Source: Toxorhynchites rutilus septentrionalis
Taxonomy: Eukaryota; Arthropoda; Insecta; Diptera; Culicidae
NCBI RefSeq assembly: GCF_029784135.1
Contig: NC_073745.1
Location: 166,495,649 to 166,559,648 of the forward strand
Direction of reading: 5' to 3'
Length of the DNA stretch: 64,000 nucleotides
Below, one piece after another: positions 1 through 64,000 of the stretch (its first letter is position 1; every line of letters starts with the position of its first letter). A program made the translations under genes and the position numbers. The notes under the pieces were generated by a model. That model worked only from the letters and a program-made list of their open reading frames with translations, did not search any database and was not told the origin of the DNA.

Positions 1-1086
1 AGAAGTGTCCATTGAAATGACTGATTCGTTTTCAGATTCCGTTGTTGAGCTGTCGGTTGTCGACTCTGTCATGGAAGTATCGATTGTAGTGTCAATTGGG
101 GGAGTGCTTTCGCGGCTAGAAGAGGCCGAAGCGGCCGAGGCGCAGTTACATTTGCAGTTGCAGCTGGGTGTTGGCTTTTGCAAGTTGGAGAGTCTGTCTT
201 GCAGAACACTTGCAAAAGTTGGTCCATTATTTTGACCGTTGTGTTTTTCTTTCGCCTCTTTGTAGGAGATACCATAATCGATTCTGATTTTTGTGATGTT
301 GTTCTCGGTTTGCCATACGGGGCATTTCCTATTCGAAGAGGAATGGTCCCCTTGGCAATTCAAGCAAAATGCTGAAGCGTTGCAGGTTTTAATTCCATCC
401 TTTTGTTCTGGATGTTCCTGTCCACAATTTCGGCAAAGCGGGTTCTCGCGTTTGCATCGTTTGCTAGTATGTCCAAATTTGTAACACTTAAAGCATTGCA
501 TTGGGTTGGGGTAGAAATTTCTAGTCCCAGCCCGAATAAATCCAAAATTAATGAAATCGGGAACAACAGTTCCACGAATCGTCAAAATAAGAGTGGCAGT
601 TGGTACAACAATATTGTTCTCCTTTCTGGTGATGCGCTTGACATCGATCACACCTTGATCGGAAAGCTCTGTCACCAGTTCGGATTCTTTGATGTCCATG
701 ACATCACGACAAGTAACAACACATTTGCGTTGGTTAAGGGTTGGGTGGTAAATCACTTCAATAGGGGTTTCATCAATTAATTTGTTGATTAAGAGGAGCT
801 TACCAATGATATCTTCGTCCTTGGCCGTAAGGATATATTGCGTCCTCTTCTTGTCGTCTCGTTGCGGTCGCGCTGTGTAGTACTTCTTTCCTACAGCGTT
901 GGCGATCGTCTTACTCACGACGAACGGGTTAGCCGGAATCACGTTCTCTCCTGTGGCACGTAGTAACAGGATCTGTAGGTTGCCGTTCAGTGGATCGGCC
1001 CATCTTGGAGCAGTACGTTGGGTAGGTTTACCCTCGTACAAATTTGTAGCCCGGCCTCCCGGAGGCCCGGAGCTACTGGAAGCCAT
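1..1086 (-). CDS. I-type non-LTR retrotransposon ORF1 (gag-like), 3' end outside window
   Basis: Uninterrupted minus-strand frame from ATG (1086-1084) to the window edge, about 362 codons. Near residues 197-260 are three zinc knuckles, starting with CFKCYKFGHTSKRC, then CRNCGQEHP...C and CLNCQGDHSSSNRKC. The C-terminal part is Ser/Thr/Glu-rich. This is the ORF1 nucleic-acid-binding protein layout of I/Jockey-group LINEs, which coats the RNA and forms the RNP for target-primed reverse transcription. It is related to, but clearly a different subfamily from, the ORF1 at 10879-11612. ORF2 would lie outside the window to the left. No frameshift or stop was seen, so it could be young. Confidence 0.85.
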   Translation of the reverse strand, partial: MASSSSGPPGGRATNLYEGKPTQRTAPRWADPLNGNLQILLLRATGENVIPANPFVVSKTIANAVGKKYYTARPQRDDKKRTQYILTAKDEDIIGKLLLINKLIDETPIEVIYHPTLNQRKCVVTCRDVMDIKESELVTELSDQGVIDVKRITRKENNIVVPTATLILTIRGTVVPDFINFGFIRAGTRNFYPNPMQCFKCYKFGHTSKRCKRENPLCRNCGQEHPEQKDGIKTCNASAFCLNCQGDHSSSNRKCPVWQTENNITKIRIDYGISYKEAKEKHNGQNNGPTFASVLQDRLSNLQKPTPSCNCKCNCASAASASSSRESTPPIDTTIDTSMTESTTDSSTTESENESVISMDTS

Positions 1087-1620
1087 GCTGTTGTCAGGCT
1101 ATCCCCTAGGTATAGCCGACAAGTGGGTTAATCTTCAGATGAAAACACTGAGAAATTTTGTTGGGTCTTTACACTTGGGGATATGTGTCCAGAAATTCGC
1201 ACTTTTTTAGCAAGAGCACAGAACCACCAATTATCGCGAATAAACTTCCAAAATTATTTTAAAACTGTTTTTCCTACTGTCACTTCACTGTCTGTATGCG
1301 CGTGTTATTTCTTTTTTTTTTTTTAATTATAACTAGAGATCACTACAATCACTACAAAATAATTGGCAACACTCCCCGGAAAAAGGGGGCGTGGCGTCAG
1401 TGACGCCGTAAAAAGCGCGCGCTTTTCCGGTTTGCCGGTAAGCGCCCGCTCTCCACGGTCGAAACGAGCTATTGCCTTTTCCCGCTCTCCTTCTGCTGCC
1501 ACTTAAAGATAATTAAAAATAACTCCTTCGGAATCGCCAGGGGGAGACGTCCTAGTCCGCTGTCCAAAACGCCAAACTGCCGAGCTGAAAAAAACGTGAC
1601 CTTCTCGGTCGGAGGTTAAA
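1087..1620 (-). mobile_element. 5' UTR of the minus-strand I-type element
   Basis: GC-rich leader upstream (on the minus strand) of the ORF1 ATG, with a CGTCACTGACGCC motif near 1400 and a T-rich run at 1312-1326. The exact 5' end is uncertain. Sequence homologous to the ~400-bp satellite unit begins at about 1628, so the element must end before that. Confidence 0.5.
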
Positions 1621-1627
1621 ATCAGTA

Positions 1628-2160
1628 TATGATGTGTCTCACCACCAGAATATCGTTTAAGTATGCTTTTTGTGTGTGATTGAATCGAGAGAAGGTGTGG
1701 TTTACGATGTGCTGCCTTGGCCGAGTGGTTAGCGTCATAACTAACATGCCGAGTGTTCGGGTTCGATTCCCGTTCTGGTCGAGGGAATTTTTCGTCAAAG
1801 AAATTTCCTCCGACTCCGCGTATTCTAGAGCTTGCCACTCAGAATGCATTCAAGGCGTGTTATTTGGCATAGAAATCTCAACTAAATACAAATAAAAAAA
1901 AAAATGACGCAAGTAATACTACGTTGAGACGGCGAAGTTCCTCTAGGAACGTTAGTGCCATTGAAGAAAAAGAAGAAGAAGAAGTGGTTTACGATGGCAA
2001 TTTGGAAGGCAAACTAGAGGGGAATGAACTCTCTGAGCTCGGAACTTTCGGCGACTGAGCAATAATCGATTGCGGGCGCATACAATATTGGATACGGAAA
2101 TATCCTACTGATGGGGAAGAATAATCTTCTGAAGCTATCCTGTTAATTGCGATTGATTGA
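1628..2160 (-). repeat. Partial ~400-bp satellite-associated unit, split by a SINE
   Basis: Sequence starting GTGTCTCACCACCAG and running to the first satellite monomer matches the right part of the units at 3066-3470, 4566-4970 and 47223-47610. It lacks the left third and is interrupted by the SINE at 1710-1984. No coding frame is convincing. The short ORFs reading through it are the same repeat translated. Confidence 0.75.
1710..1984 (+). mobile_element. tRNA-related SINE, copy 1
   Basis: Head carries a pol III A box (TGGCCGAGTGG) and B box (GGTTCGATTCC), then a tRNA-unrelated body, and ends in a GAA-rich tail. It is flanked by a 13-bp duplication GTGGTTTACGATG (1697-1709 and 1984-1996). 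The uninterrupted target is readable in the related units at 3290 and 4790. About 275 bp. Related copies lie at 44349-44630 (+) and 63049-63318 (-). Non-autonomous; it would depend on a LINE for mobility. Confidence 0.9.
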
Positions 2161-3065
2161 AAAACCACAAAACCAAATGTATTTGATCACAGTGTTACAT
2201 GGATAGAAAACATTCTAATAAACTCTTTTACATGAATATATTTTGAAAATTCCCAAAGGAACTGGCAGATTATTTTCAGTAACGATTAGATATTTCCACA
2301 TTTTCCTCGATACTGGAAGCCCACCAGTGGTTAATGCCAACTCGATAACAACCTGTTAATAGCACTTGATTGAAACATATTTGGTCACAGTGTTACATGG
2401 ATAGAAAACATTCAATTAAATTCTTTCACATGAATATATTTTGAAAATTCCCAAAGGAACTGGCAGATTATTTTCAGTAACGATTAGATATTTCCACATT
2501 TTCCTCGATACTGGAAGCCCACCAGTGGTAAATGCCAACTCGATAACCACCTGTTAATAGCACTTGATTGAAACATATTTGGTCACAGTGTTACATGGAT
2601 AGAAAACATTCAATTAAACTCTTTCACATGAATATATTTTGAAAATTCCCAAAGGAACTGGCAGATTATTTTCAGTAACGATTAAATATTTCCACATTTT
2701 CCTCGATACTGGAAGCCCACCAGTGGTTAATACCAACTCGATAACCACCTGTTAATAGCACTTGATTGAAACATATTTGGTCACAGTGTTACATGGATAG
2801 AAAACATTCAATTAAACTCTTTCGCATGAATATATTTTGAAAATTCCCAAAGGAACTGGCAGATTATTTTCAGTAACGATTAGATATTTCCACATTATCC
2901 TCGATACTGGAAGCCCACCAGTGGTTAATGCCAACTCGATAACCACCTGTTAATAGCACTTGATTGAAATATATTTGGTCACAGTGTTACATGGATAGAA
3001 AACATTCAATTAAACTCTTTCACATGAATATATTTTGAAAATTCCCAAAGGAACTGGCAGATTAT
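2161..3065. repeat. 198-bp satellite array, block 1
   Basis: Tandem monomers with an exact 198-bp spacing measured at the phrase AGCACTTGATTGAAA (2361, 2559, 2757, 2955). Each monomer holds TTACATGGATAGAAAACATT, AACTGGCAGATTATTTTCAG and CCACCAGTGG. Monomers are nearly identical, with a few substitutions. No ORF of substance. Confidence 0.95.
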
Positions 3066-3470
3066 TTTCCAGCAATGATTAGATCTTTCCGGAACTTTCT
3101 CGATGCTGAATGGCATCCTAACGGAAAGAGTTCTACGCGTGTTTGTGTCGATCCTTCGCCGTCCACCTCCTCCAGCACGTTAGGCAACGATGTTGTCTTG
3201 TCGATGTCCTCACGAAAAATGAATGTGTCTCACCACCAGAATATCGCTTAAGTATGCTTTTTGTGTGTGATTGAATCGAGAGAAGGTGTGGTTTACGATG
3301 GCAATTTGGAAGGCAAACTAGAGGGGAATGAACTCTCTGAGCTCGGAACTTTCGGCGACTGAGCAATAATCGATTGCGGGCGCATACAATATTGGATAAG
3401 GAAATATACTACTGATGGGGAAGAATAATCTTCTGAAGCTATCCTGTTAATTGCGATTGATTGAAAAACC
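3066..3470 (-). repeat. ~400-bp promoter-like unit inside the satellite
   Basis: Starts CCAGCAATGATTAGATC and ends near CCACAAAACCAAATG; also present at 4566-4970 and 47223-47610. Read on the minus strand it begins like a gene 5' region and ends with the same sequence that follows the H3 pseudogene at about 25082-25125 (GGATGCCATTCAGCATCGAG). In between is a short stretch (minus strand of ~3140-3210, GACAACATC then GGAGGAGGTGG) faintly like histone H4 coding DNA; this is uncertain. I infer a gene unit with most of its coding part deleted. Confidence 0.6.
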
Positions 3471-4565
3471 ACAAAACCAAATGTATTTGATCACCGTGTT
3501 ACATGGAAAGAAAACATGCTAATAAACTCTTTAACATGAATATATTTTGAAAATTCCCAAAGGAACTGGCAGATTATTTTCAGTAACGATTAGATATTTC
3601 CACATTTTCCTCGATGCTGGAAGCCCACCAGTGGTTAATGCCAACTCGATAACCACCTGTTAATAGCACTTGATTGAAACATATTTGGTCACAGTGTTAC
3701 ATGGATAGAAAACATTCAATTAAACTCTTTCACATGAATATATTTTGAAAATTCCCAGAGGAACTGGCAGATTATTTTCAGTAACGATTAGTTATTTCCA
3801 CATTTTCCTCGATACTGGAAGCCCACCAGTGGTTAATACCAACTCGATAACTACCTGTTAATAGCACTTGATTGAAACATATTTGGTCACAGTGTTACAT
3901 GGATAGAAAACATTCAATTAAACTCTTTCACATGAATATATTTTGAAAATTCCCAAAGGAACTGGCAGATTATTTTCAGTAACGATTAGATATTTCCACA
4001 TTTTCCTCGATACTGGAAGCCCACCAGTGGTTAATACCAACTCGATAACCACCTGTAAATAACACTTGATTGAATCATATTTGATCACAGTGTTACATGG
4101 ATAGAAAACATTCAATTAAACTCTTTCACATGAATATATTTTGAAAATTCCCAAAGGAACTGGCAGATTATTTTCAGTAACGATTAGATATTTCCACATT
4201 TTCCTCGATACTGGAAGCCCACCAGTGGTTAATGCCAACTCGATAACCACCTGTTAATAGCACTTGATTGAAACATATTTGGTCACAGTGTTACATGGAT
4301 AGAAAACATTCAATTAAACTCTTTCACATGAATATATTTTGAAAATTCCCAGAGGAACTGGCAGATTATTTTCAGTAACGATTAGTTATTTCCACATTTG
4401 CCTCGATACTGGAAGCCCACCAATGGTTAATGCCAACTCGATAACCACCTGTTAATAGCACTTGATTGAAATATATTTGGTCACAGTGTTACATGGATAG
4501 AAAACATTCAATTAAACTCTTTCACATGAATATATTTTGAAAATTCCCAAAGGAACTGGCAGATT
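3471..4565. repeat. 198-bp satellite array, block 2
   Basis: About five and a half monomers of the same family as 2161-3065, same orientation, with scattered substitutions (for example GATTAGTTATTT variants near 3786 and 4380 shared by two monomers). The first monomer derives from the variant reading TTTGATCACCGTG. Confidence 0.95.
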
Positions 4566-4970
4566 ATTTTCCAGCAATGATTAGATCTTTCCGGAACTTT
4601 CTCGATGCTGAATGGCATCCTAACGGAAAGAGTTCTGCGCGTGTATGTGTCGATCCTTCGCCGTCCACCTCCTCCAGCACGTTAGGCAACGATGTTGTCT
4701 TGTCGATGTCCTCACGAAAAATGAATGTGTCTCACCACCAGAATATCGCTTAAGTATGCTTTTTGTGTGTGATTGAATCGAGAGATGGTGTGGTTTACGA
4801 TGGCAATTTGGAAGGCAAACTAGAGGGGAATGAACTCTCTGAGCTCGGAACTTTCGGCGACTGAGCAATAATCGATTACGGGCGCATACAATATTGGATA
4901 CGGAAATATCCTACTGATGGGGAAGAATAATCTTCTGAAGCTATCCTGTTAATTGCGATTGATTGAAAAA
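4566..4970 (-). repeat. ~400-bp promoter-like unit, third copy
   Basis: Near-identical to 3066-3470, differing by a handful of bases (for example GCGCGTGTATGTG instead of ACGCGTGTTTGTG). The short minus-strand ORF of about 80 codons inside it is also present in the other copies, but shows no recognisable domain and is not credible as a gene. Confidence 0.75.
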
Positions 4971-5562
4971 CCACAAAACCAAATGTATTTGGTCACAGTG
5001 TTACATGGATAGAAAACATTCAATTAAACTCTTTCACATGAATATATTTTGAAAATTCCCAAAGGAACTGGCAGATTATTTTCAGTAACAATTAGATATT
5101 TCCACATTTTCCTCGATACTGGAAGCCCACCAGTGGTTAATGCCAACTCGATAACCACCTGTTAATAGCACTTGATTGAAACATATTTGGTCACAGTGTT
5201 ACATGGATAGAAAACATTCAATTAAACTCTTTCACATGAATATATTTTGAAAATTCCCAAAGGAACTGGCAGATTATTTTCAGTAACGATTAGATATTTC
5301 CACATTTTCCTCGATACTGGAAGCCCACCAGTGGTTAATGCCAACTCGATAACCACCTGTTAATAGCACTTGATTGAAACATATTTGGTCACAGTGTTAC
5401 ATGGATAGAAAACATTCAATTAAACTCTTTCACATGAATATATTTTGAAAATTCCCAGAGGAACTGGCAGATTATTTTCAGTAACGATTAGATATTTCCA
5501 CATTTTCCTCGATACTGGAAGCCCACCAGTGGTTAATGCCAACTCGATAACCACCTGTTAAT
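4971..5562. repeat. 198-bp satellite array, block 3
   Basis: Three monomers of the 198-bp family. The last breaks within CACCTGTTAATAGC at the start of the promoter-like unit. Confidence 0.93.
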
Positions 5563-5961
5563 AGCCGCGCGTGTAGGTGTGTGTAGCGATGTCTTCCCAG
5601 GGAACCGTTTGAGGCATCACTCTCCTCTTGATAGATTCCCTTCTGGCCTAGGGTGCACAAACAGGCTCTTGGTGACACCGTTCATCCGCGCTTTCATGAT
5701 AAATAAAGAGCTTCACCACAACAGCGACAACATGCTCCAATCGCTGTTCAATTAGAACTGAGTGGATTTCCGAGCGCCGCTCGCTTATATACCGATTGGT
5801 GATTTCAATAGCCTGTTTTGAAAGCAATTTTAAGACTATTGAAACAAGTTTTTGGATCAAAAAGTAACAAGTATATAACGCGTAGACATTTTATCTTTCG
5901 AATGAAGTGTTTATCATACCATTTCGTTCAGTTGTTTAGGAGCTATTAACGCTCAAAATCT
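5563..5961 (-). promoter_or_regulatory. Duplicated arthropod-type core promoter unit (minus strand)
   Basis: On the minus strand TATATAAG (around 5785-5792) is followed 31-32 nt downstream by a TCAGT initiator (around 5757-5761), the spacing of a TATA/Inr pol II promoter. A second copy at 48508-49058 is very similar. There, too, the region downstream of the initiator runs without a credible ORF into the histone-type 3' flank and satellite. I infer a decayed gene unit of the same origin as the ~400-bp units. The host gene is not identified. The right end is cut at 5961/5962 by the CR1 element. Confidence 0.55.
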
Positions 5962-6648
5962 GGTGGTGTGGATCATTGTGGTTGATACTATTTCTGTCTG
6001 AAAATAACGTTCATAATATATGTTTTTCTGGGTATATTCCCCCTCACAGTGTATTGTGTTTGAAGATAAGGTTTTGATTTCTCTGTTGTGTATCAAGTGT
6101 TGTAGACTGGTGCAGAATTGAATCTGTTTTTACCTGAATCGAATTCACACGATTCAACATTACAGTGCCTACGCTGTTGTTTTACAGTCGCCCTCGCTGC
6201 TTTGTGTTTCTTTGTTGTGACGGTACTGTGTTGTACGAGTTTTGTGGTGCGAAAAACTGTGGTTGTGTCGGATAGCTGTCGGAATCGTAGCACACTAACC
6301 GATTAGCTAACAGAAAAAAATTCGCGGTATACATAGCTGGCAATCAGACTATGTATGCCCGTTGATTCTGCTTAGGATAGAGATTGACGAGGTAGGTCGA
6401 ATGATTATTGAAAGCGGTCCGGCCTCACATTATTTGATTAGCACAGAAACTTAGCGCGGCGCTCGTCATACAGCAGATTCATATTGTATGTGTATGTTAT
6501 TGTGGCACAGAGTAGGTACTATTTGTTTACATTGTGAATGATTCCACTGCGCGCTTGATCGCATAACTGGCTGAAATCACATGCTTTTATTATTTAACAT
6601 TATTAACATTATTTATTTGGCTTGTATTGTCGTGACTTGACCTTCAAT

Positions 6649-7698
6649 ATGGACAGCGATATCATTTGTGTTGTTTGCGAACGTAAAGAAAATGACCCCA
6701 TGAAGATACTTACGTGTTTGTACTGTTTTTCTAGTTTTCATTTAAAATGTAGAAATATTATTGGCAATGCTTGTCGTCGTATTCGTGACAAGCCGTTTTT
6801 CTGCACTCCTGACTGTGGTAAAATTTATCAACGCATAGTAGAAATGTCCGATAACAAGAAAACGCTGACTGAAACTCTTACTAATGAACTGAAATCTACA
6901 GTCAATAACATAATTGGTACTGAATTGCTCAACTTTAGATCTGAGGTGAAGCAAATAACTACAGCTATAGAGAGTTCCCAAGAGTTTTTGTCAGCTAAAT
7001 TTGATGCTATTTCCGAAGACTTCAATAAAATAAAATTAGAGAACGAAGATTTGAAGCTCGAAATTTCCAACCTGAAGAAATCTTATTCTGCGTTAACTGA
7101 TACGGTCCACAAACTTGAGCTGTGTAATGACAGAACTAACCGATTAATGAACGAGAAAAATGCCATCTTCATGGGAATTCCGGTAACACAAAACGAAAAT
7201 ACCTTGCAAATCATTGACAAAACAATCAAATATCTGGGGATTGAGTTGAAATCTGGTGCCATAAAGTCTGTTACCAGACTAAAATCCAAAAATAACTCTG
7301 ATAAACCACTTATTCCAATCAAAGTCGAGTTCGAGGATGTTGCAGATAAAGAAATTATATTTCAAAAAAAGAAACAAATAGGGAAACTGCTGTCAACAGC
7401 TATTGATCCGACGCTGCTCTTAAATGGCAGACCTACCTCAGTTTCTGTACGCGATGAATTAACCCAATATTCTTCTGATCTTCTTCGTGAATTACGTGAC
7501 TCCCAGGAGGTTTTGAAAATAAAATATGTTTGGCCTGGAAGAAATGGAGTTATTCTAGTTAAGAAGAACGACGGCGATAGACCAGAGATTATTAAAAATA
7601 GGGACGACATAAGCAAACTAACGACACGTTATCTAAATGCCATGGTTACTCCTTCTCCAAAGAGGAAAAGGTATGTTCATAACAACGACGCTCTCTAA
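6649..7698 (+). CDS. CR1-like ORF1 protein (PHD-type zinc finger, coiled coil, C-terminal RNA-binding-like domain)
   Basis: 349 residues from the ATG at 6649; the frame is open back to 6622 but has no earlier ATG. Residues ~5-55 form a PHD-like cysteine/histidine finger (CVVCERKENDPMKILTC, then CFSSFHLKC, then CTPDCGK). Residues ~105-165 are a heptad-rich coiled coil. The C-terminal half (~170-330), with a VTRLKSKNN stretch and basic residues, resembles the ORF1/FP25K-type nucleic-acid-binding domain of CR1 and L2 elements. It would form the RNP with the element RNA. Separated from ORF2 by about 50 bp. No stops or frameshifts. Confidence 0.8.
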   Translation: MDSDIICVVCERKENDPMKILTCLYCFSSFHLKCRNIIGNACRRIRDKPFFCTPDCGKIYQRIVEMSDNKKTLTETLTNELKSTVNNIIGTELLNFRSEVKQITTAIESSQEFLSAKFDAISEDFNKIKLENEDLKLEISNLKKSYSALTDTVHKLELCNDRTNRLMNEKNAIFMGIPVTQNENTLQIIDKTIKYLGIELKSGAIKSVTRLKSKNNSDKPLIPIKVEFEDVADKEIIFQKKKQIGKLLSTAIDPTLLLNGRPTSVSVRDELTQYSSDLLRELRDSQEVLKIKYVWPGRNGVILVKKNDGDRPEIIKNRDDISKLTTRYLNAMVTPSPKRKRYVHNNDAL

Positions 7699-7747
7699 AA
7701 AATCCATGACAAAATAAGCATCATCTTACTTGACGTTGTATATTCCA

Positions 7748-10576
7748 ATGACTAATAATAAAGCTATGAATTTTTATCATGACGATATTAATGACTTTAA
7801 CATTGGATTGAGTACTCTTAACGGTGAACACCTGAGAATTCTCCAATGGAATCTACGAGGAATAAATGACTTATCAAAATTTGACAATATTAAGCTGTTT
7901 CTTGACCAATGTAATGTGTCCATAGATGTAATTGTAATTGGTGAGACATGGCTCAAAGCTGAATACTGTTCGATTTATAACATTGTTGGGTATACAGCTG
8001 TATTTTCGTGTCGAGAAGTCTCTGCTGGTGGGTTGGCTGTTTTTGTGAACAATTCAATAAGAAATAGAATTATTGACAATCAGACTGTGAATGGATTTCA
8101 TTTTATACACATCGAGCTGTCTATAAATGGTCAGTTATTTGAAATACTAAGTGTATACCGTCCTCCTTCTTTTGACTTCAACAAATTTCATGACATTTTA
8201 GAAAATAAACTAAGTGCCTCAAAGTCTAGACCCCTATTCGTTGTTGGTGATATCAATGTTCCTGTGAATCTGTCACATAATAACATTGTGTTACGGTACA
8301 CTAGCCTCCTACAATCACTGGGATTCGTGTGTTCGAATACCTATGTAACACGTACAGTAAGCAATAATATTTTAGACCATGTTGTATGTAGATTTGACGA
8401 TGTGCCATATCTTCGTAACGACACGGTTTTTTCAGACTTGAGTGATCATTCGTTGATAATCTCCTCATTAAAATTATATGGATGTAAAGAAAATACTAAA
8501 TTGACTAAGACTATTGTAGATCGCAGAAGTCTTAACGCCTGCTTTAAAGCCTGCCTGCTTTTGTCTCAATGCTCCAAAACTATTTCTGTGGAGATAAAAA
8601 CCAAAGGAAAAAACTGTCCTTGGATGTCTTTTGACCTTTGGAAATTGATAAAAATGAAAAACAAAATTCTGAAGAAGGTTAAGACTCGACCAAATGACTC
8701 GCACTTGAAAGAGATGTTAATACACATAACAAGCAAAGTTCTCTCTGAAAAACGTAAATGTAAAAGAGTATATTTCCAACAAGTGTTGAACTACTCAAGT
8801 CAAGCCAAAATGTGGAAAACAATTAATTGTTTACTTGGACGCTCTACCCAGAAATCAGAAATTACACTAACCCACAACGGTGCGAAAATTTCTAACGATG
8901 AGGAAGTGTGCGAAATTTTCAATAACTATTTCTCGAAAATTGGGCAGGAATTATCGAACAAAATTCCCAGAAATAACGACCACTCACCGCTTACTCATTC
9001 TCGATATGTCCAAAACTCGATCTTTCTGCACCCATCAACACCAAATGAAGTTTTAAGAATCATAAATGAACTGAACAGTAAAAAAACTTGCGGCCCTGAT
9101 AACGTCCCGGCACAATTAATTAAAGAGAACTCGTCAGCTTTCGCTAGAATCTGCTCAGACATGTTCAACAGAATACTAACCACAGGTAGTTATCCTAAGT
9201 GCCTCAAAGTAGCTAGAGTAGTGCCAGTCTTCAAATCTGGTGAAGCCTCGAATCCATGCAATTATCGACCAATTTCAACGCTTTCTGTATTCAACAAGAT
9301 TTTTGAAAGAATGCTTGTGAACAGATTATGCGAATTCTTCGACATAAATAAAGTCTTCTACAAGTTTCAATACGGTTTCAGGCGAGGTTGTAGTACGACA
9401 ACAGCAGTCACTGAGCTTGTAGATGAAATTATTAATGGAATTGATCGAAAAATGATGGTTGGTGCACTCTTCCTAGACCTTAAAAAGACTTTTGACACTA
9501 TCGATCATAGTATATTATTGAAAAAACTGAACACGTACGGAATCCGAGGAATAGCCAATGATATAGTGCGAAGTTATTTAACTGATAGGCAACAATATGT
9601 AGCAGTAAATAATGCCAAAAGCACATTGTGTTCTATAAATATTGGGGTACCTCAAGGCAGCAATATTGGACCTCTGTTATTTTTGTTGTATGTGAACGAT
9701 ATTGGCAATCTACCTTTAAAAGGAACTGCAAAACTGTTTGCTGATGATACAGCTCTATTTTACCCAAGTCCCGACTCGGGAACTATAGTGTCACATATCG
9801 AGTATGATCTGGTTCTTCTTGGGGATTACTTTCAGTCCAATCTACTGTCACTCAACCTGACGAAGACTAAATACATGTTCTTCCATTCTCCTAGGAAGAA
9901 AATAACGATAGGTACTGATCCATATATTTTAAATGTACCTATTAAAAAGGTGCATAGCCTCAAATACCTGGGTGTCATTTTAGACTCAACCTTGTCGTGG
10001 AGCTTCCATGTAAATTTCGTCGTAAAAAAACTCGCATCCCTTTGTGGTATCTTGAAGAGAGTATCACCTTTCCTGCCTCACAAAGCTCTGATTAACTTCT
10101 ATTTTGCATGCATCCATTCTCAACTCCAATACGGGCTACTGGTTTGGGGCTATGCATGCAAAACAAGACTTAAAAAAATACAAACATTGCAGAACAGGTG
10201 TCTTAAAATAATTTATAGGCTACCGAGTTTGTACTCAACTCTAGACCTGTATCAAAATGAGACTCACAGTATCTTGCCTCTTATTGGATTGCGGGAGCTT
10301 CAGTCTTTGAAACTTATACATAACATATTACACAATAACAACATACACCATAACATGACAATCCCCACCGCGAGTCATCATTACGTTACACGACAAGCAC
10401 AACACTTATTACGAACTCGAGCAACATCTAGCATTGGTCAACAGCGTTTTCTTTTTAATGGACCGTCGCTATTCAACAGTTTACCTTCGCATATCAGGTC
10501 GATAACCAGTATAGACTTGTTCAGGGCAAAGCTGCGATTGCTCCTGAAGACGAAAATTAACTCTTTTTTAATATAG
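7748..10576 (+). CDS. CR1-like ORF2: AP endonuclease + reverse transcriptase
   Basis: 942 residues from the first ATG (7748). The N-terminal ~240 residues are an exonuclease-III-like AP endonuclease: LRILQWNLRGIND, VIGETWL, SVYRPPS, VVGDIN and SDHSLI give the catalytic Asn, Glu, Asp and His positions. The RT fingers and palm follow: YRPISTLSVFNKIFE, FQYGFRRGCST, FLDLKKTFDTIDH (~574; the usual A after KK is T), GVPQGSNIGPLLF and the catalytic FADDTALFY (~664). There is no RNase H domain, as in the CR1/Jockey branch. Uninterrupted, so the element may have been competent recently. Assignment to CR1/T1 rather than Jockey rests on the PHD ORF1 and gene layout. Confidence 0.88.
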   Translation: MTNNKAMNFYHDDINDFNIGLSTLNGEHLRILQWNLRGINDLSKFDNIKLFLDQCNVSIDVIVIGETWLKAEYCSIYNIVGYTAVFSCREVSAGGLAVFVNNSIRNRIIDNQTVNGFHFIHIELSINGQLFEILSVYRPPSFDFNKFHDILENKLSASKSRPLFVVGDINVPVNLSHNNIVLRYTSLLQSLGFVCSNTYVTRTVSNNILDHVVCRFDDVPYLRNDTVFSDLSDHSLIISSLKLYGCKENTKLTKTIVDRRSLNACFKACLLLSQCSKTISVEIKTKGKNCPWMSFDLWKLIKMKNKILKKVKTRPNDSHLKEMLIHITSKVLSEKRKCKRVYFQQVLNYSSQAKMWKTINCLLGRSTQKSEITLTHNGAKISNDEEVCEIFNNYFSKIGQELSNKIPRNNDHSPLTHSRYVQNSIFLHPSTPNEVLRIINELNSKKTCGPDNVPAQLIKENSSAFARICSDMFNRILTTGSYPKCLKVARVVPVFKSGEASNPCNYRPISTLSVFNKIFERMLVNRLCEFFDINKVFYKFQYGFRRGCSTTTAVTELVDEIINGIDRKMMVGALFLDLKKTFDTIDHSILLKKLNTYGIRGIANDIVRSYLTDRQQYVAVNNAKSTLCSINIGVPQGSNIGPLLFLLYVNDIGNLPLKGTAKLFADDTALFYPSPDSGTIVSHIEYDLVLLGDYFQSNLLSLNLTKTKYMFFHSPRKKITIGTDPYILNVPIKKVHSLKYLGVILDSTLSWSFHVNFVVKKLASLCGILKRVSPFLPHKALINFYFACIHSQLQYGLLVWGYACKTRLKKIQTLQNRCLKIIYRLPSLYSTLDLYQNETHSILPLIGLRELQSLKLIHNILHNNNIHHNMTIPTASHHYVTRQAQHLLRTRATSSIGQQRFLFNGPSLFNSLPSHIRSITSIDLFRAKLRLLLKTKINSFLI

Positions 10577-10803
10577 ATATTTCAATTTTTTATGTAGACA
10601 GACTGACAGACAGACATAATTGTAGACATACAGTAGTCTGATCTTAATAATTAGTTTAATTGTGCACTCTTTTTGGATCCCTTAAAAGAATATCACTTCA
10701 CTGGGATCCAACAGGTACTAATTGTTATGTGTTGTACTCTTACCTCTAAGTGTTGTAGCGTCCTGTGAAACAAAAAAAAGGAGACCAACTCTAGGAAGCT
10801 CGA

Positions 10804-10878
10804 GTAACGCTTTCGGTTTCGAAGCTTTGATTTTACACCCCGGTATAGAAATGAAAGACGTAGTCCTACGTCAAAAAT
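10804..10878. repeat. Right half of the promoter-like unit, displaced by CR1
   Basis: GTAACGCTTTCGG through CCCGGTATAGAAATGAAAGA to CCTACGTCAAAAA repeats 48980-49058 with few changes. In the other copy it directly continues the sequence that stops here at 5961. At 10878/10879 it passes without a gap into the truncated I-element ORF1. Confidence 0.85.
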
Positions 10879-11612
10879 GTAGAACCAAGATCCAATTATG
10901 CCGAAACTGTGGACAAGCACACCCAGAACTAGGCAATGAAGAAACAGCCAAGAACTTCACTTGCAACGCTCCTGCCTTCTGTGTAAATTGCAGTGGCAAC
11001 CACCCTTCTACGAATAGAAAATGCCCCGCATGGGTTGCAGAGAACAATATTACCAAAGTGAGGGTAGACCAAGGAATATCGTACAAGGAAGCCAAACAAA
11101 GCTACCAGACCAAAGTAAATGGATCCTCGTACGCAAGCAAAGTCCAAGAGAGACTTAACTTAGTCCAAAGCACGGGATGCAATCGCTGTAAGTGCAACTG
11201 CACACAGCCCAACCCTACCCCAATCATCCAAACGGTTTCCACACCGATAGTTAACCAGCCAGACATTGAATTTACCATCTCCACTTCCGATTCCGAAACT
11301 GATTCAGAAATTCCCATGGAAACTGAATCAGCGAAATTAAATAAACGTAAGATCAAAAATTCAAAAACTTCAACTTCAGATGATTTCAAATCATCTGAAG
11401 ATGAAAATTTCCGCGTTAATGATAAAACAAGGAAAAGATATAAAAACCAACAACCAGAAATCTCTCAACCGGCCGCCCCACAACAGGCCGACCCTCAACC
11501 ATCCACTTCATACAAAACAGTACCCAATACGAATCGAACAATACCAAATTATTTAAAATTTGACCCTAGACTGAAGACCAAGACTTCCAAAGGTAACAAA
11601 CAGTCAAAATAA
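10879..11612 (+). pseudogene. 5'-truncated ORF1 (gag-like) of an I-type retrotransposon
   Basis: The frame from 10722 to 11612 is chimeric: its first ~52 codons are CR1 3' UTR and repeat. True homology begins at the second zinc knuckle (CRNCGQAHPEL...C, then CVNCSGNHPSTNRKC) and continues with the conserved block ENNITKVRVDQGISYKEAK, which matches the minus-strand ORF1 at 1-1086. The N-terminal half and first knuckle are missing, which is typical of incomplete target-primed reverse transcription. The C-terminal tail is acidic/Ser-rich and then basic. Stop at 11610-11612. Confidence 0.85.
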
Positions 11613-11663
11613 TTTCTGATATACCTCCTCCCAAATTAATTAAACCCTTCAAGAGCCTCCATA

Positions 11664-11846
11664 ACATTTCTTAAAATTCAACACTCCACACAAAAACAGT
11701 ACACCTGTTGTCCAAAATTCAACATCCAACCGAAAACTTGCCATTCAATGGAATTTGCGTGGGCTTAGTAGGTCAATGGATGAAATTAAATTAATGTTAG
11801 CTGAGGAGAAACATCTCCCACTAACACTTGCATTCCAAGAAGCCAG
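11664..11846 (+). pseudogene. I-type ORF2, N-terminal endonuclease segment
   Basis: A frame opens after a stop at 11661-11663 and reads IQWNLRGLSRSMDEIK and LAFQEA, the start of an AP endonuclease domain. No ATG precedes the conserved Asn segment in this copy. It stops at the BEL/Pao insertion. The reading frame continues in phase at 16347 on the other side. Confidence 0.85.
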
Positions 11847-12617
11847 TGTTGGGGCTGCAGTGGACTGTAATGCGCCGGTCGATAAGGGTGCTCGCGTTCC
11901 CAGCGGGAACCGAGCCGGGTGGGAGCAGGAACCGCTGTGTTCCTTCCCAGGAGGGCAACTGGGCCAGACTCCTTGGGTTGGCTTCGCCTCATGAAGCCAA
12001 CGTCGCAGCTGGACTGGACTAGCATGGCTAGCAGCAATCGCTTGAACTCGATGAGCCTTGAGAAAGGCTTTCTCTTGTAAACTCTATTTACTCTTTTTAT
12101 TGCGGCAGAGATGGAGGACTGGATGTTCCGGCGGTCGGACGCAAACACCGGAGACTATGACTAATTACACTTTCATTTTTATTTACACTGTTTCTCTTTG
12201 TATTTCAAATTTATAATTCACTGTGATCTTCACACTCTGATGGTTTGGTAGCGACTGATGCGCTCCGCTGTGGGCGCATTACTTTTATGGAGTAGCACCG
12301 AAACGATCTTCTTCTTGCCGGCGGTGCAACTTCTTACTGCCGACGGTGCAGTTTCATTGCTGCTGCTGCAGCTGCTGATGTTGTTTTCTTCCTCTTTCTG
12401 CTGGTCTCCGATTTACACTGCACCACGGCTCACGCAAAACTGAATCCAGTGCCGCGACAAGCATTGCATTTTTATGCCGTCGAGCACAGCGTGCTTTAGC
12501 GATGGCTGGCTCATAGTTGCAATGTGGGAGGGGTAACTCGTGGTGTGTGGTGTGGTGTGCAAATTCTGCATGCCGCGAGATGCTGTCACTTCAGTTCGGT
12601 CGGTGTGGAACTGAACA
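11847..12617 (-). repeat. 3' LTR of the BEL/Pao element
   Basis: 771 bp, TG...CA ends on both strands, identical to 15571-16341 apart from one base noticed. Includes a CTGCTGCTGCAGCTGCTG stretch near 12360. On the minus strand it is the downstream LTR because gag lies between it and the PBS-bearing LTR. Confidence 0.95.
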
Positions 12618-12626
12618 TTCTCCCCC
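12618..12626 (-). other. Polypurine tract of the BEL/Pao element
   Basis: On the minus strand GGGGGAGAA immediately precedes the 3' LTR, the expected place for plus-strand DNA priming. Confidence 0.7.
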
Positions 12627-12656
12627 AGGCAAAAAGTGGAAGATTCGGAAGTAAGG

Positions 12657-15302
12657 TTATTGGCTATAGGCAAAGGTGCAAGTTTGTGTGTTGGTCATCT
12701 TTGGATATCCACTATTCTTAACTTCGATATGGTATAACTGGGTGGATAACTCAAATAATGGTAATGACGTTGAATAGTACACTTCTTCAAAATTATTTTC
12801 ACACTCTTTACTCCAGCTCATACACTCTTTGGGAGGAATCGTTTTAAGTGGATGTTTCATTTCGAATGGTAGCTGAGAATTGCTGATTCGATTACCTACT
12901 TGTAGCAGATCCTTGTCTAGAAACGGTCTCGAATTGTTTAGACGGTGGTTGGACTCTTCTGACACGATACACTCGATCTCCTTCGCAAATTCTTGGTGTT
13001 GAACAGTTTGGTGGGGAAGGAACTTTAACAAATCAGGAGGATCATTGCGCTCATCAATTTCACGACGATGTCCGAGTTCCTCGCACTCGTTTTCACGTAA
13101 CTCTCTGGCAGATTGTTCTCGTGATACGGCATCCGCAGGGTTCTGGTCTGTTCGAAAATCTGCCAGCTGAGAAGCGTTGTCTCTTAATGGAAGATGAACG
13201 ATGAAACGACCACTGTCATCTCGACGATAGGTTGCAGCAAACTGTGCTTCACATTGCTCCTCTTCGGACGATGGAATATTTTCTGGTGACACACTTTCCA
13301 CTTCCCAAAATTTCTGAATAAGCTTCTCGACTGGATCAACACTAACAGCACAAGAACGTATCGCTAAATTGGAAGAGGAACTTTCAAGCAGCTTGCCTCC
13401 AACCAGCCATCCCAGTTGGGAGTCATAAAGGCTAGGGAGATCGTCCTTCAGTTTCAAACACCCTTGTTTCATGATATCGTAAAACCAATCCATTCCAATA
13501 AGCAAATCAACTTGGCTGGGCTCATGGAAGGATGGATCAGCCAGTTGCAGACCTGGAGGAAGTTCCCAATTTTGCAGATTTATTTTCACCGACGGAATGT
13601 GACCAGTAATTTTCGGGGAGACCAAACAATTAATGATGAAGGAATAATCACTGCATTTAGAGTGGACGTGTACGGAACATTTTTGCTTAATCGTTGACCT
13701 TACACTGCCTATGCCTGTTATCGGGACACTTACTTCTTCCACATCGATGCCAAGTGAGGTGACGAATGATTGGGTTATGAAACTCACCTGGGAACCGCAG
13801 TCTAGCAGGGCTTTGCACACACGAGGACGTTGCTGATGATCATAAACATCAACGAGGGCAGTGAGCAACACCACCTGACTTGCTGAATTCTTCGGGTTGT
13901 TGGAGTGTGCTGCTGTTACCGATAGCTGGTGATCGGCATTCACGATAGATTCTGCAACCTTGCTTGGGCCCGGAACCGCAGGATTCGGCATCGCTGGGGG
14001 GCACTTCACTTCAATGTCTTCATCCGAAGGGCACGGTGAGCTGGCACGGCTCTCCAAATGAAGTAATGTATGGTGTCTCTTGTTGCACTTGAAACACGAT
14101 TTATTTGAACGGCAGTTCTTTACGCTGTGTCCACGCCTTAAGCAGTTAAAGCAGACATTTTTCTCCCTGACTTTGGACAGCCGGTCACTCACAGTGAGGC
14201 TGTTGAACCACGAACACTTGAACGTTGGATGGGCTTCTTTACACATTTCACATCGCTGATCCGACGTTGTTGCTGTGTTGACTCTTGGAATGCTTTGTTT
14301 TCCTGTGGGTTGCTTCGCTATCGGTCGATGGAATCCAGATTCTTCACAAGAACCATGGCATCTCTCCAGAACTGAGACGTGGTCCTTCAAAAATTGGATG
14401 GTGTTCTCGTAGGTAGGTAGTTCTCCACGCTTGATGGTGGACTCCCACTGCTTCTTTGTTGTAGCATCCAATGCACGGGCGATCAGATGAATGACGATAA
14501 GTTCCGATACTCCGGTGAACTGTTGGTTGAGGAACTTCAAATTCTGCACGTGACAACTGATGGACTCAACCAGCGATCGTAGCTCAACATAATCCTCTTT
14601 CTCCAATTTCTTCGTTCCGAGTAAACCAGCGATATGAATGTCAATCATTCGCCGCTTGTCCTCAAATCGTTCTTCCAATAGCTGCCAGGCGTGCTCGTAG
14701 TTTCCATCGCTGATTGTTTTTACGTCGATCAATCCTGCTGCGTCACCAACGAGAGCTTTCTCAAGATGATACAGCTTTATTCGCGGTACTTCGTTGGTGC
14801 GATCCACAGCGTCTCGAAACATGATCTTGAATTTTTCCCAGTTCTCGTACCTTCCGTCAAACGTGGGAATGGCACGAGGAAGGGACTGCTGGATCACGAC
14901 GGGTTGTTGATTTACAGCTAATGGCATCGCTTGTTGAAGGTGATTCGGTGGAGGTGCGGTCAAATTCTCAAGCCAGGTTTCGAGAATGGTTGACACCTCT
15001 TCGTGTAGCGTTTCGAAATGCAGGAATTTTACATCTTGATCCTCTCGCTGGTTGGGTGGAATACTTGCCATAACTTGTTGGTGATATTGGTGGTACTCGG
15101 TGTAAGCAGTTTCCACCTTCCTGATGTAGACTTTCACTTGAGCAGAAGTAAGCTCAGTCTGGTCCACTTGGCTCAAAATGTTCTTGATACGCGTGACGTT
15201 GCCTTGTGCTGTGCCACGCATATGGATCAACATGCTCAGTGTTGCTTCTGCATCTTCTGCGTCCTTTGCGGACGGCTTAACTGGCGTTCTTTTCGTTGTC
15301 AT
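12657..15302 (-). CDS. BEL/Pao gag-protease with residual pol, 881 residues
   Basis: ATG at 15302-15300; a GTG-starting extension of three codons is not needed. Residues ~1-340 are a BEL-type gag (IPTFDGRYENWEKFKIMF). At ~350-415 come zinc knuckles CEMCKEAHPTFKC, CFNCLRRGHSVKNC and CFKCNKRHHTLLH. At ~498 is an aspartic protease motif ALLDCGSQVSF, where the usual D-S/T-G is D-C-G. After LIGMDWFYD and QLGWLVGG the frame reaches the pol start (DDSGRFIVHLPLRD) and then jumps to FRTDQNPADAVSREQ, which in complete elements lies after RNase H. It then ends in unrelated-looking pol-derived sequence. The frame stays open across the deletion. Confidence 0.88.
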   Translation of the reverse strand: MTTKRTPVKPSAKDAEDAEATLSMLIHMRGTAQGNVTRIKNILSQVDQTELTSAQVKVYIRKVETAYTEYHQYHQQVMASIPPNQREDQDVKFLHFETLHEEVSTILETWLENLTAPPPNHLQQAMPLAVNQQPVVIQQSLPRAIPTFDGRYENWEKFKIMFRDAVDRTNEVPRIKLYHLEKALVGDAAGLIDVKTISDGNYEHAWQLLEERFEDKRRMIDIHIAGLLGTKKLEKEDYVELRSLVESISCHVQNLKFLNQQFTGVSELIVIHLIARALDATTKKQWESTIKRGELPTYENTIQFLKDHVSVLERCHGSCEESGFHRPIAKQPTGKQSIPRVNTATTSDQRCEMCKEAHPTFKCSWFNSLTVSDRLSKVREKNVCFNCLRRGHSVKNCRSNKSCFKCNKRHHTLLHLESRASSPCPSDEDIEVKCPPAMPNPAVPGPSKVAESIVNADHQLSVTAAHSNNPKNSASQVVLLTALVDVYDHQQRPRVCKALLDCGSQVSFITQSFVTSLGIDVEEVSVPITGIGSVRSTIKQKCSVHVHSKCSDYSFIINCLVSPKITGHIPSVKINLQNWELPPGLQLADPSFHEPSQVDLLIGMDWFYDIMKQGCLKLKDDLPSLYDSQLGWLVGGKLLESSSSNLAIRSCAVSVDPVEKLIQKFWEVESVSPENIPSSEEEQCEAQFAATYRRDDSGRFIVHLPLRDNASQLADFRTDQNPADAVSREQSARELRENECEELGHRREIDERNDPPDLLKFLPHQTVQHQEFAKEIECIVSEESNHRLNNSRPFLDKDLLQVGNRISNSQLPFEMKHPLKTIPPKECMSWSKECENNFEEVYYSTSLPLFELSTQLYHIEVKNSGYPKMTNTQTCTFAYSQ

Positions 15303-15543
15303 TTTGCTCACTTATTGTCTCTTGGAAATAACTTCACTCACTTTTGTTCAGTTTGTATTTTTCACTCGCTTTTAAGCCTTTGTTTTTGCTCACTTTTTTC
15401 GAATTTTCTCCGTGTTTGCTTCCGATCCCTCACATCCACTCCACACTGCGCAGCAACGATGTTCATTCGTCGGATGACGAACCAAAACGATGGTGGATTT
15501 TTCCACCAGAACGATGACACATCCGGACACTCGACACACTTGA

Positions 15544-15563
15544 GAATCCGGTTCGAAGGACCA
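15544..15563 (-). other. Primer binding site, tRNA-Tyr type
   Basis: Seven bases inside the 5' LTR, the minus strand reads TGGTCCTTCGAACCGGATTC. This is complementary to the 3' end of insect tRNA-Tyr as I remember it (…GGCTCGAAGGACCA) with one mismatch. The identity of the primer should be checked against mosquito tRNA genes. Confidence 0.7.
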
Positions 15564-15570
15564 ATTAATA

Positions 15571-16341
15571 TGTTGGGGCTGCAGTGGACTGTAATGCGCC
15601 GGTCGATAAGGGTGCTCGCGTTCCCAGCGGGAACCGAGCCGGGTGGGAGCAGGAACCGCTGTGTTCCTTCCCAGGAGGGCAACTGGGCCAGACTCCTTGG
15701 GTTGGCTTCGCCTCATGAAGCCAACGTCGCAGCTGGACTGGACTAGCATGGCTAGCAGCAATCGCTTGAACTCGATGAGCCTTGAGAAAGGCTTTCTCTT
15801 GTAAACTCTATTTACTCTTTTTATTGCGGCAGAGATGGAGGACTGGATGTTCCGGCGGTGGGACGCAAACACCGGAGACTATGACTAATTACACTTTCAT
15901 TTTTATTTACACTGTTTCTCTTTGTATTTCAAATTTATAATTCACTGTGATCTTCACACTCTGATGGTTTGGTAGCGACTGATGCGCTCCGCTGTGGGCG
16001 CATTACTTTTATGGAGTAGCACCGAAACGATCTTCTTCTTGCCGGCGGTGCAACTTCTTACTGCCGACGGTGCAGTTTCATTGCTGCTGCTGCAGCTGCT
16101 GATGTTGTTTTCTTCCTCTTTCTGCTGGTCTCCGATTTACACTGCACCACGGCTCACGCAAAACTGAATCCAGTGCCGCGACAAGCATTGCATTTTTATG
16201 CCGTCGAGCACAGCGTGCTTTAGCGATGGCTGGCTCATAGTTGCAATGTGGGAGGGGTAACTCGTGGTGTGTGGTGTGGTGTGCAAATTCTGCATGCCGC
16301 GAGATGCTGTCACTTCAGTTCGGTCGGTGTGGAACTGAACA
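15571..16341 (-). repeat. 5' LTR of the BEL/Pao element
   Basis: 771 bp, the same length as the other LTR. It holds the element's promoter by position. It is adjacent to the PBS and followed by the 5-bp target duplication at 16342-16346. Confidence 0.95.
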
Positions 16342-16346
16342 GCCAG

Positions 16347-19300
16347 AGTGACTAAGATTTCACCTGATTTTAATCTTTCACTACAAGGTAAATACAAATG
16401 GTACTTCCGTGAGGGACTAACCTCACGCCAGGGTGGAGTATGCCTTGCTGTTTTGAGCCATCTCCCACATACCCTCATCCAAATTTCATCACAGTTACAG
16501 ATATGCGCAATCCAACTCACGGGACCGTTACGGTTAACCCTCGCTTCTATATACATTTCCCCAACGCATAGTAACAGTAATTTGGAAGCAGAAATGAACA
16601 ATGCCATTCAACAATTACCACACCCTTTCATAATCATGGGTGATTTTAACGCCTACCATACTGTATGGGGTGGCCAAAGATGCAATTTAAGAGGTAACAT
16701 TATTTTAAAAATCGTTGAACAACTTAACCTCATCATCCTGAACGACTTCCAACATACTCGTATGGATGAACACTCTGGCTCTACTTCTTCAATTGATTTA
16801 ACGATTACCTCATGGGACCTTGCGCCCAGAGTCAGATGGTGTGTCGATGATGATCTAAGAGGAAGTGATCATTTTCCCATTCACATCCGAACACTGACCA
16901 GTAATCCAAAAATCCTCCTGCGAAGGAGATGGTTGTACCAATTTGCCGACTGGGATGGTTTCGAATCAACCATTTCGCATCTGTTACCTGCACAGGGTAA
17001 CTATTCAGTAGAGGAGTTTTCCCAAGCCGTTTTCGCAGCAGCGAAAGCTAATATACCCCGCACTAATGGTATCTCCGGCCGGAAGGCAGTCCCATGGTGG
17101 AATAATGATGTCAAACAGGCCATTAAATCCAGAAGAAAAGCGCTAAGGAAGCTTAGAAGACAACTGGACGGTAGTGAGACAAAAGTACTTGCCCTAGCTG
17201 ATTTTCAATCTACTAGAGCTAGAGCAAGGAAAATTATAGCGGAAGCTAAACAAAATAGCTGGCTTAAATTTCTTGATAGTTTTTGCCCTCAGACAACTTC
17301 TAGTGAACTGTGGAGCAAGGTTAATGCAATCAGTGGCAAAAAAAGATCGCGAGGCTATTCCATTATGATCAATGGTACCACTACCGATGATCCCGGAACC
17401 ATTGCTGAACATTTTGCTAGTACTTCTGCCACCTCCAACTACAAAAGCGACTTCAAAGCTCGTAAAACTGCCGCGGAGACTACAGAGTTTCCCTCGGACT
17501 CAGGGGAACCTCATATTTACAATATCAGGTTCTCTATGAAAGAAATGTTGTGGTCCATTAGTAAGTCCAAGGGCAAATCAGCCGGACCAGACGAAATAGA
17601 ATACAGCATGTTAAAACATTTACCTTTCCACGTCAAAACGTCGCTGCTCCAAATTTATAATAACCTTTGGGCTAGCAAATGTTTCCCCGACTCATGGAAG
17701 GAAGGGCTAGTCATCCCCATCCCTAAACCGATGGAGAAAAAACCACTAGCCACTAGTTTTCGACCCATCACCCTTCTCAATTGCCTAGGTAAGGTCTTCG
17801 AGAGAATGATCAAACGGAGATTGATGACAAACCTTGAAGAACGTCATCTCCTGGACAACATGCTTTTCGTCAAGGCAATGGTACCAACACGTATTTCAGT
17901 CAACTTGATCAACACCTTCACGTGATCACGCGAGACCACCTCCACGGGGAACTCGCTCTGTTGGACATATCCAAAGCCTACGATACAACCTGGAGATATA
18001 ATATCTTGGACCAACTCCATCAATGGGGTATCGAAGGTAATTTGTTCGAGATAATTCGCAGTTTTCTACAAAATCGTAGCTTCAAAGTTCTTCTCGGAGG
18101 AGTCACCTCCACCAGTAAACTGCAAGAAAATGGAGTGCCACAGGGTTCTGTGCTATCGGTTGCTCTTTTCCTGATAGCGATGCAATCATTATTTGATGCC
18201 ATACCCCAAAATATTGACGCTTTGCTATACGCAGATGATATTCTGCTAATTTCAAAAAACTCATTCCCAGTACTAGCAAGAAGAAGACTTCAGGAAGGAA
18301 TCTCGTCTGTTAATAACTGGGCGAATTCCGTGGGATTTAGGATCTCAGCTGAAAAATCTCAAGTTCTTCATTGCTGCAACAATAAGCGTCACAGGAAAAA
18401 ACTACGTTCTTATCTTCTGAACGGTAGTTCCATTAAACGAGTCAATTCTGCACGAATTCTCGGTGTAATGGTGGACAAAAAACTCACGTTCAATAAACAT
18501 ATAAAGAGTACAATATCGGACATTAAAAACCGCCTTAACTTAGTTAGCGTTATAAGCGGTCGAAGCCGAACAGGATCCCGCAAAACTATCTTCAACATTG
18601 GAAGAAGCTTAGTCTATTCCAAACTTACTTACGGTATTGAACTCTTTAGCCGTGCCACCTGGAAAACGCTTGAAGAACTGAGGCCTAGCTATCAAAAGAT
18701 AATAAGACTAGCATCAGGGGCCTTTAGAACTAGTCCAAGTAAAGCGTTACTCGCTGAGTCAGGCAATTTACCCTTCAAATTGTTCCTCACGAGATTCTAC
18801 AGCACGCGCGCGATACGAACGCTCGAGAAACATCCAACATTTGAATCCTCTCTTGTGAGAGTGAATAACTGGTTGCAGGATACATGCCGAACCACTCTTC
18901 CAACGATTGCACCAATTCCCATTATTAACCTTCGACCATGGTATAAACGGGAACCTCAGATTGATTGGTCAATTAAAAACTCTGTGCGAGCTGGTGAAAA
19001 CAGCAGCATTGTTTTGGCCATTTTCAACAACCACATCCACAGTAAATACCTTTTTCACCACAAGATCTTTACAGATGGATCCTTTGATGGTTTACAAGTA
19101 GGTATCGGCATTTTTGCTAATAACCTGCAAGTTAAGTTCCAACTCCCAAGTATCTGTTCGGTATTTTCAGCTGAATTAGCGGCACTTTTTATCGCTACAT
19201 CAAAGTGCGAACACAACAGAAAGACGGTTATTTTCACCGATTCTGCTAGCGCGCTTCTTGCTCTTGAGAGCGGAAGTAGCAAACATCCATGGGTACTCGC

Positions 19301-19838
19301 AATTGAAGAGAAAACTGCCCAAAATGATATCACCTTCTGCTGGATCCTAGGTCACTGTGGAATCCGCGGTAACGAAGAGGCTGATCGCCTAGCCAAAGAA
19401 GGGAGAACATCCGAACTATGGAGCACAAGCGTCCCATCTGATGATATAATCAGATGGGTTAACTCATCTCTGATGACGTGCTGGGAGAACGAATGGAACA
19501 TCTGCAGAGATACTTTTTTGAGAAAAATTAAAAACACTACCCACCCTTGGATGGATAGAAACCAAAGATCTTTTCAAGTATGTCTAACACGTCTTCGTAT
19601 TGGACATACCAAATTAACGCACAGGTTCTTGGTTGAAAAAACCGAACCACCCATTTGTAATACCTGTAACGTCAGACTGACCGTAGAACATTTTCTACTT
19701 ATCTGCCCACGTTACAACCTTATGAGAACTAAGTTTCAGATAGCTGACAACCCAAGGACAGCCCTAGCAAGAGATAACTTGGAGGAGGACAAATTACTGC
19801 ATTTCCTGAAGGAGACGGATCTTTTGGAGCTTATTTAA
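16347..19838 (+). pseudogene. I-type ORF2: endonuclease, reverse transcriptase, RNase H; frameshifted
   Basis: Continues the endonuclease from 11846 in phase (VTKISPDFNLSLQGKY; GDFNAYHTVWGG; SDHFPIHIR). RT: GPDEIEYSMLKHLP, FRPITLLNCLGKVFERM, DISKAYDTTWR, GVPQGSVLS, LYADDILLIS. RNase H: FTDGSFDGLQVG, VFSAELAAL, FTDSASALLAL, LGHCGIRGNEEADRLAKEG. A Cys-rich tail (CNTCNVRLTVEHFLLIC) follows. A one-base loss near 17864-17870 shifts the frame: the first part runs to a stop at about 17925 and the rest resumes in another phase from ~17870. EN-RT-RNase H order plus a zinc-knuckle ORF1 fits the I group (I/Loner-like). Inactivated by both the BEL insertion and the frameshift. Confidence 0.88.
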
Positions 19839-20015
19839 CCAATATACAATTATTTACTATATGTTACAGACTTAACCACATCATTCATACTAACACCTAA
19901 TGCTTGTGAGCTAATATATGTGTTACCAACGTATTACATATGTTAGGTCACACACATTTTATTTATAAAAAAAATTAATAAATATATAAAAAAAAAACAA
20001 AAAACAAAAAAAAAA
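19839..20015 (+). mobile_element. 3' UTR and A-rich tail of the I-type element
   Basis: Short AT-rich trailer ending in an A-rich tract with C interruptions at 19985-20015. It is directly followed by the upstream region of the R4-type element. Target duplications could not be defined because the 5' end is truncated in an A-rich stretch. Confidence 0.6.
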
Positions 20016-20323
20016 CTCGTTCTCAAATTTCTCAAATGTTCTCAAATGTTCTCAAATGGGGATCAACACTAGGGTAGGAGCCTACCTGTTGGTCTCAAAT
20101 GTTCCTATCTCACGCCTCCACGAAGATCATATGACGACATTTTTAGATCGGGCGTGAACTGGAAACACACACCTGGTCTTGGCTCCGAGAACGGGTGTCG
20201 AAAGTGGCTAAGTGAGGGGGTGCGAGCGAGTCAGAGCGCTATATCTCTCCCGGGGAAGGCCTCCCGGGTCATGGAGGCCTTGCCAACCCGCTGTCTCCCG
20301 GGCAAAGGAGATACACCCAGAAA
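20016..20323 (+). mobile_element. 5' region of the R4/Dong-type element
   Basis: Begins with short repeats of TTCTCAAATG (20020-20060, again near 20095) and becomes GC-rich before the ATG at 20324. The true 5' boundary is not visible. Confidence 0.45.
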
Positions 20324-23300
20324 ATGGAGCTACGTTCACGAAGAATACTCAGAATGCGATCGCCCGAGGAGGGTCCCCGAACTGGAGCTGGTCCTGGAAC
20401 GGGCGTAAGAGCGAGCGGCCAGCGGCTGGAGGGCGATGTGCAAGAGCGGGCCACCAGCCGGGTTCAACCCGAAGAGCTACCGCCACACGGAAACAGCAGC
20501 CATCGACATCACCAACGAAACGCTGCGCCTACGAGGCGTGTTGCGACTGTCAGACGACAGTCGTCCACACTTGTGGGTACTACTAGGCGACGGATCATGT
20601 GGACACACGAAATGAACGAATTCGTGATCCGCGCCTATTACATCTGCACTGCTTTGGAGACGGACATGAGCGGTCGCCCTCGAATACTCGCAATGTTCGA
20701 GGAAGCGTATCCAGAGTTCGTCGGGAGGCTTGACCAAAACGCGATGAACGCGAGGCGTAGAGCGATTGTACGCAACAATATGCTCTCCCAAACGCAAGTC
20801 GACGAGATCAAGCAGCAGGTGCAGAGAGAACTAAGCTCCAGAACAAGCAGAGCAAGCGATGTGTCGAGACGAAGTTCAGTACGGCTGAGCAATTCATTCG
20901 CGAGTGGGGCACGCGAATCAGCACCAGTGGAGGCCACAGTACAACAACCCCCTGAGCCGGAAGATCCACAGCCAGATCAACAACTACTACGCGATCTGGT
21001 CTTCCATTACGACGAGGCGATCTCACAGTTCCGCGACACGGACCCTTTGTCGCGCCCCAGGATCCCGAAGTTGCAGCATTCTCGCAGGCTGACAAGTGCA
21101 GTAAAGCTCATGAACGAGCACGTTCTTCCGCTGCACTTGGTTGATGCTGAGAACATGGAGGAGCTGCAACTGAAAGTTTACTGTGCTGCTGTGGCGACCG
21201 CCAAAAGTTTAGGATACCGTATTAGGCCAAGAGGCGGACTGCTCCAACATCTCCGTGAAAGGCGTGAGCCTCCGTGGCGAAGGAGATTGGAGCAACGGAT
21301 CCTAAACAAGCGCGCCGCAATTGGAAGACTGATGGCGTACAAAAGAGGCAGCAGATCGGCGAAATTATGTCGCCAAGTTGCTGTGATCGTGCGGCCTACT
21401 GAACTTCGCCAGCTGGGAGCTCACCAGCTGACGGAAAAACTCGACACACTGGTACAGCAATTGAGCGTCCTAACTAAACGGCTGAAACGTTACTCTGACT
21501 CTGCAAAGCGCCAGGAACAAAATCGGATGTTCAGAGATAACGAAAAAGCGTTCTACGACCACATTAGCGACGAGAAACCCGACTACCGCGAAGGTTTGCC
21601 AGATATTAGCGATGTGACGAACTTCTGGGCTGGTATTTGGGAAACCCCAGTACAACATCGCGAAGGGCAAATGTGGTTAAGACGGGAGGAGGAGAGTTGT
21701 GGTGAAATTGGAGAGATGCCAGCTATCATCGTCGGAGAGAACGATGTCCGCGAAGCCTCGCGGTACCTGAGGAACTGGGCAGCACCGGGCCCCGATGGTG
21801 TCCAGAACTTTTGGCACAAGAAGCTGACCGTCGTACATCCAAAGATAGCTGAGTGCTTCAACAAGGTGCTACGTGACCCACATAACCTTCCTGAATTCGC
21901 CACCCGTGGCGTCACCTTCCTCCTCCCGAAAGACAGCAACACATTGAACCCATCAAAGTACAGACCGATAACGTGCCTATCGAGTCTGTACAAAATACTG
22001 AGCAGCATAATTACCGCCAAAGTTTCTGCTCACTGCGAACAGCATCACATCATCGCAGAAGAGCAGAAAGGATGCAGGAAAAATACGCATGGCTGCAAAG
22101 ACCAGGCCATCATCGACGCAGCCATAGTCGGCCAGGCGGTATATAACCAGCGGAACCTAAGTATGGCCTACATCGATTACAGGAAGGCTTATGACTCCAT
22201 ACCTCACTCGTTTCTCGTCCGGGTATTGGAGCTCTACAAAATTGATCCCGTCGTCGTTAGGTTCCTGCAGCATGCGATGAGGCAGTGGAGTACGTCTCTG
22301 CACCTCAGTGATGGGGAAAATGTGTTGCAGTCTAGAACGCTGCAGATAAAGAGGGGGATATTCCAAGGCGACTCTTTCAGCCCGCTTTGGTTTTGTCTGG
22401 CACTGAACCCCCTCAGTAGGACGCTCAATAGAAACGGTCATGGCTATAAAATAAGGTATGGCGACGGCGCCCACGAAGAAGTGACCCATACCTTCTACAT
22501 GGATGATCTCAAGGTCTACGCTGATTCACGTCAGCGTCTAGGTGTAGCTATCCGGGTTGTCGAAGACATAAGCAGGGACATCTGCATGGAGTTCGGCCTC
22601 GACAAGTGCCGCTGTGTCCATATGCTGAAAGGGCAGCTTACCGAATCCGGAGGTTACGAGGTCTATGACGGCGAGTTCATAAGAGACATGGTTCGTGGCG
22701 AATCCTATAAATATCTTGGATTCCGACAGCTCACCGGGATTCGCCACTCCGACATCAAGACGGAGCTGCGAGACAAGTTCTTGAGTCGAGTGAACTGTGT
22801 CCTGAGGACTTTCCTCAACGCGGGGAACAAGGTACGCGCGATCAACACATTCGCGGTTCCCCTGCTGACCTTCAGTTTTGGTGTAGTCAAATGGAGCAAA
22901 ACTGACCTAGAGGACCTTGAGAGGAGGATGAGGAAAGCATTTAAAGAGGCCGGAATGCACCATCCTCAATCGGCACTGGAGAGAGTTTCACTGCCACGCA
23001 AAGAAGGGGGACTTGGAATAGTCGACATATCTGCACTGTGTGTTGCCCAGGTACGACAACTGCGCGAGTACTTCGCAGAACGCGCCAACCAAAACGCGCT
23101 ATACCGGGCTGTCTGCGCCGCCGACAGAGGATACAGCGCTCTGCACTTGGCGCAAGCGGAGTACCAACTCAACTGCAATCTGCAGACAGTGGAGGAGAAG
23201 ATTGCAGCTTGGAAGCAGAAGGCAGTGCATGGTGCCCACCCCCATCAACTGGACCGGCCACACGTCGACAAGGCCGCATCTAATCTGTGGCTAACGCGTG

Positions 23301-23986
23301 GTGAACTCTCTTCAGTAGTAGAAGCCGACATGATAGCCATCCAGGACAGGATAATGCCGACGAGAAACTGCAGGCGGTACGTCTGGCATCAAGACGTTGA
23401 TGACATTTGCCGGATGTGCCATCAACCAGGTGAAAACATAGAGCACATTATGGGAGGCTGTCCCGTTTTGGCCAACGCAGCCTACACCGAGCGCCACAAC
23501 AACGTGGCCCGTATTGTTCATCGACAACTGGCGCTCCAATGTGCTCTACTGGAAGACAACGTACCAAACTACCGGTACCTGCCAGCACCTGTCCTGGAAA
23601 ATGACCGTTTCAAGCTGTACTGGGATCGCACTGTTCTGACCGACCTCTCGATCCACCACAACCGCCCAGATATAATGGTTTACGACAAGAGCGACCGCAA
23701 AGTCACCATCATCGATGTCGCTATTCCACTGAACCAGAATCTGGAGGAGACCCACGGTCGCAAAATCTGCAAGTACCGACCATTGGCCGTGGAGCTCAAG
23801 GAACTGTGGGGGCTAAGGGAGGTCCCAAGAATTGTTCCAGTCGTTCTCTCTGGAACTGGAATTATCCCGAAGACACTTCTGGAAGCGCTAAAGGTGTTGA
23901 ACATCGAGAAGGAATTGGCCGGCATCCAAAAGTCGGTCATCCTTAGCACCTGCGCGATTGTCCGACAATTTCTCGGTCAGGACTAA
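20324..23986 (+). CDS. R4/Dong-clade retrotransposon polyprotein (RT + restriction-like endonuclease), intact
   Basis: 1220 residues from a real ATG. The N-terminus is Arg/Gly-rich, then a Myb/trihelix-like DNA-binding segment at ~90-165 (WTHEMNEFVIRAYY). RT: AAPGPDGVQNFWHKK (~487), YRPITCLSSLYKI, MAYIDYRKAYDSIPH (~615), FQGDSFSPLWF and catalytic FYMDDLKVYA (~723). The C-terminus has a CCHC finger CRMCHQPGENIEHIMGGC (~1028) and the restriction-like endonuclease motif RPDIMVYDKSDRKVTIIDVA (~1115), which would nick the target. A single ORF with RLE after RT defines the R2/R4/NeSL group. The Tyr-Met-Asp-Asp box and the trihelix point to R4/Dong. Base composition is GC-richer than its surroundings. 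Confidence 0.85.
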   Translation: MELRSRRILRMRSPEEGPRTGAGPGTGVRASGQRLEGDVQERATSRVQPEELPPHGNSSHRHHQRNAAPTRRVATVRRQSSTLVGTTRRRIMWTHEMNEFVIRAYYICTALETDMSGRPRILAMFEEAYPEFVGRLDQNAMNARRRAIVRNNMLSQTQVDEIKQQVQRELSSRTSRASDVSRRSSVRLSNSFASGARESAPVEATVQQPPEPEDPQPDQQLLRDLVFHYDEAISQFRDTDPLSRPRIPKLQHSRRLTSAVKLMNEHVLPLHLVDAENMEELQLKVYCAAVATAKSLGYRIRPRGGLLQHLRERREPPWRRRLEQRILNKRAAIGRLMAYKRGSRSAKLCRQVAVIVRPTELRQLGAHQLTEKLDTLVQQLSVLTKRLKRYSDSAKRQEQNRMFRDNEKAFYDHISDEKPDYREGLPDISDVTNFWAGIWETPVQHREGQMWLRREEESCGEIGEMPAIIVGENDVREASRYLRNWAAPGPDGVQNFWHKKLTVVHPKIAECFNKVLRDPHNLPEFATRGVTFLLPKDSNTLNPSKYRPITCLSSLYKILSSIITAKVSAHCEQHHIIAEEQKGCRKNTHGCKDQAIIDAAIVGQAVYNQRNLSMAYIDYRKAYDSIPHSFLVRVLELYKIDPVVVRFLQHAMRQWSTSLHLSDGENVLQSRTLQIKRGIFQGDSFSPLWFCLALNPLSRTLNRNGHGYKIRYGDGAHEEVTHTFYMDDLKVYADSRQRLGVAIRVVEDISRDICMEFGLDKCRCVHMLKGQLTESGGYEVYDGEFIRDMVRGESYKYLGFRQLTGIRHSDIKTELRDKFLSRVNCVLRTFLNAGNKVRAINTFAVPLLTFSFGVVKWSKTDLEDLERRMRKAFKEAGMHHPQSALERVSLPRKEGGLGIVDISALCVAQVRQLREYFAERANQNALYRAVCAADRGYSALHLAQAEYQLNCNLQTVEEKIAAWKQKAVHGAHPHQLDRPHVDKAASNLWLTRGELSSVVEADMIAIQDRIMPTRNCRRYVWHQDVDDICRMCHQPGENIEHIMGGCPVLANAAYTERHNNVARIVHRQLALQCALLEDNVPNYRYLPAPVLENDRFKLYWDRTVLTDLSIHHNRPDIMVYDKSDRKVTIIDVAIPLNQNLEETHGRKICKYRPLAVELKELWGLREVPRIVPVVLSGTGIIPKTLLEALKVLNIEKELAGIQKSVILSTCAIVRQFLGQD

Positions 23987-24230
23987 AACAGCACGAGCAT
24001 GCAGATACGTGCATTCCGCAGAGCCTAGTCCCCCTTTGGCATTCAGAAGCCCGGGGGCAGGTGAAAATTCTGGCTAGGTTCGCCTAGTTAAGAAGTGAGA
24101 TAAGTCTGCCAAAAAAAAATTAGTTAGATATGTAGTTAGATATCACAAACCAAACACACCCACACACACACTTAGACACACACTCACAACAAAATACACA
24201 GATTTTGATTTTTTGTAAAAAAAAAGGCTC
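23987..24230 (+). mobile_element. 3' UTR of the R4/Dong-type element
   Basis: Trailer after the stop, including a CA-rich stretch (24155-24200) and ending near an A run at 24222-24230. The end is estimated. Confidence 0.5.
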
Positions 24231-24630
24231 TTTTCCGACATACGAATTCAAATTTTGCGTGGATGGCACACAAGTCAATTAACATCTTTTAATTACCATA
24301 TAATTCACTTTCAGCTTCCTGGGCTAGACATCATTTCTCATTTTATTTTCTTTCAGCGTGTTTGATATAATTATTTCTTATATCTACTACCAGGTGACCA
24401 AATATGCCTCCCATTACTAACGTACTTCTCTTCCAGCATATGTTATACAATTATTACACTATATACATGATTTACCGGAAACGAGAGCAGAGGAAGCATG
24501 CGCGAAATTTGATTTTAAAAAAAAACCCAAGGCCTTTCTCAAGGCTAGAGGCGAATGAACTGAAAAGTTTAAAGCCTCTTTAATTCAACATCATCATCAT
24601 CATTTCGTTCATTGAGGACTCGTTTGTGTG
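24231..24630. other. No gene seen; AT-rich spacer upstream of the H3 pseudogene
   Basis: AT-rich sequence, with CCTTTCTCAAGG and AGGCGAATGAACT near 24530-24560 and a short CAT repeat (24588-24603). Nothing was recognised as coding. Part of it may be the former histone upstream region. Confidence 0.5.
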
Positions 24631-24986
24631 GGACCAAGCACACAGCTCGTTAGTCTTTCGGTGGTAAGGCACCACGAAAGCAGCTCGGATAAGTGCACCA
24701 GCCGCGAGGAGTGTGACCACATCGCTATCGACCGGGAACTTTGCGTGAAATTCGTCGCTATCAGAAGTCGACCGAATTGCTGATCCGCCATCTACCTTTG
24801 CAGCATTTGATTCATGGAATTGCTCAGGACTTCAAAACCGATTTGCGCTTCCAAAGTTCCGCGGTTATGATGCTGCAGGAGGCCTATTCGAAAATAACAA
24901 TTTGTGTGCTGTCCATGCAAAACACGTCACATCATGCCCAAGGACATCCAGCTGGCCCATTGTATCCGAGGAGAGCATGCTATTAG
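24631..24986 (+). pseudogene. Replication-dependent histone H3 pseudogene
   Basis: The region starting ACCAAGCA at 24632 follows H3 codons with small deletions (GGTGGTAAGGCACCACGAAA; CCACATCGCTATCGACCGG). From ~24741 an open stretch reads [15 protein letters not shown] and [17 protein letters not shown], unmistakable H3 histone-fold sequence. It carries substitutions ([10 protein letters not shown] for the usual KLPFQRLVRE). After QEA the frame shifts; the remainder ([20 protein letters not shown]) continues in another phase, and the normal stop is lost. N-terminal indels, the frameshift and a missing start make it non-functional. It is intronless and followed by a histone stem-loop, so it descends from a cluster-type H3 gene rather than a polyadenylated retrocopy. 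Confidence 0.92.
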
Positions 24987-25003
24987 CTTAGCATAAAATC
25001 AAC

Positions 25004-25019
25004 TGCCCTTTTCAGGGCT
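25004..25019 (+). terminator. Histone mRNA 3' stem-loop (decayed)
   Basis: TGCCCT-TTTC-AGGGCT forms five pairs over the canonical four-base loop. The outermost pair (T·T) is mismatched relative to the usual G-C. Flanks AATCAAC and CCAAA match the SLBP-binding context. It lies about 18-20 bp after the H3 remnant, where histone pre-mRNA processing signals belong. Confidence 0.85.
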
Positions 25020-25039
25020 CCAAATTTGATGGATAAGAG

Positions 25040-25690
25040 TTCAGAAAAGTTTTTTACAGACCAAACTGAAAGGAATATTTTCGTTTGGATGCCATTCAGC
25101 ATCGAGAAAATTCCGGAAAGATTTAATCGTTGCTGAAAAATAATCTGCCAGTTCCCTGGGAATTGAAAAATACATTCATGCGAAAGAGTTTATTTTAATG
25201 TTTTCTAACCATATAACACAGCGACCAAATATTTTTCAATCAAGTGCTATTAACAGGTGGTTATCGAGTTAGCAATAACCACTGGAGGGCTGGAAAGAAC
25301 TAATCATTGCTGAAAAATAATCTGCCAGTTCCCCTGGGAATTGAAAAATACATTCATGTGAAAGAGTTTATTTTAATGTTTTCTATCCGTGTAACACTGC
25401 GACCAAATATTTTTCAATCAAATGCTACTAACAGGTGGTTATCGAGTTAGTATTAACCACTGGTGGGTTTCGAGTATCGAGGAAAATCTGAAAAGAATTC
25501 ATTGTTGCTGAAAAATACTCTGCCAGTTCCCCTGGGAATTGAAAAATACATTGAAGCGAAATAGTTTATTCTAATGTTTTCTATCCATATAACACTGCAA
25601 TCAAATACATTTGGTTTTGTGATTTTTCAATCAATCGCAATTAACAGGAAAGCTTCTGAAAATTATTCTTCCCCATCAGTAGAAAATTTT
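25040..25690. repeat. Satellite block in inverted orientation, downstream of H3
   Basis: About three diverged monomers (spacing ~180 bp) that are the reverse complement of the 198-bp family: AATCTGCCAGTTCC, ACAGGTGGTTATCGAGTTAG. They are preceded by GGATGCCATTCAGCATCGAG, the same 3'-flank phrase that ends the ~400-bp units elsewhere. Confidence 0.9.
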
Positions 25691-25890
25691 CGTATCCAAT
25701 ATTGGATGCATAACATGAGAAACCTTGAGCCTCCAACGTAACGCTCTCGTTTTTGAAGTCACCCAAATATTTATTTATCCATTCATTCAGGATGGATTTA
25801 GATTCAACTTCAAACAAATGATCTCTAAATCAACGCTAGTCCTACGTCACCCTTGCGGTTATACCATAGATATAACCTACTTCCTGTTTT
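25691..25890. repeat. Unit X repeat, copy 1
   Basis: From GTATCCAATATTGGATGC through ACGTAACGCTCTCG to CATAGATATAACC; the reverse complement is found at 46660-46870. In both places it joins the satellite at the same phrase (AGAATAATCTTC or its complement). It replaces the ~400-bp unit at this position. Confidence 0.85.
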
Positions 25891-26622
25891 TTTCCTGAAA
25901 GCTGAGGTTTTTTCACATAATATATCCGAATACCAAAGAGGTGTTATTTTTCGCTTTTAAGTTATGATTTTTCGAAGTTAACATGTTTTCAATTTTCGTT
26001 CAACATTTCTATGCGACTAGATTGGATGTATGTGACTATAATCCAATTAATTGCAAATGAGTGATTTTTTCAAAAAAAGCTAGTAGGCTTTAATTTGATA
26101 TATCGATCATCTGAATCGGTCCAGTAGTTCAAAAGTAAGTCATTTTTGGGAAAAAAGAGGAAAAGGATTTTTTGGAACATCGGGTGACTTTGAAAAATCA
26201 TAACTCAAAGACGAAAAAAACGCCTCCCTGGTTTCGAGATATGTTATGTGAAAAATCCTCAGCTTTCCAGAAAAAATATAAAAAACTATAGCGCCTTTGC
26301 TCCCGAGACTATGAAAACAACAAAAAACCAATACAATCAATAATAACGAGAGCAGATTTCAGATTTCTGCAGGTATAGTAGGTGATTGACTTTAATTTGA
26401 TATGTCAATCATCTGAATCGGTCTAGTAGTCGGTAAGTTATGAATTTTTGGAAAAAGTCATTTTTGGCAAAAATGCGAAAAAATTGTTTTTTGGACCACC
26501 CTAAAATGGAAATGGTCACCCTAACAAAAAAAATAAAAAAATACGGGTCTCATAATTTGCGATAAAGAACAAAACTACCACTTTTGACGAAAATCTGAGA
26601 ACCACTATATCGGTTTGGCATG
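25891..26622. repeat. AT-rich repeat-derived spacer with an internal direct repeat
   Basis: TTTAATTTGATATxTCxATCATCTGAATCGGT occurs at ~26090-26125 and again at ~26391-26425, each followed by a TCATTTTTGG-type block. No ORF. Probably an old transposon derivative; the family was not recognised. Confidence 0.5.
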
Positions 26623-26722
26623 GAATGACTGTATACTGACTAGAAGGTTGAAAATCGTGCTCCGCATGTTGAAGCCCACTCTCCGTATAATACCTGCCAG
26701 CGCTACAGTGAAGAGCAGACCG

Positions 26723-27682
26723 CCCAGCAAACATTTAATCGTATAATTTTGCACGTCTTACAAGAAATCAGAATAAATCATAATCGCATATAATATCAAT
26801 CAAAGTATGTATCGTGTATATTTGAAATCGCATAAAATGTAAAAAGTCTATTTTATATACCATTATCAAATTAAGTCGCAATTTGGTATAATAAACATCA
26901 ATTTTATGATGTACATTGTCGTAAAATATATTTAATCCGCATCATATGCGTATATTACGCTGATGCAGTGTGTGTTTCGTACAAGCGTATAATTTAAATC
27001 GATTCAGTACTGTAGTAAATCGTGTTGCATGCTGAAGAAAATCATGAAACAGTAAATCATATTAGATCCTAATAAAGAACATATTACATCATATTGAATT
27101 GTCAATGAAATGCTGATGCACTCGAAAGTTTTAACCGCTGTTGAATTAAATTTCAGATAGCCTCGCGAGATAGCGGTGGATGATAATCCAGACGACCGGA
27201 GTTCGAACCCACATCGGAGCAGTTTCCACCAAACATCAATCTGTGCCATTTCAAACATTCATATTCCACTCCCAACACAAGTCAATCAAACAATTATTTT
27301 TTCTACAAACATAAATACTCATATATAAAAATGGCGATTCGTGAGGCTATAATAAACATTTCACGAAAATATTTTGCCCCATTTGTTTTTTTTTCTATGT
27401 CTGTAATAAATCGTACATGAGTATGGCACAAGTCGTATTTGGTGCTTTGACACTTCATGAATATATTCATATTAGATCGCAATTCAATTTCAACATAATC
27501 GCTATTATAGCCGGTCAAAGTTGCATATTCATCCAAACAAATTCGGTAAGCATTTGCCATGTATGTATATGGCCTCCACTTTTACATGCATATGCCAGTT
27601 AGGCGCATTATATGAGCCTAACCAATTTTTAGGGCATATGATGTTATATATACGCTTGTTATGCGGTTTAATGTTTGCTGGG
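26723..27682. mobile_element. 960-bp MITE with CCCAGCAAACATT termini
   Basis: Terminal inverted repeats of about 24 bp: CCCAGCAAACATTTAATCGTATAA (left) versus the complement of TTATGCGGTTTAATGTTTGCTGGG (right), two mismatches. It sits cleanly between two consecutive motifs of the RTE fragment. No convincing target duplication. Interior very AT-rich, with no transposase. Confidence 0.8.
27160..27232 (+). other. tRNA-like segment inside the MITE
   Basis: GCCTCGCGAGATAGCGGTGG followed by GGAGTTCGAACCC resembles A- and B-box spacing of a tRNA-related sequence. It may be a SINE head captured within the MITE. It does not fold convincingly as a functional tRNA by eye. Confidence 0.3.
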
Positions 27683-27976
27683 AGGAGAGTCCATCGCCTT
27701 GTCGGAGTCTCCTGTAAGTCTCTAACGACTCCGACAGATCGCCTGAAATCCCTACACTGCACCGCACACCGTTCGTCCACCGTTGCCCCCTGAATCAGTC
27801 TTACCAGCTTCCAGGGAAAGCTGTGCTCGTTCATGATTCTTCATAGCTGTCGTCGGTCGATGGCATCATTTGCGGCTTTGAAGTCAACGAAGATGTTGTG
27901 CGTAGGGATCTGCCGCGGTGTAAATATCTGGTCCTGGTCCGTTGTCGAGCAACTGGGCAATAGTAAGCAGGAGTAA

Positions 27977-28720
27977 GTTACTGATCGATGCGACATAGAA
28001 ACTCTTGTAAAACCAGTGGAAGAATTTGTATCGTATTTTTGCGAAAAAATAGAAAAATTACTTACTCATGATTACATTAAAACACAACAGTCCACATTTC
28101 TTAACAATATAAAAGCTAATTTGCAAGAAAATGAGGTTGTTGTGATTTGCGATTTTTCCGAAAATTATTCATTTGTGCTTCAAGATGAAGTTCAAAGTCA
28201 TCACTGGAACAATGTTCAAGCAACAATCCATCCATTCGTTGTTTATTATAGAGATGAAAAAGGTTCTCTGGCAAATTTAAGCTTTGTAGTTATATCTGAA
28301 GTTTTAAGTCATGACACAATAGCTGTGCAAGTATTTATTCCGAAATTGGTAACATTTTTGAAACAACAAATGCAGGTAAAAAGAATAAAATTCATGTCGA
28401 ATGGTGCTGCATCCCAGTATAAAAATAGGAAAAATTTTGCGAGTTTATGTCAGTTTAAATCGAAATACACGGCAAAGGACCTTGTGATGCAGTTGGTGGT
28501 ACATTAAAACGGATGGCAACAAGAGCTAGTTTGGCTAGGCAGCATGAACTCCGATTACGAGTGCAAAAACGTTATTTGACTGGGCTAGCAAGCGAAAAGA
28601 AGACTATCTTACAAAATTGTCATTTTCATATATGTCACAAGAAGAATATGATCAGGGTGTGGAAGAGTTGAGCAGTATGTATGATAACACCAAACAAATT
28701 CCATTAAAACAAAATTAAAA
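27977..28720 (+). pseudogene. Unidentified conserved coding remnant, frameshifted
   Basis: An open frame from ~27977 (no ATG; GTG at 28016) to 28507. Striking blocks are ICDFSENYSFVLQDEVQSHH, WNNVQATIHPFVVYY and SNGAASQYKNRKNF. From about 28485 the homologous sequence appears to go on in other frames: CDAVGGTLKRMATRASL, then WASKRKEDYLTKLSF to a stop at 28717. The blocks recall a multi-copy family of uncharacterised invertebrate proteins, probably transposon-borne, but I cannot name it. At least two frameshifts and no start, so broken. No introns visible. Confidence 0.6.
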
Positions 28721-29060
28721 AATATGTACTTTGGATATTGCAAATTAAATTTTTTTTTGTTTTAAATTGCTCTATGGGGACCAAATCGTTCAGGAAATGA
28801 GGAACTTGCTCAGACCAAAAAAGAGAAAACTTCTAGACTGAATTCGTCAATCATTGACATGAGAACAACTGGATCGCACGATTCACTGCTATAAGTCTTG
28901 TAGTTTGCAAGTTCCCAAGGGCTTTCGGAAGAGAATAAACGAGGTGATAAACCGAGAGAATTGCTCTCTGTGCACCGTAGAAACGAGTTGCTAGTTTTTT
29001 CTAATTTTTTTTCTAATTTGCTAACTCCACGACCGTGTTGTACGGTTCTTCGGAACGCGT
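28721..29060. other. No gene seen
   Basis: AT-rich spacer between the unidentified remnant and the mariner-like remnant. No ORF, tRNA or clear repeat recognised. Confidence 0.4.
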
Positions 29061-29830
29061 GAAAGTCAAGGAAAAAAGTTTACAGTAGACCGCTTTCGTG
29101 ACGGAAATGTGCCGGTGAGCACTGTTTACCGGATCCTGGCATCCCGAAACGTCGAGCGAATGACACGTAGTGGCCATTCGCTAAGATCATGACGAAAAAG
29201 AAGAAGGAATCTGTGAAGAAGCTGTTCGATAACAAGGACGGTACGAGTCTGCGTGACGCCGGCCGAAAATTCCGCTGCTCCCATTTCTACATACACAGGA
29301 CCCTCAGGCAGGAGGACATCGTCTGTCGGAAGAAGACTAGGTCCCTAGAGTACACGAACGAGCAGATAGCGACCGTGAAATCTCAGTGCCGGTGGATGAT
29401 AAAGAATTATCGCGACCGTGAAATCTCAGTTCCGGTGGATGACGAAGAATTATCGCGGGACGTCGTTCATGCTGGACGACGAGAGTTATTTTCCGCTGTC
29501 AAAGTCCCACATTCCCGGCAATGACCGATACTATACTCTCGACAAGGCGTCCATACCCCCGGGGTGAAATACAAATGCAAGCATAAGTTTGAGAAGAAAG
29601 TTATGCTGTATATTGCAATCTCCGACAAAGGGATCTCAATGCCCTGGTTTAACAAGTCGAGCGGACTTGCCATCAACCAGAAGGGGTACCAGGAGGAGTG
29701 CCTGGAGAGGATTCTGGTTCCGTTCTTAGAGGTTCTTAGAATTGAGCCGTACGACTGAGCACGACCCCTTTGCCAACATTCACTGACTTTTTTTAAAGAA
29801 CAACCGTTATTTTTAATAAAAAAATACTAA
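29061..29830 (+). pseudogene. Tc1/mariner-superfamily transposase remnant with an internal 44-bp duplication
   Basis: The DNA-binding part is readable (SLRDAGRKFRCSHFYIHRTL), then the catalytic segment MLDDESYFPLSKSHIPGNDR, then KFEKKVMLYIAISDKGIS and GLAINQKGYQEECL. A tandem repeat of GCGACCGTGAAATCTCAG... (29371-29413 and 29418-29461) duplicates the segment before the first catalytic Asp and breaks the frame. A further single-base loss near 29563 shifts it again. The last catalytic residue is missing because the sequence ends after LRIEPYD. Decayed. Confidence 0.75.
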
Positions 29831-30368
29831 TTCTGATTCTTATTTTTTTATTGAACACCCGTTGATCTCAAATATTTTAGAACAAGCGTCACGGGAAGTG
29901 ATCCCTCGATAATTTTCGACGTTCTGCTTGTCTCCTTCCTTAACCCATTAACGACCAAACTGTAAAAAATATTTTTTTAACGAAAGCCAATGGTGTAATT
30001 TTGATTATTGGCGTTACAGAAATCCCTATCTTCAAGAATTGTTTTTTTCCGTTCTTCCGTTTTCCGGAAAATCGCCAAACAAAAACATTGGTTCAAAACC
30101 TACATTTTCGTTCCTGTAGGAGGTTCAATTCAATGGTTTCCTGCCTACATCACATCGCATCAAAAAAAATTTTTCGAAACCCCCGATTTCCTTTACTTTT
30201 CCTTGGGAGATTTTTCGATTTTCAAAAAACTCAAACTTTGACCGCTTTGCGCCACTCTCCCTTAAGTCCGATTGAGCTAATATTTGGCATAGGGTGTTTT
30301 TTCGAGGTGGTAAATATTTTGTATAGGGTAACTTTTTGAATTTTTTTCCCATATATTCATTGGCACCC
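29831..30368. other. No gene seen
   Basis: Sequence with runs of T and A. Short ORFs on both strands have no recognisable domain. Possibly an old element, not identified. Confidence 0.4.
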
Positions 30369-30945
30369 TAGTGCTCATACACTGTTTGACCGAAGTCAAA
30401 TATTTGACCCTTTTTGATAGATAGAATTTGATTATCGTGTACTGATCAAATATATTCGACACAAAACACTACAAGCAAATATTCAATTATTAAACGCCTA
30501 AAATATTTTTTCGGTCTGTTCGTCAAACCTGTCGGTACATGGTTAGGTTACCTTAACACTAAATCTACCGATATTCATGTATACCTATTCCTACCACAGC
30601 GGGTCAAATGACCCTTCTTTGAAATATTATTATGTAAAGCTCAATATATATTATTTCGCACAATTTTATAAGGAGTAAATATTGAAGAATACACTGATGA
30701 TTTTTCTAAGAAAAGTAGTAAAGACAAATGACGATGAGGTAATGTTACTTGTATAGCAATTTTGAAAAAAATTCAAAAGGGGTCATTTAACACCGCCGTG
30801 GTAGGTTTAGTGTTAAATATTTCAGTAGATTTTTTTACATGTTCGCTGTTTGACGTTGTTTGCCATTATTGATAATTGAAGAGTGGCAAAACAAATAGTT
30901 TTTGTACAAATTTCAAACCAAACATTATCTGTCCAAAAGTGAATG
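30369..30945. mobile_element. MITE (GTGCTCATACACTGTTTGACC family), copy 1, carrying a nested TTAA MITE
   Basis: Homologous along its length to 55564-55913 except for the insertion at 30557-30812 and loss of the right terminal repeat. Outer terminus GTGCTCATACACTGTTTGACC. No ORF. Confidence 0.8.
30557..30812. mobile_element. 256-bp TTAA MITE (CACTAAATCTACC family)
   Basis: Flanked by TTAA at 30553-30556 and 30813-30816. Terminal inverted repeats CACTAAATCTACC / GGTAGGTTTAGTG. The host MITE copy at 55564-55913 shows the unoccupied site (ACCTTGAATATTTCAG), confirming insertion. TTAA targets and short inverted ends suggest mobilisation by a piggyBac-type transposase. Confidence 0.88.
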
Positions 30946-32130
30946 GCCAACTTTAGAAAATTTTAGTTTTTTGATGATAAATTCGACCCCGGCTTATACA
31001 ATTCATCTGAAATAACAACGAATATATCATTTGAATATATATGTTTTGATTCATCATAACACGAGAAAAAGGTTCATCTGATTCTGTTCTATTTCTAAAT
31101 AATCCAAGCTCTATAACGAAAAGATATATATATAACTGAGATATCATATATTTTCACATAGTTTAACATAGAAGCAAACGGGATATCACTATGTATATAG
31201 CTATACCAACATTCAACTCGGCACACATTTAGCATTCCATATGGTATGAACCATGTGATGTATTAAATTACACCTCGATAAGAGCGGTTTGTGTACACAC
31301 CTTCAATACCCCATCAAACATCATTCAAAATAAACATCAAACCACCATTAACACTGTGTGTTTCACAGATTAAATGAATATTATTTCTACGTGTAATACA
31401 AGCTGATACTAACTAACAAATTTAGTGCGATTTTTTCGTAACTTTGTAATACAAGGTTGAATGAGAACGAAGAATTTCCTATCAAACATTGGATGAAAAA
31501 GCAAAATATGCAAAACAGAAATGGATTAAAAATTACACTTGTTTTCTACTGATATATTGCTCTCCCACCGAGTTCTGCTCTACGGAAAACAACTTGATAG
31601 TTTGAACAAATTTCCACGACCTAAAGCGAAAACAAAATTGATGGCGATTTATTATGCTATTGGAGATTTAGTCAAGCATTCGATTTTTTTTTGCGGCGTG
31701 TTTAGGGCATGTTTGAAGACATTTTTAAGAAATTTTAGGACTATAAATATTGTTCATTAGGACGCTGGCAGTTGTGCGCGTAAGTGCTCTCTAAAAGCCG
31801 TTGGAACAACCTCTCGAAAAGGCTTGAAACAATCAGAATCCGGAATCACAAAACCAGCGGTATCTAGGGATTTTTATTTATCCCGTTTGTTTATTTATTC
31901 AGGCTCACTAGTATTTTAGCTGTAACAGAGCCGCGTTTTAATCGTGTACATGCTACATGTTTTTATGGATTCTATAAATTGTACATCATTGTTGGATTAC
32001 TAACCGCTTGTCATATTATTTGATTTTAAGCAGAATGAACCAAACACGAACACAACGAGTCATTCCCCTACTGTGCTGTGTGTGCGTATTTAAGTTGTAC
32101 CGATGAAAGAGACATGTTTTGAGCCTTCCT
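30946..32130. other. No gene seen; AT-rich sequence
   Basis: About 1.2 kb with low-complexity AT tracts (for example TATATATATA near 31125). No ORF of interest, no repeat pair recognised inside the window. Confidence 0.4.
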
Positions 32131-32290
32131 TTCCAACGAATACCATGCGACTGGAGCTATGCAATCATTTTATATCGATGCACCACGAGTGAGGTTCGAT
32201 GTTATACGTTCTGGCACAGTCTAATCGTCACGAGTGTCGTTCGACGTTGTACGCCAAAGGGTTAATAGCACAACAGCCCGATGTTTCTAG
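32131..32290. repeat. Repeat with the unoccupied hAT-MITE target
   Basis: Reverse complement of the sequence flanking the MITE at 43249-43609: ACGAGTGAGGTTCGATGTTATACG ... GTCTAATC (32219-32226) ... ACGAGTGTCGTTCGACG. A further short relative lies at ~59790-59835. Confidence 0.75.
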
Positions 32291-32478
32291 CAGAGCAGAA
32301 CAGTTGTATGAATGAATCGATCTTCATTCGACCGTGGATCGATTTCCATCGATGACAGTTGTTGTCTGGACGTAGTTATCCTATAACAGCGTAAAGATGG
32401 ACCACGCGCAACCAGTGTGGCTACGAAGACCCTCATATATTTTATTCCGCGATCTCTTCATGTATGCAACATCCAGAG

Positions 32479-32963
32479 TCATCCCGAATTTTCGGTTGGG
32501 CTAAATTGAGGGTAATTGAGAGAATTGAAGTCTTTTTCAATGTAATCGACCCCATTGTCACGGTACCACTGAAGCACTTCTCGACTGTGGTGGCAGTTTA
32601 TCAAATCTGGCCAAAACTTTACAGGACCTTTTGTGAGCCTTAATAAACAGAAGAATGCCTGCGAAAACGTCGAGTCCATTGACTTGTTTTCTGTTCAGAG
32701 CTGCAAATCCCTTGGCGAATCAAGAGCGTTCTGGCAAAATTATCAGCGGAAACGAGCATGAATTTTCTGAGGACATCTCCTTTGACAGTGTCCCGATATA
32801 ATTTCAGGTCTAGGAGATGTCCAAAATACATCTTCACGTACGTTTCGTCACCCACCAACATACATTCTTTGTACTCCGTACCTTGTTGTTTTTTGAGTTT
32901 GAATTCATCGACGAATTTCCGGCTATTCCGTACGCCCTTCGGCCTAACTATTCCGTACGCCAC
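32479..32963 (-). pseudogene. DD37E Tc1-like transposase remnant
   Basis: Minus strand: VRPKGVRNSRKFVDEF, MLVGDETYVKMYFGHLLD (first Asp), then after frame breaks FWPDLINCHHSREVLQWYRD and a PTE motif 37 residues after the second Asp. It is related to the elements at 41502-42502 and 51291-52587 but diverged and lacking the N-terminus. Frameshifts and stops between the blocks. Confidence 0.72.
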
Positions 32964-33640
32964 TACGCGTAACTAAAAAAGATTCGTTATGTATATATAT
33001 ATACCCTACAAACACATTGGAGAGCCCCTCTGGACAGTGTCAATCTGGTATCGATCTTTGTATGTTATCAAAAAAGAGAGACTCCTAAGAACGGTCAACT
33101 ATCCACGTGCCAATCCGCCGCTAATCACATCAAATGCAACAATTTTGTTTGTTGACGTACGAGGGTAGTCCGATAAGTATTTAGCCTATAAAAAAAACAA
33201 AAGTTTTGGAAAAGTGGCGATTTATTTCGGCGGCATTTCCATTTTTTCCATTTTTCTAAAATACGCGGATACGCCCGCTTCCACACACGGTCAAAACAAA
33301 ACAACGAGTCCGATTTGGCTGAAATTTTGACAGTAGCCGGAACGGGTGGTTGTAGCCGTAGTTCGCTCTATGGTATGGGACTGCTATTAGTGCTATTACA
33401 TATAGGAATGACGATTGAGGCAGTCGGAGCGGGAGTAAAGTAAGCAACATTTCACGTAGTATATCTGGACGTAGCAAATATTATTCATCAGGAGGTCGAA
33501 TATGGACAACTGTTGCAGCCTCAGTCTTCACACCGACAGAAGCTTCAGGACAATCACACCGCAACGATCTTAGTAATCAGAAAAATTGAAAATCACTCTC
33601 TAATTCCATGACAGGTTCCGAAAGGCGAAATGTATATACA
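32964..33640. other. No gene; isolated mariner-type terminus
   Basis: ACGAGGGTAGTCCGATAAGT at about 33160 is the kind of terminal sequence seen on mariner elements. No matching opposite end was found before 33640. The rest shows no coding or repeat structure I can support. Confidence 0.4.
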
Positions 33641-34176
33641 GTTTCCGGGGGTAGATCATCTAGGACATGGGTGGTATAGCGGCGTTCCTACCCACAATAA
33701 GGAAACTCAAAGAGGGGAAGGATAACATTTCGGGTTTATATATTTTTTTCTTTTTTTTCTGGTCATCTATTACTCACGGCACAATGGTAGGAACTGCCAG
33801 TCACCGGATGTTGCGGCTCCAACACGTTGTGGAGAATTCGGTGGAAATTGCACTGCGTCCTGGAATTCCGTCAGAATTCATCGAGCGGGAAACTCTTCCA
33901 CCATTCGCTCGGGTAACACTTTCCACTACCCGCACTCGCACGTCACACGGAAACGGATTCTTGCTTTTTTTCCACCACGTCGTTTCTGCTCAATTTTCCG
34001 CGCTCGTTTTCGTATTTTCACAACTCACGGCTTTCGCGGTCGCCACCAAAGTGCTTTCGTTTCTGATCATTCTTCCCGAGCTCCTCTCTTTCTTTCTTCG
34101 AGACTTGTCCTCCCTTCGCCACTTTGCCAGCCTCTTTCTTTTTTTTTGTTCAGAAGAATACGTATTTCCGATCCAC
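33641..34176. other. Spacer with a long but unsupported ORF
   Basis: A 172-codon plus-strand frame (33667-34185) is rich in Phe/Leu because it runs over T-rich DNA. It has no domain, and it ends inside the adjoining MITE, so I do not call it a gene. Confidence 0.5.
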
Positions 34177-34180
34177 TTAA

Positions 34181-34746
34181 GGTGAAGGTGGAAGCTAGCC
34201 ATTATAGTAGTATAGGTAAACCCACGTGTAAAAATGGGGTAATAGTGTTTGTGAGAGAAGAGCAAAGCACACGTAAATAGATCAATTAACTTATCTGACT
34301 GTGTGGCGCTTCATTGACGCGGGTCTTTGAATACATGTGAAAAAAAAATTAAAAACTCAATACTGAAGTTAAATGTATGAACGATATGTTCCGATGAACA
34401 ATTGCAAACATAAATATATATATATAGAAGGTGCATTTGCATATGAACTAAAATTCTAATTATACGCGAGCGTAACATGAGTAAATTTATAACACATGCG
34501 AATTGGGGCTTTTTTGATATTAACAGGTTCTTCCACATCTGCATACTAACTCGATGCTGATCATTCCTTAATATTTTCCTTCGTTGGTCGTATTGTTTTC
34601 ACACATTCACGTTGGAGAGCCTTAACCCTTCTCTTCGTTGGCCGAGGCATTTTGATTGAATGTAATACTTTTCCGTTTATTGGGACGGAGATGAAAGAAA
34701 TGAGCGCCATTGTGGCAGCCATTTGTGGCTAGCTTCCACCTTCACC
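34181..34746. mobile_element. 566-bp TTAA MITE (GGTGAAGGTGG family)
   Basis: Perfect 21-bp terminal inverted repeats (34181-34201 and 34726-34746), flanked by TTAA at 34177-34180 and 34747-34750. AT-rich interior without transposase. The perfect termini suggest it is fairly young. Confidence 0.93.
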
Positions 34747-34750
34747 TTAA

Positions 34751-35109
34751 CATCGCAGGGAAGATTGAGTGGAGAATGTGGAGAACGAGAAATGACTTGA
34801 AAACGGAACATATATTCTCCGTCGACGTTAAGATGGCGCTAGTCGATATCCGCTCTTGGAATTAACAGAACGTTTACAAACGGTAGTCCGCGGCCTACCG
34901 GCCGTTCGCGTAGCTGTTCCTAGGCGCTCGCCAGATGATCTACGATAGTGTTTCCTTCATATGCAATGTATTGAATATCCCTTTACCTTTTGCTGTGATC
35001 ATTTCAAAATGTGTTTATATTGATCTCAATGAAACATTTTGAGTGCGCAACTCAATTAATTCCTTTTTTTTGTATGAAAAACAGATTTAAAAAATAAAAT
35101 GAATTATAA
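34751..35109. other. No gene seen
   Basis: Spacer between a MITE and a mariner remnant. Moderate GC stretch near 34880-34930 without an ORF. Confidence 0.35.
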
Positions 35110-35420
35110 TATTATCCAAAGTATTGGCTACTTTGTCCAATTTCTCTTGCAATTTACGGATTCCGGCACCATAGACGCGTACATCTTTTGAATCCATGAA
35201 TGAATCCAGCCAATTTTTGATACCCCGTTCTACAGTGAAGCTCCATTTCACTCCAAGTATTCTGCATCAATCGAAACAAATGGTAGTCGGAAGGGGTAGG
35301 GCCTGTGCTATAAAATGGATGAACCAGAATTTTCCATTCGCTATTTTCCCAATAGATGAGAAGCATGAGGTTGAACGTTGTCATGACGGAATATTATTTG
35401 CTCGTGCCTGATCGCATAAT
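35110..35420 (-). pseudogene. mariner (DD34D type) transposase C-terminal remnant
   Basis: Minus strand shows HDNVQPHASHLL-like sequence (second Asp region) and, after frame breaks, TPSDYHLFRLMQN, the SDYHLF signature around the third Asp of mariner transposases. It then continues into a degraded C-terminus. The N-terminus is not seen. Confidence 0.7.
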
Positions 35421-35487
35421 CTGGTGAAGGATTTCGTACAATTTTTCGTAGGATAGGAGAAAGTTTTTGTCGATGAACTGTGCGTAT

Positions 35488-35562
35488 GTCAGTTGATGTA
35501 AAATATTGTCAGTTGATGGAATGTAAAATGGAGTAAAATTATGTCAGTTGATGGAATAAAAC
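35488..35562. repeat. Short tandem repeat of GTCAGTTGATG
   Basis: Three imperfect copies of TATGTCAGTTGATG(GAAT)GTAAAA spaced 22-34 bp. Confidence 0.6.
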
Positions 35563-35754
35563 GTGGCACTCAGCAAATCGAACTTGAATCACCTGAAGGT
35601 CAAGAAAACGATTGAGGTTTTTGGCTGGGAAGAACTCTCCCACGTGAATTATTCGTCGTATAGCTAGAGTTGTGTTGTTGAACGAAATAAATAGTTTCAT
35701 ATGATAAATATGTTCTATCTTTTTTCTGTTCAAATGTTTTATATCTTATATCTT

Positions 35755-35910
35755 TCATATTTTTTTTTGTATTATAGTAACTTTCAACACTTTTGGTTGG
35801 TTCGTCACTTTACTTCCATTTATGAAAGAATGTCGGGAGTGAGAATTAAACTCGTGACATTGAGTGTGAGGTGTACGGATGTTACCACTACACCAGATCA
35901 CCTCCTACCA
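35755..35910 (-). mobile_element. tRNA-related SINE of a second family
   Basis: Minus strand reads GATCTGGTGTAGTGGTAACA (A box) and CACGAGTTTAATTCTC (B box), followed by a unique body and an A-rich end at 35755-35768. Unlike the GAA-tailed SINE elsewhere in the window. Confidence 0.6.
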
Positions 35911-37620
35911 TTTCTTTATGTCTTCTATGTCTTATATTTATATATTTATTTTTTCATAACTGGCAACATTAACATCATTCTTAATGAGCGTCTCATTCGA
36001 TCTGAGAATTTTCTCCGTAAAGTAACGAAGTGAAATTCATTGCAAATACAAGACGCACAGAATTAGACATGTTTAACACTATAAATGATGTTATACTTCG
36101 GCGCAATGACATACAATAAATTCAATGCTAGCTTAGATTTCATTATGAATGTGCTACTATCTTAAACTTTATTGTGAACTTATTATCGGCAACTATAAGA
36201 ACTATATTGTTTAATGTCAGCTAGGTTGTATCATAGAAAAGTTATGTTTCATTACTTAGAACATTAGTCAAAACAACGTTAGATTTTGGTTTTGAACTCT
36301 ATGTTCAATGTGTTAATATCTTAGGGCGATTCATTCGACTAAAATGTCACTTGATCACGTTCTTCCTACTTCTTCTGTACAGTATAGAAAGCAGAGAAGT
36401 TCATACATATTTTTCTGATTTTCTATTGCCTGCGGCAATAGTATACACAATTGTTTATTCCTTCTTGTTTTACGGAGTGATCATCTTTAAATCCTCCAGA
36501 ATGTAAAATGTGAAACCCTCGGTAACAGGTGATACTGTGGACAAATAATAATAATGCATTGTGGAGAATAGTATACATGTGATGCATGCTGCGCATGTCA
36601 CTCTTTCCTTTTTTTCATACCACAACATCATTCCCTACGCTGTATTTAAAATCAAATGCAAAAGCTTGCACTTCGACATCGGTTGGTTTCATTCATTTAT
36701 CAGGTTTCTATCAGGTAACGTGGTTTGTACTGACTCTGTTGAATTGCGGTGTAAAAATTAGTAAGAGTGCAATATTCAGTGTTGGCGCCTAAAAACGACG
36801 GTTGGGCTTGTTTATGATCAGGTTGGTGGTTCGAATGTATCGTGAGGGTTCCGTGGGAAAATATTTTAGACAAAAGTTTAATATACATAAGATCATGAAA
36901 TTATGAATTTGTTTTGCAAATGACGGATGAAATGAACATTATGAACAATACATAATTACTTCGCGAGGCTAGCTTAAGTTAATATGATTTTGAGTTGATC
37001 AATTTTCCAACGTTGTGACTACCAAGGTTTGTGACCGTTACGTGTTGAGCGACATCAGTGCTAATTATTCCGGTTTGAACTTCCGTTCGGACCGGAGAAT
37101 TTTTCGTTGAATACTCGTGTGCTTGGATTTGTTACTCCAAACTATAATTATGTCTAGTCATTTGACAAAGGATTAATTCAAATAACGCAATACATACTTT
37201 TAAAAGGCAGAGCTCCTCTAGTATGTGTATTTTATGTGTAACATAGAAGACAAACAAACATTTGAAATAAATCAAATTTGTGTTGTTTTCTTTTTGAATT
37301 GTGTTATTAATTCGTACTGAAGTCAGTAACATTTTGCGATCAATCAAGTTGAGTAAATGCATATAAATAGTTATTGATGATTTTTCTTGATTTCGGTTGA
37401 GTAAATCCACAACAAGTCCGTTCAGATTTCAGTAAATAGTTGCATCTTACTTAACACTATTACTTAACTTATTACTATAACAAAAATGTTATAAAATAAT
37501 ATTCAAATTGATCATCAAAAATTTTCAACTTAAGAAATATGGCAAACGAGTGTTACATTCTGTCAAATATATTCCGGGAATTTGAAATTTTAAATCTTTC
37601 CACTGTACATTGTTTAATTT
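35911..37620. other. No gene seen
   Basis: About 1.7 kb of AT-rich DNA. Contains a small palindrome TATTGCCTGCGGCAATA at ~36423. No ORF with a recognisable domain, no paired repeats found. Confidence 0.4.
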
Positions 37621-38520
37621 TTTTTATAGTTGGTACTACTGTGAGTGGTCTTAATGACTCGACTACACGGGTCTATGAATGGTATAAGATATTCAAAGAC
37701 TACCGAGAAAAGGAAAGATTTGCCATATCAAGGACAACCATCCATGATAAAAACATCGACGAAATAGAAGGAATGGTGCTCGGAAATCGTCATTGAGATG
37801 TGTGAGAGCTAGTCCGTGAATTAAATGTCTCTCAGGGGCCCGTTTGTCATATTTTGTTTTGGGCATGAGAAAAGTTGCAGCACAACTAGTGCCAGAAGAG
37901 CTCATTTTTCTTTAAAAATTTCATCACAACGAAATGACTGAAGACATACTTGAACGATCAAATTCTGATCCTACGTTCATCCAATGCATAATTACTGGCG
38001 ACGAAACACGGGTCTACGAGTATGACATGCAAACGAGTCAACAATCATGAGCATGGACCGCTGCCATCGAGTCGAAAACGAAATAAACGTATTAAAGTCG
38101 ATCAGAAGTGAATGTAATGCTGACCTTTTACTTCGATAATCGTGGTGTTATTCATTCGGAATTCCTCCCGGAGGCCCAAATGGTCAATAAAGAGTATTAC
38201 ATTGGCGTTATGAGGCGTTTGAATTTGAAAATTCGTCGCAAACTTCCAGATTTGTGGAAGGATAATACTTGGGTTTAACATGTTAATGCACCATCTCATC
38301 GATTGATCATTGAGAACGAATTTTTGATCAAAAATGGCACAGATGTGATTGAACAACCACCGTACTCTCGAGATATAGCCTCGTGTGACTTTTTCCTATT
38401 TCCGAAACTCAAAATACCGCTTCGTAGGCCCGTTTTGATAGCATTGAAGACATAAAAACGAATTGACTCCCTGAACTGAAGACAATTCCTAAAAACAGCT
38501 ACAAAAATGTTTCGATGACT
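37621..38520 (+). pseudogene. mariner (DD34D type) transposase pseudogene
   Basis: Fragments in several frames: TRVYEWYKIFKDYREKERF, NIDEIEGMVLGNRH, VRELVRELNVSQGPVCHIL, ITGDET-VYEYD (first Asp), RGVIHSEFLPEAQMVNKEYY-like sequence across a frame change, APSHRLIIENEFLIKNGTD-like, and IEQPPYSRDIASCDFFLFPK (third Asp). At least five stops or frameshifts. Terminal inverted repeats not found. Confidence 0.8.
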
Positions 38521-38524
38521 AGAT

Positions 38525-38840
38525 TCGGTGTTCAAAAACACCAAGTGCTCGTGAGTCCTCTTGGAACTTCGTCCATGCTTCGTGCCCGTAGAGGACTACG
38601 TGTCAGAGATGTGTACACTTCGTACAGGGTCGGACTTTGTGGAATTATAGAAACTTGTGGAGCCCACAGTCTCTCCATAGTCTCTCGTTGATTACGCGCC
38701 TTTAAACTACACACTTGTTGTCAACGAGATTAGGTGGATAAATTCGTCGATTATTTCGAGCTCCTTGCCGTCGATTACAACACTACTACAAAAAGGGATT
38801 CTGTTAAGATCAGCCCCTTCTGTTGAGCTATAAGGACTGT
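38525..38840 (-). pseudogene. RTE-clade C-terminal fragment
   Basis: Minus strand: VVIDGKELEIIDEFIHL followed, after a frame break, by VVLYGHEAWTKFQEDSRALG, the late RT/thumb region of RTE elements. It probably belongs with the RT fragment at 39597-39870, with later DNA inserted between them. Confidence 0.65.
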
Positions 38841-39020
38841 ATCGAAAAATCTTTAGAAACATCTATTCGCGAATAAAAATAAAACGCGATCATTATTTCA
38901 ACTTTTCTGTATGTTTATTGTAGATCAGTACAATGTGAAACAATAGTGTAGCTAACATAAGTCAAAATATTATGCTCTATAGAACGAACGCACTTTTAAC
39001 GAAAGACCTTTCATCAAAAT

Positions 39021-39392
39021 TTGCACAGTAGCTGTTGTGCATTTCCTGGATGCTGCTGTCCATTTTTTTCTGAATTCTTACATGGTTTGGAAAACTGTTC
39101 CCTCCTTCTTGAACATCATTTTCACAATCGCCAAGTAACGTTCAATTGGTCGGAGCTCTGTACAATTTGGCAGCAATCTTTTCTTCAAGCATCCATCAGA
39201 ACTAATAGCTTTCCATATTAGAACCTTCTCTCCAATTTTTCTCAGCGTAATCGTGCATTCAGTATCGTCCACCTCCTCTTCCGCTTGACATGTTGACATG
39301 TAAACAAACTTTTGCTTCCATCCACACTTAAACATGTTCACCCATTTTTGAGTAGAATCTTTATAAGTGTTGCTAATTACTTTTCGGTACAA
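39021..39392 (-). pseudogene. Tc1-like transposase remnant between RTE halves
   Basis: Minus strand: LRKIGEKVLIWKAISSDGCL, KKRLLPNCTELRPIERYLAI; the last block carries the final catalytic Glu (PIE). The segment between is deleted. Related to the DD37E family at 41502 and 51291. Confidence 0.65.
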
Positions 39393-39596
39393 TTCTCATT
39401 TGATCTTTGATGCATCGATCCCAAACCCAACCAGCCCTGCTTTGTGTTTCAGTCGGGTATTCGAATCCGCTACCGTTTCCGATTATACCCACGTCATTGG
39501 TGAGGTAAATAATCTAACTGAATTTGTTGAAAATCGTGCTTGGAATGAAAAAGCAAGCGTATCATTAATTTAGAAAGATCCGGTTCATGAGATGAC

Positions 39597-39870
39597 ATGA
39601 GATTCCATCAACTCAAACGATTCCGACAGATCACCTGAGATAAACACTCTGCATCGGACACCGTTTATCGTTGGCTCTTGAATCAGTTTTGTCAGCATTC
39701 GGGATAAGCCGTACTCTTCCATAATTCTCCATAGCAGCCGTCGGTCGATGGTATCATATGCGGCTCTGAGGTCGACGAAGACATGGTACCTAGTCACTTG
39801 ATACTTGCGGCATTTATGGAGAATTTGCCGTAGTGTAAAAGTCTAGTCAGTTATCGAGCAACCGGGCATT
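39597..39870 (-). pseudogene. RTE-clade reverse transcriptase fragment
   Basis: Minus strand: VFVDLRAAYDTIDRRLLWR (palm Asp motif A), IMEEYGLSRMLTKLIQEPTI and RCRVFISGDLSESFEL. Same clade as 26640-27976 but a better-preserved copy. Ends before motif B. Confidence 0.78.
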
Positions 39871-39913
39871 AATCCGGCATGATAGCTTCCCACAAATCTG
39901 CTTACTATCGACC

Positions 39914-40010
39914 AAGGTGCGTATATATATACATACCAGGTGAAGCAATCATGTGAAACGTACTTTCGGCTATATTGGAATTGCTGTCGGTATTGTTTAC
40001 AAACAACTCT
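39914..40010. mobile_element. Truncated copy of the CAAGGCGC hAT-type MITE
   Basis: CAAGGTGCG ... CAGGTGAAGCAATCATGTGAA ... GCTGTCGGTATTGTTTACAAACA follows the left part of the element at 43249-43609 and then stops. Confidence 0.65.
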
Positions 40011-40319
40011 GGTGAAAATCTTTACCCTAATCATTAGGTAAAGATGATTAGAACGAGCAGGTAATACTACAGGCGGTCAAGCACCGGCGTAGTGAGGGTA
40101 GACAGCGCCCCCGACAAGCGATGAAAATGGCGCCCCAGAAAGTACCACTTTTTTCGATTTTTTTACTAGTTTTGAAATTGTGATATTTTGTATAAATATG
40201 AGGAAAACTACTCACTTATACCAATGTTCACTTTGAGCAGTTTATTCTTATTTAGAAGTCTAGAAATATCATTACCAGCTTCGCTTATTCGCTAGCCAAA
40301 TTATTGCATCGCGTGCTTT

Positions 40320-40620
40320 AGCTGAATCGAAATGGACCAAAATTGCATCAAAATCAAGGTCTTAGCGATTATTTATCGCCGTTGAGTCGGCCCTGGCTTA
40401 TTTTAGAACGCAAATAATTTTCAATCAATTTAAGCTTGCTGAAACTGCGTTCGCACGATGTCACTGCAACTGGAAGCGTTTGTAAAATTCGTAGCGCCGT
40501 CTCGATGTTAGGATAAAATACACCGAGAGAATATCTGGAAATAATGTTCAAGATGCCTAAAGGCATCGAAGAGTTCAGGTCGGGGAATTGGTCCTCCATC
40601 TGCGTCTCAAACACTCTAAC
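40320..40620 (-). pseudogene. hAT transposase C-terminal (hATC dimerisation) fragment
   Basis: Minus strand ORF ending near 40369 has LPVAVTSCERSFSKLKLIEN and YLRSKISQGRLNG, the signature of the hAT dimerisation domain. CACCGGCGTAGTGAGGG near 40082 may be a hAT terminus. N-terminal BED finger and catalytic domain absent. Confidence 0.75.
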
Positions 40621-41499
40621 CTCTGATACAAGTTCCTCTGTTTCAACATATGATCATTGATCCTGATCCAAATGATCTATGCTCATAGATGTTAGTCAGT
40701 CTCTCGTTATAAATGAAAAATCTGCTATGCTATATCCGTTATAGCAGGGATGGCCGAACTTCTCAACAACCCTTCCTACCAATACAATATGTTTTTCAAG
40801 TCATCGTTAATAAGTAGAAGTTTGATTGTGGAATGTTGTTTTAGGTAGCGAGAATAAAGATTTCTTCCCTAAAACTAGTTAGTTTTCAGCATGTTTCATC
40901 TCTCTTGATTTTAAAAATATATCGCCATGAAATTGAAGATTTCATTTCCAATCAATGCTGTTTATTTTCATTGACATTTCTTCTATGTTGATACCATCAT
41001 TGAATAGAAATGACATGAATTATATAATGGATTATATTATTTTTGGAATATTTTCAAATCTTCTGTCAAACTCGTTTTGTAAACAAAAACAAAAAAAAAA
41101 AGATCGGCATAAGGATCGTATTCATGTGTTTTAATCTGCTGATTTAGTCGCAATATTTGCGAATTTCTTCAAATCTCGTCTCCTAAATTGTGCTTTTAAG
41201 AGTGTTTTTAGTTTGTTTTTCCATGATGTTTCAAATTTAATTCATTTTGTTTCGCTATGATGACACATTGAAGAACGAGATCATATCGATAATTTCTTTT
41301 TATTTTAATATTTTTTGGGAACGACTCCTTTTATATGTATATGTATACGGATTTTAGTGACGTGTAAATATCAGACAGGCGGACGACTAAGAAAAGCTAC
41401 ACGGGCGACCAGTCGCTCGCAGTCTACGCCTTGGCCACTCCTGCGCTATAGCTTCTCCACGCTGTTCCAACTGTATGCACAGTATGCGTTCTTATAATG
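40621..41499. other. No gene seen
   Basis: AT-rich spacer. Nothing recognised beyond short low-complexity tracts. Confidence 0.4.
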
Positions 41500-41501
41500 T
41501 A

Positions 41502-42502
41502 AAGGGTGTGTCACATCAAATTGCATCACGGAAAAAACGCTGTAGAAATTTAGTTTTTAGGAATTATATCTTCAGCTTTCGCTTATAATCAGATAAGAGT
41601 GTATAGATCACGTTGGCCATGCTTCACTGTCAATTTTTCGTAAATTTGGAAAAATGTCGTCGAACGAAAAAGAGCGTCGTGAATTAATCCTGTGCACTCA
41701 TTTCGAGAATCCGGAGTTGTCACATCGGGACATCGGTAAGATGCTGGGAATCGTCCAATCCACGGTCAGCAGAGTACTAAAACGATACTTCGAGAACCTA
41801 ACCATCGACCGGAAGGTGAAGAACGGCAAAAATGGATGCTCCGTCAGTGAAAAAGATCACAAGCGCGTAGTTAAGCAGTTTAGACGTGATCCGAGAAGTT
41901 CGGTCCGGGATGTCGCCAATAAGCTGAATTTGTCAAGTTCATTCGTCCAGCGGACCAAGCAGCGGGAGGGCCTGCGTACATACAAGGTTCAGAAGGCTCC
42001 TAACCGCGACGAAAGGCAATGGTGGGGAAGACGCGAGCCCGGAAGCTGTACACCGAAATGCTGACGAAGCCGCATTGCCTAGTAATGGACGACGAAACCT
42101 ACATCAAAGCGGACTTTCGTCAGCTGCCGGGCCTGTTGTTCTTCTCCGCAGAGGACAAATTCAGCGTTCCGGAGGAGATTCGCAAGCAGAAACTATCCAA
42201 GTTTGCCAAAAAGTACATGGTGTGGCAAGCGATCTGCTCTTGCAAATCGGAGGCGGACTTCAAGAGAAAATGGATTTCTGTTCAAAAAAAAACTACAACC
42301 TGACGTTGTACAGAACCTTATGGACGGGGTAAAGAGGAAGGTGTGAGCATACGGGCTTGGGCTCGAAGTATGAATAAAAAGAAAATGCCAAAAGTTGTTT
42401 AATAGTTTTTATTTTACTGTCTAAAATTTTCAAAAGGATCGGTCTACTGGGCGAATTTCTACAGCGTTTTTTCCGTGATGCAATTTGATGTGACACACCC
42501 TT
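41502..42502 (+). mobile_element. DD37E Tc1-like transposon, internally deleted copy
   Basis: Ends AAGGGTGTGTCACATCAAAT and its complement, inverted repeats of ~45 bp, TA duplication at 41500-41501 and 42503-42504. The transposase begins at ATG 41654 with a helix-turn-helix region (LSHRDIGKMLGIVQSTVSRV). A 4-base loss near 42019 breaks the frame. The catalytic block VMDDETYIKADFRQLPG follows in another frame. About 300 bp, including the second Asp and Glu region, is deleted at 42244 relative to 51291-52587. Confidence 0.92.
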
Positions 42503-42510
42503 TAGCTTAA

Positions 42511-43201
42511 GGGGGGAGCCCGGTCTGGAAGGTCGAAAAAAACGATTTTTTTTTATTTTTCGGTAGTTTATGCCCTCAGAAATGTTGTGCTGAAATGAGT
42601 TTTCGATATTTGATTTCGTTGGAAAGTTTCAGTCAAAAAAATGAGGTCACCTCAAGAAATATAGTATTGCTGTACGAACTTTTCAACGCGTTTTTTTCTG
42701 GAAACCATGTGTTTTCAGCTGGGTTTATCGATGCTTCAGGATTTACTCGTCCGATTTAACTGAAATTTGTTTTCAGCATGTAAAAATGGATTATCTGAAG
42801 CGTTAAATAGCCGTTTTCTGATATTTCATTTCTTAAAGTTTTTTACGAGCTTTCAAACACCGATTTTTCATTAAAAACAACTCATTTTTAACAAAAATGG
42901 CTACAATTTTGGCATTTTTTCGGATTTTCAAAAAACCCCTATTTTACGCTTTAGGTATTGTCCTGAAGTTTCAAAATATTTATTGAAATTTGTTTTGCGA
43001 CACCCCGTTACTTTAGAACCGATACCAAGGTACCGATTTTCAGACAGCATCTACGCATCGAGCTGTCAACAGCGTAATGATCATTATTCGTACATTAAAC
43101 AATAACAAAAATACCCGAATATTTCACTTTATTCCTAACATCCGTTAAAAAAAAATCACGAAAATTCATTATTTTTCGACCTTCCAGGAAGGGGTCCGCC
43201 T
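42511..43201. mobile_element. 691-bp TTAA MITE (GGTCTGGAAGGTCGAAAAA family)
   Basis: Flanked by TTAA (42507-42510 and 43202-43205). Imperfect inverted ends GGGGGGAGCCCGGTCTGG / CCAGGAAGGGGTCCGCCT, with the shared inner block GGAAGGTCGAAAAA. No ORF. A truncated inverted relative lies at 61575-61960. It begins four bases after the DD37E element's target duplication. Confidence 0.8.
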
Positions 43202-43205
43202 TTAA

Positions 43206-43690
43206 TCCCTCCACGTATAACGTCGAACCACACTCGTGGCGATTAGACCAAGGCGCCTCTATATGTACCAGGTGAAACAATCATATGAAATGCACTTTCA
43301 GCCATATTGGAAATGCTGTCGGTATTGTTTACAAACAGCATCAGAACGCTGCCGGCGGCTCTCTACAAACTGCTACGACGCTTATTCGAACGATGCCTAC
43401 TATGTTCGGGTTTCGCGAATTTATGTGAAAAAGAAAGAATGATTTTGTAGAATTTCATTCTCATATCCACTACTCTTGCATGTGAAAATGCAAAAATGGC
43501 GTATCCTAGCAATAACAAAACAAACAACCCCCGCTCCACAAACCGTAATCCCCTTCTTATTGAAGTGATGATGTTGCTTCACCTGTTCTACATTTATGCA
43601 AGCGCCTTGGATTAGACTATGCCAGAACGTACAACATCGAACCTCACTTGTCGTCTATCGATGTGAAATAGATACGTGTGATGATGCGGG
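43206..43690. repeat. Repeat interrupted by a hAT-type MITE
   Basis: 43206-43248 and 43610-43690 together match the reverse complement of 32165-32270 when the insert is removed. Confidence 0.8.
43249..43609. mobile_element. 361-bp hAT-type MITE with 8-bp target duplication
   Basis: Ends CAAGGCGC... / ...GCGCCTTG with further inverted similarity (CAGGTGAAACAA / TTGCTTCACCTG). Flanked by GATTAGAC on both sides (43241-43248 and 43610-43617). An 8-bp duplication and CA...TG ends are typical of hAT. The unoccupied site exists at 32219-32226. Confidence 0.9.
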
Positions 43691-43839
43691 ACTGCTACGA
43701 TCGCAAGTAAGATACACACACTCAGCAGAGTATCGAAACGACTCACTGTGCTCGTGTTCGGGCCCTGTTGTTGGAAATTAAGGTCGGGTTAAGCATTAAC
43801 TGTAAAACAACGCATAGCATATAGAGGGGCGCCCAGGCA

Positions 43840-44080
43840 TACGTGGCAAAAAATTAAAAGGGTATTGATATGAGTGATGTTGCTTCAATTTTGCGAAAAT
43901 TAAAAAAGGTTATCGGTTTCATGTACGGGCAGAAGCAACTACTCATAATAGATGTTTTTTTTACTCAATTGAAAAATGAAATATAATACAGGAAAAAAAT
44001 TGCAATTGAAAATTCTTGGATTTTGGCGCCCCAAAGAAAGAGGTTCTGGGGTAGATTTTTTTTAGACATACCTCAGGGTT
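43840..44080. repeat. Repeat Y, copy 1
   Basis: Reverse complement is at ~61390-61570 (ATGTACGGGCAGAAGCAACT, TTGAAAATTCTTGG/AATTGAAA blocks). Non-coding. GGCGCCCC near both ends of this copy suggests an element terminus. Confidence 0.6.
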
Positions 44081-44348
44081 GTGATTGCGCGGTAGTTCTC
44101 AGAATCAAGCTTGTCTTGTAATCTATCACAATGTATGGAATTGACCTAACATTGTATTTGTTCTAACTCTTTTGAAAAGAGAGCAAAAGCAACTTTTCTC
44201 GTAGCTTTGTTAAACTCAGAATAGGCCGCAAGGCGCAAGATCTGGCGAATTACACAGATTGTTGATGGAGGCTGTAGTTGAGCAGAAACCTCTTGACAGT
44301 GTTGACCAGAACGGCCGTTGCAAATTTGGGGAGTCGGGTCAGGACCGC

Positions 44349-44630
44349 GTGCTCCCTTGGCCGAGTGGTTAGCGTCATAACTAACATGCCGGGTGTTCGG
44401 GTTCGATTCCCGTTCTGGTCGGGGGAATTTTTCGTCAAAGAAATTTCTTCCGACTTGCACTGTGATCACGCGTATTCTAGAGCTTGCCACTCAGAATGCA
44501 TTCAAGGCGTGTTATTTGGCATAGAAATCTCAACTAAGTACTAATAAAAATGACGCAAGTAATACTACGTTGAGACGGCGAAGTTCCTCTAGGAACGTTA
44601 GTGCCATTGAAGAAGAAGAAGAAGAAGAAG
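44349..44630 (+). mobile_element. tRNA-related SINE, copy 2
   Basis: Same family as 1710-1984, flanked by an 11-bp duplication GTCAGGACCGC (44338-44348 and 44630-44640). Intact A and B boxes and (GAA)n tail. It carries a TTGCACTGTGATCACGCG segment absent from copy 1, so two subtypes exist. Confidence 0.9.
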
Positions 44631-44640
44631 TCAGGACCGC

Positions 44641-45345
44641 TTTCCCCTAACACATTATAAGCGAAAATCAGTGCTTCATTTATGTCAATTATCAAAAATT
44701 AAACTGTGTACAAAAATTCACAAAAACGTGTAACTTTTTTCATTTGGGTTTCAGTTTAGGGATACGATTCGATAGAGCATGTTCGCCATACGATTCCATA
44801 AAAAAACATTAACCTTTATGCAATTTTTTATGCAATCGCTTAACGAAACGCTTTTTTTAAATCATTTACATGATTTCATTTTCAACTCAGATGTTCTTAA
44901 ATTCTGAAAAAATAAATCAATCAGTGCTACCACGTATTCCTAGAATATATGAACACAAATATTATTTCATAGCTCGAAGAAAGAAGCAAGACGAACATAT
45001 TAATCTCCATCTATAATTCCATCTATGTTTCATTAATCCATATCTGAAGTGGTGCGGAGTGCTGGAATGAACTAATGCTAGGGGAGCAAATGCATGTGTT
45101 AAACCAACGTTTACGATAATACAAGCTAAAAGATAGAAGAATTGAAATTCAATTACAGTTAAACGTAATTAACATGAACGCATATTAACCAAGAACAGCA
45201 AAAGCTTTCCGATGCATTTACTTTTAAGCTACCCACATGTATACATGCGATGGTAAATTTGCTGTACTTGGCCAGAAACATTTCGACAGTGAGTGTAAAA
45301 CACACTTGTAAAGGTTATTATGTGAAATTTTAATATGTCTTACTT
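44641..45345. other. No gene seen
   Basis: AT-rich non-coding DNA; no repeat pairs recognised. Confidence 0.35.
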
Positions 45346-45545
45346 GCTAGCCGATTAGTTCTTGAGTTATGCAGAAATTTATGCATCATTTGTATGGCAG
45401 CTCCTTTCCTTAGAGAAGGGGGAGGAGTGTCTATTCATCATAGAAACGTTTCTTGTCCCCTAAAACCTTCACATGTCAAATTTGGCTCCATTTGATTGAT
45501 TAGTTTTCGTGTTATGCAGAAATTTATGTTTCATTTGTATGGCAG
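45346..45545. repeat. Two units of the GTTATGCAGAAATTT tandem repeat
   Basis: GAGTTATGCAGAAATTTATG / TCATTTGTATGGCAGC and AAAACCTTCACATG blocks match the larger array at 52930-53670. Confidence 0.8.
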
Positions 45546-46098
45546 CGAAAAATCTACAATTTGTCGGTGGTCATCTTGAAAACGCTGAAAGTATTAGAAA
45601 AAGTAATCCATTATTCTCTCGGTAGCTGAGCTAAATCGGACAATCCGAAGCATATTAAATAAATTTTTGAATTTAACCCAAAAATGGATTTCGTTTTCCT
45701 CAACCTTATATTTAAAAACACGTTCACGTGTATGACAATCAACTACGTCATACCCTTCTTCGAATAGAATAAATCAGCAATTCCATCAGACGCGATTCTC
45801 TCCATTTTGTTTTGAAAAATGCGCATATGGTGGTAGCTAACTTAAATCACAATTTTCATTGTCATATGACTAATTCTAATTATGACTGATTTTTGTTAGG
45901 GCGTATGCAGAAGGAAGGTATTGAATTAGAGAGACTTTAAACTCTGAGAGTTCATTCGTCTCTGGCGTATGCAGAGTGATTAATCTCTTATTTTAAAAAA
46001 ATCGTATCTCGGAATTTAGACGTCTGATGCACGACAAAATTTTTGGGAAATCAATGAACTATTTAGGAAAAATAATATTTTAAATCACCGTTGGAAAA
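45546..46098. other. No gene seen
   Basis: Non-coding AT-rich spacer. Confidence 0.35.
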
Positions 46099-46443
46099 TT
46101 AGATTGGATTTTTATGTCTACGAACAACTTTGTGACAGCCTGTATCAAACGCCAATGATTCTTTTAATTTAGATTTGTGCAAATACATTTTACCAGAGCA
46201 GTGATTACAGTATGAACGTTGAGAGCTTTTGTTAGGAATCCACGCAATAATCGTACGCTTTAACAACATCGGATAACGATAATCGAAAGGGAGACAATGC
46301 AAACACACATTTTTGTGTATGGGCACGAGTTGTTTATGTTGCACTGTTTTATTTATTCCATCATTTACTTGTTTATCCATCCAATTGATAACACAAATAT
46401 TGTCGATTAATATTTTCTGTGAAAATACATGGAGTTCATACAA
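46099..46443 (-). CDS. Hypothetical small Cys-rich ORF, 114 residues
   Basis: ATG to stop on the minus strand. Contains VCLHCLPFDYRY and SYCNHCSGKMYLHKSKLK, two CxxC pairs about 35 residues apart, and a late DTGCHKVV, so a zinc-binding tail is possible. The pattern could be the C-terminal cysteine-rich tail of a piggyBac-like transposase, but I cannot confirm it. No neighbours of the same element are visible. It could be chance. Confidence 0.3.
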   Translation of the reverse strand: MYELHVFSQKILIDNICVINWMDKQVNDGINKTVQHKQLVPIHKNVCLHCLPFDYRYPMLLKRTIIAWIPNKSSQRSYCNHCSGKMYLHKSKLKESLAFDTGCHKVVRRHKNPI

Positions 46444-46659
46444 TGAAGCAGAAATTTTGTTTGTTTTTTACTTATCACTTTGGGCGTCATACTCGTATAT
46501 GGTGTTCAGTCAGACCGGACTAATTATGATGCCTAGTAAGTCGATCTCAAAATTTGAAGCTGTTTAGTTTTAATAGGTTTCGATCATTCTCCCTAATTGT
46601 TTTTGTGCAACTCTTAGTTACTTTTTAACAAGGTCGTGTAATTATATTATTACACAAAA

Positions 46660-46900
46660 AACAGGAAGTGGGTTATATCTATGGTATAACCGCAAGGGTG
46701 ACGTAGGACTATCGTTGATTTAGAAATCATTTGTTTGAAGTTGAATCTAAATCCATTCTGAATGAATGAATAAATGAATATTTGGGGGACTTCGAAAACG
46801 AGAGCGTTACGTTGGAGGCACAAGGTTTTATGCATCCAATATAGGATACGAAAAACCTTGTTCTGAAGAATAATCTTCAGAAGCTAACCTGCTAACTGTA
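46660..46900. repeat. Unit X repeat, copy 2
   Basis: Inverted relative of 25691-25890 (GGTTATATCTATGGTATAAC, CGAGAGCGTTACGTTGGAGG), joining the satellite at AGAATAATCTTCAGAAGC. Confidence 0.85.
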
Positions 46901-47222
46901 CTTGATTGACAAATCACAAACCCAAATGTATTATATGTATATTTTATGGATAGAAAACATTAAAATAAACTCTTTCACATGAATGTAATTTTCAATTCCA
47001 AGGGGAACTGGCAGATTATTTTCCAGCAACGTTTAGATATTTCCACATTTTCCTCGATACTGGAAGCCCACCAGTGGTTAATACTAACTCGATAACCACC
47101 TGTTAATAGTACTTGATTGAAAAATATTTGGTCACAGTGTTACATGGATAGAAAACATTCAAATAAACTCTTTCACATGAATGTATTTTTAAATTCCCAG
47201 AGGAACTGGCAGATTATTTTCC
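46901..47222. repeat. 198-bp family satellite, cluster 2, block 1
   Basis: About one and a half monomers in the same orientation as 2161-5562, subtype with GAATGTATTTTTAAATTCC. Confidence 0.9.
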
Positions 47223-47610
47223 AGCAATGTTTAGATCTTTCCGGAACTTTTTCGATGCTGAATGGCATCCAAACGGAAAGAATTCTGCGCGTGTATGTGT
47301 CGATCCTTCGCCGTCCACCTCCTCCAGCACGTTAGGCAACGATGTTGTCTTGTCGATGTCCTCACGAAAAATGAATGTGTCTCACCACCAGAATATCGCT
47401 TAAGTATGCTTTTTGTGTGTGATTGAATCGAGAGAAGGTGTGGTTTACAATGGCAATTTGGAAGGCAAACTAGAGGGGAATGATCTCTCTGAGCTCGGAA
47501 CTTTCGGCGACTGAGCAATAATCGATTGCGGGCGCATACAATATTGGATACCGAAATATCCTACTGATGGGGAAGAATAATCTTCAGAAGCTGTTAATTG
47601 CGATTGATTG
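47223..47610 (-). repeat. ~400-bp promoter-like unit, cluster 2
   Basis: Same unit as 3066-3470 and 4566-4970, slightly shorter (lost ATCC after GAAGCT). Confidence 0.85.
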
Positions 47611-48507
47611 AAAAATCACAAAACCAAATGTATTTGGTCACAGTGTTACATGGATAGAAAACATTCAAATAAACTCTTTCACATGAATGTATTTTTAAAT
47701 TCCCAGAGGAACTGGCAGATTATTTTCAGTAACGATTAGATATTTCCACATTTTCCTCGATACTGGAAGCCCACCAGTGGTTAATACTAATTCGATAACC
47801 ACCTGTTAATAGCACTTGATTGAAACATATTTGGTCACAGTGTTACATGGATAGAAAACATTAAAATAAACTCTTTCACGTGAATGTATTTTTAAATTCC
47901 CAGAGGAACTGGCAGATTATTTTCAGTAACGATTAGATATTTCCACATTTTCCTCGATACTGGAAGCCCACCAGTGGTTAATACTAACTCGATAACCACC
48001 TGTTAATAGCACTTGATTGAAAATATTTGGTCACAGTGTTACATGGATAGAAAACATTAAAATAAACTCTTTCACATGAATGTATTTTTAATTTCCCAGA
48101 GGAACTGGCAGATTATTTTCAGTAACGATTAGATATTTCCACATTTTCCTCGATACTGGAAGCCCACCAGTGGTTAATACTAACTCGATAACCACTTGTT
48201 AATAGCACTTGATTGAAACATATTTGGTCACAGTGTTACATGAATAGAAAACATTAAAATAAACTTTTTCACATGAATGTATTTTTAAATTCCCAGAGGA
48301 ACTTGCAGATTATTTTCAGTAACGATTAGATATTTCCACATTTTCCTCGATACTGGAAGCCCACCAGTGGTTAATACTAACTCGGTAACCACCTGTTAAT
48401 GGTACTTGATTGAAAAATATGTGGTCACAGTGTTACATGCATAGAAAACATTCAAATAAACTCTTTCACATGAATGTATTTTTAAATTCCCAGAGGAACT
48501 GGCAGAT
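47611..48507. repeat. 198-bp family satellite, cluster 2, block 2
   Basis: Monomer spacing 196-197 bp (47811, 48008, 48204). The variants GAATGTATTTTTAAATT and TTAATACTAAC are shared within this cluster, so it was homogenised separately from the 2-5.5 kb cluster. Confidence 0.93.
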
Positions 48508-49058
48508 TATTTTCCAGCAATGATTAGATCTTTCCGGAACTTTCTCGATGCTGAATGGCATCCAAACGAAAAGAATTCTGCGCGTGTATGTGTGTGTAGC
48601 GATGTCTTCCCGGGGAACCGTTTGTGGCATCACTCTCCTCCTGATGGATTCCCTTCTGGCCTAGGGTGCACAAACAGGCTCTTGGTGACACCGTTCATCC
48701 GCGCTTTCATGATAAACGAAGAGCTTCACCACAACAGCGACAACATGCTCCAATCGCTGTTCAATTAGAACTGAGTGGATTTCCGAGCGGCGCTCGCTTA
48801 TATACCGATTGGTGATTTCAATAGCCTGTTTTGAAAGCAATTTTAAGACTATTGAAACAAGTTTTTGGATCAAAAAGTAACAAGTATAGAACGCGTAGAC
48901 ATTTTATCTTTCGAATGAAGTGTTTATCATACCATTTCGTTCAGTTGTTTAGGAGCTATTAACGCTCAAAATCTCGGTCTCCGGCGTAACGCTTTCGTTT
49001 TCGAAACTTTGATTTTACACCCCGGTATAGAAATGAAAGACGTAGTCCTACGTCAAAA
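48508..49058 (-). promoter_or_regulatory. Promoter-like unit, uninterrupted copy
   Basis: Complete relative of 5563-5961 plus 10804-10878. Minus strand: TATATAAGCGAGCGCCGCTC and a TCAGTTC initiator about 31 nt downstream of the TATA box. Its 3' part ends in GGATGCCATTCAGCATCGAG, the same phrase that follows the H3 pseudogene. No credible ORF. Confidence 0.6.
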
Positions 49059-49339
49059 AACTTTTTAATATCAATCAAGAGGGTTTTACGATGTAACAGA
49101 TGTATAGCTGAATATAATATGTATTTAGCTTTTCACCAAGTGACACATGGCGAATGGCGCGTTTGTGAGACCGAACGGAAATACTTTTACACTTTCTTCG
49201 CCCCGTCGCCCAGATATGGGTGACACTTTCCTCGTTCAAATTGAATAGGATTTTTAAAAGGAATTTGATAGAATAGGCACCTAAGTGTAACTATAGGATA
49301 CGTAGAAGAAAAAAAATCTTACCATTATAATGTTTATAC

Positions 49340-50640
49340 TACACTACACATTGGGCTCCGCAAGAAACCCAAAAAAGTCGCTTTGGGTGACGAACGTGTT
49401 AAATCGAAATAATCCCTTCAATGTTTTGAACGCCGTATAATCTCGATTTTCTTCCTTTAGCAGAATTTGGAAATAAGCGTCCTCGATCACCGAGAAAAAT
49501 TGATCGGTTTCCAAGCGATGAAAAATGTCCTTCATATCCTTCATAGGATCAGAAAGGATATGGATATGAATCCTTTTTTTGTTAGAGCGTTTATTCGACG
49601 TGAATCTAAACACACTCTACTAATGGTTCTGGAAGGTCTAATTCTGGAATATCCAGTGATTTATCCGGTGCTGATTCTACCATAATAGGAATTGAATCAA
49701 TTGGGTGAGTTGAGATCGGAAGGTTAACGTATTCTAGACAAGAATATCGGATTCGATCAGTTGTGCAGATTCTTCTGGGATGCTTGTTGCAAGATGACGA
49801 AATTTTCCCCGAGTTACTACAAACATAACAAAATGTTGTTTTTGGTTCTAAACTTTCTCTTCAGAAGTGTCCTTGATGACAGTAAATCCAGCAACTAGGA
49901 ACCCTCGTTGTCAATTGACAATTATTTTGTTGAGTTCCATGCTATGACAATCGCAAGAAGCATATTTCTTGACTTCTGAGTTGATTCCTTTGCATTCTCC
50001 TGTTTATCATGTTCACTTTTTGATCTGATTCATCTTCGTTTGAGCTTGCCTCTATATTGTATACTGAGTATCTTGATCCGATAAGATGCAAAGTTGGATT
50101 GATGACGAAGTTTGATTGTACACGAAGTCTTCTAAACTTGTTGTACGCGAAAAGCTGAGGTTTCACTTTCCTATCCTTCTTTTTGGCTTTGAAAAGTATT
50201 TCTATCCTTCGATCGTAGTGATTTTCTGTATAACGGTTTCATTGGTTCCAGATTGCTAACGGTTCCATTGTATCTTCAATGTCACTACTATCTCTATGCG
50301 GTTCCTTTCGACGGAGTTGCCTTAGTGGCTATTCTAGGTAATTCGTTGATTATTCGAAGGCTCTGCTCTATATGTGGAAGGATGTCTGGAATAATTTATC
50401 CATCTCATTAATTTGAGTATGTCGAGAAGCTAATTCCTGATTTTCGTTTCTCACAGATCCGCTAGGTTGGAAGCATTTGGAAGATTCTGTTGTCAATTGT
50501 AATCCCTCTGGCTGGTTTATTGAAATTTGTGGAAGTTTAACACTAGTTAGTTATTAAACCAGTAAGTTCTTGAGTTCGTTAATTTGTGTTCCAAGTTGAC
50601 AACTTTGTTTTTCAATTCCTCCTCGTATAGCGAGTTGTGT
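49340..50640 (-). pseudogene. Ty3/gypsy retrotransposon pol/gag remnant
   Basis: The minus-strand ORF 49613-49344 reads KDIFHRLETDQFFSVIEDAY, FQILLKEENRDYTAFKTLKG and LFRFN, the gypsy RT motif A region with the usual DL-K before DAY lost. Further left on that strand (49780-49920) degenerate CxxC/H clusters look like gag zinc knuckles. Many stops; no LTRs found. Confidence 0.7.
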
Positions 50641-51288
50641 AAAATGATTGAGCTTTATAATATCCTCAGTACACTGTGTTGAGCCGTCCGACAAAAACAA
50701 TATTTACTGGTGACGTTATGCGAGATTGTTCGGATAAAAGAAAAGAAAAAGGTCTAATGACTTTCGAAAAATTTTGGATTAATCTGAAAGGACAGACAAT
50801 CCCAATACAAAAATGAAAACCCCTACTTATCAGATGAAGCGAATGTTAGAATCATAACCTATGTTAGTACTTACACTTAATGTTAAAGTTTTAAAAGGAT
50901 ACAGCTTTGCTGACCTGGCACTTCGTCTATTTTCATAAACTTGTCGCTTAGCCAACGAATACCAATGTATTTTTGAAGGTTGTGCATGCCAGGTGCACAT
51001 TTCGTTATTGCATGGTTCTCTGTTTATTTTATAACTAGCTGACCGGGAAACTTGGTCCCGCCAAACATTTGTTTTTTGTTATCAATACCTTCAAACATTC
51101 ATGTTTTCTTACTATTAGCAAGTTCATGGGTCCAATCGCAGAACTGTTCATTGATTGATCTTCTATTCGTCTCCGTTGAATTTACTTTTTACTATAAAAT
51201 TCCTAATATTTCTAACAAAACTCATCATTATAATATCAGATTATTTTCAGACACAATTCTCGTTCAAGATTTTTCAACCACTTGTAAA
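50641..51288. other. No gene seen; one recognised repeat phrase
   Basis: AGCTGACCGGGAAACTTGGTCCCGCC at ~51038 is like a phrase repeated in many insect genomes; its element is not identified here. Otherwise AT-rich spacer. Confidence 0.35.
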
Positions 51289-51290
51289 TA

Positions 51291-52587
51291 AAGGGTGTGT
51301 CACATCAAATTGCATCACGGAAAAAACGCTGTAGTAATTCGCCCAGTAGACCGATCCTTTTGAAAATTTTAGACAGTAAAATAAAAACTATTAAACAACT
51401 TTTGGCATTTTCTTTTTATTCATACTTCGAGCCCAAGCCCGTATGCTCGCACCTTCCTCTTTACCCCGTCCATAAGGTTCTGTACAACGTCAGGTTGTAG
51501 TTTTTTTTGAACAGAAATCCATTTTCTCTTGAAGTCCGCCTCCGGTTTGACAACTTTTGGGTTCTTCCGGAGGGCCTGCTTCATAATCGCCCAATATTTC
51601 TCTATTGGGCGAAGCTCCGGCGCGTTGGGCGGGTTCATTTCCTTTGGCACGAAGGTGACCCCGTTGGCTTCGTACCACTCCAACACGTCCTTTGAATAGT
51701 GGCACGAAGCGAGATCCGGCTAGAAGATGGTCGGGCCCTCGTGCTGCTTCAATAGTGGTAGTAAGCGCTTCTGTAGGCACTCCTTGAGGTAAACCTGCCC
51801 GTTTACCGTGCCGGTCATCACGAAGGGGGCGCTCCGCTTTCCGCAAGAGCAGATCGCTTGCCACACCATGTACTTTTTGGCAAACTTGGATAGTTTCTGC
51901 TTGCGAATCTCCTCCGGAACGCTGAATTTGTCCTCTGCGGAGAAGAACAACAGGCCCGGCAGCTGACGAAAGTCCGCTTTGATGTAGGTTTCGTCGTCCA
52001 TTACCAGGCAATGCGGCTTCGTCAGCATTTCGGTGTACAGCTTCCGGGCTCGCGTCTTCCCCACCATGTTTTGCCTTTCGTCGCGGTTAGGAGCCTTCTG
52101 AACCTTGTATGTACACAGGCCCTCCCGCTGCTTGGTCCGCTGGACGAATGCACTTGACAAATTCAGCTTATTGGCGACATCCCGGACCGAACTTCTCGGA
52201 TCACGTCTAAACTGCTTAACTACGCGCTTGTGATCTTTTTCACTGACGGAGCATCCATTTTTGCCGTTCTTCACCTTCCGGTCGATGGTTAGGTTCTCGA
52301 AGTATCGTTTTAGTACTCTGCTGACCGTGGATTGGACGATTCCCAGCATCTTATCGATGTCCCGATGTGACAACTCCGGATTCTCGAAATGAGTGCACTG
52401 GTTAATTCACGACGCTCTTTTTCGTTCGACGACATTTTTCCAAATTTACGAAAAATTTACAGTGAAGCATGGCCAACGTGATCTATACACTCTTATCTGA
52501 TTATAAGCGAAAGCTGAAGATATAATTCCTTAAAATTAAATTTCTACAGCGTTTTTTCCGTGATGCAATTTGATGTGACACACCCTT
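51291..52587 (-). mobile_element. DD37E Tc1-like transposon, full-length copy
   Basis: 1297 bp with the same ~45-bp inverted ends as 41502-42502 and TA duplications (51289-51290, 52588-52589). Transposase on the minus strand from ATG at 52435. A small indel near 52400 shifts the frame. The main frame (52373-51720) has VMDDETYIKADFRQ and KKYMVWQAICSCGKRSAPF. A TAG at ~51720 replaces the Trp codon of the F-W-P-D-L motif, after which DLASCHYSKDVLEWYEANG and APELRPIEKYWAIMKQ continue in phase. Thirty-seven residues separate the second Asp from the Glu. Inactive as coded, but its termini are intact. Confidence 0.93.
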
Positions 52588-52929
52588 TAACATGTTTCTC
52601 CGTTACATGGAATAAATGTTTTACACAGAAAATATGATAGAATAAAGATAGCCCTAAATCGGACAATTACTTCCTCAAGTTCTGCTCTTATCAACACATC
52701 TGGCGATCCTTTTTTTGGGTATAGATAAAAGAAGATATAGGAGTGCGTTTCATCACATTAAAATCCATTTCCAGTTTCGCACAAAGATCAATTTCGTTAG
52801 CACAAACATCAAATGGACTAACAGTCCTTGTCACTATGCACTTGTAGAACATATGTCAATTTTATTTTCCGAATTTTCCCTTTTTCCTTCAGAATTTTCC
52901 GAAAATTTTCAACTGTCATGTTTGGCTGA
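52588..52929. other. No gene seen
   Basis: Spacer between the DD37E element and the tandem repeat. Confidence 0.35.
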
Positions 52930-53670
52930 AATATTTTTGGTTGAACTATGTGTAATATTTTTATGGGACCCCCTCTTCATTCCCGAGGTGAGAGGGGGTC
53001 ATACCATAATAGAAACATTTCTCATACTCAAAAACCCTTACATCCCAAATTGTGCTTGATTAGCTTTCGAGTTATGCAGAAATTTGTGTTTCATTTGTAT
53101 GACACCCCACCCTCAGAGAGTGGGAGAAGTGTCTAACCACCATAGAAATATTTATTGCATCCTAAAACCTCCACATGCCAAATTTGGTTTCGTTTGCTTG
53201 ATTAATTCTCGAGTAATTCAGAAATTTGTGTTTCAATTGTATGGCCATACCGCCATAGCCATAGAGGGGGGGGGGGGGTAGGGAGTCTAACCATCATAGA
53301 AATATTTATTGCACCCTAAAACCTCCACATGCCAAATTTGGGTTCATTTGCTTGATTAATTCGCGAGTAATGCAGAAATTTGTGTTTCATTTGTATGGCA
53401 GCCACCCTTAGAGAGGGGAAGAGTCTAACTACCATAGAAACATTTATTGCATCCTAAAACCTTCACATGCAAAATTTGGTTTCATTTGCTTGATTAATTC
53501 TCGAGTAATGCAGAAATTTGTATTTCATTTGTATGGCAGCCCCTTAAAGAGGGGGGTGGGGAGTCTAACCATCATAGGAACATTTATTGCACCCTATAAC
53601 CTCCATATGCTTGATAGTTCTCGAGTTATGCAGAAATATGTGTTTCATTTGTATGGCAGCCCCAACAAGT
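52930..53670. repeat. Degenerate ~120-154-bp tandem repeat
   Basis: About five units, recognised by GT(T/A)ATGCAGAAATTTGTGTTTCA at 53071, 53213, 53367, 53515 and 53635, and by CCTAAAACCTCCACATGCCA. Unit length varies because of an internal G-rich tract, one of which is a run of 13 G at ~53266-53278. Relatives at 45346-45545. Confidence 0.9.
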
Positions 53671-54670
53671 TATGTAAATGAATACTCTCCGTCCGTTCTT
53701 CAGGATCTTCCTGCTTTTTATTCTTGTCGAAATTTAGCAATGCTAGTTACGATCAGTCTTTCGTACTTCTATTTTCGTCGTATCCGTATGAATTCGTCAT
53801 CTGTTTTTTCATTTTTGTTTGGTATTTCAATCCACTGCAATTGTTAAGGCGTGCATAAGTTGGTGGAATATTTCGTATAACAGTTATAAGAAAATATTTC
53901 AATATTTCGAAATTAATTTTGTCAAATTCGCGATGACAGTGGTGCGGGGCCCACGTCTTGTGGCGACTTTCAATTAGGGGCCTTAATTTGGGGTCCAAAC
54001 TCGTTAGTGTGAACTCTATTAGATTAAAAGACACCAAACCGGTTTTAAAATGTTAAAATTTGAATGAAAATTTTCACGTATTTCTGGCTTTTATTCAATC
54101 ATCAATGCTCAATGCCGTCGAGGCGGATAGTGATTTGATGTAGAATTTAAGGTAGTATTGCGCTTGGTGGCAGAAGTGGATATGTTTCTGATGTTGATAT
54201 TCAGGGTAGGCCATTACTCCACAAACAGTTTGTGCGATGAGAATGTTCTTTATAGTGAAGCACTTAGCATTAGTCTTCCGTAGTTTAGGGTAGAGTTTCG
54301 GATTGTGGACGTTTAGGTTTGAAATTCGTAAGTCTGATTGATAGATTGAGTTCCGATATCTCTCAAAATCAATAGGACCTTCTGGAAGTTGAGTCTCACA
54401 TGCTGGATGAATCGAGCACTGGCGCGTGGTCCTCTCCCGAGGTGGCTCATAAGCCACTCGCTCAAAGGGAACCAAATTTGAATTCTTTTAAGGACCACAT
54501 GATTCGGTCTGCGGATTTTAGCTAGCGATGTTCTCATTACCGCTCTACACCGAACCGCTACAACGGCTGGCTATGTGTACTTGGTCAACTATGACTTAAC
54601 AATTTGATAATGAAATCATACCATTTAATTAGTACGCAGTCGACGTTTATTTCAAACTGTACCTTTTTAT
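53671..54670. other. Spacer with two unsupported ORFs
   Basis: Minus-strand frames at 54095-54475 (126 codons) and 54313-54537 (74 codons) overlap each other and show no domain, no coding-like repeats and no splice context I trust. I leave them as unexplained rather than as genes. Confidence 0.4.
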
Positions 54671-54671
54671 C

Positions 54672-55290
54672 CACTAGACCTGGGCTGAAAAGTCCCGGGA
54701 TTTTTAATAAAAACAATCGTTTATTAGGCAAAGCTGTTTATTCCTCAACATAGTTTCCTTCGAGAGCAATACACTCGGTCTAGCGAGTTTCCAACATTTT
54801 GATTCCCTTCTGTAGTACGAAACGTCTAAGTCTTCGAAATATGTCTCAGTGCCACTCTGCAAACTGTCTATGGGACTCAAGAGTGTGGTAATGGATCCAC
54901 TTTTCATCCATTGTCACAAAACGTCGAGAAAAGTCCACTCGATTACGCTTCAACAATCGCGCGGATAGTTTTTTCAAGTCAAAAATGTCGTGCAAAATGT
55001 ATCGCTCTTTTGAAACGATCGTTCAAAACGAGTCGATGCACTTATTTTACGATTTCTGAATTCGTAGCCTCTTTTGGTCTTCCAGAGCGAGGTGCATCTG
55101 CGGTAAAGCTTGTACGGCCCATTTTAAATTCACTAAACCACCGACATTTCGACATTTCGTCAACCACAGCATTAATTGTTCAGGAGTTTTCCCGGCCAAA
55201 TAAACTATGTTTGATCAAAATACAATATTCCTCTTTTTCCCTTTTCTATACGAATGCTCAGATAGTGCCAATTAAACTACTGTAGTTCGT
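54672..55290 (-). pseudogene. mariner transposase pseudogene, internally deleted
   Basis: On the minus strand from 55220 leftwards: SEFKMGRTSFTADAPRSGRP, KEATNSEIVK, VHRLVLNDRFK, later FVTMDEKWIHYHTLESHRQ (first Asp), then a jump to a C-terminal ECIALEGNYVEE. Frameshifts and stops throughout; the second and third Asp are gone. CCTGGGCTGAAAAGTCCCGGG at 54677-54697 is the mariner-type left end; the right end was not found. Confidence 0.8.
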
Positions 55291-55563
55291 GAACAAATCA
55301 ACGAAATGTCAGGAAACTTCACACATAATCTAGTGACAGACGAACCTCTCGAAATGAATCTTGTTCATTTGATTGATAGGAAGCCAGAGAGAGGTTGGAA
55401 CTGGTGAGAATTGTTGAATGGGCCTCGAGTGTAATTGTTTCATCTCAATCCGTAACTCGGAAATAGGCGTCAAAAGCGAATTCAATAGCGGATCAGTATG
55501 GTTCGAGATATGTAATGCGAAGTATGTAATACGAAAACGAGAGTTCAAAAGCAAATTGGCGTT

Positions 55564-55913
55564 AGGGTGCTCATACACTGTTTGACCGAAGCCAAATATT
55601 TGACTCTTTTTGACAGATAAAATTTGGTCAACGTGTACTGATCAAATATATTCTACACAAAACACGACAAGCAAATAATCAATTATTGGATGCCTAAAAT
55701 ATTTTTTCAGTCTGTTCTTCGAACCTGTCGATACATGGTTAGGTTACCTTGAATATTTCAGTTGATTTTTTCCATGTTCGGTGTTTGGTATTGTTTACTA
55801 CTGTTGAAAATTGAAGAGTGGCTATTTGTTGTTTGTACAAATATCAAATCAAACCTTATCTGTCAAAAAATAACAAATATTTGACCTCCGGGCAAACAGT
55901 GTACGGCCACCTT
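55564..55913. mobile_element. MITE (GTGCTCATACACTGTTTGACC family), copy 2, uninterrupted
   Basis: Terminal inverted repeats TACACTGTTTGACCGAAGCC / GGGCAAACAGTGTACGGCC with the inner CAAATATTTGAC. About 350 bp. It provides the empty site for the nested MITE at 30557-30812. Target duplication not clear. Confidence 0.82.
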
Positions 55914-55975
55914 TAACAACACATATCTCAACAACCATCCTGAGCAGGTGATTGTATGGAAAAAAAAACGCACAA

Positions 55976-55993
55976 ACACACACACACACACAT
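55976..55993. repeat. CA microsatellite
   Basis: ACACACACACACACACA run. Confidence 0.9.
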
Positions 55994-56142
55994 CACAAAA
56001 CCCCTTTTTTTCTGAAAATTACATCCATAATTTACAAACGGCACACATATCATTAACATAATTGATGAATATTCTGAATAACAACTACTTTTTTCTTTCG
56101 TCACTTAATTTTATTTAACCGTGTATCATTTTAGAACTAACC

Positions 56143-59100
56143 ATGGATAAGAGAAAAATAATTCAAGGATGTACAATACTTGTCGTAATAAATATATCCT
56201 GGATAAACGCCAAACAAAGCGAATATATTTCAGACCCAATGGTAAAGATAATGTTTTTTTGAAAAAGTTGAATAATTGTAACTTGCTATATTATTTCCCA
56301 GAATATACAGATGAAGAGTGGTGCCGGGTTCGTCGGGCATAGTAATGAAGATTTTTACTCAGATGTCAATCAAATTGATGATGTAATATTGCCACTCTCG
56401 CTGCCAAACGGAAGAGACATGCCACATGTTCCTGAGATTAATTCTCTCGTCCCAAATGCACCTGAAAACGTATTCAATTATACTCGGTAATCAATAAATC
56501 AATTTGACTCAACAAAATCAAATTATCAGCCAACAAAATGATATTACTATAGGGATGCAGTAGGAAGTAAAATCAGCGACAAAACGGGAGTTTATGATAA
56601 TTATATATCACTGGAAAAACCCTCCATTCAATTCCCTGCCAATGAAGGTTTTGTGGTGAGTATGAGTGTGCAGTAAATTGGATAAGGGGAAAATAGTCTT
56701 AATATTCTTACTATTCCAATAAAATGATAGGTTCAGTGTTATTTTTTTGTGAAACTTAAAAGACTCATCATCATGCACTGACTTGATGATTATTCGAAGA
56801 AGAGAATTTATCCTATTCATAGCTCTAATTACTTGGAATCCGTTTTATAGCAACGCTCTAATAACATATACATTAATCCTCCTGTACTCGCGCGCAAAAT
56901 CATAACACGTTTACTCGCGCACGGTGTCACAGACCGAAAATTGAACTTCTGTTTAATGTTGCCATTGTGTATTTTTCAGGCTTTATTAGCATTTATTTGA
57001 AGAAGAGGGTATGATTGAATGAAAAAACTCCAAAACATATGTTTTCCTCGTCTTTATTATGTTTTAATAGTCATCTAATTCAGCCTCCTCAAAATAGAGT
57101 AATTTTTGATACTCCAACACAAATAACGAAATTCAAATTTTTCACTGTTATTAATTAAAAGTAAGCAACTGAATATAATTTATGGAAGTATAAAGAGCTA
57201 TAAAATAACATAAAAACGTATTAATCGATTGTGGTTTCATTGGAGTAAGAATCATAACATAGCATTACTGCATGCTCGAAACAAACATATTTTTTTTACA
57301 TTTCATGCAGTTGTTGCGTGTTTTTCGGGTCTTTTATCGAAGAGAAGAATGTATAACGACCTTGTAGATAGTTACTAGATCATAAAGGTTCTGGAATATG
57401 AAATTTGCATATTTCTAATATTCTTTGTCTCTGTTTTCTTGGTAAACTAAGAATTAATGCTTTTTTTAGATGGGGCATAAAAAGATGATATAAAAGGATT
57501 TCTAGGAACTTCCTTTTCTTTTTCTTGTTTTCTTGTCGATATTGTCCATTATTAAAAAAATATCCCCGAAACTGTAACTGTTACAAAATAACCATAAGCC
57601 ACCGATTAGTTTATAGTTCACTGTTTACAATTCTTCCATAAGTGAAATTATTTCACAAGTGTGTATATGTATGTATGTAGCGAATAACTATACGAAAGTC
57701 AAACATTTATATTTTGCTTTCAAACGTATGAATCTAACGACGAATAGTTAATATATGGATCCATTCAATCCAGTTACAAAAGGGACTGAAATCAAATAAG
57801 AATAGTCCGGAATATTTAATAAGAATATTTAATAAAGATTCCACGCCACTAACATTAATTTATACATTTCATTCAACAATATTCTGGAATATAAAAAAAG
57901 CCACTTGTCCAAAAAAGTTACTCCTATACTCGCGTCGGAGTGTCAGACCGAAAGTGTTAAAAAAGTGGCACACGTCCCCTTTGTACCAACACATGCGATA
58001 CGCTAAACGATGACGAACGCCGAATAACGAAGCTAGAGAGAATCGTAAAGTCGTAGTGTTGATATTTTCTGAGAAATGAACGGATTATTGATTTCTCGGT
58101 CTGACAGACCAATGCGCGAGTATAGGAGTGTTAAAGAAAATGGATTCATTTCGGATGGTGATGAAAAAAGCTATAGATGATATTCAATGGATCGAATTTT
58201 CCTTAACATTTTCGTCGCCCAGAGCGATTCGGTCGAGTTCAGGTTCGATTGAGGATTACTTTTCTGTTGAATCCGAATGAAATCAACCGACTGCTGATTA
58301 GAAAACTTATAAAATTTTTCAGCCAATTGTACAGTGTTGCCAATGATAAAAAAATGAAATTCAACCGAACGTACTTGCTCTGTATACTACGAGGGTCGTT
58401 CAAAAAATAAGTTTCAGTGCCTTAGAAATCGCGGAAAAATAAAGTTAGGACAAAAAGCAAGGTGATTTTCGTAATCTACGTTTTATTTTCTATTTTTCTA
58501 CATAAACGCTGTAACGTTCGAAACATTTTTCATAGCGTGGCACGAGTTTTTCTATTCTGAGCGCGAAGTGTGTAGCGTCCAACTTTTTGAAGTACGATGT
58601 AACTGCGTCACGAATTTCTTCCGTGTTATCGAATCATAGACCGCTGAACGCGAACGTTACGCGAGCAGAATGGGGCCGCGCATTATCGTGGATAAGGAAC
58701 ACGTTAATAAACCTGGCCGTATTTTGTTCTTAATCGATCCAAAACTTCACAATAGTACGGTGATGTAACAGGCGTTCAGCGGTCAAACGGATTTCTGAGG
58801 TACTGAAACTTATTTTTTGAACGACCCTCGTATATTCGATGACGATGGATAATTACAATTTTATTGGAGAATATGAAATATTCTGTTCAATCGATTGCGA
58901 AGATTCTGTGTATATATTATACCAAGAACATATGTCACTTTTGTGGGAAAATAATTGTCATAAACTATATCACATTTGGCAACCCCGACTTTCCACGAGA
59001 TTCGTTTTCATTATTCTTTGCGCTTGGTTGGTAAAAAGCTGAAAGGAGAGGCAAGTTGCAAGTTTTTTTTTCTGAGAATGAGAATAATAATTGCGCAACT

Positions 59101-60628
59101 CGGATAGGCCACTGTTCATTCTTAAAGATTTTTCTTAGACGCCATGTGTTTTTTCAACCTCAAAATGTTCACCGGACGGCGTAATAGTAAATCTGAAAGC
59201 GATGGAAGTAGTGACGACGAAATAGTGCGAAGAGTTAGAAGAAAAGTTTCGAGTATTATCTCATATGTCATCTAGATCGGGGTGACGGGGCGATCAAAGT
59301 GTTAAACCGTACTTTCTTCTACAAATCCCATCCTCCCTCGCGTCATACTTCTTGATGAAGACGACAACTTCGTGTTGTATATCTCCCCGTTCACCGCAAG
59401 CTCCAAAGGTAAGATCAGCGGTTAGACATTCCCCTCTCGTTGATCGTCAACCACAGACGGAACTTCTTCGAGAACTTGATATGGTAGATATATTTGGCGT
59501 CATCGCTTACCACATGATGGGGGACGTAAAGTACCTGACCGTCGTTGCCGAACAACGTCATGTAGGTCTCGTTATCCCATTATGACCACGACGTCGCGCT
59601 TTGCCAAAAAAATATTTTTCACCAAAAAAATATTTTTCAGCCTACCATGCCATTCGGCGACACATTCTAAACTTAGTCATGGTTTAATGTTCTCCACTGA
59701 GTACTTATTCGCAAGCGAGTTTTGCTTTTGGGTACTTTATCTCGTTCCCCTATTATTTAATACGTCACACATCAAGTGATTTCACTACTCCGGTGAGCGC
59801 CACGAGTGAGACTCGATGTTGTAGGGAAAGGGTTAATCGGAATATTATTCACGATTTCCCTAACATAAGCCCCTTCACATTATTTCATTCGGACAGCAAT
59901 AAAATGTAGTTATGCTGCATTCATAGAATATTGCAAACCATTGTAATTGTTTACCATATTAATTGTTTAAATCGCTGAGAACGCAAGGTAGGACAATTGA
60001 GTATGCCGCATCAGGATATTTTGACTATTCGTGCCAAAACCATGTTATTCAATTATGGAATTTTTCTTTCATGCGTTATCACATTTTTTTTATAAAACAT
60101 TGATTCATTCGAGGTTGCATTATATTCACGTTTCATTTTCATTCTCAGGATATTCATGGTAAAACTGTTTTAGCAAGATATCCCCCGGTATTGAATTCAA
60201 AGCGTGCTCCTTCTGGCTTTCTTGGTTTAAGAGGCAAAAAACATAATAATGCGCCTTGGCGTTCATCTAAGGAATATTTGGGTAGGCAGTGGATCTTAAA
60301 AAGCTTATATTGAGGGTTACTCATTTTTTGTTCCGTTGTAGGAACACTCCAAAGAAAAACCAACTTCGATGGAACCAAAGAGATGACTAATGAATCAGCA
60401 GATTATAAACTACCTGTAATGTTAGAACTTCATGACCTAATTCGAGAAAATCGTAAAATTTTGGGTGAAATTAATGAAATTAAGCAATTTAACGAAAATT
60501 TGTTGGACCTTATTAGTACTGAAACCATTGCGCTACGTCCGGTTAAAAAGCGTGTTCCATCTGGATTTCTTGGGATGCGTGGAAAAAAGATGGTCGACAT
60601 GGAGAGAGAACATGTAGCAGAAAAATGA
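56143..60628 (+). CDS. Tk: Tachykinin-related peptide precursor, five coding exons, early stop
   Basis: Exons 56143-56241, 56302-56486, 56553-56655, 60149-60281 and 60342-60628 join in phase (807 nt, 268 residues). All introns are GT-AG with good pyrimidine tracts before AG. Residues 1-23 look like a signal peptide (basic MDKRK, then a hydrophobic IIQGCTILVVINISW stretch). Exon 4 encodes KR-APSGFLGLR-GKK (peptide at ~149-157) and exon 5 encodes KKR-VPSGFLGMR-GKK (~245-253). Both have the FxGxR-amide pattern: dibasic cleavage, Gly amide donor, dibasic site. They would be secreted neuro/gut peptides acting on a tachykinin GPCR. A TTTTAG acceptor at 56129-56134 just before the ATG suggests a 5' UTR intron. 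Two peptides is few; insect precursors usually carry more. The frame ends in AAA-TGA followed by codons for SPLGFLG, as if a Lys-Arg had become Lys-stop. Confidence 0.88.
56877..58130. mobile_element. TTAA-flanked element in the tachykinin intron
   Basis: Left end TCCTCCTGTACTCGCGC, right end GCGCGAGTATAGGAGTG, flanked by TTAA (56873-56876 and 58131-58134). The motif GTGTCA(C)AGACCGAAA occurs near the left end, again at ~57942 and, inverted, near the right end. About 1.25 kb, no readable transposase. It lies wholly within intron 3. Confidence 0.75.
58390..58830 (-). mobile_element. mariner deletion derivative in the tachykinin intron
   Basis: 441 bp with inverted ends ACGAGGGTCGTTCAAAAAAT / ATTTTTTGAACGACCCTCGT and TA on both sides (58388-58389, 58831-58832). 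The minus strand encodes FLIHDNARPHSARVT (second Asp region), then YFKKLDATHFALRIEKL and KCFERY, a mariner C-terminus with the remainder deleted. Confidence 0.88.
59380..59620 (-). pseudogene. Possible Tc1/mariner transposase fragment
   Basis: Minus strand reads DNETYMTLFGNDGQVLYV, then DDAKYIYHIKFSKKFRLWLT and INERGMS before a stop. The order (D-E-T-Y, K-F-x-K-K, W-x-x-I) resembles the first catalytic block of Tc1/mariner transposases. Also within intron 3. Confidence 0.45.
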
Positions 60629-60963
60629 TCACCTTTAGGATTTCTTGGTGAGTATCTTGGTCTTTGTAAACGTATAGCGCATGTTTTAAATTTGTATAAT
60701 TTTGAATGACAAGGAAGCCGAATTAATAAATTTAAACATTCAACACACATTTCCATTACAATGGATCTGATTGCACTTGTAAAAACAATTAACCAACTCA
60801 TCCAGTGATGGCTGTGGCATATTTTCGTACCCCAATGTTTACAATTTTTTACAAACTACGATCGTTTCTTGCACATAACCATGTTTGCCTTATGCTAACA
60901 TCTAACTAACTAACATTGAAAAAAGAAACTTTATTTGCAGGCACAAATCTTGGAAACAAGTGA
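60629..60963 (+). other. Region after the tachykinin stop: vestigial peptide and terminal exon
   Basis: In phase beyond the TGA come codons for SPLGFLG up to 60647, then a good donor GTGAGT (60648). An acceptor TTTATTTGCAG ends at 60940. If spliced, the next exon adds TNLGNK and stops at 60961-60963. The product would lack the Met/Leu-Arg-Gly needed for an amidated tachykinin end, so this third copy is probably degenerate. Inference from sequence only. Confidence 0.6.
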
Positions 60964-61021
60964 TCTGGTCTAGTCTGAGTAGGAAATAAGGAACGATACT
61001 TTCCATTATTCGTTAACCAAT

Positions 61022-61027
61022 AATAAA
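61022..61027 (+). terminator. Likely polyadenylation signal of the tachykinin gene
   Basis: AATAAA about 60 bp after the last possible stop, in an AT-rich 3' UTR. Confidence 0.5.
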
Positions 61028-61077
61028 AAATTACTACATCTTACTGAATGGTACAGAACAATGAAAATATAAATTAG

Positions 61078-61401
61078 TTATATAGCGATGTGATATGAAA
61101 TTATATTATCTCTAAGGAATGTTAAGAGTACTATACTATGAAATTCATGTTTATACAGTGAGAAATAAATATTGAAATCATCAACGCAGAAAAATCTGTT
61201 ATCCTTGCAAGCATTTTGTTTCAATTTTTGTTCACAGTTTCTTTCGGATGCAATGATCGAGTATTTCGTCAACTGATCCAGATCCTCACGAATGTTAACC
61301 AGTTTGATTTTAGCGATATTAATAAACTTGTAGGCTTTGTAGTTGCTGGAATACCCCACCAGTAGCGTTGAGTGCGGGCGGCAAACCAAACCAATTTTCA
61401 A
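61078..61401 (-). pseudogene. Possible Copia-like pol fragment
   Basis: A 107-codon minus-strand ORF contains VCRPHSTLLVGYSSNYKAYK and FINIAKIKLVNIREDL. The VGYSSxxKxYKF pattern recalls the C-terminal end of a Copia integrase. Weak: no second motif is visible. Confidence 0.3.
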
Positions 61402-61572
61402 TTGAATTTTTTTACCGTATTATATTTTATCTTTCAATTGAGTTAAAAAAACATCCATCATGAGTAGTTGCTTCTGTCCGTACATAAAACCAATAACCTC
61501 TCTTTGATTTTCGTGAAACTGAAACACATAACGTCACAATACACCAATACTCTTTTAATTTTTCGCTACGCA
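61390..61572. repeat. Repeat Y, copy 2 (inverted)
   Basis: Reverse complement of the 43870-44010 region; shares AGTTGCTTCTGTCCGTACAT. Confidence 0.6.
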
Positions 61573-61574
61573 TG

Positions 61575-61960
61575 CCTGTCTTGAAGGTCGAAAAATAATG
61601 AATTTCCGTGATAGTTTTTCGGATGTTAGGAATAAAGTGAATTATTCGAGTATTTTGGTTATTGTTTAATGTATATTTGAAAATGTATTTTCCATTTTTT
61701 AAATGCAGGAATAATGATTATTACGCTGTTGACGGCTGGATCGTAGATGCTGTCTGAAAATCGGTACCTTGCTGGTGGTATCGGTTCTGAAGCAACGGAG
61801 TGTCGCAGAACGATTTCCAATGAATATTTCGAAAATTTATGACAATACCTAATGCGTCATATAGGGATTTTTGAAGATCCGAAAAATGCCAAAATTGCGG
61901 CCTTTTTTTGTTAAAAATGAGTTATTTTTAATGAAAAATCGGTATTTGAAAGCTAATAAC
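61575..61960. mobile_element. Truncated inverted copy of the GGTCGAAAAA TTAA MITE
   Basis: GAAGGTCGAAAAATAATGAATTT through GATGCTGTCTGAAAATCGGTACC to AAAAATGAGTTATTTTTAATGAAAAATCGG corresponds to 42511-43201 read backwards, lacking the far end. Confidence 0.75.
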
Positions 61961-62420
61961 AGGGTGTCGACTACCTTGAAAATCCATGAAAATCAGGGAA
62001 TTCAAACAATGTCAGGGAAAGTCAGGGCATATCAGGGAATTTCGTCACCAATCTAGAAAAAATGAAGTTCTATCAACCATAATTTTGATTATTACAATAG
62101 TTACAAAGTTAATGACTAGTTTGGGTCTCTGTAGGTTTTTCAGTATATGTTGTTTGCTTTTGCCTGTAGGTGAACTTAGTCCTTCCGAAGGGTAAGCAGC
62201 GCAAAAGTACACGGCTTTCACATTCGCGATGTTTTACTGGCATTTTTGGCATCAGTATCTGCCGTTCAGCTTCAACCAATTCCCTTCCTTTTCTTCGTCG
62301 AAAACTATTGATAAATTAATGCTTGAAAATCATACTATGAAAGTTGAGCTCCTGTGGTGTCTGGAAACAGTTATGTAGCACAAATCACTCCACACTGTTG
62401 AAAGATACATTATTGTATTG
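61961..62420. other. No gene seen; TCAGGGAA-rich segment
   Basis: Starts ACAGGGTGTCGACTACC and contains several copies of TCAGGGAA within 61985-62040. Probably an element end, not identified. The remainder has no features I can support. Confidence 0.4.
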
Positions 62421-62800
62421 AGAAGAATGTTTCATGACAACCAGGAAGCTGAGAAGGTCTAACTAGGGCGTGATAAAATGAGCTTTATGACGATTTTTGG
62501 TTCGATGAAACTATGTAAGCTATACATTGCCTTTGGTTTCGGCGAATCTTTAAACAATACTACAAAGAGTATACAGATGGATCTGAATGTCAGATTTTGG
62601 GATGAAAATTAGAAGGATTTGGTAAATCTTTACATGACGTCAATGTTCTTGGGACATTCTCAAGCATCAGGACTTGCAGCTTTTGAAGAAGGCATGGAAA
62701 TTATATATTTGAACAAACTTCCTTCTGTGTCGATGGACGGTATAAACGTGAATTGGTCATATTACCCGAGCTGCAACTGGTTTTGAAGAGAAAAAAAAAT
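62421..62800 (+). pseudogene. hAT-like transposase fragment
   Basis: Plus strand: FGESLNNTTKSIQMDLNVRF, WDEN-stop-KDLVNLYMTSMFLGHSQAS, GLAAFEEGMEIIYLNKLPSV and SMDGINVNWSYY. The DESLN, QMDLxVRFWD, FLGH and SMDGxNVNW series fits a family of hAT-related transposases found in many animals, from memory. One in-frame stop; ends abruptly. Confidence 0.55.
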
Positions 62801-62834
62801 CTTGAAAACTCGCCAACATTTTACGACTGACAAA

Positions 62835-63974
62835 TAACCATGGAATCCCAGATCACCTACGCTCCGATTCTATTCCGCCGATATTTTCGGCAGAATATGG
62901 GAAAGTTAGATTTGATAAAATGTTCTTTACTGACGGTTCATACATAAACGGGTCCACTGGCTTCGCCATTTTCAATGAAAATTCCAGTGCCTCTTTCAAA
63001 CTCAAAGATCCTTGTTCCGTGTATGTCGCTGAACTGGGTGCGATATACTTCTTCTTCTTCTTCTTCAATGGCACTAACGTTCCTAGAGGAACTTCGCCGT
63101 CTCAATGTAGTATTACTTGTGTCATTTTTATTAGTACTTAGTTGAGATTTCTATGCCAAATAACTCGGCTTGAATGCATTCTGAGTGGCAAACTCTAGAA
63201 TACGCGTGATCACAGTGCAAGTCGGAGGAAATTTCTTTGACGAAAAATTCCCCCGACCAGAACGGGAATCGAACCCGAACACCCGGCATGTTAGTTATGA
63301 CGCTAACCACTCGGCCAAGGGTGCGATATACTACGCTACGCTACTACGATAAACGCTCATCTTATTTCCTAACAAGAATAAGACATCTATTGAGTGTTTT
63401 GGTCGAAAAATTATTCAAGATTACCTTAGCATGGGTTCCCTCTCATTGCTCGATTCCGGGGAATGAGAAAGCGGACTCGCTAACTAAGGTGGGCGCATCA
63501 GAAGGCACACTTTTTGAAAGGCAAATTGCTTATAATGAATTTTTCCACATTTCTCGTCAGCACACGCTCGTAAGTTGGCAGCGCATGTGGAGTGAAGATG
63601 AGTTCGGTCGTTGGTTACACACGATTATCCCTAAGGTCTCGACGAGTGCATGGTTCAAGGGATTGAATATAGGTCGTGATTTCATTCGCGTGATAACTCG
63701 ACTTATGTCCAATCACTACAACCTAAACGCGTATCTTTATCGCATTGGGCTCGCAGCAAGCAATCTATGTGATTGTGGCGATGGCTACCACGACATCGAG
63801 CATATTGTCTGGTCGTGTATCTGGTTCCATGCTGCCCACTCTCAGCTCTCCAGAGCATTGAGGGCACAAGGCAGACAATCAGATATCCCCGTCCGGGATA
63901 TCTTAGGTAGCCGTGATCCTGATCTTCTGCTCCATCTATACCTGTTCCTCAGAAACGCCGATGTCAACGTTTAA
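62835..63974 (+). pseudogene. LOA/I-type LINE RNase H and C-terminal fragment, split by a SINE
   Basis: PPIFSAEYGKVRFDKMFFTD, GSYINGSTGFAIFN and VYVAELGAIYY are the first half of an RNase H. After the SINE come ITLAWVPSHCSIPGNEKADS, LTKVGASEGT, then a tail with CDCGDGYHDIEHIVWSC and a stop at 63972-63974. The segment with the third RNase H acidic residue is missing beyond the SINE. It is 5'-truncated just before 62835. A long frame from 63237 starts inside the SINE and is a fusion artefact. Confidence 0.82.
63049..63318 (-). mobile_element. tRNA-related SINE, copy 3
   Basis: Reverse orientation, (TTC)n at its left end and TTGGCCGAGTGG head at its right. Flanked by the 13-bp duplication GGGTGCGATATAC (63036-63048 and 63319-63331). 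Inserted in the RNase H coding sequence. Confidence 0.92.
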
Positions 63975-64000
63975 TGATGTTTCCTTCGTTGTGTCCCTGT
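63975..64000. other. End of window, probable 3' UTR of the LINE fragment
   Basis: Twenty-six bases after the stop; nothing further can be said. Confidence 0.3.

Follow-up and report, generated by a model that had tools for sequence, protein, structure and literature searches.

Copy loss in the tachykinin precursor gene of the elephant mosquito Toxorhynchites rutilus septentrionalis, with a stop codon at a cleavage site and a relic peptide behind it

Neuropeptide precursors are cut by convertases at dibasic sites, after which the basic residues are removed and a Gly is used for amidation. According to the accessible part of a review (PMC6880623), an invertebrate tachykinin precursor holds 1 to 15 peptides; thus, a precursor with two of them is not in itself surprising. 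The peptide APSGFLGLR corresponds to TKRP-1 of Ae. aegypti, whose presence in antennal lobes was measured with mass spectrometry (PMC5699834, accessible text). Analysis of the relatives' proteins, taken from similarity and profile matches in sets of 11, 23, and 9, revealed a culicine order composed of TK1 (APSGFLGLR in most), TK2 (VPSGFTGMR in Ae. aegypti), TK3 (APSGFLGMR in Aedes, a clean copy being absent in Armigeres and P0032), and TK4 (APSGFLGLR-GKR in most), followed by a poor TK5 and, in several models, by a last copy.

The tachykinin precursor gene of T. rutilus septentrionalis, the elephant mosquito, corresponds to the protein annotated at NCBI as "uncharacterized protein LOC129769005" (P0013, 268 aa). 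The gene that encodes the precursor in T. rutilus is thereby identified, NCBI leaving the protein without a name. All the residues of P0013 (268/268) could be placed in the window (the whole stretch of DNA analysed, 64,000 nucleotides), and a spliced model of five exons, with GT-AG borders at the four coding introns, translated exactly to P0013, whose C-terminus is the TGA at 60626-60628 (Table 1). The translated exons 4 and 5 matched P0013 with 100% identity along 91% of the query (E 5.1e-85), the next match being at E 1.9e-26. As P0013 and the window share their subspecies, and probably their assembly, the protein gives no independent confirmation of the base at the TGA. The N-terminus, MDKRKIIQGCTILVVINISWINA, was judged hydrophobic by eye.

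Table 1. Coordinates of the tachykinin gene of T. rutilus, its peptides and relics, and other elements of the window.
Feature	Position	Strand	Remarks
Exon 1	56143..56241	+	Start codon, likely signal peptide MDKRKIIQGCTILVVINISWINA...; exactly P0013 residues 1-33; GTAAAG donor
Exon 2	56302..56486	+	Spacer; spliced model equals P0013
Exon 3	56553..56655	+	Spacer; donor GTGAGTAT directly after
Exon 4	60149..60281	+	TK1 and first half of decayed TK2
TK1 APSGFLGLRG	60206..60235	+	Lys-Arg before, Lys-Lys after; intact, with amidation Gly
TK2 relic WRSSKEYLG^TLQRKTNFD	60257..60370	+	From alignment with relatives; 60-base phase-1 intron 60282-60341 inside
Exon 5, coding part	60342..60628	+	Terminates at TGA
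TK3 VPSGFLGMRG	60554..60583	+	Lys-Lys-Arg before, Lys-Lys after; intact, with amidation Gly
TGA stop	60626..60628	+	Position of the Arg of Lys-Arg before TK4 in 11/11 relatives checked
TK4 relic SPLGFLG	60629..60649	+	In phase after TGA: TCA CCT TTA GGA TTT CTT GGT; relatives APSGFLG or APSGFVG
Donor GTGAGTAT	60648..60655	+	After first base of TK4 Gly (CTTG/GTGAGTAT); likely ancestral TK4 donor
AATAAA	60725..60730	+	Possible poly(A) signal about 100 bases past the stop; pattern only
Candidate terminal exon start (TNLGNK-stop)	60941..60963	+	Possible 3' untranslated exon; rank 1341/6736
Non-LTR retrotransposon-like pair	6607-10576		ORF with Baculo_FP_2nd domain, then endonuclease and reverse transcriptase ORF
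Gag-like ORF	12657-15311	-	DUF1759 and aspartyl protease matches
Two further long reverse-transcriptase ORFs	17838-19838, 20216-23986		First with RNase H
Two closely similar transposase-like ORFs	51720-52406, 41597-42064	-, +	Similarity by eye

Membership in the insect tachykinin precursor family was supported by the presence of two FxGxR-Gly peptides between dibasic sites (KR-APSGFLGLRG-KK and KKR-VPSGFLGMRG-KK), and by homology extending past the peptides, with E values of 1.9e-26 to P0014 and 2.5e-22 to the Uranotaenia lowii protein, the alignments covering 94 to 97% of a query that starts at exon 4. A profile match to the T. rutilus precursor at E 1.6e-81 is not independent, P0013 itself being a row of the profile. 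No Pfam tachykinin model was found on P0013 or on five other mosquito precursors, including that of Ae. albopictus (0/6, E up to 1); thus, the Pfam test does not discriminate here. The possibility of a sialokinin, the salivary peptide whose FxGLM ending (an FxGLMamide) is given in the accessible part of PMC6880623, was rejected, as the T. rutilus peptides end in FLGLR and FLGMR.

The number of copies was counted as F.G.RG matches in 35 proteins chosen from 175, with the named mosquito rows representing 13 species. T. rutilus showed two intact copies (APSGFLGLRamide and VPSGFLGMRamide), a count that holds for the present assembly and is the fewest among 13 named mosquito species, the others having mostly four to six, values that are lower bounds, as their models may miss exons or represent single isoforms. 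The other 13 named mosquito rows held 3 to 6 copies, three being found only in isoform X4 of Ae. albopictus, a skipped isoform whose counterpart X1 has four. A model of 187 residues, P0118, also showed two copies, but it stops soon after TK2. The models from Ae. aegypti and Ae. albopictus (P0031, P0016, P0077) share with T. rutilus an identical TK1 (APSGFLGLR), the order of the copies, the Lys-Arg and Gly-Lys-Lys frames and, as deduced from the Ae. albopictus isoforms, equivalent places of the introns inside TK2 and TK4. In contrast, the full-length Aedes models run through TK4 to a last FxGVR copy, whereas T. rutilus keeps only TK1 and TK3. The Anopheles tachykinins (5 models) belong to the same family and share the FxGxR-Gly ends, but have four copies in 5/5 models against two in T. 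rutilus. No protein labelled as coming from another Toxorhynchites was present among the matches listed (the best 120 of 125 and the best 120 of 215, many of them without organism label), and the names of two sabethine genera that do not bite, Malaya and Topomyia, were absent from them as well.

The T. rutilus frame reads AAA-TGA at positions 60623-60628, with the T at 60626, thus Lys-stop where the relatives read Lys-Arg before TK4. This Lys-Arg was found in all 11 of the relatives checked that hold TK4 (P0053, P0125, P0015, P0016, P0031, P0027, P0046, P0042, P0014, P0032, and P0082), and none of these 11 ends at the T. rutilus stop codon; P0077 (first half of TK4 skipped) and P0118 (sequence stopping short of TK4) were left out of this check. 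The AAA-TGA pair, the in-phase SPLGFLG (60629-60649), a good donor at 60648, and a good acceptor at 60940 had been pointed out in an earlier, sequence-only reading of this DNA, and all of them were borne out. That reading had further proposed that a copy preceded by Lys-Arg was lost, leaving a two-peptide precursor, and had named orthologues that end naturally at this codon as evidence to the contrary; the alignment agrees with the former, and the latter were not found among the 11 relatives. It had taken the lost copy for the third one, which has to be corrected, as the alignment shows it to be TK4, the fourth of the family, with TK2 decayed too. Its CGA ancestor for the TGA is possible, but it is one option only, as the Arg codon in both intact T. 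rutilus copies is CGT.

The TK4 relic carries two residue changes, A to S and S to L, as 11/11 relatives checked read APS, although the search pattern for the relatives' TK4 itself required A and P. A search for P.GF.G in the six frames of the window detected three sites, TK1, TK3, and the relic, and among them only the relic has a good GT donor after the first base of the last Gly, TK1 having GTTTAAGA there; thus, SPLGFLG is more than a chance occurrence. The donor GTGAGTAT itself has two copies on the + strand of the window, those of exon 3 and of the relic, and none on the other strand. In tblastn searches with the C-terminal tails of six relatives, SPLGFLG was recovered with E values from 0.21 to 1.8 for five of the six and was absent from the matches listed for the sixth; the seven residues are not significant by similarity search alone and are identified by their place. 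The exon from 60342 to the relic donor has 306 bases (60342-60647) and is symmetric, in phase 1, with the TGA within its last 22 bases. In Ae. albopictus, a single block of 99 residues, VPSGFT^ to APSGFL^GLRGKR, distinguishes isoform X1 (P0016) from isoform X4 (P0077), which implies an equivalent exon of 297 bases running from inside TK2 to inside TK4, as read from the proteins and not from Aedes DNA. The kept core P.GFLG of the relic agrees better with a loss in recent times than with a copy dead for long. The loss of a peptide copy is real and well placed, and represents a modest change in a well-known family. In the explanation that we hold to be highly probable, a change from an Arg codon to TGA in the Lys-Arg before TK4 deprived a working tachykinin gene of its 3' part, and the gene now encodes a two-peptide precursor.

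Judging from its sequence, TK2 is decayed too, in frame. The intron inside the TK2 relic lies at the same place as the split of TK2 implied by the Ae. albopictus isoform junction VPSGFT^, and the second half of the relic ranked 45 among 6746 AG sites when scored against nine relatives, a score that covers this second half only. In addition, in the region upstream of TK1 (60149-60205), T. rutilus reads HGKT where 7/9 aligned relatives read RGKK (EKK in the other two), so that an upstream dibasic site was lost as well. In P0016 (Ae. albopictus X1), TK2 reads VPSGFTVMRG and not GFTGMRG, its FxGxR core being broken by an odd residue at the exon junction, which may reflect an allelic variant or an artefact of the model.

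Downstream of the stop, a well-formed acceptor, TTTATTTGCAG, ends at 60940, and its splicing to the donor at 60648 would produce ...SPLGFLG-TNLGNK with a stop at 60961-60963. The sequence-only reading had placed a short terminal exon at 60941, and its spacing to G-N-K, equal to that in Ae. aegypti, looked suggestive by eye; this was dropped after a profile test against seven ungapped relatives, in which the stretch as the old TK4-TK5 exon ranked 1341 among 6736 AG sites of both strands and 30 among 148 locally, a chance-level fit on which it was rejected. None of the 151 AG sites between 60655 and the end of the window at 64000 leads in phase to Gly-x-Arg-Gly. The same reading had called the lost copy already degenerate, which finds support in this absence and in the two residue changes, but not in the spliced tail that it had invoked, as this depends on the chance-level exon. 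Remnants of TK4 to TK6 were also searched for in 60600-64000 by tblastn of the C-terminal parts of six relatives, and only SPLGFLG plus weak short matches (best E 0.10), taken as chance, were detected. The original rest of TK4 may have been deleted, may have decayed, or may lie beyond the window. The AATAAA at 60725 means that the transcript may simply end there.

The Sabethini are reported as the sister group of the Toxorhynchitini (Soghigian et al., PMC10558525, accessible part), and this relation rests on that work and not on our gene tree. Like T. rutilus, the models of Sabethes cyaneus (P0053) and Wyeomyia smithii (P0125, isoform X2) present no last copy after TK4, and the sequence that follows TK4 in them resembles a decayed TK5 (by eye; Sabethes aligned). 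In contrast to T. rutilus, both have four intact copies, including TK2 and TK4, and no early stop. The absent last copy fits an erosion of the 3' end begun before the two tribes split, or may be an isoform effect. Both sabethine models start without a clear signal peptide, P0125 being labelled as isoform X2, and the X2 models of Ae. aegypti and Oc. camptorhynchus, with different ends, also miss VPNGFLGVR; thus, absence from one model is weak evidence, and the sabethine models may be incomplete or stand beside other possible 3' isoforms. A gene tree joining Toxorhynchites with the Sabethini was not obtained: in a tree of 15 rows, Sabethes and Wyeomyia appeared together, outside a weakly supported group holding Toxorhynchites, and the forks around the latter were weak (53/9, 68/78, 76/85). 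The end branch of the T. rutilus precursor (1.92) was the longest of the 15 rows (median 0.32), which fits a relaxed constraint outside the two peptides. A broader scheme, doubtful in our opinion, would have the copies lost stepwise from the 3' end in both tribes, the last one in their common ancestor and then TK2 and TK4 in Toxorhynchites, with this extreme state, in a mosquito that no longer takes blood, reflecting a relaxed need for tachykinin signalling in blood-meal feeding and gut control.

The chief uncertainty is the fixation of the TGA in the species, as a single base decides the reading. An error made in sequencing or assembly, or an uncommon allele in the individual sequenced, would leave a species that still makes more than two tachykinins, and would agree with the well-kept core of the relic. 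However, one base error would not explain the two further changed residues of the relic, the lack of any acceptor leading in phase to Gly-x-Arg-Gly among the 151 sites, or the erosion of TK2 in the same gene, and we consider this explanation unlikely. That the whole gene is a pseudogene is very unlikely: the long branch, the decay of two copies, and an NCBI name in which a tachykinin goes unrecognised would point that way, but the five exons are open, each of the four coding introns has GT-AG borders, and the two remaining tachykinins are perfect, their cleavage and amidation sites being complete.

It is even less to be expected that a third peptide is still made by occasional read-through of the stop or its avoidance through alternative splicing. 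The frame is open up to the good donor, but read-through joined to the candidate exon would give SPLGFLGTNLGNK, without Arg-Gly for amidation, and without splicing the frame would enter intron sequence (SPLGFLGEYLG...); likewise, the symmetry of exon 5 would permit its skipping, as seen in Ae. albopictus X4, but this would remove TK3 and not restore TK4. Under the preferred explanation, loss of TK4 by a stop at its cleavage site, the gene is presumably expressed, with the TGA allele probably fixed and the transcript probably ending soon after exon 5. The precursor would be secreted and cleaved on both sides of each peptide, upstream at KR or KKR and downstream at KK, and trimming of the basic residues and amidation from Gly would release APSGFLGLRamide and VPSGFLGMRamide; TK2 would have decayed in frame, and of TK4 only the SPLGFLG relic, no longer translated, and the old donor would be left.

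The locus offers a clear molecular fossil of copy loss in a multi-copy neuropeptide precursor, in which the stop sits at a cleavage site and both the relic and its donor persist. Toxorhynchites takes no blood meals. In the accessible part of PMC6880623, in vitro work is said to give no evidence that paracopies differ greatly in activity, with DTK-6 of Drosophila as a possible exception; therefore, copy loss may be tolerated and, together with the lack of blood feeding, this makes T. rutilus a natural experiment on the importance of copy number. In T. theobaldi, the posterior midgut transcriptome (PMC11286187, accessible part) lists NPF, DH31, and others, and this list, from a paper that was absent from the Toxorhynchites tachykinin literature found, is weak evidence with regard to gut expression. 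No description of the T. rutilus truncation was found in the accessible parts of the Toxorhynchites tachykinin and neuropeptide literature (e.g., PMC12928595 on RYamide, PMC11286187), a set with few subscription papers.

Beyond the tachykinin gene, an open frame of 254 residues follows it (63210-63974), with no Pfam match at E 0.001, and several mobile-element-like ORFs are present in the window (Table 1). The Gag-like ORF looks like part of what we take to be a BEL/Pao element, and the two transposase-like ORFs are presumably Tc1/mariner-like; that on the minus strand showed helix-turn-helix matches, one of them above its cut-off.
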